Under the pieces are notes generated by a model. That model was not told the DNA's origin. It did no database searches and was given only the letters and a program-made list of their open reading frames with translations. Shown piece by piece: positions 1-64,000 of a stretch of DNA of 64,000 nt; position 1 is the first letter of the stretch; each line of letters opens with the position of its first letter. A program made the translations under genes and the position numbers. The stretch covers positions 65,709,501 to 65,773,500 of the forward strand of contig CM027381.1 of NCBI GenBank assembly GCA_015680905.1, written 5' to 3'. The stretch comes from Coptis chinensis. Taxonomy: Eukaryota > Streptophyta > Magnoliopsida > Ranunculales > Ranunculaceae.

Positions 1-1615
1 ATTTTCTTGTTCTTTCTGAATAATATATTATGATCTCCAACCTCTCTGTTCCGGAAGCAATCTAGCCCTAATTTTGCTCCACGGTTCTCGGTACTTTCTC
101 TCTTTAATTATTGATCCTCCGAGGACTAAGCATCATTACGTTTGGGGGGTGCTTTAAACTGAAGCAAAAATTAGGCATCTTGTAGCCTATATATAGTTTT
201 TATTTTCATATTAATAATTGTACTTAGTGACAAAGTCTTGTTTCCTTTTCAATGATGAAAATTGTCTAGAAATCTCACATTAGTATCCGAATTAGGATTT
301 GTTTGTAAGAAACTTTAGATATCATTATGCAATAGTTTATACATCTTTTCATGAATATTCATGTAATTGAGTATCATTGATTGTACATAGCGATGAAGTT
401 TACGGAAACAATGGTTAGTTACTTAAACTATAAATCCTGTGAGAATCTAACCAAAAGCCTTGATATGAGTGATTTGTGTGTGATGACCGCGGAGGAGTTT
501 TTTTTCGATTAGAGGAAATGCAGATCTACTTACTTGATCACCACAGAACCCTAAAGAGAATTTAGGCCTTCTTTGGATCGACATAGCTAAAAAATTCTTA
601 CATTTACAAATTTTACGCTAGTCCTCCTTTGAACCGTTCATCAAACCTTTCATTTTACCAAAAATTCCTTACCCATTTATTAAACCAAATAAAAGAACCT
701 ACCTAAGTGATGAGTATGAGAAATAGGGATGAAATGTGGAAAGAATAAAAGAAAGACTTGTCCCAAATATAAAGTTAGGTTACTTGCTTGAGAAAAGGAA
801 AATATAATCATGTTCTTAAGCCTTATAAAAAAAAAAAAATCCTTAGTATCCAGAGGCTTAAGAACAAGGTTGGAAAAACTCAGTTAGAAGAAGGAAAGGA
901 AAAAAGGATCTCTCTAGTATAAATATATGAAGACCCTATTCTCTCATACTCGTAAATTTTGATTATCCATTTCCATTTTCTTGTACACTATCACCTAAGC
1001 CCCACAATACCTAATAAAGACCTCTAGCTCAATTAGGAGTAGGGTGGTGTGATAATAAGTAGTAGACGTGATTGATCGACATCGGCTCCTCATTTGTCAT
1101 TGAGATGTAAGGAAAGCGTGTGCCCACTTGCCACCTTGGAGTTAACAAAACACGAGTGGGAAAATTTTGAGTGAATATGTGTTTCAACACATACCTGTGA
1201 GAACCCATTTAGGTATGCTCTCCAAGGATCCAGAAACAACCCTGCTAGTATATTTCAATGAAAAGTTCACTGCATGAATAATCATATGTAGATGTTTTAA
1301 TTATTGAATACATATTAACTTGAGTTTCAAAGAAATAAATCCTCGTTCCCTGCTAAGGAGATGTATGGATATCGAGATTAATTTAGGAAACAAGTTTACA
1401 TCCGAAGTCGTTGTAGTATAAATAAAGTTTGTGAGTATCTTTTCGGAAAACTCTCGCGAGGCTATAACTTCGTCCCACTAGGGAATTCCTAGTGGTTTAA
1501 GGCCTTGTTGCATATGGTCAATGCAATCGCTCTGAAACGAGAATTAGTTTAGGACTACACATTTTTGGCCACTTATCTATTTTAGTGTCTCTTCTTTGCT
1601 TGAGGACAAGCAAAG
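1..1615. other. AT-rich stretch without a recognisable gene
   Basis: No open frame longer than a few dozen codons and no recognisable protein motif on either strand. The last part, from about 1040, leads into a sequence typical of the 3' end of plant LTR retrotransposons, so this may be the decayed internal part of such an element. That is inference only. Confidence 0.4.
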
Positions 1616-3000
1616 TCTTTGTTTGGGGTAGTGTGATAAGCACCCAAAGTGTATTATGAAACCCCATTGAGACATATAAATTTGGTTCATTATGTGTTTA
1701 ATAATCATGAAATAAATATGTTTTCATACTTTTTGCGAGGTATTTGCGATAAACATGGAAATATTAGTTAAACTGCAATAAAGCCACGAGGGCAGTATAT
1801 ATGAATTCTTCCAAATCCGCGTAGAAGCATCAAACTTCCAAAGCTCCTACCGCTCGAACCGGGGACTCGAATCGACAAAGAGAGCTGCTCGGACAATCAG
1901 GCGATGAACTCTACGCATAGTAAAGGAGGAAGTTGTAAAAGCGCAAAAAATACGGATCACATTGGACTGCACATGGACCACTATGGGGCCACAAGATTGG
2001 ATGAGTCATCAATCATGGAGCATGTCAAGACAAAGATAACAAATTATTGGTGCAAAGTTGACACCTTGCATGTAATAAATTAGATTAGGTGTTAATAGTG
2101 AAAAAAAGGCAAGGTGTCACTTTGTTTTAATGTGGTAGATAAAAATGAATCAATGTGGTTTGATAATTCACGTGGGAGGAAATGAGATTTCTCTCAAATG
2201 GAGAAGAAATTAGACAAATGTGGGGACACTCCATTTACTCCCTTGACTTATTTTCCTCACATGACATTATTTTAGTTCCTTAGTGAAAAGGAGAAGTTAA
2301 GTTTTTAGTTTTATGATTGAAAAGCTTGTAATAGTTTTAATGGAGGAACACTTGTTCTTCTAAGAAATAATAGAAGTGAGTTTGGTTGTGGATTTTCTTC
2401 TCTCTCTATCTCTCTCTCTCTCTCTTTCTCTTTTGAGTTTTTATTAGTTCATAAGTCCTTGTCCCAAGGATCATGAGCTAACTTCCCTTTGGGAGTTAAT
2501 CCAACTCATGTGAGGGAAAAACATTGGTTGTGAGTTTGGTAGGTTTTAGGATGAACAACTAACACTACATCCTATCCCAAAATGATAGTTGGTGTAGTGT
2601 CTAGTTAGGAATCAAACAATGAGCTTAGAGATAAGTCATTGTTTGGTTTCACTTGCTAGCATGTATGAGCTCTTAAGTGAGCCATGCATGCTAGGGATCA
2701 ATTCTATTTTTCCATTAGGGACTTGTCTATGAGTCTAGGAAGAATCAAAACCTTTTTCAAATAAACAACTAATGATAGTTTCACATGAGGAGGATTAACT
2801 CTCCACCTTTCTTTTTAGTAATTTGTATTTTGTTTAAGTGCATGATTTCAAACTTAAATGTTTTGCTTTAATGTTTGTTAGGAAGAAACCTAGTATTATA
2901 ACCTTACTCCTTAGTTCCCTTATTGTAACATCCAATTTGTAGTTGTTCTATACTTTAGGTAGTTCGAATCCTTATTCTAACTCTACTCAACGAAGATCGT
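1590..3000 (+). mobile_element. Possible LTR-retrotransposon 3' end (PPT-like run plus start of an LTR)
   Basis: Around 1600-1631 a run reading TTGAGGACAAGCAAAG, then TTTGGGG, precedes TGATAAG at 1634. This arrangement is familiar at the polypurine tract/3' LTR junction of many plant Ty3/Gypsy-type elements. The matching LTR end was not found, and a second LTR-start-like string, TGTAACATCC, occurs near 2926. A CT-rich microsatellite lies at 2398-2435. The limits are uncertain and no coding domain of the element is visible in the window. Confidence 0.3.
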
Positions 3001-3016
3001 GAGTAAGGTACTTTGA

Positions 3017-3346
3017 GTGCTTTTTCACCAATTTAGAGAGTTAAAAACTCTAAGTGGTCTCCAAGCATATATCAGAACCCAAGCAAATCCTGAGAGAGTA
3101 AAAAAAGTGTTGGGTACCGCTTACGTACAGGGATGTCATTTTGTCCATGTTGAACTTGTTGATGATTGTCCGGTTCCAAAACCGATGCGAAGATGGTGTA
3201 TAGCTCGACACTTAATTGCAGATAGTTGGGATACTGCATTACAAGCAAGACAAACACAATTTACGGCATTGAACATTCCCAATTTAGTATTGGAAGACGA
3301 GCACACTAATGATGGGGCCGAAATACCAATAATAGATGTTGACTAG
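3017..3346 (+). CDS. Hypothetical 109-aa ORF
   Basis: An ATG-to-stop frame of 109 codons whose composition looks protein-like: a charged N-terminal half, a central Cys/His/Trp-containing part (MRRWCIARHLIADSWD) and an acidic C-terminus ending in IIDVD. I recognise no family. It lies just downstream of a putative decayed LTR and immediately upstream of the palindromic tandem array, so it could be the 3' exon of a transposon gene or a remnant of a host gene. No second exon could be assigned. Confidence 0.3.
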   Translation: MLFHQFRELKTLSGLQAYIRTQANPERVKKVLGTAYVQGCHFVHVELVDDCPVPKPMRRWCIARHLIADSWDTALQARQTQFTALNIPNLVLEDEHTNDGAEIPIIDVD

Positions 3347-3514
3347 GAATAAGTCTATGTAATTAATGTTCATGTGGTTGGAATTGTAATTTGGTTTTTG
3401 ATACAATTTTCTTAAATTTGATGGTATTTTTTTGTCGAATTAATTGTATGGATGTATATATGTTTGTTTGATTTTGGAAAAAATGACTTTTGGAAAAAAA
3501 AATTTTCTGTTTTT

Positions 3515-4020
3515 TTGGCACTTGAACGGTGTGGCCACACCGTTTGGACTTAGTCTCAAACGGTGTGGCCATGTCGTTTGAGACTAACACTTGGAAAAAA
3601 TATGACTTGCTGTTTTTGGCATTTGAGCGGTGTGGCCACACCGTTTGGACTTAGTCTCAAAAGCGGTGTGGCCATGTCGTTGTAATTAATCTGAAGCGAC
3701 ATGGACACACCGTTTGAGACTAAGTCCAAACGGTGTGGCCATGTCGTTTGAGATTTGAACTTGGCAAAAGATTTCTCTATTTTTTGGCATTTGGATGGTG
3801 TGGCCACACCGTTTGGACTTAGTCTCAAATGGTGTGGCCATGTCGTTTTGAAACTAAAACTTGGAAAAATATGACTTGCTGTTTTTGGCATTTGGACGGT
3901 GTGGCCACACCGTTTGGACTTAGTCTCAAGCGGTGTGGCCATGTCGTTGAAACTAAAACTTGGAAAAAAAATGACTTGCTTTTTTTTTTGCTTCTTGAGG
4001 CAGTGTGGCCACCGTCCAAG
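3515..4020. repeat. Tandem array of palindrome-bearing units of about 110 bp
   Basis: About five units share the order GGTGTGGCCACACC, TTTGGACTTAGTCTCAAA, then GGTGTGGCCATGTCGTT. Units begin near 3522, 3626, 3790 and 3894, with an inverted, partly overlapping unit at about 3695-3750. Each unit contains an 18-bp perfect palindrome, ACGGTGTGGCCACACCGT or a variant. Because a unit is also present in inverse orientation, the transcript could fold into a long hairpin. Open frames crossing the array on both strands are by-products of the repeat. Confidence 0.8.
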
Positions 4021-4145
4021 AGGCAAAAATAACAAATCATTTTTTTTTCCAAGTGTAAATGTTGCGTGTTGTTTCGTGTTTTGGCAAAAAAATAGATGTT
4101 TTGTGTTTTGGCAATTGATCAATGTTTTATACATGACATAAGAGA

Positions 4146-4290
4146 AATGAGAGTGGAGAAAGTGAAGAAGATATTCCAAAAATTTGACAATAACAAAGAC
4201 GGAGGACTCAACACAAGAAATGTCATATCTGGTAATCTCTGTAAACGGACTAACAAAACCTGCGAAGTCGAATATGAAAAAAATCCATAG
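4146..4290 (+). pseudogene. EF-hand-like fragment
   Basis: From the ATG at 4146 the reading is basic and then contains an EF-hand-like loop (FDNNKDGGLNTR) preceded by an amphipathic helix (VEKVKKIFQK). This resembles the N-terminal EF-hand of the plant TPR/EF-hand proteins of the At1g05150 type, but only about 25 residues match and the frame ends soon after. No continuation was found downstream. Best read as a short captured or decayed exon; a chance EF-hand-like string is possible. Confidence 0.3.
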
Positions 4291-4964
4291 AATGTGAGTA
4301 CAAGAAGCATTTAATGAACAAAATCTTATTAGAAATAGTACTGCAGTTCTAAGTTACAAAACTTAGATTAAACAAGTATTCCACATATCCCACAAAAATC
4401 TCTGAGTTTCAGCAACAATAAAATGTTATCACTTGATTTTTCTCTATAAGCATCTTTGTTACAAAAGCATAAGTAAACATAACAATAACAGAATTAAAAC
4501 TTCAGAAAATGGTTAGTCAATCATTGATAACAACCACGGTAAACCCTAGACTCAGTTTTGAAGCTCTATAACACATTTCGGACTCAAGAAAGACACTCAA
4601 TCTCTCAAGCTCTATAACACATTTCCCCGGACTCAACAAGACTTCCAACAAGGCGCCAATGCTCAACCAAGTAAACCCTAAACTAACCAAATTCAACATT
4701 GCTAAATCCAATGCTCTTAACGATATCGTCCCCAATGAACTTGCTTTGGGTCAAATTGTATGCCTCCATGAATTTCGTTCCGTGCATCGTCTGGAATCAT
4801 GATCCCACCCAATTCGCAGGCCTTGATTGAGCAAGCGAGAAATTTCATCAACGACGGTCTTTGTCAAAATTAAAACGAAAAACTACATTGGTATATACAT
4901 TTATATTTATAAAATACCAAAACAAAAAAAAAAAAAAAACAAAAAAAACTAACGTTGTAAAGTA

Positions 4965-7164
4965 TTAACTCACCAGATTATGATATGGAAGACTCTGTAG
5001 GGAGTAGAGATTAAGATGATCAGGGTTTATCATTTGAATATGGCTATTGTTTTCGTACCAACTCATGTATCTACTAACATACTCCCATGGATAAGACGGA
5101 ATGGGTCCTCGATGTTCAAGTTGTATCAAGTGATTCTGCCATTTACTCCAATAGGAAGACACAACATTAAATTTCACATCGTACCCAGGCCCGTCGAAGT
5201 AGTTCATGTTAGGAGGTCTTTGGTCTTGGGGGATCACGAAGGTACAAACTGCATATGATTAACCGACGCGACAACCCTTGAAACATTTACCGCTTTCGAC
5301 ATTATCAAGAAAGCATATAAATCCCTCGAAAAATGCTATTTCATCCACCGGCCATTATAGCTCGGACTTGACATAGGGATACCATTCAACCTATCAAATA
5401 GCATATGATCGAGGAAATTAATCATTAACCACATACTAATAATATCAATTAATAAATAAAACTATTTATATACAAAAATGCTTACATCGGTACAAGTCAT
5501 ATTATCAATCATCGGGTATGCTTCAATGCAAATTGTTGTGCTAGCATAAAAAGACCCGAAATGGCGAGTATTTATGAGTCTGCGACATGCTCAGTGATAG
5601 TCATCGTTTGGGAATGGCACAACAGGGAAGTACTCATAAATCCATGCCTAGATTAATATAGACACCCAGTTAATATTGTAATAGATAGATAAAATTGACA
5701 TTGAAAAGAAAAAACAAAAACTAATACTGTAGGAGAGTGAAATAGCCACGAAACACCGCTTCACCTTGGCACTTGTGGCGATCCTAAGACCACAATACAA
5801 GTAAGCCGGTATGGGCCCCCACGCCAGCGTAGTCTCGATCTCGGCAAATTTCATAAGCGATCTCGGATAACAAAGCGGGAGGCTGCAGAGTTCGGGCGAT
5901 GTCGGTGAAGGCGGTACATCCAAAAAAAACAACAAATAAGCTCTCACAAAGCAAACCCGCAACTCTTTTTGGGTTGGCGCCTTCTTCACAACAACCCCAT
6001 TTTCATCCCGTAAATCTTCATCATCACCTTCCCAAAGAAATCTGCTTCATCAAGAAATCCATCCTAACTTTGGAAGTGAACTTATTGGATTTCATCTCCG
6101 TGATCTATCTTGTCCATGGGTATGCCAAGACCTTGGTGGAGGAGTCTTTTTATGCGTTCGTGGTCAAATCGGTGTCCCCACAACGCTTTTGCCTCGATCG
6201 GAACTCTAAGAGTTGGGAAACATCGTCCAGCGTGATTGTCATCTCACCCCGGCATATGAAGCGTGTTGGTCTCACGGATGCCACCTCTCCACAAACGCAG
6301 AGACCAACCACGGGATCCCGATGCCTATATACACCTAAGACCCGAGCACATAAGCCGGTCCTTTGAAGCTCCACATGAAAATTAGAGCGGTCGAACACTC
6401 CGACGATATCCCATTGTACCAACTTGTTCAGGTGCCCATGACACTTCAACACCCCTCGCTCCGCCCTAAAACAACAAAAACTTAGTATTAATGTATGCAC
6501 AAGGTTTCAGTAATACAAAATTTAAATACTAATAGACAATATATAATAATATTACCTGCCCCTCCCAAATATCGCGAGCCACGTGCACAGATAGTCATAT
6601 AACGGATGTGACACCACGAGGGCCACCTCCATAAACACCTCTCGGAACTCCAAGTCATTGTTGGACTTTCTCACAATATTCGGAGGATGTGCAGTGCGAG
6701 GACTTCATCGTCATCATCATCCTCCTCCTCCTCATCCTCCTCGTCCTCCTCATCCTCCGCGTCATCAACACCCTCTTTCATCATCTTCTTCACTATCATC
6801 TTCTTCATCATCACCTACAGCTACACTCTTCCCATGATCCATATTTACATCATCTACATCTACATCTACATCTACATCTACATCTTCATCTTCATCTAAA
6901 TCTAAATCTAAATCTACATCTACATCACTCTGAATTGTTTGCTTTCTTCTCTTTTGATTTTCTAACTTTACACCACTTACTACATTACTGGGATCATCCG
7001 GCTTTCCGATCCCTCTGAGTTGATGCCGAGGTAGTTGTTGCCACTTTCTCTTTTTCTCGGGCTCCTCACGACCGAACTACTACTCCCCACCTAACAACTT
7101 CTTAGCACCCGTGAAAACACTTTTTGCTACATTCTTCACATTCACATTCTTTGTTCGAGGCATT
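4965..7164 (-). pseudogene. Plant mobile domain (PMD, MAIN-like) protein, broken
   Basis: Read from 7164 downwards the product starts MPRTKNV, has a long Asp/Glu-rich stretch (6700-6930) and then pieces of a plant mobile domain in order: GEMTITLDDV near 6240, the VRAYLLFFL and AWGPIPAYLY region near 5780-5950, AWIYEYFPVVPFPND near 5600-5650, and a C-terminal piece with WSKWQNHLI and YPWEYVSRYMSW at 5040-5180. PMD proteins occur as host genes (MAIN/MAIL1, which affect silencing) and as passengers of Mutator-like and Gypsy elements. Two stops interrupt the N-terminal part, and the domain pieces lie in different frames with further stops. Some breaks may be introns, but the in-frame stops argue for a pseudogene. 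Neighbouring repeats suggest a transposon origin. Confidence 0.65.
6697..6925. repeat. Trinucleotide and hexanucleotide microsatellites
   Basis: 6697-6770 is a CATCATCCTCCTC-type run and 6840-6925 is a (CATCTA)n / (AATCTA)n run. On the minus strand both encode Asp/Glu-rich tracts of the PMD-like protein. In that frame the hexamer gives alternating Asp-Val and Asp-Leu pairs. Confidence 0.85.
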
Positions 7165-9247
7165 GCTACAAAATAAATAGGAGTTAAAAATAAGACAATC
7201 AACTAATTCAAATTGTTTATTAACAAGCAAATTCACAACTTCTAATACTAACAAGCAAATGCACAACTTCTTCTCCGTTTAGGAAGTCAGCATAGTGTAA
7301 CAAACCTACCACAAACTAGAAGTTATTGTACAACAACTTCCCATTAAGTTACAATAGAATTAAATCTCAGTTTTCTAATAGTAGGAAGGTGAGAGCCGCT
7401 AACCCCATAGTCTACATTTTCAACTCTGGATAATATGCTCTAAAATCTAAATCGCTACTTTTTTTTTTCCGGTTTCGACCAAATGGTCCACGAATAAAGA
7501 CATATAAGCGTACTCAACAATCATCCGATCGGTGGTTCAATCAAGCAAGGTAGTAAAACACTCTAAGAACCTCACCGATATTAAGTTATAACCTACAACT
7601 AAAAGTTCCTCCAAGAAGCATAGCTCTTCTTAGCATAGTTTTTATCTTATAATAAGGTCGATGATTTTTTTAATTTTTATAGTTAACTTTATCTATACCA
7701 TAACATCCTCAAATTTTCCGTTTAAAGAAGTGTTCATGATTGTTGACCATCATGAATATGTAATACCCATCCAACATAAAGTTTAATCAAGAAGACTCCA
7801 ACGTTGTTTCAAACTTTCAATCGTAGAAGGTGATTAGACAAGTTCTCTCAAAGGGAGCAAAAATTTGAAACCGAAAGCGAGTCACTTTCGAAACCACCGC
7901 TAGGAGAGTAGGAGGTAGGCATTGGATCTGAGTTTGAGCCTTTGAAAATAGTGACCATTCTTGAGGTGCTCACGGGTCTTAGACTTCGGCCTTACCTTAC
8001 TCATTCAGGGTTTTCTAGGGATGATTTGCAATGATAAAGAGCACTATTCTAGAATAAGGAGATTTTGTTTAGAAAATAACTGTCCATACATGCAAGCCTA
8101 GCTTTTTGAGAACAATTCAGCGCCAAAATGAGTGTAAGTGCGGATTAGCCTGGTAAAACCAATACAAGATGACCAAACACCATTTCTACTCATGTGGTGC
8201 GTAAGATCTGGTTGGGCTCACCAAATATTTATCGACAAAAAGTCACAAAACCTAAACCAATTGATTATAGTTGAGACTTGAGAGTAAACTGAAAAACAAT
8301 CACGGGAAGAACAAGAAGAAAGAATATTGAACTGGAAGGTTAATCAATATCCTAAGTTGGTACCATCCATTACGGCTAGTTGGCTACTAGGCATGACATA
8401 TTTCTTTATCTGGGTCCTACATAAACATGTACAGCAAAAATACCTGATATAAAGTGCCTCCTGACTAAATGTCTCACGGTGACTTTTAAGCGTACACTCA
8501 TTTTTACCACTCATAAAGTCCAGAGTCCAGACAGTACATGACAAATGGACCATGGATCACATTTTCATACTTTACATAGAAGAGGAATAAGATTCCCCAT
8601 GTGGGAACTATGAGATCCTCCAGCACACTAGTTCCTTAAGGGTTGTGAATTTGTGACGGATTGGTGGTAAATGACTTAGAATTGAATAATCCACCACAAA
8701 AATTCTCTGAATAGGTGAAACTATTCACGCAGAAAACAAGCACTCGAACAATGCACAAAGATAAAAACATGGTGCATGAGTTCAGCGACCTTTAGCAACA
8801 TATATCAAAAGCATGAACGGACCGACACGATTAACTAAGATCACCACTTTCGATCTCTTTTCTTTGGAAACCTCAAAGAAACCCAACTGAAATACTGAGG
8901 AACACCTTCAATTGACTTTTCCAAATAAAAAAGTTGTTCGAGAAACCTTTTATTTTGTGATCAACACCTAAAAAGTCTAAAACATAGGTGAGTATGAAAG
9001 CCAAAAAGTAGTGAATGCATGAAAATGATTCTTCATATTGCACCTGATATTATCATATACTATGATAATAATGTCACCAAAGCTATGCGCCTAGGTAAAT
9101 ATACTACTTGTTACATGTATAAACTAGAAAGCAGCCATGTCAAATACGAATACGTAACATTATAATGTCAACATACACACACCATTCTTATGGTCTCTTA
9201 AATAATCAAATAATGAACATGGCTATGCAAACAACATTTTAATTTCT
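7165..9247. other. No recognisable gene
   Basis: AT-rich sequence with only short chance frames. I see no protein motif, long repeat or RNA gene. Confidence 0.5.
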
Positions 9248-9276
9248 CTAATGAAAGTGGTAATTGAGTGGCTTAC

Positions 9277-9310
9277 CGATTCCACGACTGGCGCCCGTAA
9301 TCCAGAAAAC
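9277..9310 (-). pseudogene. Isolated short-chain dehydrogenase/reductase exon
   Basis: The minus strand reads KVFWITGASRGIG, the Rossmann-fold nucleotide-binding motif (TGxxxGIG) of short-chain dehydrogenases, close to plant SDR7-like proteins. It is bounded by an acceptor-like AG upstream and a GTAAGC donor downstream, so it looks like a true exon. No other SDR exon was found within several kb on this strand, so it is a stray or captured exon, or what remains of a gene whose other exons were lost. Confidence 0.5.
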
Positions 9311-9409
9311 CTTATTATAAGAAATAAAAAATAAAAAAAAACTAATGTTAGAAGCAAATGAAATTAGTAATTGAAAAAGCAAATGAAATGAGTATTGATA
9401 ATACCAAAA

Positions 9410-9645
9410 AAAGATCGAGATCGTGGGTTTGATTTTGGTGAGAGAAACTTGATTTTGGTGAGATCGTGGAGAGAAACTTGATCGTGGGTTTGAAGGATCC
9501 GGTTGTCCGGTTTGATTGTGTAAGAGATCGAGCTTGATTGTGTAAGAGATCGAGCTTGAGAGAAACTTGATCGTGGGTTTGAAGAGATCGAGCTTGATCG
9601 AGATGATCGAGATCGTGGGTTTGAAGGATCCGGTTGTTCGGTTTT
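9410..9645. repeat. Mosaic minisatellite
   Basis: Interleaved direct repeats of three short motifs: GATCGTGGGTTTGA, AAGAGATCGAGCTTGA and GGATCCGGTTGT. Ser/Arg-rich and Asp-rich frames across it on the minus strand are repeat artefacts. Confidence 0.75.
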
Positions 9646-10191
9646 TTGGATATTTGGTTGGGGGGTGTACGAGTCCAAGTTGTGCCCAACACAATGGGCG
9701 CACCCACCAACCCTTCCAACAACTTGGGAGTGCCTTAACACAAATTGGAGTCCAGCAAATGGGGACCCATAAAATATAACACCTTGTCAACACAACTCCG
9801 ATCCGAGAGAAAAATATAGATGTGGCAATATATATATTTTTAAATCTTTGTATGTATTTGTTATTTTCGATATATATATATATATATTTTTGTTATTAAA
9901 AAAAATAATTTTGTTATTTTCACTACGTCGGTTCAAGAAAAAATTAACTAAATTAAAACTCTTTTGTCAGCATCAATACATGTCCCTCCCAGTGGTATTG
10001 GGAAGTAATTCAGATGTGTTGGCAAAACAACCCTGCCTTCTCTGAAAGGAACCAAAATAAAAATAAAAAAAACACAACTGGCTGCTAAATTGAGTAAAAG
10101 ATAGGAGGACGTGAGATATGAGAAGAAACATACGTTTGAGCTGTGAAAATTAGTTTTACAGTAGTTGGTTGAAAAAATATTAAACAAGGAA

Positions 10192-10412
10192 TAATAATAA
10201 TAATATTAGTCAATAAGAAAACGGCAGACTGACCAAAAGAAGCAGGTAATGTGGGCCTTTGGATCAGTACTTTTGCCATGCAATACATACGCACCCTTTG
10301 GTATGAGTGGCCCAGATTTGATAGCATACCATAGGAACACACCATAGATTTAGCCATAATAATAATGATATTAGTAAATAAGAAAACGGCAGACTGACCA
10401 AAAGAAATTGGC
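10192..10412. repeat. Direct repeat pair (about 50 bp, 165 bp apart)
   Basis: The core AAGAAAACGGCAGACTGACC, preceded by an ATAATAAT-rich run, occurs near 10210 and again near 10380. It looks like a local duplication in the region just upstream of the PCO gene. The rest of 9650-10650 has no recognisable gene. Confidence 0.6.
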
Positions 10413-10650
10413 ACGTCATCAAAGAAAGTCAAAGTAACAAAAGTTTGAAATACAAATCCGCCTATTTTGGTCAGCCCACTGGAATGTAACCAGAGCGCCC
10501 CTGGTTTTCCATTCTTCTCGTAAACCAACCAAACAAAGAAACAAACGTGTCCTCTTTTAACACCCAACAACAGTTGAACACTTCCAACACACCCCAAACG
10601 AAAAAATAGATGATTTCTAAATTTACAATCTTTTAAACATTTTAAAGCTG

Positions 10651-13600
10651 ATGAGGTTGGACAACAACAATTTTGATAATAAGCAACAAGTGAAAAAGAA
10701 GAATAGGAAACGTAGTAATTCTTCTACGATGCCCACTGTTGTTCAGAAGCTTTTTAGGACTTGTAGAGATGTTTTTTTGCTAATTGTGAAGCTGGTACTG
10801 TCCCACCTAATGCTGATGTGGAACGTTTAAGACTTGTTCTAGGTATGTATGTGATTTTTATTTACTTGGAATTGAAGTTTTGTTCATTGCAAGGATCGTT
10901 TATGACGATTTTTCTGGTACCAAATGCCCCATGTGTGTTCTCTTCACACTGTCTACTTATTAATTATTTTAAATTAGTGTGTTAGTGGATCCTACTTGAT
11001 AGTTGATACTTTAGGTTGGATTTCTACTTCTTCTGTGTGTTGGATTTTTGATAAATGTGCCTGCATGCAATGTAACGTATATTGTCAGCTATCAAACCTA
11101 GTAAAGTTTGAGTGTCACAGATGATTTAGTTTCTCAGAATTAAGTTAAAAAGTTACCATAACCAAGCAACTGCAACTTAATCCACTGTGATTAGACTATC
11201 CCGTTTATTATATTGTCTTCTTAGGAATGTAAGGTTTTTAAATGTGAATTCTTTTTCTCCCCATAGGTCACTTGATCAACCACAAAACATGATAAACTGT
11301 TTCGTTGCGCACTCTAATGGATACATTAGCAGTAACTTCTTGGCTGCCACGGGTACCTCTACCTGGCCAATCATGGATTAACGGCTATACCTACAGTTAT
11401 ATATGGAGACATTTATCACGCGACAGACCTGTATGAAGTTTCATGGAATAAACTCCCTGAGAACATGCTATTGAGATATATATTTTTGTTAATTTGATAT
11501 AGAAGCTAGGTTTTTCCTTTTGTTTCTTTTAATCGATTGTTGATGATCATTTCCGTAGATTCATTTACTATGTAATGTCGGAGCTTTACCGAACTTTGAC
11601 TTTATAGGTTTTGTGAACATAAAGTACCAATAAGAACCCTAGTCTTCTTCTAGTTTAGTGCTACTTTCGATCGTAATTAGCTATACTGAATTACATAAAA
11701 CGAGGTTTATTGGGACACATCCCTACTAGTGAGAAGTGAAGAGCAGAATGAAGCTTGTGATGGCAACAGCTCAACTCAAAGGGATAGGGCTTTAAAAGAC
11801 TAAAAGGGTTCTCATGATATGGAGGACGTAACCAGATTAGGCAAGAGTGCACGGCAATTCCTGTTAGATAGACAGGTGTTCTTGACAAAATACTTGCAAG
11901 TCCCACTCAAAGGGATAGGCTGTAAGAGGGATATCATGATATAGGGGACATGAGCAGATTAGGCAAGACCAATTCTGTTTGTTAAGTAAGTGTTTCTGAC
12001 GTGATATGTACAACTCTCTCTCTCTCTGATCCTTTCCAATGCTTATTTCCTCTTTGTCCACGGTCCCTCCCCCTCCCCTTATTTAGAAACTCTGGTGAAT
12101 ACAGCCAATCATTTGTCATGCAATGGTGAATGTAGATAGGGCCACAGTGGAAACGTTATATGTCGTAGCAAGATAATTGTAGGTAAAGAGACTGCAAATC
12201 TTTATTTATTTACTTATTTCCTCTTATGTTTTTATTTTAATTCCTTAATTTCATTCCTTTTTTAAAATTATACTTACTCTTTTATATATTTTTTTGCTTG
12301 TGTGTAGTTTAGGCCAGAAGAGGCATCAATGTACTGATTTTTTCCATATTAGCAATGTATTAGATATAGTTTACTGGTCCTTGTAGTCACCAGTGAGTGA
12401 TGGTTTGGTACTTGGTTTTTGACTGATGAGAGGTGGCGATACAGAGAAAGAGAGAGAAGGGGTCAAGAAAGCTGGTGGCAAAGGTGGTTACCACAGTTAA
12501 GTTAAGAAAAAAGAGGTTTATAATAGAAACAAAAAGCTAGTGGTTTGATTGTAATTACAATTCTTTTATTAGGCGAACTCCTAGAACAAAATTCCTAAGC
12601 CGCAAGTTGGCTCAGATACCATAATAGGAAAAGTCTGTATTATTGAATGCTTGTGTACAAAACATAAAACATAGATGTAGACAATGGGTCATAATTTAAA
12701 TATAAGATGAAGAAAGTTATTCAACTTACTCTTTCTGCTTACATGTATAATTCATATAATGACTGTGATGCTTTCAATGACATTTGGTGAACTTCAAGGT
12801 GATTTGCGATTAAAGAGAAATGGCAATAGAGAGTCATGAATTCCAGTGCTCTGAACCTAACTCCGTTGGAGAGTGCTTTGAGATCTTGGGTTGATTTGTG
12901 AATTATGGATGTGGTAATCACTAGTTCTTAAGCACCGTGAGTACCTCCTTTTAAAACAAAAATCAGGCGTCGACACGTGGTACACAAGGATAAGTGTGTT
13001 TACATGTAAAAACACTTTGGGGCAGCTCTAGTGTGTGAAAGGAGGCAAAGATGGAAAGGAAAAAGAGAGGAAAGGAAAAAGAAACACAAACTTCAGGTTC
13101 AGGTGCCAGGAAGTGAAGGGAGGAAGAATGCTATCACAAACGATGAAGGCTGTGACTCTGAGTCCTACTTCTATCTCTCATGGTCCGAAAGTGTTCCACT
13201 GTATGTCCTTAACACCCTGATACCATCCCTTGTTTTCAAGATGTTGGAAGTCTAGCACAGAATGATTCTGATGTATTATATGTTCTGGAACTGATATTGT
13301 TAGATGAGACTTGATATGATCAATCAAAGATCAAACTGTGACTGGTTATACACTTGTATCTCTGATTTAGATAATTATTGTTGGTATTATTTCGTTTGAA
13401 TATTTCTCAGGCAATCTAAGAAAGCTTATATCCGTATCAAATCTAATTCTTACTTTATATGGGGAGGCAGTTGCTCAGATTCTTTTTCCTTGTTCCTTCT
13501 CTTATGCCGTTTGGAGTTACATCGTCCATTCGGCTGATATACATTGGGTGTGTCCTAAAGGCAGTGTGTGATGTCTTGTTGATGTGGTCCATTCCATGGT

Positions 13601-16600
13601 CACCTACTCAGACTAAGAGGAAGACGTGGACCATTATTCCCTCCACAACTTTAAGGCATTTGGTTGGAGCTTAATCGGAGACATGTTTGAGGCGAGGGAT
13701 CATACCATTCCTCAGATGATTCTTGATATTAAAGGACTATTTCCCCTTTGATGTAGGCGATGGAAGGAATTCAAGGAGATACCATTTGGGGTTTTTGCAT
13801 TTGCCGGGGAGTATATAATCTGGGAGGAGTGATATGTCAATGGTGGCTTATCTTGTGTATTTTCTGTTTTAGTAGGACAGCTCATCTTACCTTGCACATT
13901 CCACATTTTTCTAATATAAATTGATAGTTTACCAGTCAAGTAATAAAATCATTAAATAAAATGATATTGATACTTACAAACATCGTGTAGTAAATGGGAT
14001 AGGTATTCTAGAGAGGAGTGACTATAAAATATAATGTTCTTGAGTGCTAAATCAATGAAAAATATTTGAAGAGACCTTGAAGGATATGTAGCCAGTTCTC
14101 TTGGTAAGTCTTTTTGGAACATCGACTAAATGTTACCAAATGCAATATAAATGGTTGGGACGCGAACAGAAAATTGCTTTAAAGACCTATTACTTCTTAT
14201 GTCACTCCAAAACTCTTATGACCACCTTGTTTGTGAGTCGGCTGAGCGGCTTGTGGGCGGAGTCAAGTTTATTGTTAACAGTGTTGATTTTAATTTTCTT
14301 TCCTTTGCCCAAGGGTTAGCTTAATAAACATACAGGTGCTGATGCAACAGTAATGCTATTGCATGATACTACATGAACTTTTCTGAGTAGCTTCTTTGTT
14401 TTCTACTGTGTGATTTTTTGTAAGTAGTTTGTCTATATTCTTTCTTGCCTTCAAGCTTACAAGCATGATGTTTACTGTGTAGATGGCATGAAACCAGCAG
14501 ATGTTGGCCTGACTCAGGACATGCCATATTTCCGGACGATTGAGACTGAAGGATCTCCTCCTATAACATACTTACATCTGTATGAATGCAATAAATTCTC
14601 GGTATGTGAGCTTCTCTCGGTGCTTATCATTAATGGTGTGTGAGAGAGTGTATAGAGTTTAGGGTGTATATACCCTAAACTTCTTTTTTCAGTTTTCAGT
14701 TTTCAGTTTTCTGTTTTTTTCTGTTTTTTTTCTCTCTCACAAATCTCTTGCATATTTACAGATAGGGATCTTCTGCCTGCCACCAAATGGTGTCATACCT
14801 CTTCACAATCATCCAGGAATGACTGTTTTCAGTAAGCTTCTCTTTGGGTCTATGCACATAAAATCATACGATTGGGCTAATCTTCCCCAAAATGCTAGTG
14901 AAAATCTTAACTCCTCATATTGTAAGTCTTCTCCTTCCAGATTCACGATTTTATTCTTTTGGTAAAAGTCTATATTTTAAAATAAATTCAGTCACAATTT
15001 ACTGGTGGGGTCTAACATTTGTAAATTCTAAATAGTATCAGATATGCTGATCCGAAACATCTGATGCATAAATCCCAATAAAGTTTCTTGTGTGTCTAAA
15101 ACGGTAGGAAATAAACAGAATATCTAACACAGAACCTTTCCGTAGTTGCAGTTGTCTGTTAAAGTACTCAGGCTTGCCATCTTTGTTTGACCCATCTCTC
15201 ATTTAAACTTTAATAACAGCTTGTTTTTACCAATTATTTCAGTCAAGCCTCCTGGAGTCCAGCTGGCGAAGGTTAAGGTTGATTCCGTCCTTACTGCACC
15301 ATGCAGCACTTCGATTCTTTACCCAGCTGATGGAGGCAACATGCATTGTTTCACGGCGGTGACATCGTGTGCGGTGCTAGATGTTTTGGGACCACCTTAT
15401 TCTGATCCTGAAGGACGCCATTGTACATACTACCTAGACTTCCCATATTCCAGCTTCTCAGGTATGTTGTTACTTCTTCATGCCTTTGACTTTATTTGAT
15501 ACAGTAGGTGAAGATCCTCTTGCCGTAGACATGTGGATACATACATGTACTAGTTGGTATTCCTTTTCTCCGTCCTGCACCTTCTCCTTATTCAGAAGAA
15601 ATCATCGTGATTGGATATCTAGTAGCCTAGTTGCATGAATTGTTTGATTGATTACTTAAGCAAACGTTCTTAATATCTTTAGGTTCATGTTTTACGTATG
15701 AGTTAGAAAGAACTAGAAATCATTGTCAAAATTGTTTACCTCGTACTAAGCACTTGAGCAGTAGTTGAATTACTCGTTTAGATGGTGGACCCGAGTTGTA
15801 GTGGGACATTGTATTTTCTGAATGTCTCAAACTTGTTGATTCAGTGGAACTGAATTGTTGTACGACGTGGTATTTTCTGATTGTCCAGAAACATGAAAGA
15901 ATAATGTATAAGAGTTTCCACTTGTTATAAGACTTTCTTGGAGGATCGGCTCTCAACAGAAACATCCATCAAGAGTTGTGTTCTTTCATAATGCATTTAT
16001 GTAATTATGTGGACCTCAAAATGGGAGTGTGTATCTTACTCCCACTCTGTTAGGTTTCTTCTTTCTTGTTTTCGAATTTTAAACTCAGTTTGCCATGTAG
16101 GCTGTAAAGAGTGCCATTTGCAATTTTTGAGTCTGGTATCCATTTTGACCACATATGCTCCCAACTGCAAAACATTTTTTTTGAGTTTGTGTAATCATTC
16201 TTGAGTGTGGTGTGGAGGTTATATTTACAGTGCTGCTTAACTTTAGCCGCATCATGAATGTGTCAAATTTTAATGATTCTAGGGTCCTACTTAGTTGACT
16301 CAAAGAACATTTTCTTGCTGCACAGTTAAAGTATAGCCGCACCATGGACCAAAATATAGCCGATATATCCGATATATATCGGTATTTTGGTACACCGACA
16401 TCGATATTTCTGATTTATATCCACCGAATATAGAACTATTTTTTTTTCTGATATATATCGGAATTTCCGATATAAAACTTTATATTGCCGATATATATGA
16501 TATTTACGATATATATCGTTTGACTTTTTGACCATTTTTTAATATAAATCCGATATTTCCAATATATTTTCGATATATTTCCGATATTTTAAATAGTTTG

Positions 16601-17801
16601 GACTGGTCACAAAAAAAATGGATATATCCAATATATCCGATATATATCGGTTTTTGGGTACACCGATATATTCATCGATATCGATATTTTGGGCCTTGAG
16701 CCGCACCTAAACAGTTGCCACATGGCGCTTAAAAGTAGGTAGTACTCAAAACTTATAATGAGTCTCAAGTTTGAGAGAATTTGTTGTTTGAAATAGCTTT
16801 TAAATTTTCCTTTCAAGTGGCAAGATTCTCAACTTCATAGAAAAATGTGACCTTTTGTGTTCAATCGCGTCCAAACACTAAAAGAGAAAGAATATAAAGA
16901 AAGAAAGAGAGAATGGGCTTGCGCAGAATCTCCTTTTCCTTATGCAAATTTTTTTTTTCTTTTTGGTCTCCTGTCTCTTAAATTCTTCTAATGTCGTCTG
17001 TGCAGAACCAGATCTAGGGTTTAGAGAAGAAGACCCTAATGTTATGTATGCTGGCGTAAGACTACTTACAAAATGGGTGACTGTATTACATGATATAGTC
17101 TTGAAACAAACAATGTGAACTGGGTGTTTCTGGAATGGGTGTTTTATTGAAGAATGAAAATTTTAAATTAATAATAATTGTTTTAAAAGTCCGATGGGCC
17201 TTATGAAATAATTTTTTAAATAAAAAAATAAAAACAAATTAAAATATCAGGCGTGTCTGCAAATCTGATATTTTAGAATTCGTTGTGTCCGAATATCCAT
17301 AACCCGACACTCGTATGCGTACCTATGCAATGCAGCGTTTAGAAAATTTGAGTGAACCATTGGGAGTACATTTGAGTTGACCTTACTCAAAATGCCAATT
17401 TGACTGAGCCATTGGGATGATCTCAAGGTGCATGTGCCTTATTACTGGAGATAAAGAAATTTGTCCTCAAGTTTGTCACATGGAGGGTGTAAGTAGCCAA
17501 TCTAGATTCCGTGATATAAGATTTTGTTGGCCTGGAGTTTTTGGATGACTTCTCACGTGCTACTATTTGCACGCCCAACAGTGTACCGTATGTTAGGGTC
17601 CCCATCCTTGGCATACTTGACAAATATTTTCACGAATCGTGGATGTTTGAATGATATTTTACTATTGCCAAATTTACAGATGATGCAGGAGCTGTAGCAG
17701 AAAATGAAAGAGAAAGTTATGCATGGCTTGAAGAGAAGGAAAAGCCCGATGATTTCAATGTAGTCGGAGCAATGTACAGAGGCCCGAAAATAGTGAAATG
17801 A
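10651..17801 (+). CDS. PCO: Plant cysteine oxidase, five exons, with a 2-nt frameshift in exon 1
   Basis: Plant cysteine oxidases use O2 to oxidise the N-terminal cysteine of ERF-VII factors, VRN2 and ZPR2, marking them for N-degron degradation, and so act as oxygen sensors. Exons by eye: 10651-10842, 14483-14601, 14762-14921, 15243-15461 and 17680-17801, all with GT-AG borders and matching phases. Features in order: a basic N-terminus, [30 protein letters not shown], the iron-binding pair in PLHNHPGM, the third likely ligand His in GGNMHCFTA, then [13 protein letters not shown]. Total exon length is 812 nt, 2 nt over a 269-codon frame, normal for the family. The surplus is in a run of seven T near 10770, after CRDV. 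Without those two bases the frame stays open to the TGA at 17799. It is either a sequence error or a recent inactivation. Introns 1 (3.6 kb) and 4 (2.2 kb) are long and hold repeats. Confidence 0.88.
11740..12010. repeat. Imperfect tandem duplication in PCO intron 1
   Basis: CTCAAAGGGATAGG followed by a TCATGATAT and CAGATTAGGCAAGA order occurs twice, starting near 11770 and 11905 (period about 135 bp). No protein is encoded. Confidence 0.6.
13440..13850 (+). mobile_element. LINE ORF2 C-terminal relic (zf-RVT region) in PCO intron 1
   Basis: The plus strand carries fragments resembling the reverse-transcriptase zinc-binding (zf-RVT) tail of plant LINEs: [12 protein letters not shown], a hydrophobic Trp-containing stretch, TWTIIP and a MILDIKGL segment, spread over shifted frames with stops. 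It is a short decayed insertion inside an intron and is not expected to affect the protein. Confidence 0.5.
16340..16700. repeat. Palindromic AT repeat (CCGATATATCGG type) in PCO intron 4
   Basis: Many copies of GATATATCGG, CCGATATTT and TATATCCGATAT in both orientations, starting with GTACACCGA-like segments near both ends. Low-complexity, self-complementary and non-coding. Confidence 0.75.
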
Positions 17802-18594
17802 TTGTAGCTTCATTGTTTTCATCCTACTTCAACATTGTAACAATGCTGTATGAAACTGCAGCAGTGACGTCCTCTCTTTGTTGAGGAGGAGGACAAAAAA
17901 TATGGGTTGGGGGAGGAGGGGGGTGTCACTTAATCACTTCTTTTTCAAGTGTTTGTACAGACAGAATAGAAAGAGAAACGCAAAACGTGAAGTGCTTTTT
18001 GAATTTTGATGTTTTTCAGATGAGTACACATTGCAAAGCACACTACAGATTCTTTGTGCGGCCACATTTAACAAATATGGTATCTATTCTTTGCACCTTT
18101 CCTCCTGGGCATCCGGCCAATAAATTCCTTGGTTCAGTACGAAGGACTTGCAGTACAACATTTGAATAATACTGTTTGAAGCATGATTTGCATGCAAGGC
18201 CAAGTAACTATTGCTTCGTAAACCTGATTTGCTTGGAAGTCTTCAATCTATTTCATTTTAGTAATCAATTCGGACTTTGAATAGATTGATCTTTCAGTGG
18301 GTCATAGACTCATAGGCTCATAGCTTAATATTAAGCGAGATGTTATAATTTGTTTTCCACCATTAATGTACGTGTAAAATCAGCTGTAGTTGTCTTAATT
18401 TATAAGAAGTCATTTTAGTGGCTGTTGCACTCGTCTCCGTCAATTAGTCCTTATCTATATCGTCGTAGTATTTCCATTCCCTTCTCTGATTTATTAACAA
18501 GACGTCAAGAATATGACTTCTAGCTAGCAATCAGTGTATGTATTCTGACAAATAGTCACAGTCGATGTGCTGCCTTTGCCCATCCAAATTATTT
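17802..18594. other. PCO 3' region and intergenic sequence
   Basis: No gene seen. The distal part, from about 18440, is the beginning of the duplicated SCPL upstream region: the same sequence recurs at about 46040-46190, including GACTTCTAGCTAGCAAT (one mismatch between copies) and AGTCGATGTGCT. Confidence 0.5.
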
Positions 18595-18953
18595 GGCAAT
18601 TCTACCACTTAAGTCTATGAACTTGTTAAAATATTCCACTTTACCGTTTTTTAGAGTGGAAACTATTTTAAACTTGTAATGAAATTCCATTTTACTTATC
18701 CGGCCCATTCTATTTATCTGACACATGTGATGTGGCAGGTGATACATGTCTTATCATCATGCTACACGGATGAAGACAAAAACATGTAGAGGCGTAAAAT
18801 AAGACACATCCGCAATCAGGTGCCTGAAATAGGCCGGATAGGTAAAATGAAATTTCCATACATATTTAAAGAGATTTGCGCTAAAAAAAAATATATGGGG
18901 GTAAAAGTGAAATATTTTAACAAGTTCATATACTCAAGTGTGGTAGTATTGCC
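18595..18953. mobile_element. MITE upstream of SCPL-1
   Basis: Terminal inverted repeats of about 55 bp start GGCAATTCTACCACTTAAG at 18595. The reverse complement of the right end starts GGCAATACTACCACACTTG and ends at 18953. TTATTT flanks both ends. The paralogous upstream copy near 46190 lacks the element, so it inserted after the duplication. No coding capacity. Confidence 0.8.
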
Positions 18954-19577
18954 TTATTTTTTACAGCTGATTGGCTAGGTTTGTTCGTCCCAACTCTTTG
19001 GTTTTCATTTAAACTTGGTTATACTTTCTTACCCAGCAGTAAATTGGTCTCCAATCATCAAAATGCTAGAGTAAGTAAAGTACTTTTTTATTCCTGGAAT
19101 TCTCTCTTCTGTTTGTCCTCAGACGTTGTATGGGGATGGTCCTCCACTTCTGCACCTTAAATATCTAGAGTCCAAGATAATGTCAGTCATAGTCATTCTA
19201 TAGTCAATATGGTACACCTAAAGAATTGACCTCTACCGCCGCTTATATCGAAGGACCATCAATCTTTTGGTTTATTGGTTCCTTGTACCTCAAAGAAACG
19301 ACTATGGACATATATGTTATAGCTAAGTAGCAAGTAATTAGGCAAACGACTATGGAGAATGGACATTGATAGTATAGCTACAAACAGAAGGGTCCTGTAT
19401 TTCTAACTTAGTTTCTATCGATAATAAAATCCATCAAACGTCTGTTTCAATGTTCACTGCAATCAGATCTATACATTATTAAAAACATCGATGCCAAACA
19501 ATGCTACAAACCCTTTTCTTATACCCATCAAACTTTACAATGCTTATTCACCACTCTTTAATTTACTCACACAGAAA

Positions 19578-22097
19578 ATGGCTTTGGGGTTCTTGAAAGC
19601 CTTATCCTTATTCTTTTTCTTACTCTTTACAAAATCTTATGGTGAACTTATAACAGCACTCCCAGACCAACCAAGCAATGTTTCATTCAAGCAGTACTCT
19701 GGGTATACAGTAACTGATGCTCAGCATGGCCGAGCTTTGTTTTACTATTTCGCTGAAGCTGATTCAGTCGATCCTCTCACTCGTCCCCTCACCTTGTGGC
19801 TTAATGGAGGTTGACTTCAACTATTACATTTTCATTTTGTTTGTGTGTGTGTGTATGGAAGGGAAGGGGTGGGAGGAGTTTTAGTACATTTGTTAGAAGA
19901 GTATGTATATACATTTGTTTGAAGTTTATGTTTATTAATATGGACTTCAACTGCTAGGTCCTGGTTGCTCTTCTCTTGGTTTTGGCGCATTCATGGAACA
20001 CGGTCCATTTCAGCCTGGCGAAAATGGAATCTTGATCAAGAACAAATATTCCTGGAACTTGGGTAATAGTTCAACTTTGGTTAACTAATTCTTTTAAACG
20101 TACACATGATTATCTTGGACCTAAAGTTCTGAAACTTTGTACAGCATCTAACGTCTTATACGTCGAGTCTCCAATTGGTGTTGGGTTTTCGTATTCAAAT
20201 ACAAGCTCAGACTACTTCAGATGGAATGACACTGAAACTGGTAGCAGCCTTGTATTTTTTGGAACTAAATTTTCTTTTCCCAAATATTGCTATGTAGATA
20301 TGGCCAATGATTTGCTATTTTTTCTGTAGCTGCGGACAATTTGAGGTTCATAATCAGCTGGTTGGAAGAATTTCCACAATACAAAGATTCTGAGTTGTAT
20401 TTAACAGGGGAGAGCTATGCAGGTAATGAACAACCAATATAGTTGCTTCTTTTGTGTATATACAGATTAATAGATGACAAATCTGTGTTTGTTTAATATG
20501 CAATGTAATTGCAGGTCACTATGTTCCTCAACTTGCTGCACTAATTGTAGAGTATAATAAAATGCCCAACATAGCACCCATCAAGCTGAAGGCCATTGCT
20601 GTAATCCTCTTGCCCTTACTCTTATCTCATCCAAGTTCTTGTACCATTGCCTTCATTTTTCTTATTCTTTCAATCATTTTGTGTGCTGGTTCTCTATGTA
20701 GATTGGTAATCCACTTTTAGACTTGGACATTAGCATAACCTCGGGTGATTATTTATGGTCTCATGGAGCACTATCAGATGAAACACTAGCTTTGGAGAAG
20801 ACAATTTGTAACGATTCAACATTCTGGAAGCAACGAGTCCATGGAAATTTGTCCTCTGCTTGCACGGAAGTATATACTAGAGTTTCCGCTGAAGTTGGCA
20901 ATATTGATTCTAGTGACATACTTCTCCCTCTATGCCTATCATCAACCAACGCCGTACAGTTCAAAAGCTTGGGAATACATGCGAGCTTAGATGCTAAGGT
21001 ATGATTCAGGCTGGAATCAATTTCCGTTGTATCTTAGATTTTGTACCATGTCTTAAACATTTAAGATTGACTATAGTTTTTGTTTTGAATAATAATTGGA
21101 CTGTTTGATTGTGGACAGCTTTCCCAGACAAAAACTAGTGGTGATCCATGTCTTACAGATAGGATATTCACATATCTGAATAGACCTGAAGTTCAAAAAG
21201 CACTTCATGCCAATACAACCATTCTTCCATACAAGTGGGGCTTTTGTCGAGGAGGGTCAGTGTCTATCTCTGTCTTCCTCATGCACACACACATTTCGAC
21301 GAACTCACATATACACTCTGCATTCATAGACACAAATAGTTATGGTGCTTTCTACGGAATGTATATGTGTTGAATCAACAAGATGTACAAATGTTGCAGG
21401 CCTCTTTCTTATCAGATGGATAACCTTGATATGAACATCATACCAGTAATGTCAGATATTATAATAGCCGGTATCCCCCTCATGCTTTTCAGGTATGTGA
21501 TTAGTACCCTCTTTTTAAATGTATTCAATCTTATATGTAAAGGGTAAAAAACTAATACGATTTCATTTTAGAGAAGTACTTGGCAAAGAAAAGAAAAGAA
21601 AAAATGGGATTCAAGTTCATAACATTATACATGCCCCCCAATCCAGACTAACAAAAGCAAAGCTTTGGATTTATATTTGCTCCCACATAATGATGTACTT
21701 GTTAACATTGCAGTGGAGATCAAGATACAAAGATTCCACTCACTCAAACGAGGACCATAGCCAATATGATTGCTCGAGATTTAAAGCTCTTCCCATTTAC
21801 AAAATACGGTCCTTGGTACGACCAACAGCAGGTACATAACCCTTTTGGTAGTGGGCTTGGAATAATTATAACTCGAAATTTTCTCAGAGATACTTCAGTA
21901 CTTCTAAATGGCATTTGCGCATGCAGATTGGAGGTTGGGCGCAATCATTCAGTGGGATTAAAGATGGAAAGAACGTTACCTATCTAACATATGCGACGGT
22001 TAGAGGTGCAGCACATGAAGTACCATTTACAAGCCCGTCTCAAGGACTAACATTGTTTCAAACATTTCTCAACGGATCTCCCTTGCCCAGCAAGTAG
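19578..22097 (+). CDS. Serine carboxypeptidase-like protein, SCPL45-like, intact (SCPL-1)
   Basis: Peptidase family S10 enzyme, which removes C-terminal residues and is secreted or vacuolar. Ten exons by eye: 19578-19809, 19958-20062, 20145-20240, 20330-20422, 20515-20600, 20702-20998, 21119-21255, 21400-21492, 21714-21831 and 21927-22097, together 1428 nt or 475 aa, normal for the family. I chose the ATG at 19578 because it begins a typical signal peptide ([17 protein letters not shown]); an in-frame ATG 29 codons upstream would bury it. Motifs: LNGGPGCSS (oxyanion region) across exons 1-2, GESYAG with nucleophile Ser173, SGDQD holding the catalytic Asp (residues 382/384), and GAAHEVPF with His449. 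The WSHGALSD insert and C-terminal HEVPF resemble the SCPL42-46 clade rather than the acyltransferase clade. AATAAA occurs near 22230. Confidence 0.93.
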
Positions 22098-22758
22098 GCT
22101 GAAGCCATGGAGTCGATTAAGTTGGAGCTATTGAATTGTAGTTTTATTTAACTCTTTCTCCAACATGTATACAGTATACTGAACTCAACAATCATTGTGC
22201 TATGACTTGTAGAATGAGGAAAAATGAACTCTTTAATAAAATGTTCATTTTTTTCTTTCATTCATTGTATGGTCCTAATGCCTCATCCCTAAACGTATTC
22301 AAAAATGGATATTCTTAGAATCGCAGGACAACATGAAAAATTAAATTGAAACTGAAAAATTAAAAAATAGTCGTTACACACATTAATGATGATAGGATCG
22401 GAAGATAGAGTTTCTTAACTAAGCACTAATAATTTATTCCACACTTTGGCAAATCAAATCGAGGAATGTGAAATTGAAATATTGCTCTATTACTATGCAT
22501 TTTTACTGAGTGGCTTTGGATTACAAAAGAAGGAATTTATGTACAGCCCTTAGTCTACCATTTTGCATACAAAATCTATCCTATGGGCGGCAAGGTCAAA
22601 GACTGACTGAATCTGAACTGGTTATTTGGATATAGAACTTAAACTTTTAAAGTTTAATAAAAATCCGGCTCGGTCTGCTTTGGCCTGGCAACAATGGTCA
22701 CTTGACTCACTTCTGCATGATAACAACCAAATAACAATAGATCAAGCTTGATATACTA
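22098..22758. other. SCPL-1 3' region, no gene
   Basis: 3' UTR and AT-rich intergenic sequence. No open frame of note. Confidence 0.5.
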
Positions 22759-22776
22759 GTCTACTCATATCATAAT

Positions 22777-22886
22777 CCCGGGGACATCTGTTAAAATTGG
22801 AACGATACAGAGAAGATTCGCATGTTCCCTGCGCAAGGATGATAAAATCGAGAAATTGTCTAAATTTTTTCTTTAGCAAAAAAAAG
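22777..22886 (+). pseudogene. U6 snRNA retropseudogene
   Basis: GGGGACATC, then AAAATTGGAACGATACAGAG, then CCCTGCGCAAGGATGA and a tail of TTTTTT match plant U6 snRNA. The 5' stem start and an internal ACACGCAC-like segment are missing or changed. It ends in an A-rich tail (GCAAAAAAAAG) and is flanked by an 18-bp direct repeat with one mismatch, GTCTACTCATATCATAAT at 22759-22776 and its copy at 22887-22904. An A tail plus a long target duplication indicates LINE-type reverse transcription. No U6 promoter (USE/TATA) was recognised. Confidence 0.85.
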
Positions 22887-23234
22887 GTCTAGTCATATCA
22901 TAATATCATATGGACATATGGTATGGTGAATATGTAAAATTAAAAGGTTATTAGGAAGATGTTCACTAGAGATTAAAACATTGTTCCAAACATTGTTCGT
23001 GGCTTCATTATTTCTGTCCTTGATCTAAGAAAGATGAACTGTTATAGTTGTTAAATTGAAGTTTATGTATTTAGTGGAATTTATAATTATTAGAGAACAT
23101 GTAGAAACAAAAATGCAGATTCTCAAGGCTGGGGAGCGAACTGAATTTCCACTGTTTCCATGACAAAATTAACTGAGAGCGGATTATTCATAAAATGTAT
23201 CATTAACTATATCACAAACAACAATTCATGAAAG

Positions 23235-23766
23235 CGCAACAAGCCTAATTGGTGTTCTATGGTTTGGGGAAAACTAGTTCTACCAAAATACTCCTTTAAT
23301 GGATGGCAGCTCTTCTCTGGGAGTCTATCTACGCAAGATAGGCTCATGCATAAAAAAGTTCTTGCAACATCCTCATGTTGCTTCTGTGACTCTGCAAGGG
23401 AAAACTCCAAACATCTATTTTTTGATTGTCCTTTCTCCAAAAGTGTTTGGTCAATTGTGAAGTATGAACTTGGTCTATAGAGAGCAGTGAAAGCTTCGAA
23501 TGGAGAATGGTGTGATATCATTAACATATGCAGGAAAAAAACTACGCATGCTAAAATTTACAAAGTGTATGTTTGTGTCACTATAGGACATATATGGAGA
23601 GAGAGAAATAGAAGGAGGTTTAAGCATTGTTTAAACTCATGGTGGCATGTTGCTAATTCTATCCTCAAAGAAATGAAAATTTACTTGGGAATCAAGATAG
23701 ACACAATTCTGGACTCTCTAGAAATTAGAAGCCTTCTTGCCAGGCTCGACATCCAAGTTAAATTCA
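23235..23766 (+). mobile_element. LINE-C, left half (zf-RVT domain)
   Basis: Plus-strand frames encode the C-terminal zinc-binding part of a plant LINE reverse transcriptase: LVLPKYSF, STQDRL, CCFCDSAREN with HLFFDCPFSKSVW, then HIWRERNRRRF. One stop (near 23478) separates two frames. The reading stops abruptly at 23766, where the inverted-repeat element begins, and resumes in the same frame at 41627 with the RNase H domain. It is therefore one LINE cut in two by a later insertion. Confidence 0.85.
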
Positions 23767-24127
23767 CAGTTTTTTAGACTTCTGTCCCCAGCAAGTTTGC
23801 TAATTAAATTTCCGTCCCTAGTTCTTTTATTATTAGACTTCCATCCCCAATTTCACAGCATGACCAAGTCAGCTCTCATTGACTTGATTCCATCCTTTTG
23901 GTGAATGTGCAATGTCAAATCTACCCCTCACCATATAAAATGTCCAAAATACCCATTGACTCTTCCAAGACCAAAATCATTCCAATTGCCACGTGTCATC
24001 ATCCTATCTATTTAATCCAACGTACACCAAATATTTTCTTAAATGACACACACTACCCTTGCTTACCAAAAATTACCGAACTACCCTCACTCATGTTTAC
24101 CTTTTTTGCCATGTGTCATCATCCTAA
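23767..24127. repeat. Left terminal inverted repeat of the MULE-like element
   Basis: Matches the reverse complement of 41309-41617. It contains segments absent from the right copy, near 23785-23815 and 23866-23890. Open frames across it are not protein-coding. Confidence 0.85.
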
Positions 24128-24314
24128 CTTATGATCTCAATGGTCGAGAACACCTCATGCAATACACGTCTCAGTGAGTGATGATGACATCACCATCTTC
24201 TTCCATCAAACAAAGGCACGAACAAAACTGTAGCAAGCCCCAAGTTCCAGCCAAAATTCAAAACAAATCAAACGAATCAGTTATCAAAACTTATTCATAA
24301 TTTGCCAATCAAAC

Positions 24315-24643
24315 TGTAGTAGCCATATTCAGGGATGTATCACATAGGTACTGGGCCAAGAGATAAGGCCCAGACCACAGTATGTGTTGAGCCAAGGAAA
24401 GGCCCAAGACTAGACTAGGCCCCATGAGGTAAACCTAAGAGAGGGATATAAAAAGGAAGAGAGAGGGGAGTAAGGGGGAGGAAGAAGAAGAGAGGCATAG
24501 AGGGATGAGGAGAGAGGTGAACTACGGCGGCTTGATCCCGAAATGGGTACGTAGGTAACCGAATTGGTGCAGCCGATCCAAAATAGAGAGTGAATTTGAG
24601 TAAATTTAGAGAGTCGCGAGATTCGCAGTAATAGGGTGCAACA
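24315..24643 (+). repeat. 5' LTR of the non-autonomous element
   Basis: 329 bp, TG...CA borders. Contains GGGATATAAAAAGGAAG, a possible TATA box, near 24447-24455. Nearly identical to 40020-40348. Confidence 0.9.
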
Positions 24644-24645
24644 AA

Positions 24646-24663
24646 TGGCGCCGTCTGTGGGGA
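24646..24663 (+). other. tRNA primer-binding site
   Basis: TGGCGCCGTCTGTGGGGA, two bases after the LTR, a primer-binding string common in plant Ty3/Gypsy elements. It supports the LTR call and its orientation. Confidence 0.75.
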
Positions 24664-25924
24664 TCATGAAGCTAATATCATTCGTGTAGTGGAGTACGTT
24701 GATTGTAGAAATTAGACAAAAGTGGCATCATCTAACTCTCGTTATCATTTTTAAACAGCTAGACGTCAGTTTGTACTCTGTTAAGGGTTTCAAGGGCTTG
24801 TTGGATCTTGCCGCTGGCGATGCTTTGAATTTCGGTCGAGTTGGGAAAAGACTACCTAGAGTGATGACTGTGGCTGGAATTATCGTTGCACTGGAGATGA
24901 GAACCGCAATAGTGTCAACTCTGATATTCCTTCTTCAATATCTCATGAGCATATGATAAGTGTGGGAAATCAGCTTCCACTGCGTGCCCACCGGAGATCT
25001 GATAGTGATGGAGTATGGTATGTCAGCTGGGATGAGGATGTAATTTCTGTTGTTGTCGATGGTGGTGAATGGGTCAGATCTGGTGGTGAGTGGAGAGATG
25101 GGTAGAGAAGATGGGGGAAATCGGTTGGTCTGGACCCATTTCAAATCGGGGCAAAATGGGCTTATTGGGATGTTTTGGGCCTATTAGTTATCTGGTGAAG
25201 CTGTGAAGTAGAAGGAGTCCGTTGAATGCATTTTCTCATATCTGGAAAAATGGGGTGCTAAGCCTCGTTCAAAGGGTCGGGTGCTAACATCCTACGTGCG
25301 ATTCTTTGGTCTTTGGTGTTCTTGTTGGTTTGACAAGCTACAGCGGATTGTTCATCAGGAAGAAGTATGGCTCTTGCGGTGCCTAAGTGAATTACTGGCT
25401 ACCGTGATATTGATGAAAGTTTATAATAGTCCAATTGTTTAGTTATGTTGAGGAATTTTAATAACAAATAATAGTAGGCTCGGAGGGTTGCGGGGGAAGG
25501 CGAGTGGAGCTAAGGAATGGAGAATAACAAGATCGAATGGGGTTTTGATGAGGATGATTCCTACACAATTGTTCTTCATGCCCGGTCCGGTGGATGTGTG
25601 GACGAGCATGTTAGTTGCATTTGGTCATTTTATCCTTTGTTTTCGCAGTTCATTAACAAAGGCCTTGCCAACTCGACATTAGTACAATCCTCGGTGGGGT
25701 AAAAGGTGTTGCTGTTGCAACTCGATTGTGACGATGGTGACAATGGTGGGTGGTGACGATGGGTAAATAATGAAATGATGGTGTTGTTTTGGTGGTACTG
25801 ATCGGTGGTTCTGGTTTGAGAAGGTGGTGACAACCAGGCCGTCGATGGAAGGTGATGGTGGTGCAGACAACTGATTGAGTGATGGAAGGTGCTAGCGGTG
25901 ATTAGAGATGGGTGCCTGGAACTA
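24664..25924. other. Interior of the LTR element, unrecognised
   Basis: Only short frames. One, at 24780-24956 plus, reads GLLDLAAGDALNFGRVG, and one at 25517-25702 plus is acidic. Both look protein-like but I recognise no family, so they may be further captured pieces. 25690-25880 is GGTGGTGA-rich low-complexity sequence. Confidence 0.4.
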
Positions 25925-25958
25925 GTGGCTGTTGGTTTTAATTGTTGGTCTTGGCAGT
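25925..25958. repeat. Left copy of a 34-bp direct repeat flanking the COBRA piece
   Basis: Starts GTGGCTGTTGGTTTTAA. The matching copy, with one mismatch, is at 36354-36387, immediately beyond the other end of the COBRA-derived sequence. Confidence 0.8.
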
Positions 25959-27109
25959 ATCATTTATGGAAGCATAAGGCATTAAAGACTTGTAATTGAA
26001 GCTGAAGATCTTTGTCAGATTGTTGAGATTAGGGTGTTGGACGACCAAGTTCCACTGTGTGTAGTTCATCCTATAATTGAAGTTTGTAATTGTGATCTTC
26101 ACCCGCCAATACTCTTTGTAGTTGAGTTTTACATGCCAATGAACTCGGATTGGGCACATATGGTTGGTACACTGGACTAGAGGCGTATAGCTATTTTTAC
26201 CTTGGCCGGCAATAGCTGACTCTAAGTAAGGCGAGTCTCCCATGACACAGCTTCCTGGCTGAGTTATGTTATTTTGACAGCACAAGTGCAAGTAGGGCAG
26301 TCGACAATTGTATCATTGTAGAAGGAAGAGAGCGAGACACAGCAGGTAGGTGTCTTCTGTGATAGGAATTGTGAATAAGTGCAGGTCCACAAGTATATCC
26401 AGGACCTGGAGCTTTCAACGTAAAATTCTTTGGAACTTTAACTGTCTTGTTGGTAGTTCCTGCTGCACCTACACTAATCACTACATCAGAAAAGGCAAAA
26501 AACGACGGTAATTGCCGTCCTAAATCGAGATTTACGACGGAAAATGGTGTCCCAGAGTTCATCGCGAATAGCCCTGTCGTTAATATTAACGACGGGAAAA
26601 CATGTGGTAACTTGAATTAGAAATACGATGGGTGTGAGACATTTAATGCCGTCGTTAATTTTAGGACATTCAAAACCGTCGCAAATCTCCTTTCTACGGG
26701 AACTATATATTTTCAAATCTAAAACGTACCCACCCGTCGTAAATTTGCGTCCTAAATTTAGGACACACATTTCCGTGATATATTGTTGTTGGAAAGTCAT
26801 TTAACGACACTATGCCCCGTCGTGTTTGTTTAAATTAATGTTTTTTTTAATAATTAATGTTTTTTTGGTAGAACCTATATTTCCTTGACATCGATACTAA
26901 ATACTACCTAATTCTCATTCTCAGATCATAAAATCAATTACACAAACAACATACTAAAACAACACATTTCAAAAATTGATATATTATAAATTGGTTTTCC
27001 AAAATTTACAATGTTTTCGAAAGTAATAACTAGGCTTTTAAAAGTACACAAGTCATAATAAGAACATAATGGAAAACCACCTCCACTATTAGATATGCTC
27101 ATATCGTTG

Positions 27110-29200
27110 AAGCTATTCTACTTGAACCCAGACTGCATAGACGAAAATCCTCCCTTATTGCCTCTACTCTTATCAATCTGCAAACCATAGGAAATGTTTT
27201 TATTAGCCATATGCATAAGTTGGATATGGATTGTTCAGTTCTTAACTTCGTTGAAAGTGGTACATGAAAACTTCAGATCGTATCCTTGTTCAACAGGAAG
27301 GAATAAAGTAAAAGTAGTGTATGCATGAAAAGTCAAAACAAAGTCAAAACGGTATGGCATCTGAAGGGAAAAAAGAGAGCTAGCTAGAAATTGCCTTAAG
27401 ATAATTAAAATACCTTATTATCTGATCCTATAGTCCAAAAGGATTGGTATACAAGACCTAGTAATACAGGGATCCTGTCGAAAGAGAAATCAAAGGCTTC
27501 ATTATGTTAGAATATTCTTCCCAAGTCAAACTTTTGGTGAAGATAATGCTATTTTATCATCGTCTACAATATGTATATAATACCTTGCCGCCAATTTCCT
27601 CTTGAGGCACTTCCATAAGGATCATCATTTTCACCATCTTTCTTGTACTGGTGAACCACAGAATAATGAATATTAGAATATACCTATTTAATGAAGAGTT
27701 ATTCTCCGTGCAATTACAAAGAATGATCTATATGTAACTTCTTCTCTATGTCGGGTCGGAATGAACCCGAACACAAAAGCCCGATTGGATTGTCTTTCAT
27801 GCGGGGCTGGAATTAAAAGGAACCGGCTTGAGCTCATTCATTATAGGGCTAAGCCCGGGGTCATTTTTAGGCTTGTTTTATCATCTTATCAATCAAGAAC
27901 CCTTCACCGCTTGAGCCAATGCCTATGACCCCAGACGGTATGTGGCAACCCTCCCCCTCTCAGGTTAGTTAAATTACTTAGTGACGTTCTGCATAAACAT
28001 ATCAATGTTATATATATACTCACAGTTTGAGCTGGTACAGATGACCGAGCAGTTGATTGATTAGAATAGACGTCTTGAGCTCCATAGAAAATAGACGAGC
28101 TAAGATAATGTGGTTCAACCCTCTCGTCTTGGAAAATGGAACTTCAGCCTCTGTTTGATGCATTTTGCCCTTGACCCCCAGTGGTCTGTGAAGCATTTCC
28201 TGAACCAGACATACAACTTCAGAGACTCTGGAGGATTTCTTGACTTGCATAAAACTTTACCATACCATTACAAATATTTAAAACAAGTTATTCTGAAATA
28301 GGGTTGCTAAAATTGGAATTTTACTGCCTCTTTGTATAGCATACGAGGACAACTGAGTACTGAACGAAACATACTAAACCTATTTACGACAAGCTCATAT
28401 TCGTCCATGCAAGTACAACATACGAATTGATAATATTTCTCTAAATGACTTAATTGGTAATTGATACATATCCACCACATGTGAATGAGTGTACATATAA
28501 ATGACTATTTTCGTTTATTAGTACCAAAGATTGCGATTAGCGAGACCTGTCTTACAGGCTTCAGTTTTCATAGATTCTAGACATAGAAATTTGAAGAACG
28601 AGATTCCGACAATACATGCAGAAAGTATTTTCTATATCTTCTATCAGTGAGTACCTGATAGAATAATACTTCTATTATGACATTTTATTATATAACACTG
28701 TATTGTATTTCAGACACATGTCAGGCATTTTCCAATAGATGTAAGGACACGCTTCAGTAATGGATCAACAATATAACATTATAATGTGATCAAGTACGGC
28801 ATTGAGAGGTGAGGCAAGTGGAGCAAGATTATTATCTTGAATGTCTCAATATATATCAACAAGCTTGTAAGGACAACTTCATTTCCTTCTTTGTTGCTTG
28901 TCTTTTCTGTTAATTGGTTTATTGTCAGTCAAATTAATACTAGAGGAGGTCAAAAAAAAAAAAATTACAATTTCTGGCATCTTTCACGCATAACCTTTAG
29001 CATAAAACACAGATCAAGCATTGGGGTAGTACTAAGTACAAACAGAGAGAAGATAAAATCAATCGAGTTCACTAACTATAATGGACAGGAAGCTAACCTG
29101 ATCCAGAACATTTCCATGTGTATCTTGGATAAGGGGACGGTAATCTCCAAGGAAAAACTGCCACAAAAGATGAAAAGGGATTATAGCATACGGTAATCTC
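27110..29200 (-). pseudogene. Exons of an unidentified host-like gene within the CACTA element
   Basis: Several minus-strand segments look like exons with splice borders. Near 29100-29190: FFLGDYRPLIQDTHGNVLDQ before a GTTAGC donor. Near 28022-28240: a Gly/Asn/Ser-rich segment with PHYLSSSIFYGAQDVYSNQ before GTGAGT. Near 27594-27655: KKDGENDDPYGSASRGNW. Near 27115-27180: a terminal exon, DKSRGNKGGFSSMQSGFK, then stop. Their order and strand fit one transcript's 3' end. The 28-kb exon has an in-frame stop. I do not recognise the family. A charged segment at 30285-30410 (EEAKLRRVNGKRSREAAVAQ) may belong to it as well. Confidence 0.45.
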
Positions 29201-30825
29201 AAAGTTAAAACGGATATATGCATACTACTCATGCGCCAACTAAACATAAAATTTAATTTTAAAAAGTGAAGTTAAGAAATATTTTATCAAGGTTCAAGAA
29301 GTGAACCTACTCAATCACTCGATCTGGTCATGTCAATCCTATTGTTAGTGGCAGTGAACATTAGCACGTCCCTTCTGGGGTTTTGCTCACCGACCATTGC
29401 ATTAAATTCTTTGGTGACGGAAAGCTATACATCACCACTTAAGCTTTGAACTTTATTGGCTCTCATCCTCTTTTATACTATAGATTCCTTTGTATTGGAT
29501 AGGCAATTGCTTAGAAAAGTCAGCTGTCTTCTGCCAGGAAAGTAGGCTTCTTACGCGTTCTTTCTGAAGTAAGCGAAACCTCATATAGTTGAGTTTCGAA
29601 CTTAACTCTAGTCGACTTATTGAAAATAGGATCACGAACTAATTCTGATCTGAAAAGCCCGAGGAAACAAAGTAAGATTTTATATTCCGGGATCGACTTA
29701 GCTTTAGACCCGTCCGATTAGACCCTGGCTTAGCTGACTTACTACAAAGTAGTGCACTTATGTTCTTATCTTAGCTGAAAAGCAGAGATTCACTTTATTC
29801 CTAAACCGTAAAAGATGAGTGATATATGTCTAACTAAACTACAAAGAGGAGTTATGAACCACACAACCAAATATTCAGCAGTCAGTGAGGTTGTGCTGAA
29901 CACTATCCTAAAACCAATGGCTTTCCGAGATCAGCAGCCTAGCGACAAACTGCGTTGAACTAGGACCAACAGGTTGTCAATTATTATTGTATTGAACTAG
30001 TTTGTTAGGACCTAAACATTTAGATAACTTCACGAGTCCAAAAAATCAAATTACGAAAACATTTAGCTAGACTTTAGCCTTGTACAAACTCACTTGTTAT
30101 GTACTGCCATTAATTTAAATTGGTAGGCAAGGAACCTAGAGAACAATGCACAACTAGACATGTTCTTGCATAGAATCAAACCACCAAAACATGCCAAATG
30201 TGCAACCTGAGAATGACACCAAAGAAAAATGACTACTTGGTTGCATGATATTACCAATTCATGAGCAATTCGGGTGAACCTTTTCTTCGGATCTCTGTTG
30301 TGCTACGGCTGCCTCTCTAGAGCGTTTTCCATTTACTCGCCGAAGTTTTGCTTCTTCATTGGATTCATCATCTACAAACTTTTCAGTGGATTCATAGTGT
30401 GTAATCGACACTACAAAGGTTAGAACAGATTTCACTTCTACTTCTCAATGGAAAGTTCCTCGAACCTCCAAAAAGTTGGTTAACTAGAAAACACTTTTAG
30501 ACTCAAATGTTAATTATTAGAATTGAAGAATCATATTTCTTGGTGTCTATTAGAAAATCAACATCCCTTCAAAGGTTAAAAAAAACATTAAAATAACTTG
30601 AGACATAATTAAGAAAGAAGATCAGGAGGGAAAAAAAAGAGAGATTCTCTTACGGGTCTATTCGACATATTTTCTTGAAAGTTAGTGCAGCATGTGTTTC
30701 TCCAAAACCAGTTTCATTTAGACTGTCAAAAGTAGAGACCAAGTTTGTACTCAGCACACAAATCTTGGATTGATTTTGTTCAGACAATTGCAAAGGTAAA
30801 TATTAAGGAGTTAGACTCGGATTAC

Positions 30826-31228
30826 ATACTCTTGGATTTTGTGAATAACAAAGTTGTCACTTGCCTCCCATTGTTCATGTACGTCCTCTACAAACTGTAA
30901 AGATTCAATGCAACCCGTAAACACAGGAATGTATAAGTAATAACGGAACAATATCTTATCAAATAAAAACACTGCCCAACATTGCCTTCTCAACAACAAG
31001 TGAAATAAACTGTGATATTTTCTCGTTATTTTCTTTTTGAAAAAAATGACTTGCCACGAAAGGCATAATGGTTGTCTGTGCAGACTAAAAGTTTTAAGTA
31101 AATCTAAACATAGAAAGGAAAAGTCGCAAACTAAATAGAAATTATTAAGTTGCAAATACCTCCTGACTCTTTGTTACAACGGGTTCACTAATTCCTCTTA
31201 AACGCTTGACCACAGGATGACCATTCAG
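30826..31228 (-). pseudogene. Two exons of a TIM44-like mitochondrial import gene
   Basis: TIM44 tethers the mtHsp70 import motor to the TIM23 channel. Exon at 31160-31228 reads LNGHPVVKRLRGISEPVV then TKSQE; exon at 30826-30894 reads FVEDVHEQWEASDNFVIHKI then QEY. Each is 69 nt with AG/GT borders, and together they match the conserved stretch of plant TIM44 between the coiled-coil and C-terminal domains. No other TIM44 exon was recognised, including the C-terminal domain, so this is a captured fragment travelling in the CACTA element. A pyrimidine-rich, leader-like segment near 35460-35550 on the same strand could be its 5' exon, which is speculation. Confidence 0.72.
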
Positions 31229-31239
31229 CTAAGAACATA

Positions 31240-33156
31240 GACAGATTAGTTTCATAGAATTGTCTACCCAGAAAATACAGAAAAAGATCTTGCTCTGTCC
31301 TACTCCAAGTCCAAGTGTCTCTTTATACGATCGACTTCAAACATCAAAATTGGTACACAAAATATAATAGGTTCAAAAAGAGAATATCTTTAATTAGTTT
31401 AACTCTTTCGAGTAGTAGTTGCTTACCCAAATAAATAACTAGAAACAATACAATTAATTAACCGAACCATCATTCATTACATCAATCGAGAACAAAATTA
31501 AGATTTTGATACTAATTATATTCCGTACTTCCCATAGTGTTTTGCATAATTATTGTGGACCTAATTTAGTTGTTTAGAACCTACCACGATCGCACATACC
31601 CATGTGCCGATCGTACAATGCCCGTACGCCTCCCTCATATAATGGGAACTACTCCGTTAGCCATATTCTAGTGGGACATCAGCCTTGAATATGGATGCAC
31701 GGAAGCCCAGACTATGTGAGTCCAAAAAGAGCCTCAACTGGCTAACAAGTGCACACCTCAACGTTTCTAATAAAGACGGAGAAAATATAATCAATCTGCC
31801 ACACAAGGGCTAACAATAAACTTCCACTTCTTCTGGGCATCGCCACAAAGGCACTTAGTTCATTACCTTGCAGAAGTGGAAGGCCCTACTCCTCAGGACA
31901 TTGGCACTAAGGCATTTAGTTTAGTTTCCTTTCGGAGGGGTAAAATAAACATCAAGGAGTTCTGGTAGTTATAACCTAATTAGACTATGTATACACCTTT
32001 CATTTTTGTCCTTATCCACGTAACAAAGTTTCAAATCAATAACAATACGATATTTCAAGCAAATCTCAACATATAATAATCAAGCTTAAGATCATGCATT
32101 CTAAGCAAATATCATTATGTCAAGAATATGAATTTCAGCCACAATTTAAAATAATAATCAAACAGACATTGTATTATATAGGAAAATATTCATCAATCAA
32201 TCGGTTAAGTATATTTATAATAACCAAGATTAAAACCATGTTTAACCACACTCTACTAAAACAGTCCTAATTTTCTCTATATAAGTTGGATTGACACAAA
32301 TCCAAAGGGGTCAGAAACTACACTCCAATCTCTACAATGTTTGTTCATACCCAAAAACCTAATTCCCACTCAGAAATTCACTTGACCTGATTGTAAACCG
32401 AAGGTTATCAGGAAAAATCCTGATTGACCTTTCTTCACTAAAACTGTCGTAACTTCCTTTGTATAACTTGGATTAGTACAAGGTAAATTGGGTTTGAAAC
32501 ATAATTAAATTACCTACAACTAACGTTTAGACCATGAAAACAGGTTCTTAACAGAAAATTCACAGAACGCGACCAAACACAGAACTTGGTCAGAAAAATC
32601 CTGATGGACCTCTCTGTATTAAAACAGTCTTAACTTACTGTGTAGATATTGAAACGAGGTGAATCCAACTGTATTGGAAAGAAGACTTGCAGATCTAAAA
32701 ATCTTATTCAAGCCCCAAGACCTCATTCCCAAGCATGATTTTTCAGGACTCTTCTGAACCGACCCCAGAAAACTAAACCAAGAAAACTACTGCTTACATA
32801 CTATATTATCAATTCATCTTCCTACACATATATGTTATGACGAATAGAAAAGCATCATAAGATAAAAATAAATCATACACATAGTTAATATAAACAAATT
32901 ACTAAGTACTCACTAGTTTCACGCAATAAGAATCAAATGAGGGGTTGTTCTTCATGAGTAACAACGATATCCTCGGTCCTAAGCAAGGCTCACTCACAAG
33001 CGTTTCTCTCATAGCTTCTTCTTACCTCACTCTTCTTCTCCTTCTCCCCCACAATGTTAGCAATAAAGTATAAATATATTTCAATCTATTTATTTCTAGA
33101 TTATTTCCTAACCATTTAAAATAAATAACCATGTGATAAAAATTGGGGATGTTACA
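31240..33156 (-). mobile_element. Decayed chromovirus-type LTR within the CACTA element
   Basis: On the minus strand the right edge (33156) starts TGTAACATCCCCAATTTTTA, the usual start of Tekay/Del-type LTRs. Inside, three diverged copies of a unit of about 175 bp carry AAAATCCTGATTGACCT and AAAACTGTCGTAACTT-like segments (near 32262, 32420 and 32600). The left limit is not defined; 31240 is only a bound. No coding part was seen. Confidence 0.5.
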
Positions 33157-33556
33157 ACAACAATTCAAGAGCTTAAGACATATAATGTTTAATCATCTTA
33201 AGACATATAATGTTTAATCATGTTTAATCATCTTTAAGACATATAAGACTGGTCAAAGAAATGGTACTGCATGGACAAATCTTAGTTTATATGGTAATTT
33301 CAAAGTAATATTCATCGAACAACTCGAAGTATAAGAAAAATCGGGTAAATATGCATCAAATGCACTTTGTTAGGGTGCTAACACAAGTAATGTACCCGAG
33401 GGATTTTGGGTACACAACTTCAAGAATAAAAATAAGTCTAGTTTTAGATATGCATTAATACCGGTATGAGACCATATTCAATAGCAAAAATCAAGATTTT
33501 AAGAAATCAATAATCTAGTATTATATATACCCCGAGGCTTAAATGCACGGTCCCTC

Positions 33557-33847
33557 TGCCCGCCCGGTCTTGGCGAGAACTTTGGTAGCTTCAAGGGCCT
33601 CTTTCATGCTGCATCCGGAGGCAATAATGGCACGGACAATGGCACCCTGAAGAAGATCCAGCTAATGGTGTTGTCCTGCATAGTCCATGGCAGCCATACA
33701 AGCATACCGAAGCGAGGGGAGCAGGTCCATGGGCGTTTATTGACACCGATGAAGAAGAGGCACCGGTGGCACCAAGAAACACCCAAAGAACAACAAGCAA
33801 GCGGAGGTCCATGGCAGCAGCGACACCCAGCTAGTAAGGAGTTATAG
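33557..33847 (-). other. Protein-like minus-strand segment, unidentified
   Basis: From the ATG at 33812 one frame begins MDLRLLVVLWVFLG, signal-peptide-like, but another frame downstream reads AIVRAIIASGCSMKEALEAT and LAKTGRAEGPCI, which also looks coding. GC content is higher than in the flanks. Probably another captured exon or two in different frames. No family was recognised. Confidence 0.35.
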
Positions 33848-35911
33848 ATAACAACTAATCTATCAAAACTAGAATCTTAGTAAGGTACATCTAGATAACA
33901 CTGTGCTTGTTATAAGGAGTTATAGCGACACCAGAAGAAAGAAGTTGATACTGTCTTAATAGATTTGAATGTTTTTAACTTGCATACCCCCTGGTTTTCT
34001 GGAACAACAAAAAGGAAAACCACAAGATGAGAAGCTTTCCCTTACAACAGAGGACAAGGAAATGTTTCCTAGAAACAACATCTATAACAATCATGTTTTT
34101 CTAACGCATGAACTCAATAGTCAGCCAAAATGGCAGCTAGCTTAGTTGGTAAAGTCAGCGGGCCTAAGCATCCACAGACCACGTAAAGACCTAGAGATAC
34201 TCACCAGCAAAATTACACGGTTAAATATCAAATCGAAAGAAACAAAGAATTAAGAATCCTGAATGCTATATAATGAGCCTCAAAATAGGCCAACATTTTA
34301 AGTTAACTATAAATATTATGGTAGTGGTAGTCCATCGATCCGAATCCAAAAATATAATGATGAAGTTTTTTTTTTTTACGGTGAAGGTTAAATTAATAAA
34401 TTGTAATAGATCAAATGTAATGATGAAGTTATGAAGACAGGATGAATTATATTAATACCATTTTACATATTGAAGTTAACAAAGATAAGATATGAGGAAG
34501 TTAAAGAAAATATACCATTACTATGAAGAAAGAAGTTATATACCTTAATATACCTTATTTGTATCATACCCACATGAACCTGCAAATCAATTAACAAATG
34601 ATTAGTAGATAACCATTTGTACATCTAATGTCATCTATATTTTATCAAAATATTCCAAATATAGCCAAAAAAACTTCCACTTCAAAGATTTGCTTTTAGA
34701 TCGGACTAAGGTCATTAGGGGACCACGAGGGTGGGAGACTCTTGTAATAGGGAGTTATTTCTTTGTTCTTTTGTTTTCTTTCTACGTAGTCATACTGATA
34801 CAATTGAGGTACTCGCTCACTAGTTGTACTTGATGTGCTTTTGCACCCCATTCTAATAAAGTTTACTTATAAAAAAAAAATGCACAGAAACCATAAATTT
34901 TCACAATTGAGATTTTGGAATTTTGGAATTTTTAAAAAGCCCCGACCATGTTTTAGATACCAAACGGACACATTTTAAATTTGAGCAGACAAAGCTTCGG
35001 ACTTCATGCATTAAATCTGGGCAGTCTAACAACACGACCACTCATTCCTTCAAAGTGAAACTGAACTAAAAGTGCAATGCAAATTTCTATATTATATAAA
35101 GACCACTAAAAGCAAATCATTTCAAGTAAGCTTGTATTATCGGTTTCGATATCTAAGAAAAGTATCTTTAACATTCAATTATTATTCTTACAAAACCCAT
35201 GACAATTTTAATTAGGTCGGATAATAAAATCATGCCAACAGTACAATCACATCAAAATACTACAACAAAAAACATAAGCTTTTACATTTTAAGGAGTGGA
35301 ATGAAGAAACCCTGGACAATGTTAAAAACACAATAAATCCAAAAATTTAAGAAATTGAGCCAATTAAAAAAAAAAACACAACCCTAGATTGAAAATTGAG
35401 GTTCAACAATTGAGGCACTTAAAAAAAACGAAGATTGATGAAAGAGAGAGAGGGAGAGAGTGGGTTACCAAAACTTGAAGGGGAGAGAGAGATGTACCGA
35501 CTCTTGTCGATTTTGAGAGAGATTTGAAGCTTACGTACTGTCAAACCACTACCACCAAAGATTTACTGTCAGAGCCCTCCCACAAAAGCCTCACTTTCTT
35601 CTTATACTAGGGTTAGGGTTAGTGAAAGAAAGAAAGAAATATTGGGCGGGGTAATCAATTATTAGTGAAATATTGGGCGGGCAAAAAACAAGGGCAATAA
35701 AATCATCTACGACGGTCACCAAAACTGGAAGAGCACAAAATGTCTCGTCTCTAATTTGGGACGAAAGCTTGTGTCCTTTAGTCACCCCAAGTCAACCTAA
35801 AACCCAACTACGATGGGGTCAAACAATTTAAGACGGTAGCTAATGTTCCTAATTTGAGACGGGTTATATAGTCCCAAGAGTGTGTCCTAATTCTTAAATT
35901 CTGGTGTAGTG
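33848..35911. other. CACTA interior and right subterminal region, no gene
   Basis: AT-rich, intron-like sequence. GA-rich runs lie near 35440-35500 and the subterminal CACTA motifs start near 35700. A tRNA-like box string at 34135-34200 was not convincing. Confidence 0.45.
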
Positions 35912-36639
35912 AATTTGGAATGAGCTTGCCGCATTTCCAGGATCCTGGGCCCAAGAATTGAGTACGCCTCCTTTGCAGCAATTTGCTATCTGCTGATTGT
36001 ATGGAGTTCCCGGCCATAAATCCACGACCATTGGGTCCTTCTTTCAACAATGAGGAATGTTTCCTTTAAATCTTGAACAATCACCCTGCTCCGTTGTTTG
36101 GCTTCCCACCATGCTCCAGATTACCTCCTTTTTGCCCCGCCCATCCCAATGCCCATCCCGGTGCACGAATATGACGATATGGCTGGAAGTTGTACATTAT
36201 AAGCTGTTGCAACATAACCATCAGGAGTCCAGCTCATGATATCCCATTTGATTGTGATATTTCCATTTGGATCAAGTGCATCATAAGCTTCTGTAGATGT
36301 GAAGGTGAAGCAAGAAAACAGGAACAGTAACAAAAGAGTGTAACAGGAAAGTTGTGGCTGTTGGTTTTAATTGTTGGTCTTGGTAGTGTTGGCTTGATGG
36401 TTGCCTGGGCGTGTTGACTAATCTGTGTTGTTGGTTGTGATATCTGTGCTGTTGGTTGTGATTTCGGTGATGTTGGTTTTGTTTGTTGTCGCTGTAGTGG
36501 TGGGTGTTGGTATTATTAAGACTGTGGGTGGTTGATGGGCTGGTCGAGCTCGCTGTCGCTTCCTCTGCAAAGGTTACTGATTCAACAAGATCAGTAACTT
36601 TTGGGGGTGAGAAAAAATGGGGACTTTCTAAAAGTTTCT

Positions 36640-36929
36640 AAAAGATGTGTCTGGCGGTCTTGTTCTTCTTTGGAGGATTTTGTGTTGGGCATTTGTATTC
36701 GGAGTTAGAAGATGAAACTTGGGTTTGAGTTGAATCCAGTCTTGGGGAGTGCTTTGGTTTATTTTTATTCTAAATGTGGGTGCTTTTCAGAAGCTTTTGA
36801 AATATTCAAGGCTACTAATTGCGGTGATATAATTTCTTAGACGACAACGATCTCTTCATGTGTACCAGCTCGGGAATGGGGCCTGGCTCTAAGGCTTTAT
36901 GGTCAGATGATTAAGGGGATCAGACTGAA
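36640..36929 (+). pseudogene. PPR-repeat gene fragment in the LTR element
   Basis: PPR proteins bind organelle RNAs. The plus frame reads SCSSLEDFVLGICI, a stop, then KLGFELNPVLGSALVYFYSK, GCFSEAFEIF, DIIS with a stop where PPR proteins have Trp, TTTISSCVPAREWGLALRLY then GQMIKG. These are parts of about two or three consecutive plant PPR motifs. The fragment has no start or end and joins the EngA piece directly. Two in-frame stops mark it as dead. Confidence 0.75.
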
Positions 36930-37480
36930 CAGGAAAATTATATTCCTACAAGTGCTATAGTTGGCCGGCTAAATGTTGGTAAAAGTAGCATGTTGAATGC
37001 ATTAGTTGGAGAGGACAGGACAATTGTTAGCCTTATCAGTGGTACTACTCGAGATGCAATTGAAACAGAACTTACTGGGCCAGATGGTTAGAAGTTCAAG
37101 CTTATTGACACAGTTGGGATTAGAAGAAGGGCAGTGGTAGTTTCATTTGGTAGCACAACAGAGGCATTATCAATGAATCGTGGATGTCGTTGATCTTGTT
37201 ATTGAGGCTTTGGCTTGTAGAATAGAGCGGGATTACAAGATTGCGGAAAGTATCGAGAGAGAAGGGAAAGGTTGCGTGACCATTGTTAACAAATGGGATA
37301 CCATACCAAATAAAAAGTTGCAGACAACGAGCTATTATGAAGAGGATGTCAAGGAGAAGTTTCGAAGCCTTAATTGGGCGCCAATAGTTCATTCCACTGG
37401 AATGGTCGGCCATAGTGTTGAAAAGGTCGTGGCTACTGCTAGTAGTGTGGAGAGAGAAAGGTCAAGAAGATGGGAATAGA
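36930..37480 (+). pseudogene. EngA/Der GTPase fragment (second G domain) in the LTR element
   Basis: Der/EngA is a double GTPase needed for ribosome assembly, in plants in the chloroplast. This fragment covers a G domain: [17 protein letters not shown] (P-loop GxxxxGKS), [12 protein letters not shown] (G2), LIDTVGIRRR (DxxG), then after a deletion and frame change DVVDLVIEALACR, REGKGCVTIVNKWDTIPN (NKxD) and YYEEDVKEKF to SVERERSR. A TAG interrupts it near 37090. The homologous host gene has many introns, but this piece is continuous over about 550 nt, so a reverse-transcribed origin is likely (inference). It is fused upstream to a PPR piece. Confidence 0.85.
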
Positions 37481-38060
37481 TTTGGGTTATCCCCAAACCT
37501 CGTGATATTGCGCAGACCTGTTAGCGCTAAGTTATCTAGGTGTCCGCAGACCCGGATGGGTAACATGGCTAACCATTGTGTTTATATTCTCGTAACTGCT
37601 CTCGATCAACTGTAGGACAACGGTGTAGTTATTTGTATGTATCAGAGATTGAACCTTGGCTTCCACATAAAGTCTGGAGAAATCATAGTTGTGTTTCACA
37701 GCCAAAGTAAGTGCATAAGGAATGTTTGGCGAAATGCGTGTAAAGATGTTTGTTCTGTGTACATGTGAAAAAGGGAATCCTTCATGAAGGTTGCATAGTG
37801 ATATGAAGGTGAGTTGCATGCAACGAATAACTCAGAAATCCAGAGGAACAAAGAGATCTAGAGTTTGGGATTGAGATCAACAGATTGGAGCGTCCGAATA
37901 CAAATGGTGAGATGATTCTGAAGAGATCGAGAGAGACATACATCTGTGGCGGAGTTCTGAGAGAAAAGAAAGATTTGCGGTACCGTGGAATAGAGTGGAG
38001 ATTGAGCTGATATTTACTAGATGATGTTTGGTCTATTCTTATGTGGGAAGAGATAGAGAT
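37481..38060. other. Interior of the LTR element, unassigned
   Basis: A minus frame at 37640-37790 reads KHNYDFSRLYVEAKVQSL and looks protein-like. It may be another captured piece, but I cannot name it. Nothing else seen. Confidence 0.35.
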
Positions 38061-38289
38061 GAGCTGCCTTTAAGCCAAAGAGCAGGGGGGATGAGCCTTC
38101 CGCAGACCCTCGTGTCCGAATCAAACGTGGGGGAGGCTGAGCTATTCCCGGATGTGCATTCCGAAGGAGAGCGGAGGGGTTCGAGAAGACCCTTCGTGGA
38201 TATGTCGTGGGACTATCCGAAGGAGTGCGGGGGTGATGAGCCCTCCGCGGACCCTTGTGTCCAAACAGCGCGTGTGGGGCAGGCAGAGC

Positions 38290-38930
38290 TGTCCCGAACC
38301 GGCGACAACCCGGTCGAGCCCGCGGAGTGGGGTGAGCCCTCCACGGATCAGAGATGCTAGAGATACATGGGGTAATGAGAGAGCCCCAACAGGCGAGAGT
38401 ATGAGCGAGCCCGCGGAGTGGGATGAGCCCTCCACGGATCAGAGATGCTAGAGATACTGGGGGCAATGAGAGAGCCCCAACTGGCGAGAGCCCGAGCAAG
38501 CCCGCGGAGTGGGATGAGCCCTCTGCGGATCAGAGATGCTAGAGACACATGGGGCAATGAGGGAGCCTCGATTGGGGAGAGCCCGAGCGAGCCCACGGAG
38601 TGGGATGAGTCCTCCGCAAATCGGAGATGCTAGAGATACATGGGGCAATGAGAGAGCCCCAATAGGCGAGAGCCCGAGCGAGCCCGCGGAGTGTGATGAG
38701 CCCTCCGCGGATCAAAGATGCTAGAGATACATGGGGCAATGAGAGAGCCCCAACCGGCGACAACCCGGTCAAGCCCGCGGAGTGGGATGAGCCCTCCGCG
38801 GACCAAAGATGCTAGAGATACATGAGGCAATGAGAGAGCCCCAACAGGCGAGAGCTCGAGCGAGCCCGCGGAGTGGGATGAGCCCTTGGCGGGGTGAGAA
38901 GGGCAAGAGACAAAGGCGAGTCAAAGAGAG
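38290..38930. repeat. 91-bp GC-rich tandem array
   Basis: Six to seven copies containing GAGCCCGCGGAGTGGGATGA, GATCAGAGATGCTAGAGATA and ATGAGAGAGCCCCAAC. Copies start about every 91 bp (landmarks near 38346, 38438, 38529, 38619, 38711 and 38802). Because 91 is not a multiple of three, each copy restarts the same open frames one frame over, giving a ladder of overlapping ORFs on both strands that are not genes. Confidence 0.9.
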
Positions 38931-38939
38931 TAGCCCCGA

Positions 38940-39800
38940 GCAGCTTGGTTGAGCCGCAGGTCGGAGATGCAAAGATATGCGGACATGAGATCCGAACAAC
39001 GAGGGGATGATCTCTCCGGACATGAGATCCGAGTCCAACACAGGGGGGCAAAGCAGAGTTACCCCTCATCGACTCAATCCAGGCGAGAGATATGGCGGGG
39101 GGGATGCCCCCTGCCCGGACATGAGATCCGAGTCAAACACGGGAGCAAGTGGAGTTGCCCCCTCATCCGACTCTCCACCCGAGGCGAGAGACAACGGGGG
39201 GATGAGCCCTCCCGGACATGATAGAGATTTCTATGAAGGAGAGCTTATGGCTGGCGGAGACCCTCATGGACATTCTAGTGAGTTATGAGAAGGAGAAATA
39301 CTGAGGGGGACAGAGACACTCCGCGGACATAGTGGTGAGTTCTCTGAAGGAGAGATGGTGGCTGAGGTGATACACTCCGCAGACAGGGCAGTGAGTTCCG
39401 AGAAGGAGAGCAGGTGGCTGGGGGAGGCATACCGCTGATATGGTAGGGAGTTCTATGTGAGAGGTGATGGTTGGGTTGAGACGCATCGTGGGCATTGTAT
39501 TGAGTTGAAGAGAGAGAGTGAAGGGAATGAGATAGTTGAGTCCTACGAAAGGGAAATGAAAGGGTGAGACACTCTGCGGATATAGAAGTGAGTTATGTGA
39601 AGGAGAGATTATGACAGGGCTGAGACACTTCGCGGACATAGTGGCAAGTTTTCGGAAAGAGAGATGTTGGCTGAGGTGAGACACTCCGTGGACATAGTAG
39701 TGAGTTTTATGAAGGAGAGCTTATGGCTGGGTTGAGACACATTGTGGGCATTGTATCGAGTTGAAGGGAGAGAGCGAAGGGGATGAGATCCTTTGGGGAT
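38940..39800. repeat. Two further tandem arrays before the polypurine tract
   Basis: 38960-39220 repeats GGACATGAGATCCGAGTC with a GGCGAGAGA string (spacing about 110 bp). 39220-39760 repeats GAAGGAGAG, GGCTGAG, GAGACACTCCGCGGACATAG and GTGAGTT at about 70 bp. Tandem arrays next to the 3' LTR are a known feature of some plant LTR retrotransposons. Confidence 0.8.
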
Positions 39801-40019
39801 ACGTTAATGGGGTATATGAACAAGAACTGATGGATTGAGTACTTCATAGACGTACGGTCCAGTAGCAGAGTACATGGATACGAAATGTCCTAAGGAGGAG
39901 AAGACTACGTACAGTCACAAGATACTGTGGATATCTAGAGTCCAAAGAGAGAGACAAGAAAGTTTGAGGACTTCTTGGATCCACCGTCGTCATCGCCGCT
40001 GAACCCGAGAGGGGGCAAA

Positions 40020-40348
40020 TGTAGTAGCCATATTCAGGGATGTATCACATAGGTACTGGGCCAAGAGATAAGGCCCAGACCACAGTATGTGTTGAGCCAA
40101 GGAAAGGCCCAAGACTAGACTAGGCCCCATGAGGTAAACCTAAGAGAGGGATATAAAAAGGAAGAGAGAGGGGAGTAAGGGGGAGGAAAAAGAAGAGAGG
40201 CATAGAGGGATGAGGAGAGAGGTGAACTACGGCGGCTTGATCCCGAAATGGGTACGTAGGCAACCGAATTGGTGCAGCCGATCCAAAATAGAGAGTGAAT
40301 TTGAGTAAATTTAGAGAGTCGCAAGATTCGCAGTAATAGGATGCAACA
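40020..40348 (+). repeat. 3' LTR of the non-autonomous element
   Basis: 329 bp, preceded by the polypurine tract GAGAGGGGGCAAA. Differs from the 5' LTR at about four sites, all transitions. Confidence 0.9.
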
Positions 40349-40389
40349 AATCATACAATTTCAAAACAAATCAAACAAATTGGGAATCA

Positions 40390-40575
40390 AAATATTCCGA
40401 CATGGCCATCCTGAACTACTTCTTGTGCTGCTTAGGCGAGACTACAGTAGGGGATGAGTTTTTTGGTCCACCTAAGATGGCTGAAGCCTTCACCCATGTG
40501 TCAAAGTGCTTGTCCCATGTGTATTGTCTCACGAAATCGATAATCCCAATAACCAGTTCGTGCTTCTGAGTGATG
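40390..40575 (-). pseudogene. C-terminal FAB1 (PI3P 5-kinase) fragment in the MULE-like element
   Basis: FAB1/PIKfyve kinases make PI(3,5)P2 on endosomes. The minus strand reads [20 protein letters not shown], then [26 protein letters not shown], a stop, and FRMAMSEYF, which is the extreme C-terminus of plant FAB1. A stop replaces a basic residue near the end and the rest of the kinase is absent. An acceptor-like AG precedes KHEL, so an exon border may be present. It sits between the LTR insertion and the right inverted repeat. Confidence 0.82.
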
Positions 40576-40956
40576 GATATTGGACAAGGCGTTGGCCTCT
40601 TTATAACTGCAAAACCAAGCTCTGGACACCGGCCTGGTTAGTTAGACACATCTATTCTTGTAAACTATTGACTGTTTCTTGTAGCATCTATGTGGACATT
40701 GAGTAGTATAGTAATATAGTTTCCCTTGACCACTCGCACACAACAGTAGTGGAGGAACACTAACCTTAATAACATAATATTGATCTATTAGAATTTTTTT
40801 GGGCAGTCAAGGACCAAACCATGTATGAATATATAGTTTCAGCATACATTCTCAACTCTTAGATGTCTATCCAAGACTTGCTACAGTATGTAGATAGATC
40901 ATCACTTTTGTCTTCTATTCTTAGCGTAGTGTGATATTTGTTGGCTGACTTTTCAT

Positions 40957-41036
40957 ATGGTTATGTCTTGCATTGAGGGGAGCCCAGCTGATCGCGCTGG
41001 TATACATAAAGGGGATGAGCTTATTGAGATTGATGG
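40957..41036 (+). pseudogene. PDZ-domain exon of a C-terminal processing peptidase (CtpA-like)
   Basis: CtpA processes the D1 protein C-terminus in the thylakoid lumen. The exon reads VMSCIEGSPADRAGIHKGDE then LIEIDG, a PDZ-domain signature, and runs into GTAAAG, a donor site followed by intron-like sequence. Only this exon is recognisable. Retention of the splice site suggests DNA-level capture by the MULE-like element. Confidence 0.75.
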
Positions 41037-41302
41037 TAAAGTTAACAAACTTTTTGAACTTATTTCTCATCTGATACTCTATGGAGATCAGCACCATTTT
41101 GAAATCCAGCCTACAGTGTCATGTGAACCTTGGATTTCTATACACATGAGCTCCGACCATCACATAGGTGTGGGAGAGATGGAGATCTAGAAGATGAACA
41201 GTACCTTTGTTCTTTTGTTGTATTTCTTATTATATTTTCTTTGAAAAGAAAAGTAGAAAAAGAAAGTTGATAGAGTGGTTTGAGATGCTGGTCCACTAAC
41301 CT

Positions 41303-41617
41303 AAGATGCTTGTTAGGATGATGACACGTGGCAAAAGAGGTAAATGTGGGTGATGGTATTTCGGTAATTTTAGGTGAGCAGGGGTAGTGGGTGTCATTTA
41401 AGAAAATATTTGGTGTACGTTGGATTAAATGGATAGGATGATGACACATGGCAGTTGGAATGATTTTGGTCTTGGAAGAGTCAATGGGTATTTTGGACAT
41501 TTTATATGGTGAGGGGTAGATTTGACATTGCACATTCACCAAAAGGATGGTCATGCTGTGAAATTGGGGATGGAAGTCTAATAATGAAAGAACTGGGGAC
41601 GGAAGTCTAAAAAACTG
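41303..41617. repeat. Right terminal inverted repeat of the MULE-like element
   Basis: Reverse complement of the left repeat. It lacks a segment of about 31 bp and one of about 24 bp present on the left. Followed by the 9-bp duplication TTAAATTCA. Confidence 0.85.
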
Positions 41618-41626
41618 TTAAATTCA

Positions 41627-42185
41627 AGACCAAACTACCTATCCAGTGTAGATGGAAGTTCCCTCCTTCTGGTTACATTAAGTGGAACACATACGGCTCT
41701 ATGAAATTAAACAGTGTCGGCTATGGAGGAATAGGCATTATTGATCATCTTGGGAATGTTGTCTTCTCTTATGCTGGAGGAGGATATCAACGATCAGTTC
41801 TTTACCAAGAACTAAAAGCCATTGAAATAGGTCTTCTTCTTTGCCAGCAACAAGGAATTCTCAAAGTTTCAGTTTGTTCAGACTCTCTCAGAGCAGTGCA
41901 TATCCTCAAAGGATCAGAAATTGCACCATGGTACTGTTGTAACTTAACAGCAGCTATAACCTATCATGTCTCTAAGCTTGAGGATGCATGTCATATTCAC
42001 TCATGTTTATCTAGAAGTTAACCAAAGTGCAGATTACTTAGCAAACCTTTCTTGTTCTGTAGATGATACTCATGTATGTAATGGTCCACCCATGGACAAT
42101 AGATTTGCTGAACTTGTATTGAATGATGTAAGGGGAATACTATATTTAAGATGATGTAAGGGGAATACTATATTTAAGATCTTAA
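41627..42185 (+). mobile_element. LINE-C, right half (RNase H domain)
   Basis: Continues the LINE-C reading frame: KWNTYGSMKLNS, GGIGIIDHLGNVVFSYAGGG, SVLYQELKAI, SDSLRAVHILKG, then after a frame change VNQSADYLANLS and a stop near 42154. This is a plant LINE RNase H domain, with the expected DGS changed to YGS. A 28-bp segment (TGATGTAAGGGGAATACT...) is tandemly duplicated at 42124-42178. No poly(A) tail was seen. Confidence 0.82.
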
Positions 42186-42369
42186 TGCAGGTAAGGGTCT
42201 GCCTAACCCTATTAACCTTTTTCAACAATTCATGAATTTACATGTATCTTCCTTATTTCCACCAAAGATACAACTCATGAAACGTTAGCAACAATGTTCA
42301 ATCTGTTTATATTATGTAGTTTAGTTCTGTTCCAATTTTTTAAAGAATTAAGCTTCATTTGTACTGAGA

Positions 42370-45300
42370 ATGGATTTGGAGTTCTTAAAAGCCATATCGA
42401 TTCTCCTCTTCATTTTCTTCTCAAAATGCTGTGTTGAGCTGATAACATCTCTCCCCGATCAACCCAGCATTAATGTTTCTTTTAAGCAGTACTCTGGGTA
42501 CATAGTAACCGATGGTCGAGCATTTGTTCTATTATTTTGTTGAAGCCGATTAAGTCGACCCACTTAACCGTCCTCTCACCTTGTGGCTCAATGGAGGTTG
42601 ACTTTTTTTTTCTCCACATTTAATTCAATTGAGTTGCATGTTATATGATATGGATTCAAATTCAACTATTAGGCCCTGGTTGTTCTTCTCTTGGTTTTGG
42701 CGCATTCATGATAATGGGCTTTTAGTCAAGAACAAATACTCATGGAATTTGGGTAAACATTTATTGAAAATTTTGCCACTGAAGAAATAAAAATATAAAA
42801 TACTTGGACAGCATCTAACATGTTATATGTGGAGTCTCCTATTGGCGTTGGTTTTTCATATTCAAACACAAGCTCAAATTACGTTAATTGGAACGACACA
42901 CGAACAGATGAATATCTTGTAACACCCTGTAGGTTTTGTAATATCAGTTTTTATAAAGTTGTTCAACTGTTATCTCTACTACGACTTCTTGTTCTGTACT
43001 GTAGCCGAGGACAATTTGAGGTTCATCCTTAACTGGTTGGAAGAATTTCTGAAGTACAAATATTCAGACTTGTATTTAATTGGGGAGAGCTATGCAGGTA
43101 ATCATGTTTATTCCTTTTTTTCAAACGTAGTTACAGAACGAATCATGTTTAAAATGCCAGATATAGCTTAGGCATGCACATAAAAGCGCAATTTCGTGTA
43201 ATTCAGCAAGAGCTTTATTGACTATTAGATATTCATAAAAATCAAAATACCTAGCCACTTTTTCCTTGATTGCCTTCTACCGGACCAGTCCACTAATGCA
43301 CATTAAATGAGTGATCATATGTATATTTTTTTCGATAACGAAATGAGTGATCATATACATTCATACTTCATACTTATATTCCTAAATAGTAATAAATTCA
43401 CAAATTTCACACGTACTACTCATATCTATTGTAACCTGGAATTGCAGGCCACTACATTCCACAGCTTGCAACACTAATGCTAGAGCACAACAAATTGCCT
43501 AACATCGCTCCTATCAAGCTGAAGGCCATTGCTGTAATCCTCCTTCAAACTAATTAAATTTCATCAACCATTCCGCATTGTTTAAATTATTCTATGTTTG
43601 GTTATATTTTTAGCTTGGGAATCCACTACTGGACTTGGACATTAGCATAAATGCCGCTGATTACTTATGGTCTCATGGAGCAATATCTGATGAGACCTTA
43701 CTACTTGAGAAAACAGTGTGTAACGACTCAAGGTACCTCAGGGAGTATTATCATGACAAATTGTCTCAGGAATGCAATGACATCTTTAATAAGGTTTCAG
43801 ATGAAATTGGTCTCGGTATTGATCGGAACGACTTGCTTTTACCCAAATGCTTGTCTACAAGTAATGCTGAACAATTTAAACTAAAGGAAAGTATGCAAGT
43901 ATACATGCCAAGGTATGCATTCTGTTAAAACCGTTGTTTAATTTCAAGGTAACTGTAGAATGAAATGTTCAATCTAAACCGAGAGTCATTAACTTCAACT
44001 TTTAATTTGGACAACTTGGACAAAGAAGAAACACAGGTGATCCATGTCTGACTGATAGGATATCTACGTACCTTAACATGCCAGAAGTTCAGAAAGCTCT
44101 TCATGCTAACACAACTAATCTCCCTTCACATTGAAGATTTTGTGGAGGGTCTCTCTTTCCATCTCTTAATTTATTATAGATGCTTGAAAAGAATATACCC
44201 ACCTTACCCTATAAAATCGATCACTGATCACTGATCACGTGTCAACGAAAATTCTCAATTTTAATTAAAGAAAAAAATTAGCCCTGTTGTGAACTTGTGA
44301 TAGCTCATAAGAGTTGTCGCACACAAAATTTGAAAATTTTGATTCTCAATACCAACAGTTTTCCCATAGAAAATGTTTCATTTGTACTTAAATTATAAAA
44401 TGGTAAGCTTGAGGGTGAATAATTCTCATTTCCTCGATCTTCACAAAACTTTCCTAGAGGAAAGGGGGACAGAAAGATGTTTTTGTTCCTAAAGGTGTGA
44501 ATGAAAACTTTCATGCCTAAAATTAATCGAAAAACGATTCAAAAGGGTATCGAACTTTACAAAATTTGACAATATGGGGACTTAACTTTTTTTTTCGTCA
44601 AATTGGGGACTAAACTTTTTAATTTTTGAATTGTGGGAACTAGTTACACATGTTGTCTAAATTTCTCACACGGTGTTTCATAATTCACAAGTTACATACA
44701 TTTCTTATCAAAGTATATCCATGCTACAACCTCATGACCATAGAAATTAATTCGAATTGTGAAACACTGTGTGAGAAATTTAGATGTCATGTTACACATG
44801 TCCCCACATTGACCGAAAAAAAAAGTTTGGTCCACATTGTCAAAACTTGTAAAGTTGGATACCCTTTTTAGTCGTTTTTCCAAAATTAATCAATCAAATA
44901 TGAGAAAATAAGATTTAGGAAGGCATACAATGGTGTACTTTCATTGCATGTATATAAGTGATTGAGATATTCAATTTTTGTAGGTCTCTACTGTATCAAG
45001 AAGATAACTTTGACATGAACATCATACCGGTAGTAACTAACCTTCTCAAAAATGATATCCCTGTCATGCGTTACAGGTAATTAACGCATGTTCTCCTTGC
45101 CTCTGTTTATATATCTCCCACATACACACGCTGCAAGGTTCAAAGTGAATCAACTAGGTTGAAATCGTAACCTGAATTCAAAGCATAAAGCTAGATTCTA
45201 GACTCATCGATGAGTGATAGTTAGGATTTCACCTTTCTTTTTATTTATTTAATTTACAGCAATATTATTGATACTTGTTAAGTAAATTGCAGTGGAGATC

Positions 45301-45728
45301 AAGATAAAAGATTCCACTTACACAAACAAGGATCATTGCCAATATGATTGCTCAAGATTTAAAGCTTTTCAGTTTCACCAACTATGGTCCTTGGTATGAC
45401 AAAAAGGAGGTAACAGATTTTCTCATGGAATCAGGCTAACCTCTCGAGTTGCACTCTAAATTTGTAAATTCTGAACTTGTGGTGCCAGAATTGTTGCAAT
45501 TAATCTTTGCATGCTAGAATACTATTAATAAAGTTGTGATGTATATGCAAGTTGGTGGTTGGGCTCAATCGTTTAGTGTAATTAAAGGTGGAAAAAATGT
45601 GACCTATCTCACCTTATGCAACAATTAGAGGCGCAGCACATGAAGTACCATTTACAAACCCTTTACAAGGGTTAACATTATTTAAAGCTTTTCTAAATGG
45701 ATCTCCCTTACCTATACCTACTGATTAA
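42370..45728 (+). pseudogene. Serine carboxypeptidase-like pseudogene SCPL-2
   Basis: All ten exons of SCPL-1 have counterparts: about 42370-42596, 42674-42753, 42813-42920, 43003-43098, 43449-43533, 43616-43910, 44036-44150, 44984-45076, 45292-45409 and 45552-45728. It starts MDLEFLKAISILLFIFF (signal peptide). Lesions: an 8-bp-class deletion and a stop in exon 1 after the GYIVTDG region, a deletion of about 36 bp and a stop in exon 2, a stop in exon 7 near 44135, a 1-nt deletion in exon 9 (GATAAAAG) and a 1-nt insertion in exon 10 before the HEVPF motif. The GESYAG Ser is kept. It is more diverged from SCPL-1 than SCPL-3 is. Intron 7 holds a foldback MITE. Confidence 0.9.
44528..44881. mobile_element. 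354-bp foldback MITE in SCPL-2 intron 7
   Basis: The element reads GAAAAACGATTCAAAAGGGTAT from 44529 (20 bases quoted in part) and its right end is the near-reverse complement. Most of the two halves pair, including CTCACAC / GTGTGAG segments. A 9-bp duplication, AAAATTAAT, at 44519-44527 and 44882-44890 suggests a Mutator-type MITE. Confidence 0.82.
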
Positions 45729-46511
45729 GTACGTCCTTGTTTGATGAGTTAAGGACATTCATGGTTTCAATGTCATTGAGTTCTATATTTTATCAAGTGT
45801 GTGTTTCAAAATAAAAAGATCAACTTTCGTTTTTGTTACACTATCACACTTGAAGATGAAAATCGTAATTACTTGCATTTTCTTAATTAAAGTAAGGTGA
45901 AATTCTAAATCTAGCAATGACTATAGTTTCCCAAGCTGCTTTTATATGAATTACATATTTATCATAAATTGTAATATATTGAAAGGTAGATTTAGGAAAA
46001 CCTTACTTTAGGAAATGATCAACAATTTATAACAAGTCTCGTCTCCTTAGTCCTTACCTATTTCGTGATCATTATTGTCCATTTACTTCTTTGATTTACT
46101 AACAAGAATATGACCTCTAGCTAGCAATTAGTGTATGTATAACGACAAATAATCACAGTCGATGTGCTTCCATTGGCCATTGCCCCATCCATGTAGTGTT
46201 TTGTACAACTGGGATGGGTTTAGTTTGTTAGTCTCCAACTCTTTGTTTTCATTTGCTCTTAGCTATACTTTCTTATCTTCCCCAATCATCTAAGTGCCAG
46301 AATAAGTACTTTTTTGTTGTTGCAATTCGGCCTTCTATTCATCCTCAGACGTTGTATGGTGTGATGGTCCTGCACTCCCGTACCTACAATATCTAGAGTC
46401 CAAGATAATGTCAGTCCTAGTCAATATTGGTATGCCTAAAGTATTGACGTGTGCTGCCGCTTATCAAATGACCATTAATCTTTTGGTTTATTGATTCCTT
46501 GTACCTCGAAG
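45729..46511. other. SCPL-2 3' flank and duplicated SCPL upstream sequence
   Basis: No gene. From about 46040 the sequence parallels the region upstream of SCPL-1 (18440 on), without the MITE. It is the promoter side of SCPL-3 and is interrupted by LINE-A at 46532. Confidence 0.6.
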
Positions 46512-47090
46512 AAATGACTGTGGACATGTATTTTTTTTGGAAGAGAGTAGGACCCCAAATTAAACCCTCCCATTCTTATCCTCCTCAATAATGTTCATGA
46601 GAGTTAAGGGGAGGTACAAAATAGTCAGTTACAAACTCATTTTCTTGAGCAGCAAGGAAGTCTGCTACTCTTTTAGATTCCCTAAATACATGTAGAAAAT
46701 TATACAGTTAAAAAACTTCTCAAAATGGATTTAATAGCGCAACTAGTAAGTGTGCACATTGCCAAGACGCCTTCTCCTGATCCTTCAGAATTCTAATAGC
46801 TCTCATTGAATCTGATGCCACTATGATTTGCTGCACCTGCAACATTTGACAACCTTTTAATGTCATCTCATTCATGAATACTAGAGGGCAGTACCATGGC
46901 AAGCAAGGAAATTGATCCGGAGCATTAAAGAGTTGGAGAGACAATTGGAACATTTTACTATACATCATGTGTATAGGGAAGCAAATAAATTGGCTGATGT
47001 TTTAGCTAATAATGTACCCAATGTGAGGAATGTTGATATTATCCCTAGTTCATTCTCAGAGGATATTAGGAAGATTGTATATGAGGATGT

Positions 47091-47797
47091 TGTATGTGCC
47101 ACCATACCTGCACCCCTATAAACAACCATCGTTGGGTACCATTATAGCGCCACCCACTACTATGTATATTGCCCACTATTATGGCATGTCTGCGTTGTCC
47201 AATATTATGGCATCCCAGCACTGCCCATAATTATGGCATGCCTGCGTTGCCCAATATCATGGCATGACTGCGCTGCCCACAATTATGGCATGCTAGTGTC
47301 GCCTATAATTATGGCATGCCTACGCTGCCTAATATTACGACATCCCAGCACTGCCCATAGTTATGGCATGCCTGCGTTGCCCAATATCATGGCATGCCTG
47401 CGCTGGCCAAAATTATGGCATGCCAGTGCCGTCCAATATTATGGCATGCTTGTGCTGCCTATTATCATGACATGCCTGCGCTGCCCATTATCATAGCATG
47501 CCAGAGCTGCCCATAAGTATGGCACCATAAGCTAGTTATAGCATGTTCAGATTTAGAAAACATATTTGTCAAGATATGCTTCCATATTAAGACTTTACGA
47601 GATTTTCTAGCAATTAAGGAAATGATATTTTTCATTATTATCCTATAAATACCCCATTCCTTTTAAACAAAAAGCTCCGTTCATTTGAGAGACTTGATTC
47701 CGGAGAACGATTTGGATACGTAGGCAACCTTTGTGATACAGTCTCAACAATTCGTTATAACAACCTCCCTAATGAAACCATTGGTGTGTTTGGGCGA
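47091..47797 (+). repeat. 5' LTR with internal tandem repeat
   Basis: From 47150 to 47520 there are about a dozen copies of a unit of roughly 28-33 bp, TTATGGCATGCCTGCGCTGC followed by CCAATA or CCATAA, with the palindrome GGCATGCC. The 3' LTR has a related array at 50080-50430. Frames through it are artefacts. Confidence 0.8.
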
Positions 47798-49319
47798 GTT
47801 TCTAGGCGTATGGCACCGGATAGAAAACTCAAGGTCAAAGAAGGGATAGATCGATCGTTTACTCTCAGTTAAGTTTATTCGGCCAGTTTCATACCCTAAA
47901 TGGTTGTTTAACATAGTTGCAGTACCTAAGAAAGATTGTAAAATGAGAGTGTGCATCGATTTCACAAACCTTAACAACACTTGCCCCATTCATCCCTGCC
48001 CTCTTCCACGAATATCAGAACTAGTAGATGCCACATCTGGCTACTCGCGATTATCATTTATGGATACTTATTCAGGACCGATACCACCAAATTCCGCTAT
48101 CTATTAAAGACCAAGAAGCAACTACATTCATAACTGACTAGGGGATTTTCTGTTATCAAGTCATGCCTTGTGGTTTAAAAAACACAGATGCCACTTATCA
48201 GAGGATGATCAACACCATATTCGGAGATATGTTAGGCAAGATAATGGAGGCGTACATTGACGATATGGTTGTCAAATCCAAGCATAGGGGAGCTCACATC
48301 TTTGACTTGTAATCAATTTTTGACAGAATTGATGAATTCAACATGCGGCTAAATCCTTTGAAATGCATTTTCGGACTAATCTCAGGGAAATTCTAGGGTA
48401 TTTGATGACTCACCGAAGCATCGAAGTTAACCCAAATCGAACAGATTGCAAAAACAAAACCGTTTAGCAGCACTAAATCGTTTCATCTCTAAGTACTCGG
48501 ACAAATGCCGTCCTTTCTTTCAGACTTTAAAAGACTCAGCAGGGTGGAATGATGACTGTGAAAATGCCTTCCAATCAATCAAGAAATACTTGGCCTCACC
48601 ACCAATCTTGGCGAACCCAGCAACAGGGCAACCTGTTGGAGCTTACTTGGCCACTACAGATACTGCAGTAAGTGCAGTACTGTTCGATTTAACCTGGCTT
48701 ATGGAGTAGAAGTGGTGTTACCTACTGAAGTTTTTCTTTTTTGGGATAACTCGCATTGTCGCCTTAAACAATAGTCATAATGATGAATTGCTAGCTCATT
48801 CAAAGGCCAATCTAGATGAAGTGCGCGAAGAAAGTATTGCTCGTCTCTTCCATTACCAAGCTGCGATGAAGAAGCAATATGACAAGAAGCTTTGCTTGAA
48901 AGTTTTTTATCTGGGCGACTAGGTCTTGTGTAGACAATCAAAGATCATTGATGTAGGGAAACTTGGCGAAAATTTGGAATGACCTTTTATCATTGACCGT
49001 CCTGCTTCCAAGGGATTATATTTCTTTCGTACAATTGTGGGAACCCCTTTTTAGAAAACCATGGAATGCGCTCCATCTTAGGCATTTTTATTGTTAAATT
49101 TGTTTTCATAAATAGAAATTAGTAGCTTGATCTGACAGCTCCTTAGAGCTTGTCCATGAGATAAACTTGCTATGTTTTTCCAGATGTTTAATCATCAATA
49201 AAGTGCACTCTTCCACATTTTACTTCTTTACTTCCATTCGGCAAGACAAAAATATTATATATCAATTACTCTAGTTCTGTCACCATTAATTTAGTTTAGG
49301 TGGTGTAAGTGTTTAACCT

Positions 49320-49520
49320 ATACCAATTCAAAGTCGTGGAGTTTGCGTTTGCAACACCTTACTCCACACATTAAAAAGTCGTGGAGTTTGCATTTGCAAC
49401 ACCTTACTCCACGCATTTAAAAGTCGTGGAGTTTGTGTTTGCAACACCTTACTCCTCTCATAAAAAATCATTGGTAAATATTTGCAACCCCTTACCCTAT
49501 GCATCAAAAGTCAAGAAGTT
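49320..49520. repeat. Short tandem repeat near the Gypsy 3' end
   Basis: Four copies of AAGTCGTGGAGTTTGCGTTT then GCAACACCTTACTCCAC, spaced about 55 bp, upstream of the purine tract. Confidence 0.75.
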
Positions 49521-50781
49521 GTCATTGAAGAAAATTGAAGAAATATTGAAAAATCGATATTACAACAAAGCTCAAGTTTCACCAATATTTTATACACAAC
49601 TTAAAACTGGAGGCAAGCACTGGTCGGCATTGAATAGTTAGAGTACCTATCCAACTGCTGTAGAATAGAGTTGTTTCTCGAGTGAAATGATAACAATTTG
49701 GGGTGACAGCAATACGTTTCACGCCCAAAAGTTTCTCTATTTACTATTGAGCATTTTCATACCACTAGTGTTGCCTGCTTGAACTAAGTAGCGAACAAAA
49801 AAAACGATCAATATTTCATGGCTGCACAGCCTTTGACATTCGTGTCAAGCAAATAGTGTCAAACAAACAGCCTTTGGTTGCTTTCTTTTCAGAATCTTCA
49901 CCTCCGTCTATTTCTCCACCTTCGCATTCTTTTTGAACCAATTTTTTATTCTTCACCACAAGGAACTAGTTCCATCCAGCGAAGAGGGGGCGGTGTATAT
50001 GCCACCATATCTGCAGCCCTATAAACAACCATCGTTGGGTACCATTATAGCGCCACCCACTACTATGTACGCTGCCCACTATTATGGCAACCTGCGCTGC
50101 CCAATATTATGGCATTCCGCTCTGCCCATAATTATGGCATGCTTGCGCTGCCCAAAATTATGGCATGCCAGCACCGCCTAATATCATGACATGCCTGCGC
50201 TGCCCAAAATTATGGCATGCCAGCACTGCCCATAATTATGGCATGCCAGCACCTTCCATAATTATGGCATCTTAGCTCCTTCCATAATTATGGCATGCCT
50301 GCCTGCGCTGCCCAAAATTATGGCATGCCAGCGCTGCCCATAATTATGGCATGCCTGCGTCGTCCAATATTATGGCATGCCTGCGTTGCTCGTTATCATG
50401 GCATGCCAGAGCTGCCCACAAGTATGGCACCATAAGCTAGATATAGCAGGTTCAGATTTAAAAAACATATTTGTCAAGATATGCTTCCATATTAAGACTT
50501 TACATAATTATGAAAGATTTTCTAGCAATTAAGGACAAAATACCCAATTCCTTTTAAACAAAGAACTACGTTCATTTGAGAGACTTGATTTTGGAGAATG
50601 ATTCGGATACGTAGGCAGCCTTTGTGGTACAGTATCAACAATTCGTTACAATAACCTCCTTAACGAAACCATTGGTGTGTTTGGGCGAGTTTTTACCCAA
50701 ACAGATGCTATAGGCACAGAGTATGTGAGATTGTAAAAAGCTCAGTATTAATATTATTATGGGGTAGGGGACCTCGTTAAA

Positions 50782-51531
50782 GGGGCGTGGTATTGATAGT
50801 TCACTTTATGGGATTAGCACCCCTTTGACAAAAAGTAAAATAATAAAGGTTATTCCTTATATGTCATTTTACACCCCACACGCCTGATAGTTCTACGACA
50901 TTGGGTTGCCGCGAAATCCTATATCCTACGGCAGGCAGTTGCTGCGAGATCGCATAATCCACGGCATCGGGTTGCCGCGAGATCCCATATCCCACGACAG
51001 GCAGTTGTCATGGAACATTTTTTTTGTGTTTTTGATTTTTTTTTCACTTCAAATTTTGCGTATTGAACACACACGACATATGGATGATACCTCATTTTAT
51101 TATTTAAAACTTCTTTATACACTCTAAGAACAACACCAAAACCATGACAAAAAAAATGTATAATCGAGACATAATTTTGCTATCTCGCGGCAAATATTGT
51201 CATATGTTATAAGAAAAACTTGTGATCAAATTAATGAAGAAGAGTTTTGATAATTAACACAAGCAAAGACTCAATTTTAGTGAACACAACCATCTCGTGA
51301 CAACTAATTTTTTTTACGGTGGCTATTAAAAAAAAAAAGGATCCACAGCAACCACCTTTTGTGAGATATGGGATATCGCGGCAACCAGATGCCATGGATT
51401 GTGCGATCTCGCGGCAACTTCTTGCCATGAGTGTTTTTTATGTGATTAATGGAAGGGTGCCAGTACCTTTGAATTGGTCAAAGGGGTGCCAATTCCAATT
51501 CTATAAAGTGGGGTGTCAATACTGCGACCCC
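50782..51531. mobile_element. 750-bp hAT-like TIR element in the 3' part of LINE-B
   Basis: Left end GGGGCGTGGTATTGATAG and the reverse complement of the right end GGGGTCGCAGTATTGACA are homologous over about 70 bp, including CACTTTAT and GCACCCCTTTGAC. TCGTTAAA flanks both ends (50774-50781 and 51532-51539), an 8-bp duplication. Subterminal repeats TTGCCGCGAGATCCCATATC (50895-51010) recur inverted at 51355-51430. No transposase. Confidence 0.7.
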
Positions 51532-53792
51532 TCGTTAAAAACCCCGAAAAAAAAAAACATTCGACAACCTTTTAATCCGGCCTGCATATATAGCTCTCAG
51601 TTCTTGATATAAAACTGATCTTTGGCCACCACCTCCGGTGTACGCTAGTAGAACTTGCCCTTGATCATCTCTTATTACTACCCCTATAAATTGAGGTGTT
51701 AAAACTTGAAAAATAACTGTGGACATGTATGTTATAGCTAAGTAGCAAGTAATCAAACAAACGACTATGGACTATGGACATTGATACTTGATACTTTGAT
51801 AGTACCGCTACAAGCAGAATGGTCCTGTATTTCTAACTTAGTTTCTACCGATAATAAAATCCATCAAACGTTTGTTCCAATGTTAATTTACAACCAGATG
51901 TATACATTATTAAAAATATCAATGCCAGTTTTCAGTCAAACAATGCTACAAACCCTTTTGCTTAAATCAAGCTTTATCAATGCTTATTCATCATTCTTCT
52001 ACTCACACAGAAAATGGCTTTGGGGTTCTTTAAAGCATTATCCTTGTTCTTTTTCTTACTCTTTTCAAAATCTTGTGGTGAACTTATAACAGCACTCCCA
52101 GACCAACCAAGCAAAATCATGGCCGAGCTTTGTTCTACTATTTCGCTGAAGCTGATTCAGGCGGGGAGTAGTTTTAGTACATTTGTTAGAAGAGTATGTA
52201 TAATAATATGGACTTCAACTGGTAGGTCCTGGTTGCTCTTCTCTTGGTTTTGGCGCATTCATGGAACACGGTCCATTTCAGCCCGACAAAAATGGAATCT
52301 TGATCAAGAACAAATATTCCTGGAACTTGGGTAATACTTTATCTCTGGTCAACTAATTCTTTTAAACATATATAAAGGATGATCTTGGACGTAAAGTTCT
52401 GAAACTTTGTACAGCATCTAACGTCTTATACATCGAGTCTCCTATTGGTGTTGGCTTTTCCTATTCAAATACAAGCTCAGATTACTTCGGATGGAATGAC
52501 ACTGAAACTGGTAGGAGCCGTGCATTTTTCAAAACGAAATTTTCCTTTCTCAAGTATTGCAATTTTAGATATGGTAAGTGATTTGCTATTTTTTTCTGTA
52601 GCTGCGGACAATTTCAGGTTCATAATCAACTGGTTGGAAGAATTTCCACAATACAAAGATTCTGAGTTGTATTTAACAGGGGAGAGCTATGCAGGTAATG
52701 AACAACCAATATAGTTGCTTCTTTTGGCGTATATACGGATTGATAGGTGTACAAATCTGTGTTTGTTTAATATTTAATATGCAATGTAATTGCAGGTCAC
52801 TATGTTCCGCAACTTGCTGCACTAATAGTAGAGTATAATAAAATGCCCAACATAGCACCCATCAAGCTGAGGGCCATTGCTGTAATCCTCATACCCTTAC
52901 TCTTATCGCATCCAAGTTCTTGTACCATTGCCTTCATTTTTCCTACATATTTCTCATTCTTTCAATCATTTTGTGTGCTGGCTCTCTATGTAGATTGGTA
53001 ATCCACTTTTAGACTTGGACATTAGTATAACCTCGGGTGATTATTTATGGTCTCATGGAGCACTATCAGATGAAACACTAGGGGGAGAAGACGATTTGTA
53101 ACGATTCAACAGTCTGGAAGCAACGAGTCCATGGAAATTTGTCCTCTGCTTGCAGGGAAGTATATACTAGAGTTTCCGCTGAAGTTGGCAATATTGATTC
53201 TAGTGACATACTTCTCCCTCTATGCCTATCATCAACCGCCGTACAGTTCAAAAGCTTGGGAATACATGCGAGCTTAGATGCTAAGGTATGATTCAGCAAT
53301 CAATCTCTGTTCGATCTTAGATTTTTTACCATGTCTTGAACATTTCATGATTGAACATAGTCTTTGTTTTGACTAATAATTGGACTGTTTAATTGTGGAC
53401 AGCTTTCCCAGACAAAAACTAGTGGTGATCCATGTCTTACAGATAGGATATTTTCATATCTGAACAGACCAGATGTCCAAAAAGCACTTCATGCTAATAC
53501 AACCATTCTTCCATATGAGTGGGACTTTTGTGATGGAGGGTCAGTGTTTATATCTCTGTCTTCCTCATGCACACACACACACTTCGACGAACACATAAAC
53601 ATACTATGCACTCAACTAAATAGTTATGGTGCTTTCTACGGCATGTATTTGAGTTGAATCAACTAGATGTACAAATGTTGCAGGCCTCTTGCCTATCAAG
53701 AAGATAACCTTGATATGAACATCATACCATTAGTATCAGATCTTATAAGAGCCGGTATCCCCCTCACCCTTTTCAGGTATGTGATTAGTACC

Positions 53793-54402
53793 TACGTAGG
53801 GGAGCGATATCCTATCATGCACGCGTGCAACATAAGCGAACTCAGGACATCGACCTCCACGACTGACTTGTGAGCAGCTCCCTCGAGAACACATATGTGC
53901 GCAGCATAAGCGAACTCAGTACATCGACATCCAAGACCGATCTGTGAGTAGCTCCTTTCAGGTAGGTGGTACGAACATAGATGTCTCGGTACGAACACAT
54001 GGCCAAAAATAGAACGCTTCGGATAAGGCCACCACTAGGGGTAATCATTACCAGGATCTTACTTGCACTTCCCACCACTGGGAAATAGGGGTGGCCGCAC
54101 CAACTCCCAATCATCATATGACTTATAATATAACCAGCCCAACACTCCATCACGATCTCCACCCTACACGTGTGAAAGAAACACACGTGTCCCTCAATTG
54201 ACATATCATCAAGCCTATAAATACCACCTATTTGAACTACGTCGGGCCTGATTCCTCTCTCCCTGAAAAAGAGAAAATACCAAAGAAAGAGGATACGTAG
54301 GCAGCTCGCTCACAAGCGAACTCGGTCCACCCAGAAAATCTCAACCCTCTTCCCTCTCCTATCGCATGAAACACTAAGGAAAACCAAAGCGGCTCCTTTA
54401 CA
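53793..54402 (+). repeat. 5' LTR
   Basis: Contains two copies of a unit of about 79 bp, CATAAGCGAACTCAG then GACATCGACCTCC or its variant then GTGAGCAGCTCC, near 53830 and 53907. Starts TA where the other LTR starts TG. AGCCTATAAATACCACC near 54212 is a likely TATA box. Confidence 0.85.
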
Positions 54403-54719
54403 TTGGGCCGATGCGTGGTTTCGATTACTTGAGAAATCACGTTACCTTAACTACAAACTCTCCAATTCTCAAGCCCACGAAGCATGGTCACCTCGAAGCT
54501 TCGGGTTCAACACCTTGCGGAACAATTTGGGTGTAACAAATGAAAGCATTTCCTTGCTCGGGCAAGAAAATGCTACTTTAAAGGCCCAAGTCGGCGCTTA
54601 TCAGCGGCAGAATTCGGCAATGTTGCTGAAAATGGCATCAACGAGGTTAATCGGTAGATTAACGAATTGTCACATAGGATAGGCCAAAGTGCAGTCAGAA
54701 AAGACGCAACCCAAATTGT

Positions 54720-55630
54720 TCAAAAAATGCTCAAGACATACCGCGTGTCCCCGTTCGCTGGCGATGTTCTCGGCCAAATCCTCTCCTCAAGATTTTATCC
54801 GACCCACGTTTCCCCATGTATGATGGCAAAGACTGTCCGGTCAACATATGGCTCGATACATTCAGAGTTTGGCCCTCTACAGTTCTTCTGAGTATGATTA
54901 TCTTCACTGTCGATTATTTCCAGCTAGTTTCAAGGATGGCGCACTTGATTGGTTTTTCTCTCTCGAACCTGATTATATTAAAACTTTTGAGCAGCTTACT
55001 GATTTATTTGCTAGCCAATACGTGCATAACAGACGTAAGAAGGCAGATCTCGATTCGCTGTTCCAGTTATCATTCCGAGAAGATGAAACCATTCGCCAAT
55101 TCTTAGGACGGTTCAAAGCTGAACTGTTGTGTATGGAAAGCGGACTGAAAGAGTCTTTTGCCACACTGGCATTTTCTAATGCTTGTCGAGTGCGTAATAC
55201 CGACCTCTCCAGATCGCTCATGAAGGAACGCCCGGAAACGCTATCCGAACTGTACGCCCGTGTTGACAAGTATATCAAGTTGCAAGAAAGTTTGAAGTCC
55301 AGTTGTTTAGCCGAGAACCAGGAGGTAGCAGCGATCTCTGATCATACTCCGCGTACCAAACAGCGATCCAGGTCGCTGGCACCTAAGGCTAGGACCTGCC
55401 AAGATAACAAAGAGAGAATTATTTGTCTTGACTTCGCTCTCCTAGTTACATCCTCGACAAGATCCGGGCGAACCTCGTACTTCGCCCGGGCGGAAGGCGG
55501 CCGGCCAGATCGACCTGACAAGCCATATTGCGCCTTCCACAGAGCCAAATGTCATGACACGAATGCGTGCTGGGGGCTTAAGCACTATCTTCAAGACCTT
55601 GTCGAAACTAGTACACGAAAACAGTTACAC
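54720..55630 (+). pseudogene. Gypsy-type Gag remnant
   Basis: The frame open from 54848 reads SEYDYLHCRLFPASFKDGAL then DWFFSLEPDYIKTFEQL, SFREDETIRQFLGRFK, and later KPYCAFHRAKCHDTNACWGL. These are the retrotransposon Gag core and a Cys/His segment typical of plant Ty3/Gypsy (Tat-like) Gag. An upstream part, PMYDGKDCPVN, lies in another frame near 54815, so at least one frameshift is present. The open frame continues to 56332, but beyond about 55630 it is the shadow of the antisense frame and lacks Gag features. Confidence 0.75.
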
Positions 55631-55788
55631 CAAACAAAGATAGACTCGCGTACCAAACATTGTGCAATTTCCATTTGTCTCAGGTTATCAGCCAGCCCTT
55701 TCTCGTCCAGCTCTTTGCGGTTGCCATCCAGAGCTATTTGTTCTAACAGACAACCCGATATCTTACTCGATCTGAAGCTACAATCACT

Positions 55789-56541
55789 TCACTTCACAGT
55801 TCGTTGCGCCCCATTCTCGTCCAGGAACACAAACTGTCCCTCTAGGTCGTCAGCCACCACAACAGCCTTTCCACTAGCCTTGCGGAGCCTTCGCTTTCGC
55901 CTGCGGACTGGGTTCACTCCCACGTCGAGGCGCACTAGACCCCACCCCAAACGTGGCCAAGTCCATGACCTGCTCAGGTCGCGCTCCACTCTGGCGAGAA
56001 ACCATAGCCCCAGCCGGGCCACCATCAGAACCGCCCCTACGCTGGAGCTCTCCCCAAGAGCGTGCCGCGCTACTTTCGTAACTCGGACAGTGTCTTGCTC
56101 CGAGGCGTCGTGCGGCCTCTTCTCCGACCTGCTCCTCGCTCGAGGATTGAAAACCACCGTTTCCAATTCCACAGGCGCATCGATCGAACCCCCTTCAGGG
56201 CGGAAGCTCGATCCCCTAGCCCCTGAGGCACCACCTCTAGCAGGTCGCCTCGCGCCGCCATGCGCCCGCTGCCTCTCTTCTCGCGTTACTAAATCACTCC
56301 TTCGCATCTCCATCACCTCTTCCCTGGTATGACCTCGAGCTCGATCTTTTTGCGCCTTCTTTTTTTCCCGGATCGCAGGCCCACCTTTCTCCACAAAGAA
56401 ATGTGCAACTTCAGGCAACTTCGCTTGTTTTTCTTCACGAGTCAGCTGTGCGAACCTCTCTATCTCCCCACGATCAGTTCGATTCTTCACAGAAAACTTT
56501 GCAGTCAAAGCAAAACAAGACCTTGTTAGAACAACTATCAC
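55789..56541 (-). CDS. Antisense ORF of the LTR element, Arg/Glu-rich
   Basis: A 250-codon minus-strand frame: Lys/Glu-rich and probably helical at residues 20-90 (RFAQLTREEKQAKLPEVAHF), then Arg/Ala/Gly-rich, and a C-terminus with AVVVADDLEGQFVFLDENGA. It lies downstream, on the same strand, of the frame at 56574-57140 and is probably its second exon. Antisense ORFs between gag/pol and an LTR are known in plant Tat-type Gypsy elements; their role is unclear. GC-rich compared with the surroundings. Confidence 0.55.
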   Translation of the reverse strand: MIVVLTRSCFALTAKFSVKNRTDRGEIERFAQLTREEKQAKLPEVAHFFVEKGGPAIREKKKAQKDRARGHTREEVMEMRRSDLVTREERQRAHGGARRPARGGASGARGSSFRPEGGSIDAPVELETVVFNPRARSRSEKRPHDASEQDTVRVTKVARHALGESSSVGAVLMVARLGLWFLARVERDLSRSWTWPRLGWGLVRLDVGVNPVRRRKRRLRKASGKAVVVADDLEGQFVFLDENGAQRTVK

Positions 56542-56573
56542 TCGTTAAGTAAAGCAACAACAGAAAAATATTC

Positions 56574-57140
56574 CTACCCACCGGATATATTACAAATCCT
56601 AGTTTGCAATCTACACCCGCTTGCATAGTAGTTGCCAACTAGCAGCAACGGCCTCTTTGTCCAGGCCTCGTTGCTTACACCATCGATCACAGCAGAACGC
56701 GTCGTCATTGTTTGCAAGCTAAAGTTCAAATTACCAGATCGCCTTACAACATAGTGTTCAACTATGTCGGACACCCCTATGTCATGTTCCCCACTCGCAT
56801 TCAACAGGTCAAACACCTTAAACAATCGCCAGGTGTTACCAACGAATTGACAAGGAGACTTCCAACAACGGGCCAAGAAGTCACATACCAGTTTCGAGAA
56901 CGGTATTTGCATATGCGCTCTCAGCTGGCCCTCACAGATTATTATTCCACCATTCGGCGGGTTGTACTCCTCACTACGAACATTTTCACTCAACCGTGGT
57001 TCGTATATCTCCAGGTCGGGGACATTAATCCCGTCACTGCGCCCTCGGTTCGGGGAACGAGTTTGCAAAGACGACGGTTTACACTCTAAAGGGGCAGATC
57101 GCTTGATGGCGACATCATCTCCCGACGACGGATCGTCCAC
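56574..57140 (-). CDS. Antisense ORF, gypsy-associated plant transposon protein
   Basis: A 188-codon minus-strand frame starting MDDPSSGDDVA. The segment EGQLRAHMQIPFSKLVCDFL then NTWRLFKVFDLLN resembles the plant family annotated as putative gypsy-type transposon (PF04195-like), in which a loop of this kind precedes a PNxWR motif. It is followed by the 55789-56541 frame on the same strand. It is found as an antisense passenger of Gypsy-type elements. Confidence 0.6.
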   Translation of the reverse strand: MDDPSSGDDVAIKRSAPLECKPSSLQTRSPNRGRSDGINVPDLEIYEPRLSENVRSEEYNPPNGGIIICEGQLRAHMQIPFSKLVCDFLARCWKSPCQFVGNTWRLFKVFDLLNASGEHDIGVSDIVEHYVVRRSGNLNFSLQTMTTRSAVIDGVSNEAWTKRPLLLVGNYYASGCRLQTRICNISGG

Positions 57141-57828
57141 GCCACGCCCGACCTAGATCGGGTATTACCCTCATCTACCCTATCTTCCTCATCCAATTCA
57201 ACCCCAACGCCAGCACTCATTGCTTCTTCATCCTCATACTCTTCGCAACTCAGTGATATCTCCCTAACCTCCTATGATCGAGTATCATCAGAATCAGACA
57301 TTATAACGAGTCTTTTCAATCAATTACTCAAACTTAAAACCTATAACCTTACAATAACCTACCTACTTAACAAAGCGCACTGGACAGAGAGGAAAGCAAA
57401 TTGAAAATGGAAAGGTAACAGCAGCAGTAACACTCACCTGAGAAACCCTAGCTTGCGTTTTTGGCAGAAGAAGAAAACACGCAATACCTTTTTGAGGTCC
57501 CAAATTTGATTTTGTATAAACCGCCCGTTCAGTTACCAAGAAGTTATGATTACAGCCTATGGTCTAGCCTGCACACGTGTTCCAAGGTACTGTCTTTTCA
57601 GCAGTCCCGTATAATGCGGCGACATGTTTCTTCCAAGCTAGCTTTACGATTACATCGCGTGCATATTACGATACAACTTCCCTTTCTGCCAAATCATCAT
57701 GGTACATGATTCAAAGTTATTCTTTTGTCCGGGTCGGATCGTTCACCACGGCTTCATGTTCATGTTCACGTTCTTCCATTTTTCTCTCGCCAGGCGTTTC
57801 GTGGCATAAACACTTTCTACCGGGGGGG

Positions 57829-58433
57829 TGGTAGGGGGGCGATATCCTATCATGCACGCGTGCAACATAAGCGAACTCAGGACATCGACCTCCACGACCG
57901 ACCTGTGAGCAGCTCCCTCGAGAACATATATGTGCGCAGCATAAGCTAACTCAGTACATCGACATCCAAGACCGATCTGTGAGTAGCTCCTTTCAGGTAG
58001 GTGGTACGAACATAGATGTCTCGGTACGAACACATGGCCAAAAACAGAACGCTTCGGATAAGGCCACCACTAGGGGTAATCATTACCAGGATCTTACTTG
58101 CACTTCCCACCACCGGGAAATAAGGGTGGCCGCACCAACTCCCAATCATCATATGACTTATAATATAACCAGCCCAACACTCCATCACGATCTCCACCCT
58201 ACACGTGTGAAAGAAACACACGTGTCCCTCAATTGACATATCATCAAGCCTATAAATACCACCTATTTGAACTACGTCGGGCCTGATTCCTCTCTCCCTG
58301 AAAAAGAGAAAATACCAAAGAAAGAGGATACGTAGGCAGCTCGCTCACAAGCGAACTCGGTCCACCCAGAAAATCTTAACCCTCTTCCCTCTCCTATCGC
58401 AAACACTAAGGAAAACCAAAACGCTCCTTTACA
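57829..58433 (+). repeat. 3' LTR
   Basis: Matches 53793-54402 with about a dozen differences including two short indels near the end (TCGCAAACACT against TCGCATGAAACACT). Confidence 0.85.
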
Positions 58434-59040
58434 GTACCCTCTTTTTTCAGTGTAGTCAATGATTATATGCAAAGGGTTAGAAACTAATATGATTGCGCAT
58501 TTTAGAGAAATACATGGCAAAGAAAAAATAAAAGAGATTCAAGTCCATAATTTACTATACATGCCCCCCAATACAGACTAACAAAAACAAAGCTGTTGAT
58601 TTATTTTTGCGTACACGTAACGATGTACTTTGTTAACATTGCAGTGGAGATGAAGATACAAAGATTCCACTCACTCAAACGAGGACCATAGCCAATATGA
58701 TTGCTCGAGATTTAAAGCTCTCCACATTTACAAAATACGGTCCGTGGTACAACAAAAAGCAAGTACGTACATAAAACCCTTTTGGGAGGGCTTGGAATAA
58801 ATTGTAACTCGAAATTTTCTGAGTGTAATTTCAATACTTCTAATTTCTAAATGCCATTTGCGAATGCAGATTGGAGGTTGGGCGCAATCATTCAGCGGAC
58901 TTAAAGATGGAAAGAACGTTACCTATCTAACATATGCGACAGTAAGGGGTGCAGCACATGAAGTACCATTTACAAGCCCATCTCAAGGGCTAACATTGTT
59001 TCAATCATTTCTCAACGGATATCCCTTGCCCAGCAAGTAG

Positions 59041-59393
59041 CCTCAAGCCATGAAATCGATCAAGTTGGAGCTATTGAATTGTAGTTTAACGCTTTCTCCA
59101 ACATGTATTCAGTGTATTGAACTCACAAATGAAGAAAAAATGAACTATTCAATGAAAACATAATTTGCTACATACCCACGTATTTTGTTCAAATGAATAA
59201 TGACTGGTGGTTGTCAAAGTCAGAACTTGCAACGGACTATCTAACAATTACCATGCTGCCTAGATTTATAATTAAGCCCTTTTGTTTCTCTAATGTAATG
59301 AATCTGCAGTAGGATTAAAAAACACATTGACCTTCCAGGATTATGGATAATGGCATTATTTTTCTCAAAATGTTTGTATGCTACTAAACTGAT
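59041..59393. other. SCPL-3 3' flank
   Basis: AT-rich, no gene. It ends at CTGAT, the bases next to the Copia LTR. Confidence 0.5.
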
Positions 59394-60277
59394 TGTTGGG
59401 GAAAACGATACCAATCGATCCCTACTAAGATAACTTGTACTTGGACAATCTACTACTCTAATCGAAAATCTAAACTTTAACTACAACCAACAACCAACCC
59501 AATTTCCTAAGCAATAAACAATTATCATAAACAAGTAATAATAAATTAAAAAACTTACTACAATGAAAACACAAGATTTAACATGGTTCGGCTAATTATG
59601 CCTACTTCCACGAGCAAATCATTTTATAAGTATGGGAAGGAAGATTATAATCACTTCTCTCAACTCTCTCCAAACTTACTAGATTACTCTTCTCTCCTTA
59701 GAAGTTTTTTCTCTTTGCAAGGGTTTTCTCTTAATTTTTTTTTAAAATATTTAGAGGGTTAAGGCAGACCCACACTGGTTACATTGAAGACCCTAACCCG
59801 AAATCTTACATTGCCCGAAGGCTCATCAACCCCAAAGGGAACCTAGCTCAAAGGCTCTCACCGTTGCGCCATTTTGAGTATACCCAACTGCCTCCACCTT
59901 GTCCATGAAGACTCTCAATTTTAGTTGCTCACAAAATTAGATTTCTATTCAAGAATTGGTTTTCCAAAACTCGAAACTCTTCTATTTATATTGGGGTGAA
60001 ATATCAGTGTAAAACACGATCTCGATATTCTAACAAAATATCAAAACCTGCTATATATAGGCATGAGTGTGGGCGCGCTCTGGGAAAGGCCAACTCGAGC
60101 GCGTGCACGCCCTATTCTATTTCCACTTTTTCCATTCTAGTAGACATGTTTTGTGAGAGGCTGAAAAAAACTATTTTCTTTTTTCGGCAAAAGGCTGGCT
60201 GGGTAGGCAAGGCAAGGCCAATGAAGCCAGCAAGCGATACTTGTTTATGTCACATGGTGAGGGACTCACACCCAACA
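59394..60277 (-). repeat. Copia 3' LTR
   Basis: Borders TG...CA. Contains ACATGGTTCGGCTAATTATG near 59583, a string widespread in plant Copia LTRs. Confidence 0.85.
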
Positions 60278-60473
60278 ATTTCCCCTCTCGAGCCATGAGG
60301 GGGGTACCACAAACATTCCCGAATCAACAGGAGGAGTGTGCTACCATTCCTGCGGTAGCACAACAAACATCAAACTTATCTTTCGGTAAAACTTTAGTAA
60401 TCATATCCGACCCATTCTTGTCGGTATGGATCTTCTCAATGCACAATTGCTTCTCTTCGAGAACTTCTCTAAT

Positions 60474-61843
60474 CTAATAATAATGCAGAACATGTATGTG
60501 CTTAGATCTAGAATGAAAACTCGAATTCTTGCTTATATGGATGGCGCTCTGACTGTCATACAAAACTACAAACTGATTCTGCTTTAGCCCTAGTTCATTT
60601 AAAAACCTCTTCATCCATAGCATTTTTTTGCAACACTCAGTGGCTGCAATATACTCAACTTCTGTAGTGGAGAGGAAAAAATATTTTTGCAACTTAGATT
60701 GCCAAGAAACTGCTCCCCCTACAAAAGTAAATAGATAACCGGAAGTGGACTTCATTGAGTCAACATCATTTGCCATGTCTGCATCTGTGTAACCTTCAAG
60801 TAAGGTCTTACTCCCACCAAAACATAAACACTCTTTGGAAGTGCCCTTGAGATATCTCAATATCCACTTAATACCTTCCCAATGCTCTTTACCCGGATTT
60901 GACAGAAATCGACTTACAACATCAATGACAAAAGAAATATCTAGTCTTGTACACACCATTGCATACATCAAGCTGTCCACTGCAGATGCATAAAGAATAT
61001 TTTCCATTTGACTCTTCTTATGCTCACCCTTTGGACACATATTTTTGGTCATGTGGAACTGGCCACCAAGCGGACAACTGACTAGCTTCGCTTGATCCAT
61101 GTTGAATCTCTTCAACACCTTCTCAATGTAGGTTTCTTGAGAAAACAACAACTTTCCACTCTTTTTGTCACGAGTGAACCACATACCAAGTATCTGCTTT
61201 GCTTGACCCAAATCCTTCATCTCAAAAGACTTACTCAAGTCTTTCTTCAGTTTGGATATCTTGTTGATGTTCTGGCCAACTATCAACAAATCATCCATAT
61301 ACAACAAGAGCACTATGAAATCCCCATCTGGAAATTTCTGACAAACACACAATGATCGGAAGCAGACTTCTTGTATCCATGCTTTACCATAAAGGACTCA
61401 AACTTCATGTACCACTGTCTCGGTGCTTGCTTCAACCCATACACACTCTTTCTTAGTTTGCATACCAGGTACTCCTTGCCTTTGACCTCAAACCCTTCTG
61501 GCTGGTCCATGTAGACATCTTCCTCAAGATCTCCATGAAGAAAAGCTGTCTTGACATCTAATTGCTCAACTTCTAGGTTCATACTTGCAGCCAAACCCAA
61601 TATCACCCTGATAGAAGTCTTCCTAACTATAGGAGAGAAAATTTCATCAAAGTCAATACCCTTCATTTGATCAAATCCATTCACAACAAGGCGAGATTTG
61701 TGCCTTGGATGTGGATTATTCTTTTCATGCTTGACTTTGAAGATCCACTTATTCTTGAGAACTTTTCTTCCTTTCGATTTCTCAACTAAGTTATAAGTGT
61801 GATTCTTATGCAAAGAACCCATCTCATCTTGCATGGCCTTCAA
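60474..61843 (-). pseudogene. Copia reverse transcriptase and RNase H
   Basis: The frame 61843-61313 holds the RT start (KNKWIFKVKHEKN, VEQLDVKTAFLHGDLEEDVY, YGLKQAPRQWY). After a frameshift near 61340 the frame 61352-60474 continues with LLLYMDDLLIVG (the YxDD catalytic motif), DLGQAKQILGM, then RNase H (GYTDADMAND, STTEVEYIAATECCKKMLWM). One frame change and a stop truncate it relative to the family. Confidence 0.9.
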
Positions 61844-62551
61844 CCACTTGTCTTTGTCTGTACCTTCAAGAGCCTATTGATAGTGCATAGGTTCTCCACC
61901 ATTAGATAGTAAATAATACGTATGTGGTGGATACTTGGTTGAAGCTTGTTTTTCTCTCACAGATCTCCTTACCTCATCTTCTTGTGGCTCAAGAGGATGA
62001 ACTTTTTTTTTTCAGGTGGTGGTTCATGCACTTTATCTATATCTTCTATCTCAATATGTTCTATCCTATCATGAGCAATAGGATCATCATCATGAGCTTT
62101 AAACCCATGGTTCTCTGCCAATGCCTTTTGCACGTTCCATAGTAGGAACTTTTGGTTCCAACTCAACAAGATCATCAATGAAAGATTTTAGCTTCTCACA
62201 ATTCTCAAAGTCTGCTATTATTTGGTCTTCCAAGAACACAACATCTCGACTTCGGATTACCTTCTTGTTGATCGGATCATAAAGTTTGTAGCCAAACTTT
62301 TCATCCTCATAACCAAGAAAAATGCACTGCTTAGCTTTGTCATCAAGCTTGGATCTCTCATCCTTGGGAGTATGACCAAATGCTCTGCATCCAAATACCC
62401 TAAAGTATCCATAATCAACATCTCAGTCTAACCATACTCTCTCTGGATAATCACTATTCAGAGGCTTTGAAGACGATAGGTTGATCACATGTACGGCTAT
62501 GCATATTGCTTCTACCCAGTAACTCCCTAGTAACTTAGAGTGAGATAACAT

Positions 62552-63010
62552 TCATCTTATCCTCTCTACAATGGTACGGTTCATCCTCTCAGCAATACCA
62601 TTGTGCTGTAGTGTCTTGGGAACTGTTTGCTCATGACGAATCTCATGACTCTTGTAATACTCTTCAAACGGCCCAATGTACTCTCCCCTATTATCAGAAT
62701 GAATACACTTCAAAGGCTTCCATGTCTTTCTTTTCACCATGCTATGGAAAGTCTTGAACACGCTAAGTACTTCATCCTTGGTCTTCAAACTATATGCCCA
62801 TATCTTTCTTGACGCATCATCAATAAAAGTCAAGAAGTACAAAGCTCCCCCATGGGACTTCATTTTTATAGGACCACATAAATCTGTGTGTACTAGCTCA
62901 AAGACATTCTCATTTCGGTGAGAGGGGAATCTTTGGAAAGGCACCTTGTGTTGCTTTTCGACCAAATAATGAGTACATTTATTTAAATGTGTATCTTTGG
63001 TGTTTGGCAA
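62552..63010 (-). pseudogene. Copia integrase core
   Basis: Contains HTDLCGPIK (first Asp), HSDNRGEY (second Asp) and the segment HNGIAERMNRT (Glu of the DDE triad). The frame ends at a stop near 62552; 61850-62550 is the degraded link to RT, with several stops. Confidence 0.88.
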
Positions 63011-63016
63011 GACCTT

Positions 63017-63860
63017 CTACTTGGCAAGAACTTCCATGCCTTTCTCTCCCATATAACACAGTCTCTTATGCCATAGTTTGGAGGAAGTTTCTTTTTGTGC
63101 CACATTTAACTCTGCTTTACACAAACTAGCTTGTGTCTTATAAAACGAGCAAGTTTTCTTCCTTTTGGTTACTACAATGGAACCTTTGCTCAGTTTCCAT
63201 ACCCCTTTACCAAACGAGTTTTGAAAGCCTTCACCATCTAACTTCTCAGCGGAAATTATGCTTAGACGAATGTCAGGGACATGTCTTACATCCTTGAGTG
63301 TCAAGGTGTAGCGACATTGGTTTCTACATGAACATCACCAATGCCTATAATCTTTGAGACTTCATTATTATCCATCTTCACCTCACCAAAATCATCCAAT
63401 TTGTACGTAGTGAAGAAACTCTTGTGGGGTTTGACGTGGTGGGAAGCACCTGTATCTACCACCCACTCTGTACCTTGATATGAAGTGCTTAAGCATAACT
63501 CATCACAATCTAACACAATTCCTACTCCACCTTTTGAAGCTATGATAATGGAGTCTCGACCGGTGGTGCTTTCTTTCAACTCTAACTTGTCTTCATGTAC
63601 GGTACTAGTCTTCTCATCCCTTTTCAATTCTATGCATTCATACTTGAAGTGGCCACGGATACCGTAATGATAGCACGCCAAGTCTTTCTTAGGAGGTCTA
63701 CTTACGCCCCTAAATTTTCTTTTGTAATCACCTCTAGAATGAGATGGCTCTCTACTTTTGCCTCTCTCTTGCTTTCTGTAACAAGAATCTCTGAGCGATA
63801 GGAGCTACTCTGTGCGTCATTTCTTGTCTTCTCGTAGAGGTCTTCTAATATCTAACACAA
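63017..63860 (-). pseudogene. Copia pre-integrase, protease and zinc-knuckle region
   Basis: 63304-63017 is the Gag-pre-integrase segment (LWHKRLCYMGEKGMEVL). 63681-63301 begins with a zinc knuckle in which the second Cys is Tyr (CYHYGIRGHFKYEC), then the aspartic protease motif VVDTGASHHV. Upstream, 63680-63860 is Arg/Ser-rich sequence in other frames, the end of gag. Confidence 0.85.
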
Positions 63861-64000
63861 ACTAAATATGGTGGTCTCTTGGGATACAACATGGATTATG
63901 TTATTGCCAATCCATTGTCTAATGCACCCAATTGCTTTTTCATCAAGCATCTTCTAATCGGCATCAGATATTGTATTCGGTTTTACTCATCCATTCTCAA

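Follow-up and report, generated by a model that had tools for sequence, protein, structure and literature searches.

Deep nesting of transposable elements and the capture of gene pieces by them are well known in plants (PMC4290129 and PMC13317346, partial texts). On wheat chromosome 3B, 30,199 nested insertions with up to eight layers have been reconstructed (PMC4290129, partial text), so the view of an earlier note on the locus described here, that so many levels are uncommon, is too strong. We analysed a window of 64,000 nucleotides from Coptis chinensis in which four mobile elements are nested, a LINE enclosing a Mutator-like element (MULE), the MULE an LTR element, and the LTR element a CACTA element. 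Three of the four (MULE, LTR element and CACTA) hold pieces of host genes, and the nest adjoins an SCPL (serine carboxypeptidase-like) protease gene. The process behind the nest is ordinary in plant genomes and this example of it is well preserved; its odd point is an LTR insertion without target duplication. A narrow search of one open library found no title on this locus, which does not prove absence.

Structure of the Nest

The features of the nest and its surroundings are as follows.

19571..22187, plus strand: SCPL copy 1
23219..23232: LINE target duplication, left copy CAACAATTCATGAA
23233..23766, plus strand: LINE 5' part, 5'-truncated, zf-RVT region (from frame, domain search and paralogue L002)
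23758..23766: MULE target duplication, left copy TTAAATTCA, perfect 9 bp
23767..41617: Mutator-like element with inverted repeats and 9-bp duplication, 1817 bp of own sequence without the inner elements
about 23767-24128 and 41312-41617: MULE terminal inverted repeats
24315..24643, plus strand: 5' LTR, 329 bp, with PBS-like TGGCGCCGTCTGTGGGGATC 2 bases further on
25925..25958, plus strand: 34-bp direct repeat, copy 1, beside the COBRA piece
25959..26478, minus strand: captured COBRA cDNA piece, 3' half, spliced
26476..26478: CACTA target duplication AAT, left
26479..35911: CACTA element, 9433 bp, CACTACATCAG...CTGGTGTAGTG (from termini and duplication)
30829..31228, minus strand: two TIM44 exons (31160-31228 and 30829-30894) within the CACTA element, still separated by their intron
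35912..35914: CACTA target duplication AAT, right
35912..36353, minus strand: captured COBRA cDNA piece, 5' half, spliced
36354..36387, plus strand: 34-bp direct repeat, copy 2, beside the COBRA piece
36733..36930, plus strand: captured PPR piece
36942..37476, plus strand: captured Der/EngA GTPase piece
38293..38912, plus strand: 91-bp tandem repeats, rich in GC, in the LTR element towards its 3' end; its relatives have matching repeats
40020..40348, plus strand: 3' LTR, polypurine-like GAGAGGGGGCAAA ahead of it, without 5-bp target duplication
40945..41070, plus strand: PDZ-domain fragment inside the MULE
41618..41626: MULE target duplication, right copy TTAAATTCA, perfect 9 bp
41627..42222, plus strand: LINE 3' part, RVT_3 (from frame, domain search and paralogue L002)
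42223..42236: LINE target duplication, right copy CAACAATTCATGAA
42363..45712, plus strand: SCPL copy 2, with a frameshift and a stop near its start

At the outer level, the LINE open frame ends at 23766 and picks up in frame at 41627, just as the earlier note had it. The joined LINE piece carries zf-RVT (3.2e-17) and RVT_3 (5.4e-7), its frame already contains two stops on the upstream side of the join and a frame change on the downstream side, and a Ranunculus protein aligns across the join. The uninterrupted LINE copy L002, with a single TTAAATTCA, matches both halves through the join at 90% identity (1027/1136 columns alike), and the halves thus come from one LINE copy and not from different ones, which would have spoken against the nest. 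The element shows the class features of a LINE, namely ORF2-type 3' domains (zf-RVT, RNase H-like), a target duplication of variable length and 5' truncation. The chance probability of the flanking 14-bp duplication CAACAATTCATGAA is about 2e-4, and part of the CAA and GAA found at its edges may belong to the LINE; LINE relatives end in ...TTTC and then an A run, where the window copy has only CAA, overlapping the duplication. A fixed short LINE-derived element is ruled out, as the relatives run on about 2 kb farther upstream. Three SCPL copies were found, not the two initially counted.

Both the long terminal inverted repeats and the 9-bp target duplication of the Mutator-like class are present at the second level. 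The inverted repeats were detected as two pairs of arms that align without gaps over 239 and 63 nt, with 94% complementarity in either pair, and the duplication TTAAATTCA is perfect at 23758-23766 and 41618-41626, as first described. Eight MULE copies lack the LTR element, seven of them continuous across the LTR site and the eighth seen as a 141-base stretch. L018 escaped a pattern search (4 mismatches) yet was seen in another comparison, and L022, with an inverted repeat only and no LTR site, was left out of the counts. The eight copies are nevertheless few independent witnesses because several share flanks (L018-L021 have common flanking sequence). Between MULE copy L015 and the window, 702/731 columns are alike with 4 gap columns, which gives 25/727 substitutions against 4/329 for the LTR pair (P = 0.042, Fisher's exact test). 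Small indels are common between paralogous repeats here.

The innermost CACTA element cuts a COBRA piece with AAT on both sides, and leaving out 26479-35911 restores the COBRA frame, in agreement with the earlier description. CACTA termini and a 3-bp target duplication are present, the class being assigned by ends and duplications and not by transposase. Three relatives elsewhere are 9380, 9428 and 9454 bp long against 9433 bp in the window, and 3-bp duplications flank each of three CACTA relatives examined for them (cat/cat, aat/aat and cca/cca). The TIM44 exons reported inside the CACTA element are there as well; this piece aligns with a C6 locus unbroken across the intron at 83%, and eight other close CACTA copies bear it with its intron. 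The 45-aa TIM44 piece gave no match in Pfam, and its two matches in PDB (best E 0.21) are neither of them a Tim44. Four to five levels had been proposed, the fifth being an old LTR inside the CACTA element. Four are demonstrated; the fifth was rejected, since self-comparison found no LTR-like pair inside the CACTA element and the three relatives have nearly the same length (9380-9454 bp). One decayed LTR, common to the CACTA family as a whole, may be present.

The nesting gives the insertion order LINE, MULE, LTR element and CACTA. The order originally suggested is also backed by uninterrupted paralogues for three joins (LINE without MULE, MULE without LTR element and LTR element without CACTA), all of them paralogues within the same assembly and not the orthologous site of another plant. 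Target duplications are clear at three levels (14 bp for the LINE, 9 bp for the MULE and 3 bp for the CACTA element). The element families are repetitive, and the sister LTR element L025 shows patchy differences, as might be expected if separate repeats had been misjoined in the assembly; however, exact target duplications at three of the four levels, the restoration of frames or homologies once each inner element is left out in silico, and a window without any N make such an artefact hardly credible. The nest is real and has four levels. We consider it very probable that a 5'-truncated LINE inserted upstream of an SCPL gene copy, that a MULE with its PDZ gene fragment then inserted into the LINE, that an LTR retrotransposon without recognisable gag-pol inserted into the MULE, and that a CACTA transposon entered the LTR retrotransposon after the latter had landed, the gene pieces of the two inner elements having been captured earlier.

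The LTR Element and Its Gene Pieces

The paired 329-bp LTRs seen previously differ at 4/329 sites. This would date the insertion to about 0.6 My at a rate of 1e-8 (95% range 0.17-1.56 My), and such dates would double at the 0.5e-8 with which the same genome paper scales demography. The element has the paired LTRs (TG...CA), PBS and polypurine tract of LTR retrotransposons, the latter two judged by eye, and no gag-pol frame was recognised by eye among ORFs of at least 100 aa.

The COBRA piece aligns with a C8 gene in five blocks (98.4, 98.9, 96.7, 98.6 and 100% identity), and GT...AG intron edges occur in three of the four gaps between these blocks in the gene; since one of the four gaps also takes in coding sequence, the capture was not a plain copy. 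Similarly, the Der-like locus has intron-sized gaps that are absent from the captured Der piece. In the sister LTR element L025, COBRA is present, CACTA is absent and ACACTAATTTGG is exactly joined. Its COBRA piece differs from that of the window at 69/950 sites in clustered patches, and the two LTRs of L025 are 5.8% divergent, which together make an age comparison of the two elements unsafe and could reflect assembly noise. Because the sister element elsewhere has the COBRA piece, the piece is not an event of this locus. COBRA had been listed as a separate level, a place it loses as a piece of spliced mRNA captured earlier by the LTR family.

The 34-bp direct repeats at its two sides could be taken as the target duplication of a separate insertion into the LTR element, e.g., a LINE-made processed pseudogene, and the 34-mer is indeed single in the six COBRA-free LTR relatives that hold it (8/14 COBRA-free relatives, L027, L030, L033-L037 and L039, in which it was not found, were left out). 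However, the piece starts within the signal peptide, ends within the coding region, has no poly-A and is also found in the sister element elsewhere, so we regard a separate insertion as unlikely. Intermediate forms survive within this one genome: some LTR elements lack the captured pieces, others hold PPR/Der, others again have COBRA in addition, and one of these has a CACTA on top. We propose that the LTR family took up spliced mRNA, PPR/Der first and COBRA next, probably by template switching in reverse transcription, and that the CACTA family would have taken genomic TIM44, intron included; the host-gene pieces of both inner elements would thus have been acquired earlier and elsewhere. A narrow literature search in one open library found no match on template switching with intronless gene capture.

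An LTR Insertion without Target Duplication

The earlier note had given each level its own target duplication, which holds for the LINE, the MULE and the CACTA element but not for the LTR element, whose left flank is CAAAC and whose right flank is AATCA. In contrast, all 15 relatives of the LTR element that were fetched have a perfect 5-bp duplication. In all 16 copies the 3' LTR end was set by the same rule, choosing from -3 to +8 bases the ...ACA with the best duplication (for L033 and L035 the end shifted by one base), and LTR matches without a partner were dropped ahead of the counts. With 15/15 relatives qualifying, the family has the 4-6-bp duplication expected of it whereas the junction of the window copy does not, and this junction is unlike normal integration of its family.

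We tentatively propose that end joining placed a linear cDNA of full length into a break, without the staggered cut of integrase, which would have left both LTR ends intact and no 5-bp duplication, with one base lost. A normal 5-bp integration and a later loss of about 6 bp at the edge of the right LTR, removing one copy of the duplication, would need a single small deletion of a kind common between the paralogous repeats here, and nested elements quite often lack a duplication, as only 830/1491 nested pairs were kept as having one of 4-6 bp (PMC6911290, partial text); but the deletion must then have begun precisely at the final LTR base, and we find this course somewhat doubtful. It is far less probable that the LTR element did duplicate its target over 8 bp (AATCAAAC and AATCATAC, 7/8 alike). 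Both 8-mers directly adjoin the LTR ends, and at this site six MULE copies carry just one 8-mer of the kind; however, the MULE copies L015 and L049, without the LTR element, already have both 8-mers adjacent (AATCAAACCAATCATAC), and the pair thus looks older than the LTR insertion. Moreover, the 15 relatives all have 5 bp, and among nested elements in a 12-genome study 765 duplications were of 5 bp, 61 of 4 bp and 4 of 6 bp (PMC6911290, partial text). We also rejected the idea that L015 once held the LTR insertion and lost it by excision, leaving a footprint, or by deletion, as L049 has the same paired 8-mers and the pair looks older.

Comparison with Known Systems

RNA-level capture, with introns gone, and DNA-level capture, with the intron kept, are contrasted at this one locus. 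This contrast and the surviving intermediates make the locus useful for testing how gene pieces are gathered by plant transposons. It also serves as a warning, since transposon interior is what P0125 (IFM89_004856) and gene models like it are built from.

As in the nested clusters of wheat chromosome 3B, different element classes lie inside one another and their relative order can be read from the nesting, although with four levels in 19 kb the Coptis nest is modest beside the eight layers reached there (PMC4290129, partial text). Pack-MULE and Pack-CACTA elements are likewise DNA transposons with host-gene fragments (PMC13317346, partial text), and the kept TIM44 intron is what capture at the DNA level leads one to expect; the Coptis elements differ in their host, and their membership is by ends and duplications, not transposase. 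Bs1 of maize is, like the Coptis LTR element, an LTR retroelement with pieces of three host genes (PMC13317346, partial text), those in Coptis being COBRA, Der and PPR. Unlike in Bs1, as far as the partial text of the same source describes it, COBRA lies antisense to the Coptis element between 34-bp repeats, and the Coptis family still includes relatives that hold fewer pieces.

Structure of the nest

The window (G000:C5:65709501-65773500, in an assembly of 935,630,033 bases and 116 contigs) bears four elements, one inside another, beside serine carboxypeptidase-like (SCPL) copy 2.

Features of the nest and its SCPL surroundings
19301-22187, SCPL copy 1
23233-23766 and 41627-42222, LINE, joined in frame, with zf-RVT and RVT_3 domains
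23767-41617, Mutator-like element (MULE), terminal inverted repeats of about 300 bp and 9-bp duplication TTAAATTCA
24315-24643 and 40020-40348, LTRs of the LTR element, different at 4 of 329 sites
26479-35911, CACTA element, AAT at both edges
42363-45712, SCPL copy 2, adjoining the nest
51716-53792 and 58433-59125, SCPL copy 3, in two parts

The earlier note had reported the LINE frame that stops at 23766 and resumes at 41627, the inverted repeats with a 9-bp duplication, the paired 329-bp LTRs and the AAT on each side of the CACTA, all of which are present. The alignments of rejoined flanks that it proposed also bear out the nesting: the LINE copy L002 is continuous through the LINE join (1027 of 1136 columns alike) with a single TTAAATTCA, and the sister LTR element L025, which has the COBRA piece without the CACTA, holds the exact uninterrupted site ACACTAATTTGG. 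Moreover, a Ranunculus protein spans the LINE join in alignment (96/242 residues identical). The LINE is flanked on left and right by a 14-bp duplication, CAACAATTCATGAA, and is 5'-truncated, because similarity between L009, at the locus of L002, and another copy, L010, runs about 2 kb further upstream (93%, 2053 columns). An insertion of about 2.4 kb interrupts the L010 copy (C7:23804000-23811000) at another position. The three CACTA relatives checked all carry CACTA termini with 3-bp duplications.

The LTR element junction

The same note had assigned each level its own target duplication, but this fails for the LTR element, whose flanks are CAAAC and AATCA. We fetched 15 further two-LTR loci from 40 scored LTR matches (710 candidates), and in all 15 a perfect 5-bp duplication sits immediately beyond ...AACA. 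The LTR element is absent from eight MULE copies: seven lie in fetched loci (among which L018-L021 have flanking sequence in common) and the eighth, L049, in a 141-base stretch. The insertion site reads CCAATCAAACAATTTC, or one letter different, in six of them and CCAATCAAACCAATCATAC in L015 and L049. In the latter two, the window's left flank ...AATCAAAC abuts its right flank AATCATAC... except for one C, and thus the LTR insertion added no visible duplication. This is the single unexpected detail of the nest; its rarity should not be overstated, since missing duplications are not rare in nested LTR elements, 830 of 1491 nested plant pairs being kept as having a 4-6-bp duplication in PMC6911290. 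Judged from LTR divergence, the element would be about 0.6 My old at 1e-8 (95% range 0.17-1.56 My).

Host-gene pieces

The COBRA piece (Pfam COBRA 3.6e-48, COB_C 9.4e-37; best protein match in Thalictrum, 82% identical) lies antisense to the LTR element between 34-bp direct repeats. A gene on C8 matches it in five blocks separated by gaps of about 495, 356, 289 and 107 bp, three of the four with GT...AG edges; the 289-bp gap starts inside coding sequence and so includes a deletion in addition to any intron. When the genome was searched with the left half of the piece, that half was matched over its full length in the window and L025 alone. Among the 14 fetched COBRA-free relatives, the 34-mer is single-copy in six (L026, L028, L029, L031, L032 and L038) and was not found in eight. 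Template switching during plus-strand synthesis may have captured COBRA, which would fit the antisense placement and the duplicated 34-mer. The COBRA piece of L025 (C4:73728798-73735715) differs from the window's by small indels and substitutions in clustered patches, and these differences may be repeat assembly errors left uncorrected.

The PPR and Der/EngA pieces (Der/EngA PDB match 3.9e-37) are present in L028 without COBRA and nearly complete at C2:62442731 (98%). We infer that the LTR family captured PPR/Der first and COBRA afterwards. The joined PPR-Der pair also occurs, more diverged (75-79%), at G000:C6:76257697, C8:57717901, C62:100744 and C9:56999010, and the fusion may therefore predate the LTR family. 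From its three blocks with intron-sized gaps, a C7 locus looks like the Der parent. This Der-like locus is seen twice with the same blocks (C7:2813346-2814932 and C72:180340-181934), which may reflect a duplication or a haplotype contig left unmerged.

The MULE has 1817 bp of its own sequence, including a PDZ fragment whose best PDB matches are a bacterial zinc metalloprotease. Seven relatives (L015, L018-L021, L023 and L024) each align with parts of it, and none of the seven matches the PDZ-bearing middle.

The TIM44 piece in the CACTA shows 89%, 89% and 87% identity with three Coptis proteins, and its segment is matched at eight other places (94-97% over at least 630 bases). Because C6:8538391-8539051 aligns with it unbroken across its intron (83%), on a contig that, judged by its length, also holds the two Tim44 gene models, the piece was most likely captured as DNA. 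An annotated 320-aa C. chinensis protein, IFM89_004856, is made up of sequence from inside the CACTA, with the TIM44 piece included; its gene model lists no Tim44 domain.

SCPL surroundings

The window has three SCPL copies rather than the two noted earlier. Copies 1 and 3 share 90% identity over a common 1628-column stretch, and copy 2 is disrupted close to its start by a frameshift and a stop. An LTR element at 53793-58433 (LTRs about 607 bp, 97.7% alike) splits copy 3, so the nest does not stand alone as such an insertion within the window. This element appears to be flanked by a 5-bp GTACC duplication, and copy 1 gives the uninterrupted site. A second insertion, at 46534-51716 between the segment downstream of copy 2 and copy 3, is flanked on left and right by GTGGACATGTAT and has a run of T at its left edge, 26-bp tandem repeats in two blocks 81% alike and, judged by eye, LINE-like and Ty3-like reading frames inside.

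Comparison with known systems

On wheat 3B, 30,199 nested insertions of up to 8 layers are described (PMC4290129), host pieces are carried by Bs1, Pack-MULEs and Pack-CACTAs (PMC13317346), and LTR elements have captured 672 genes in rice and 1,343 in sorghum (PMC3726574). Nesting of insertions and capture of genes are thus already established in plants, and the Coptis nest is a clear new example.
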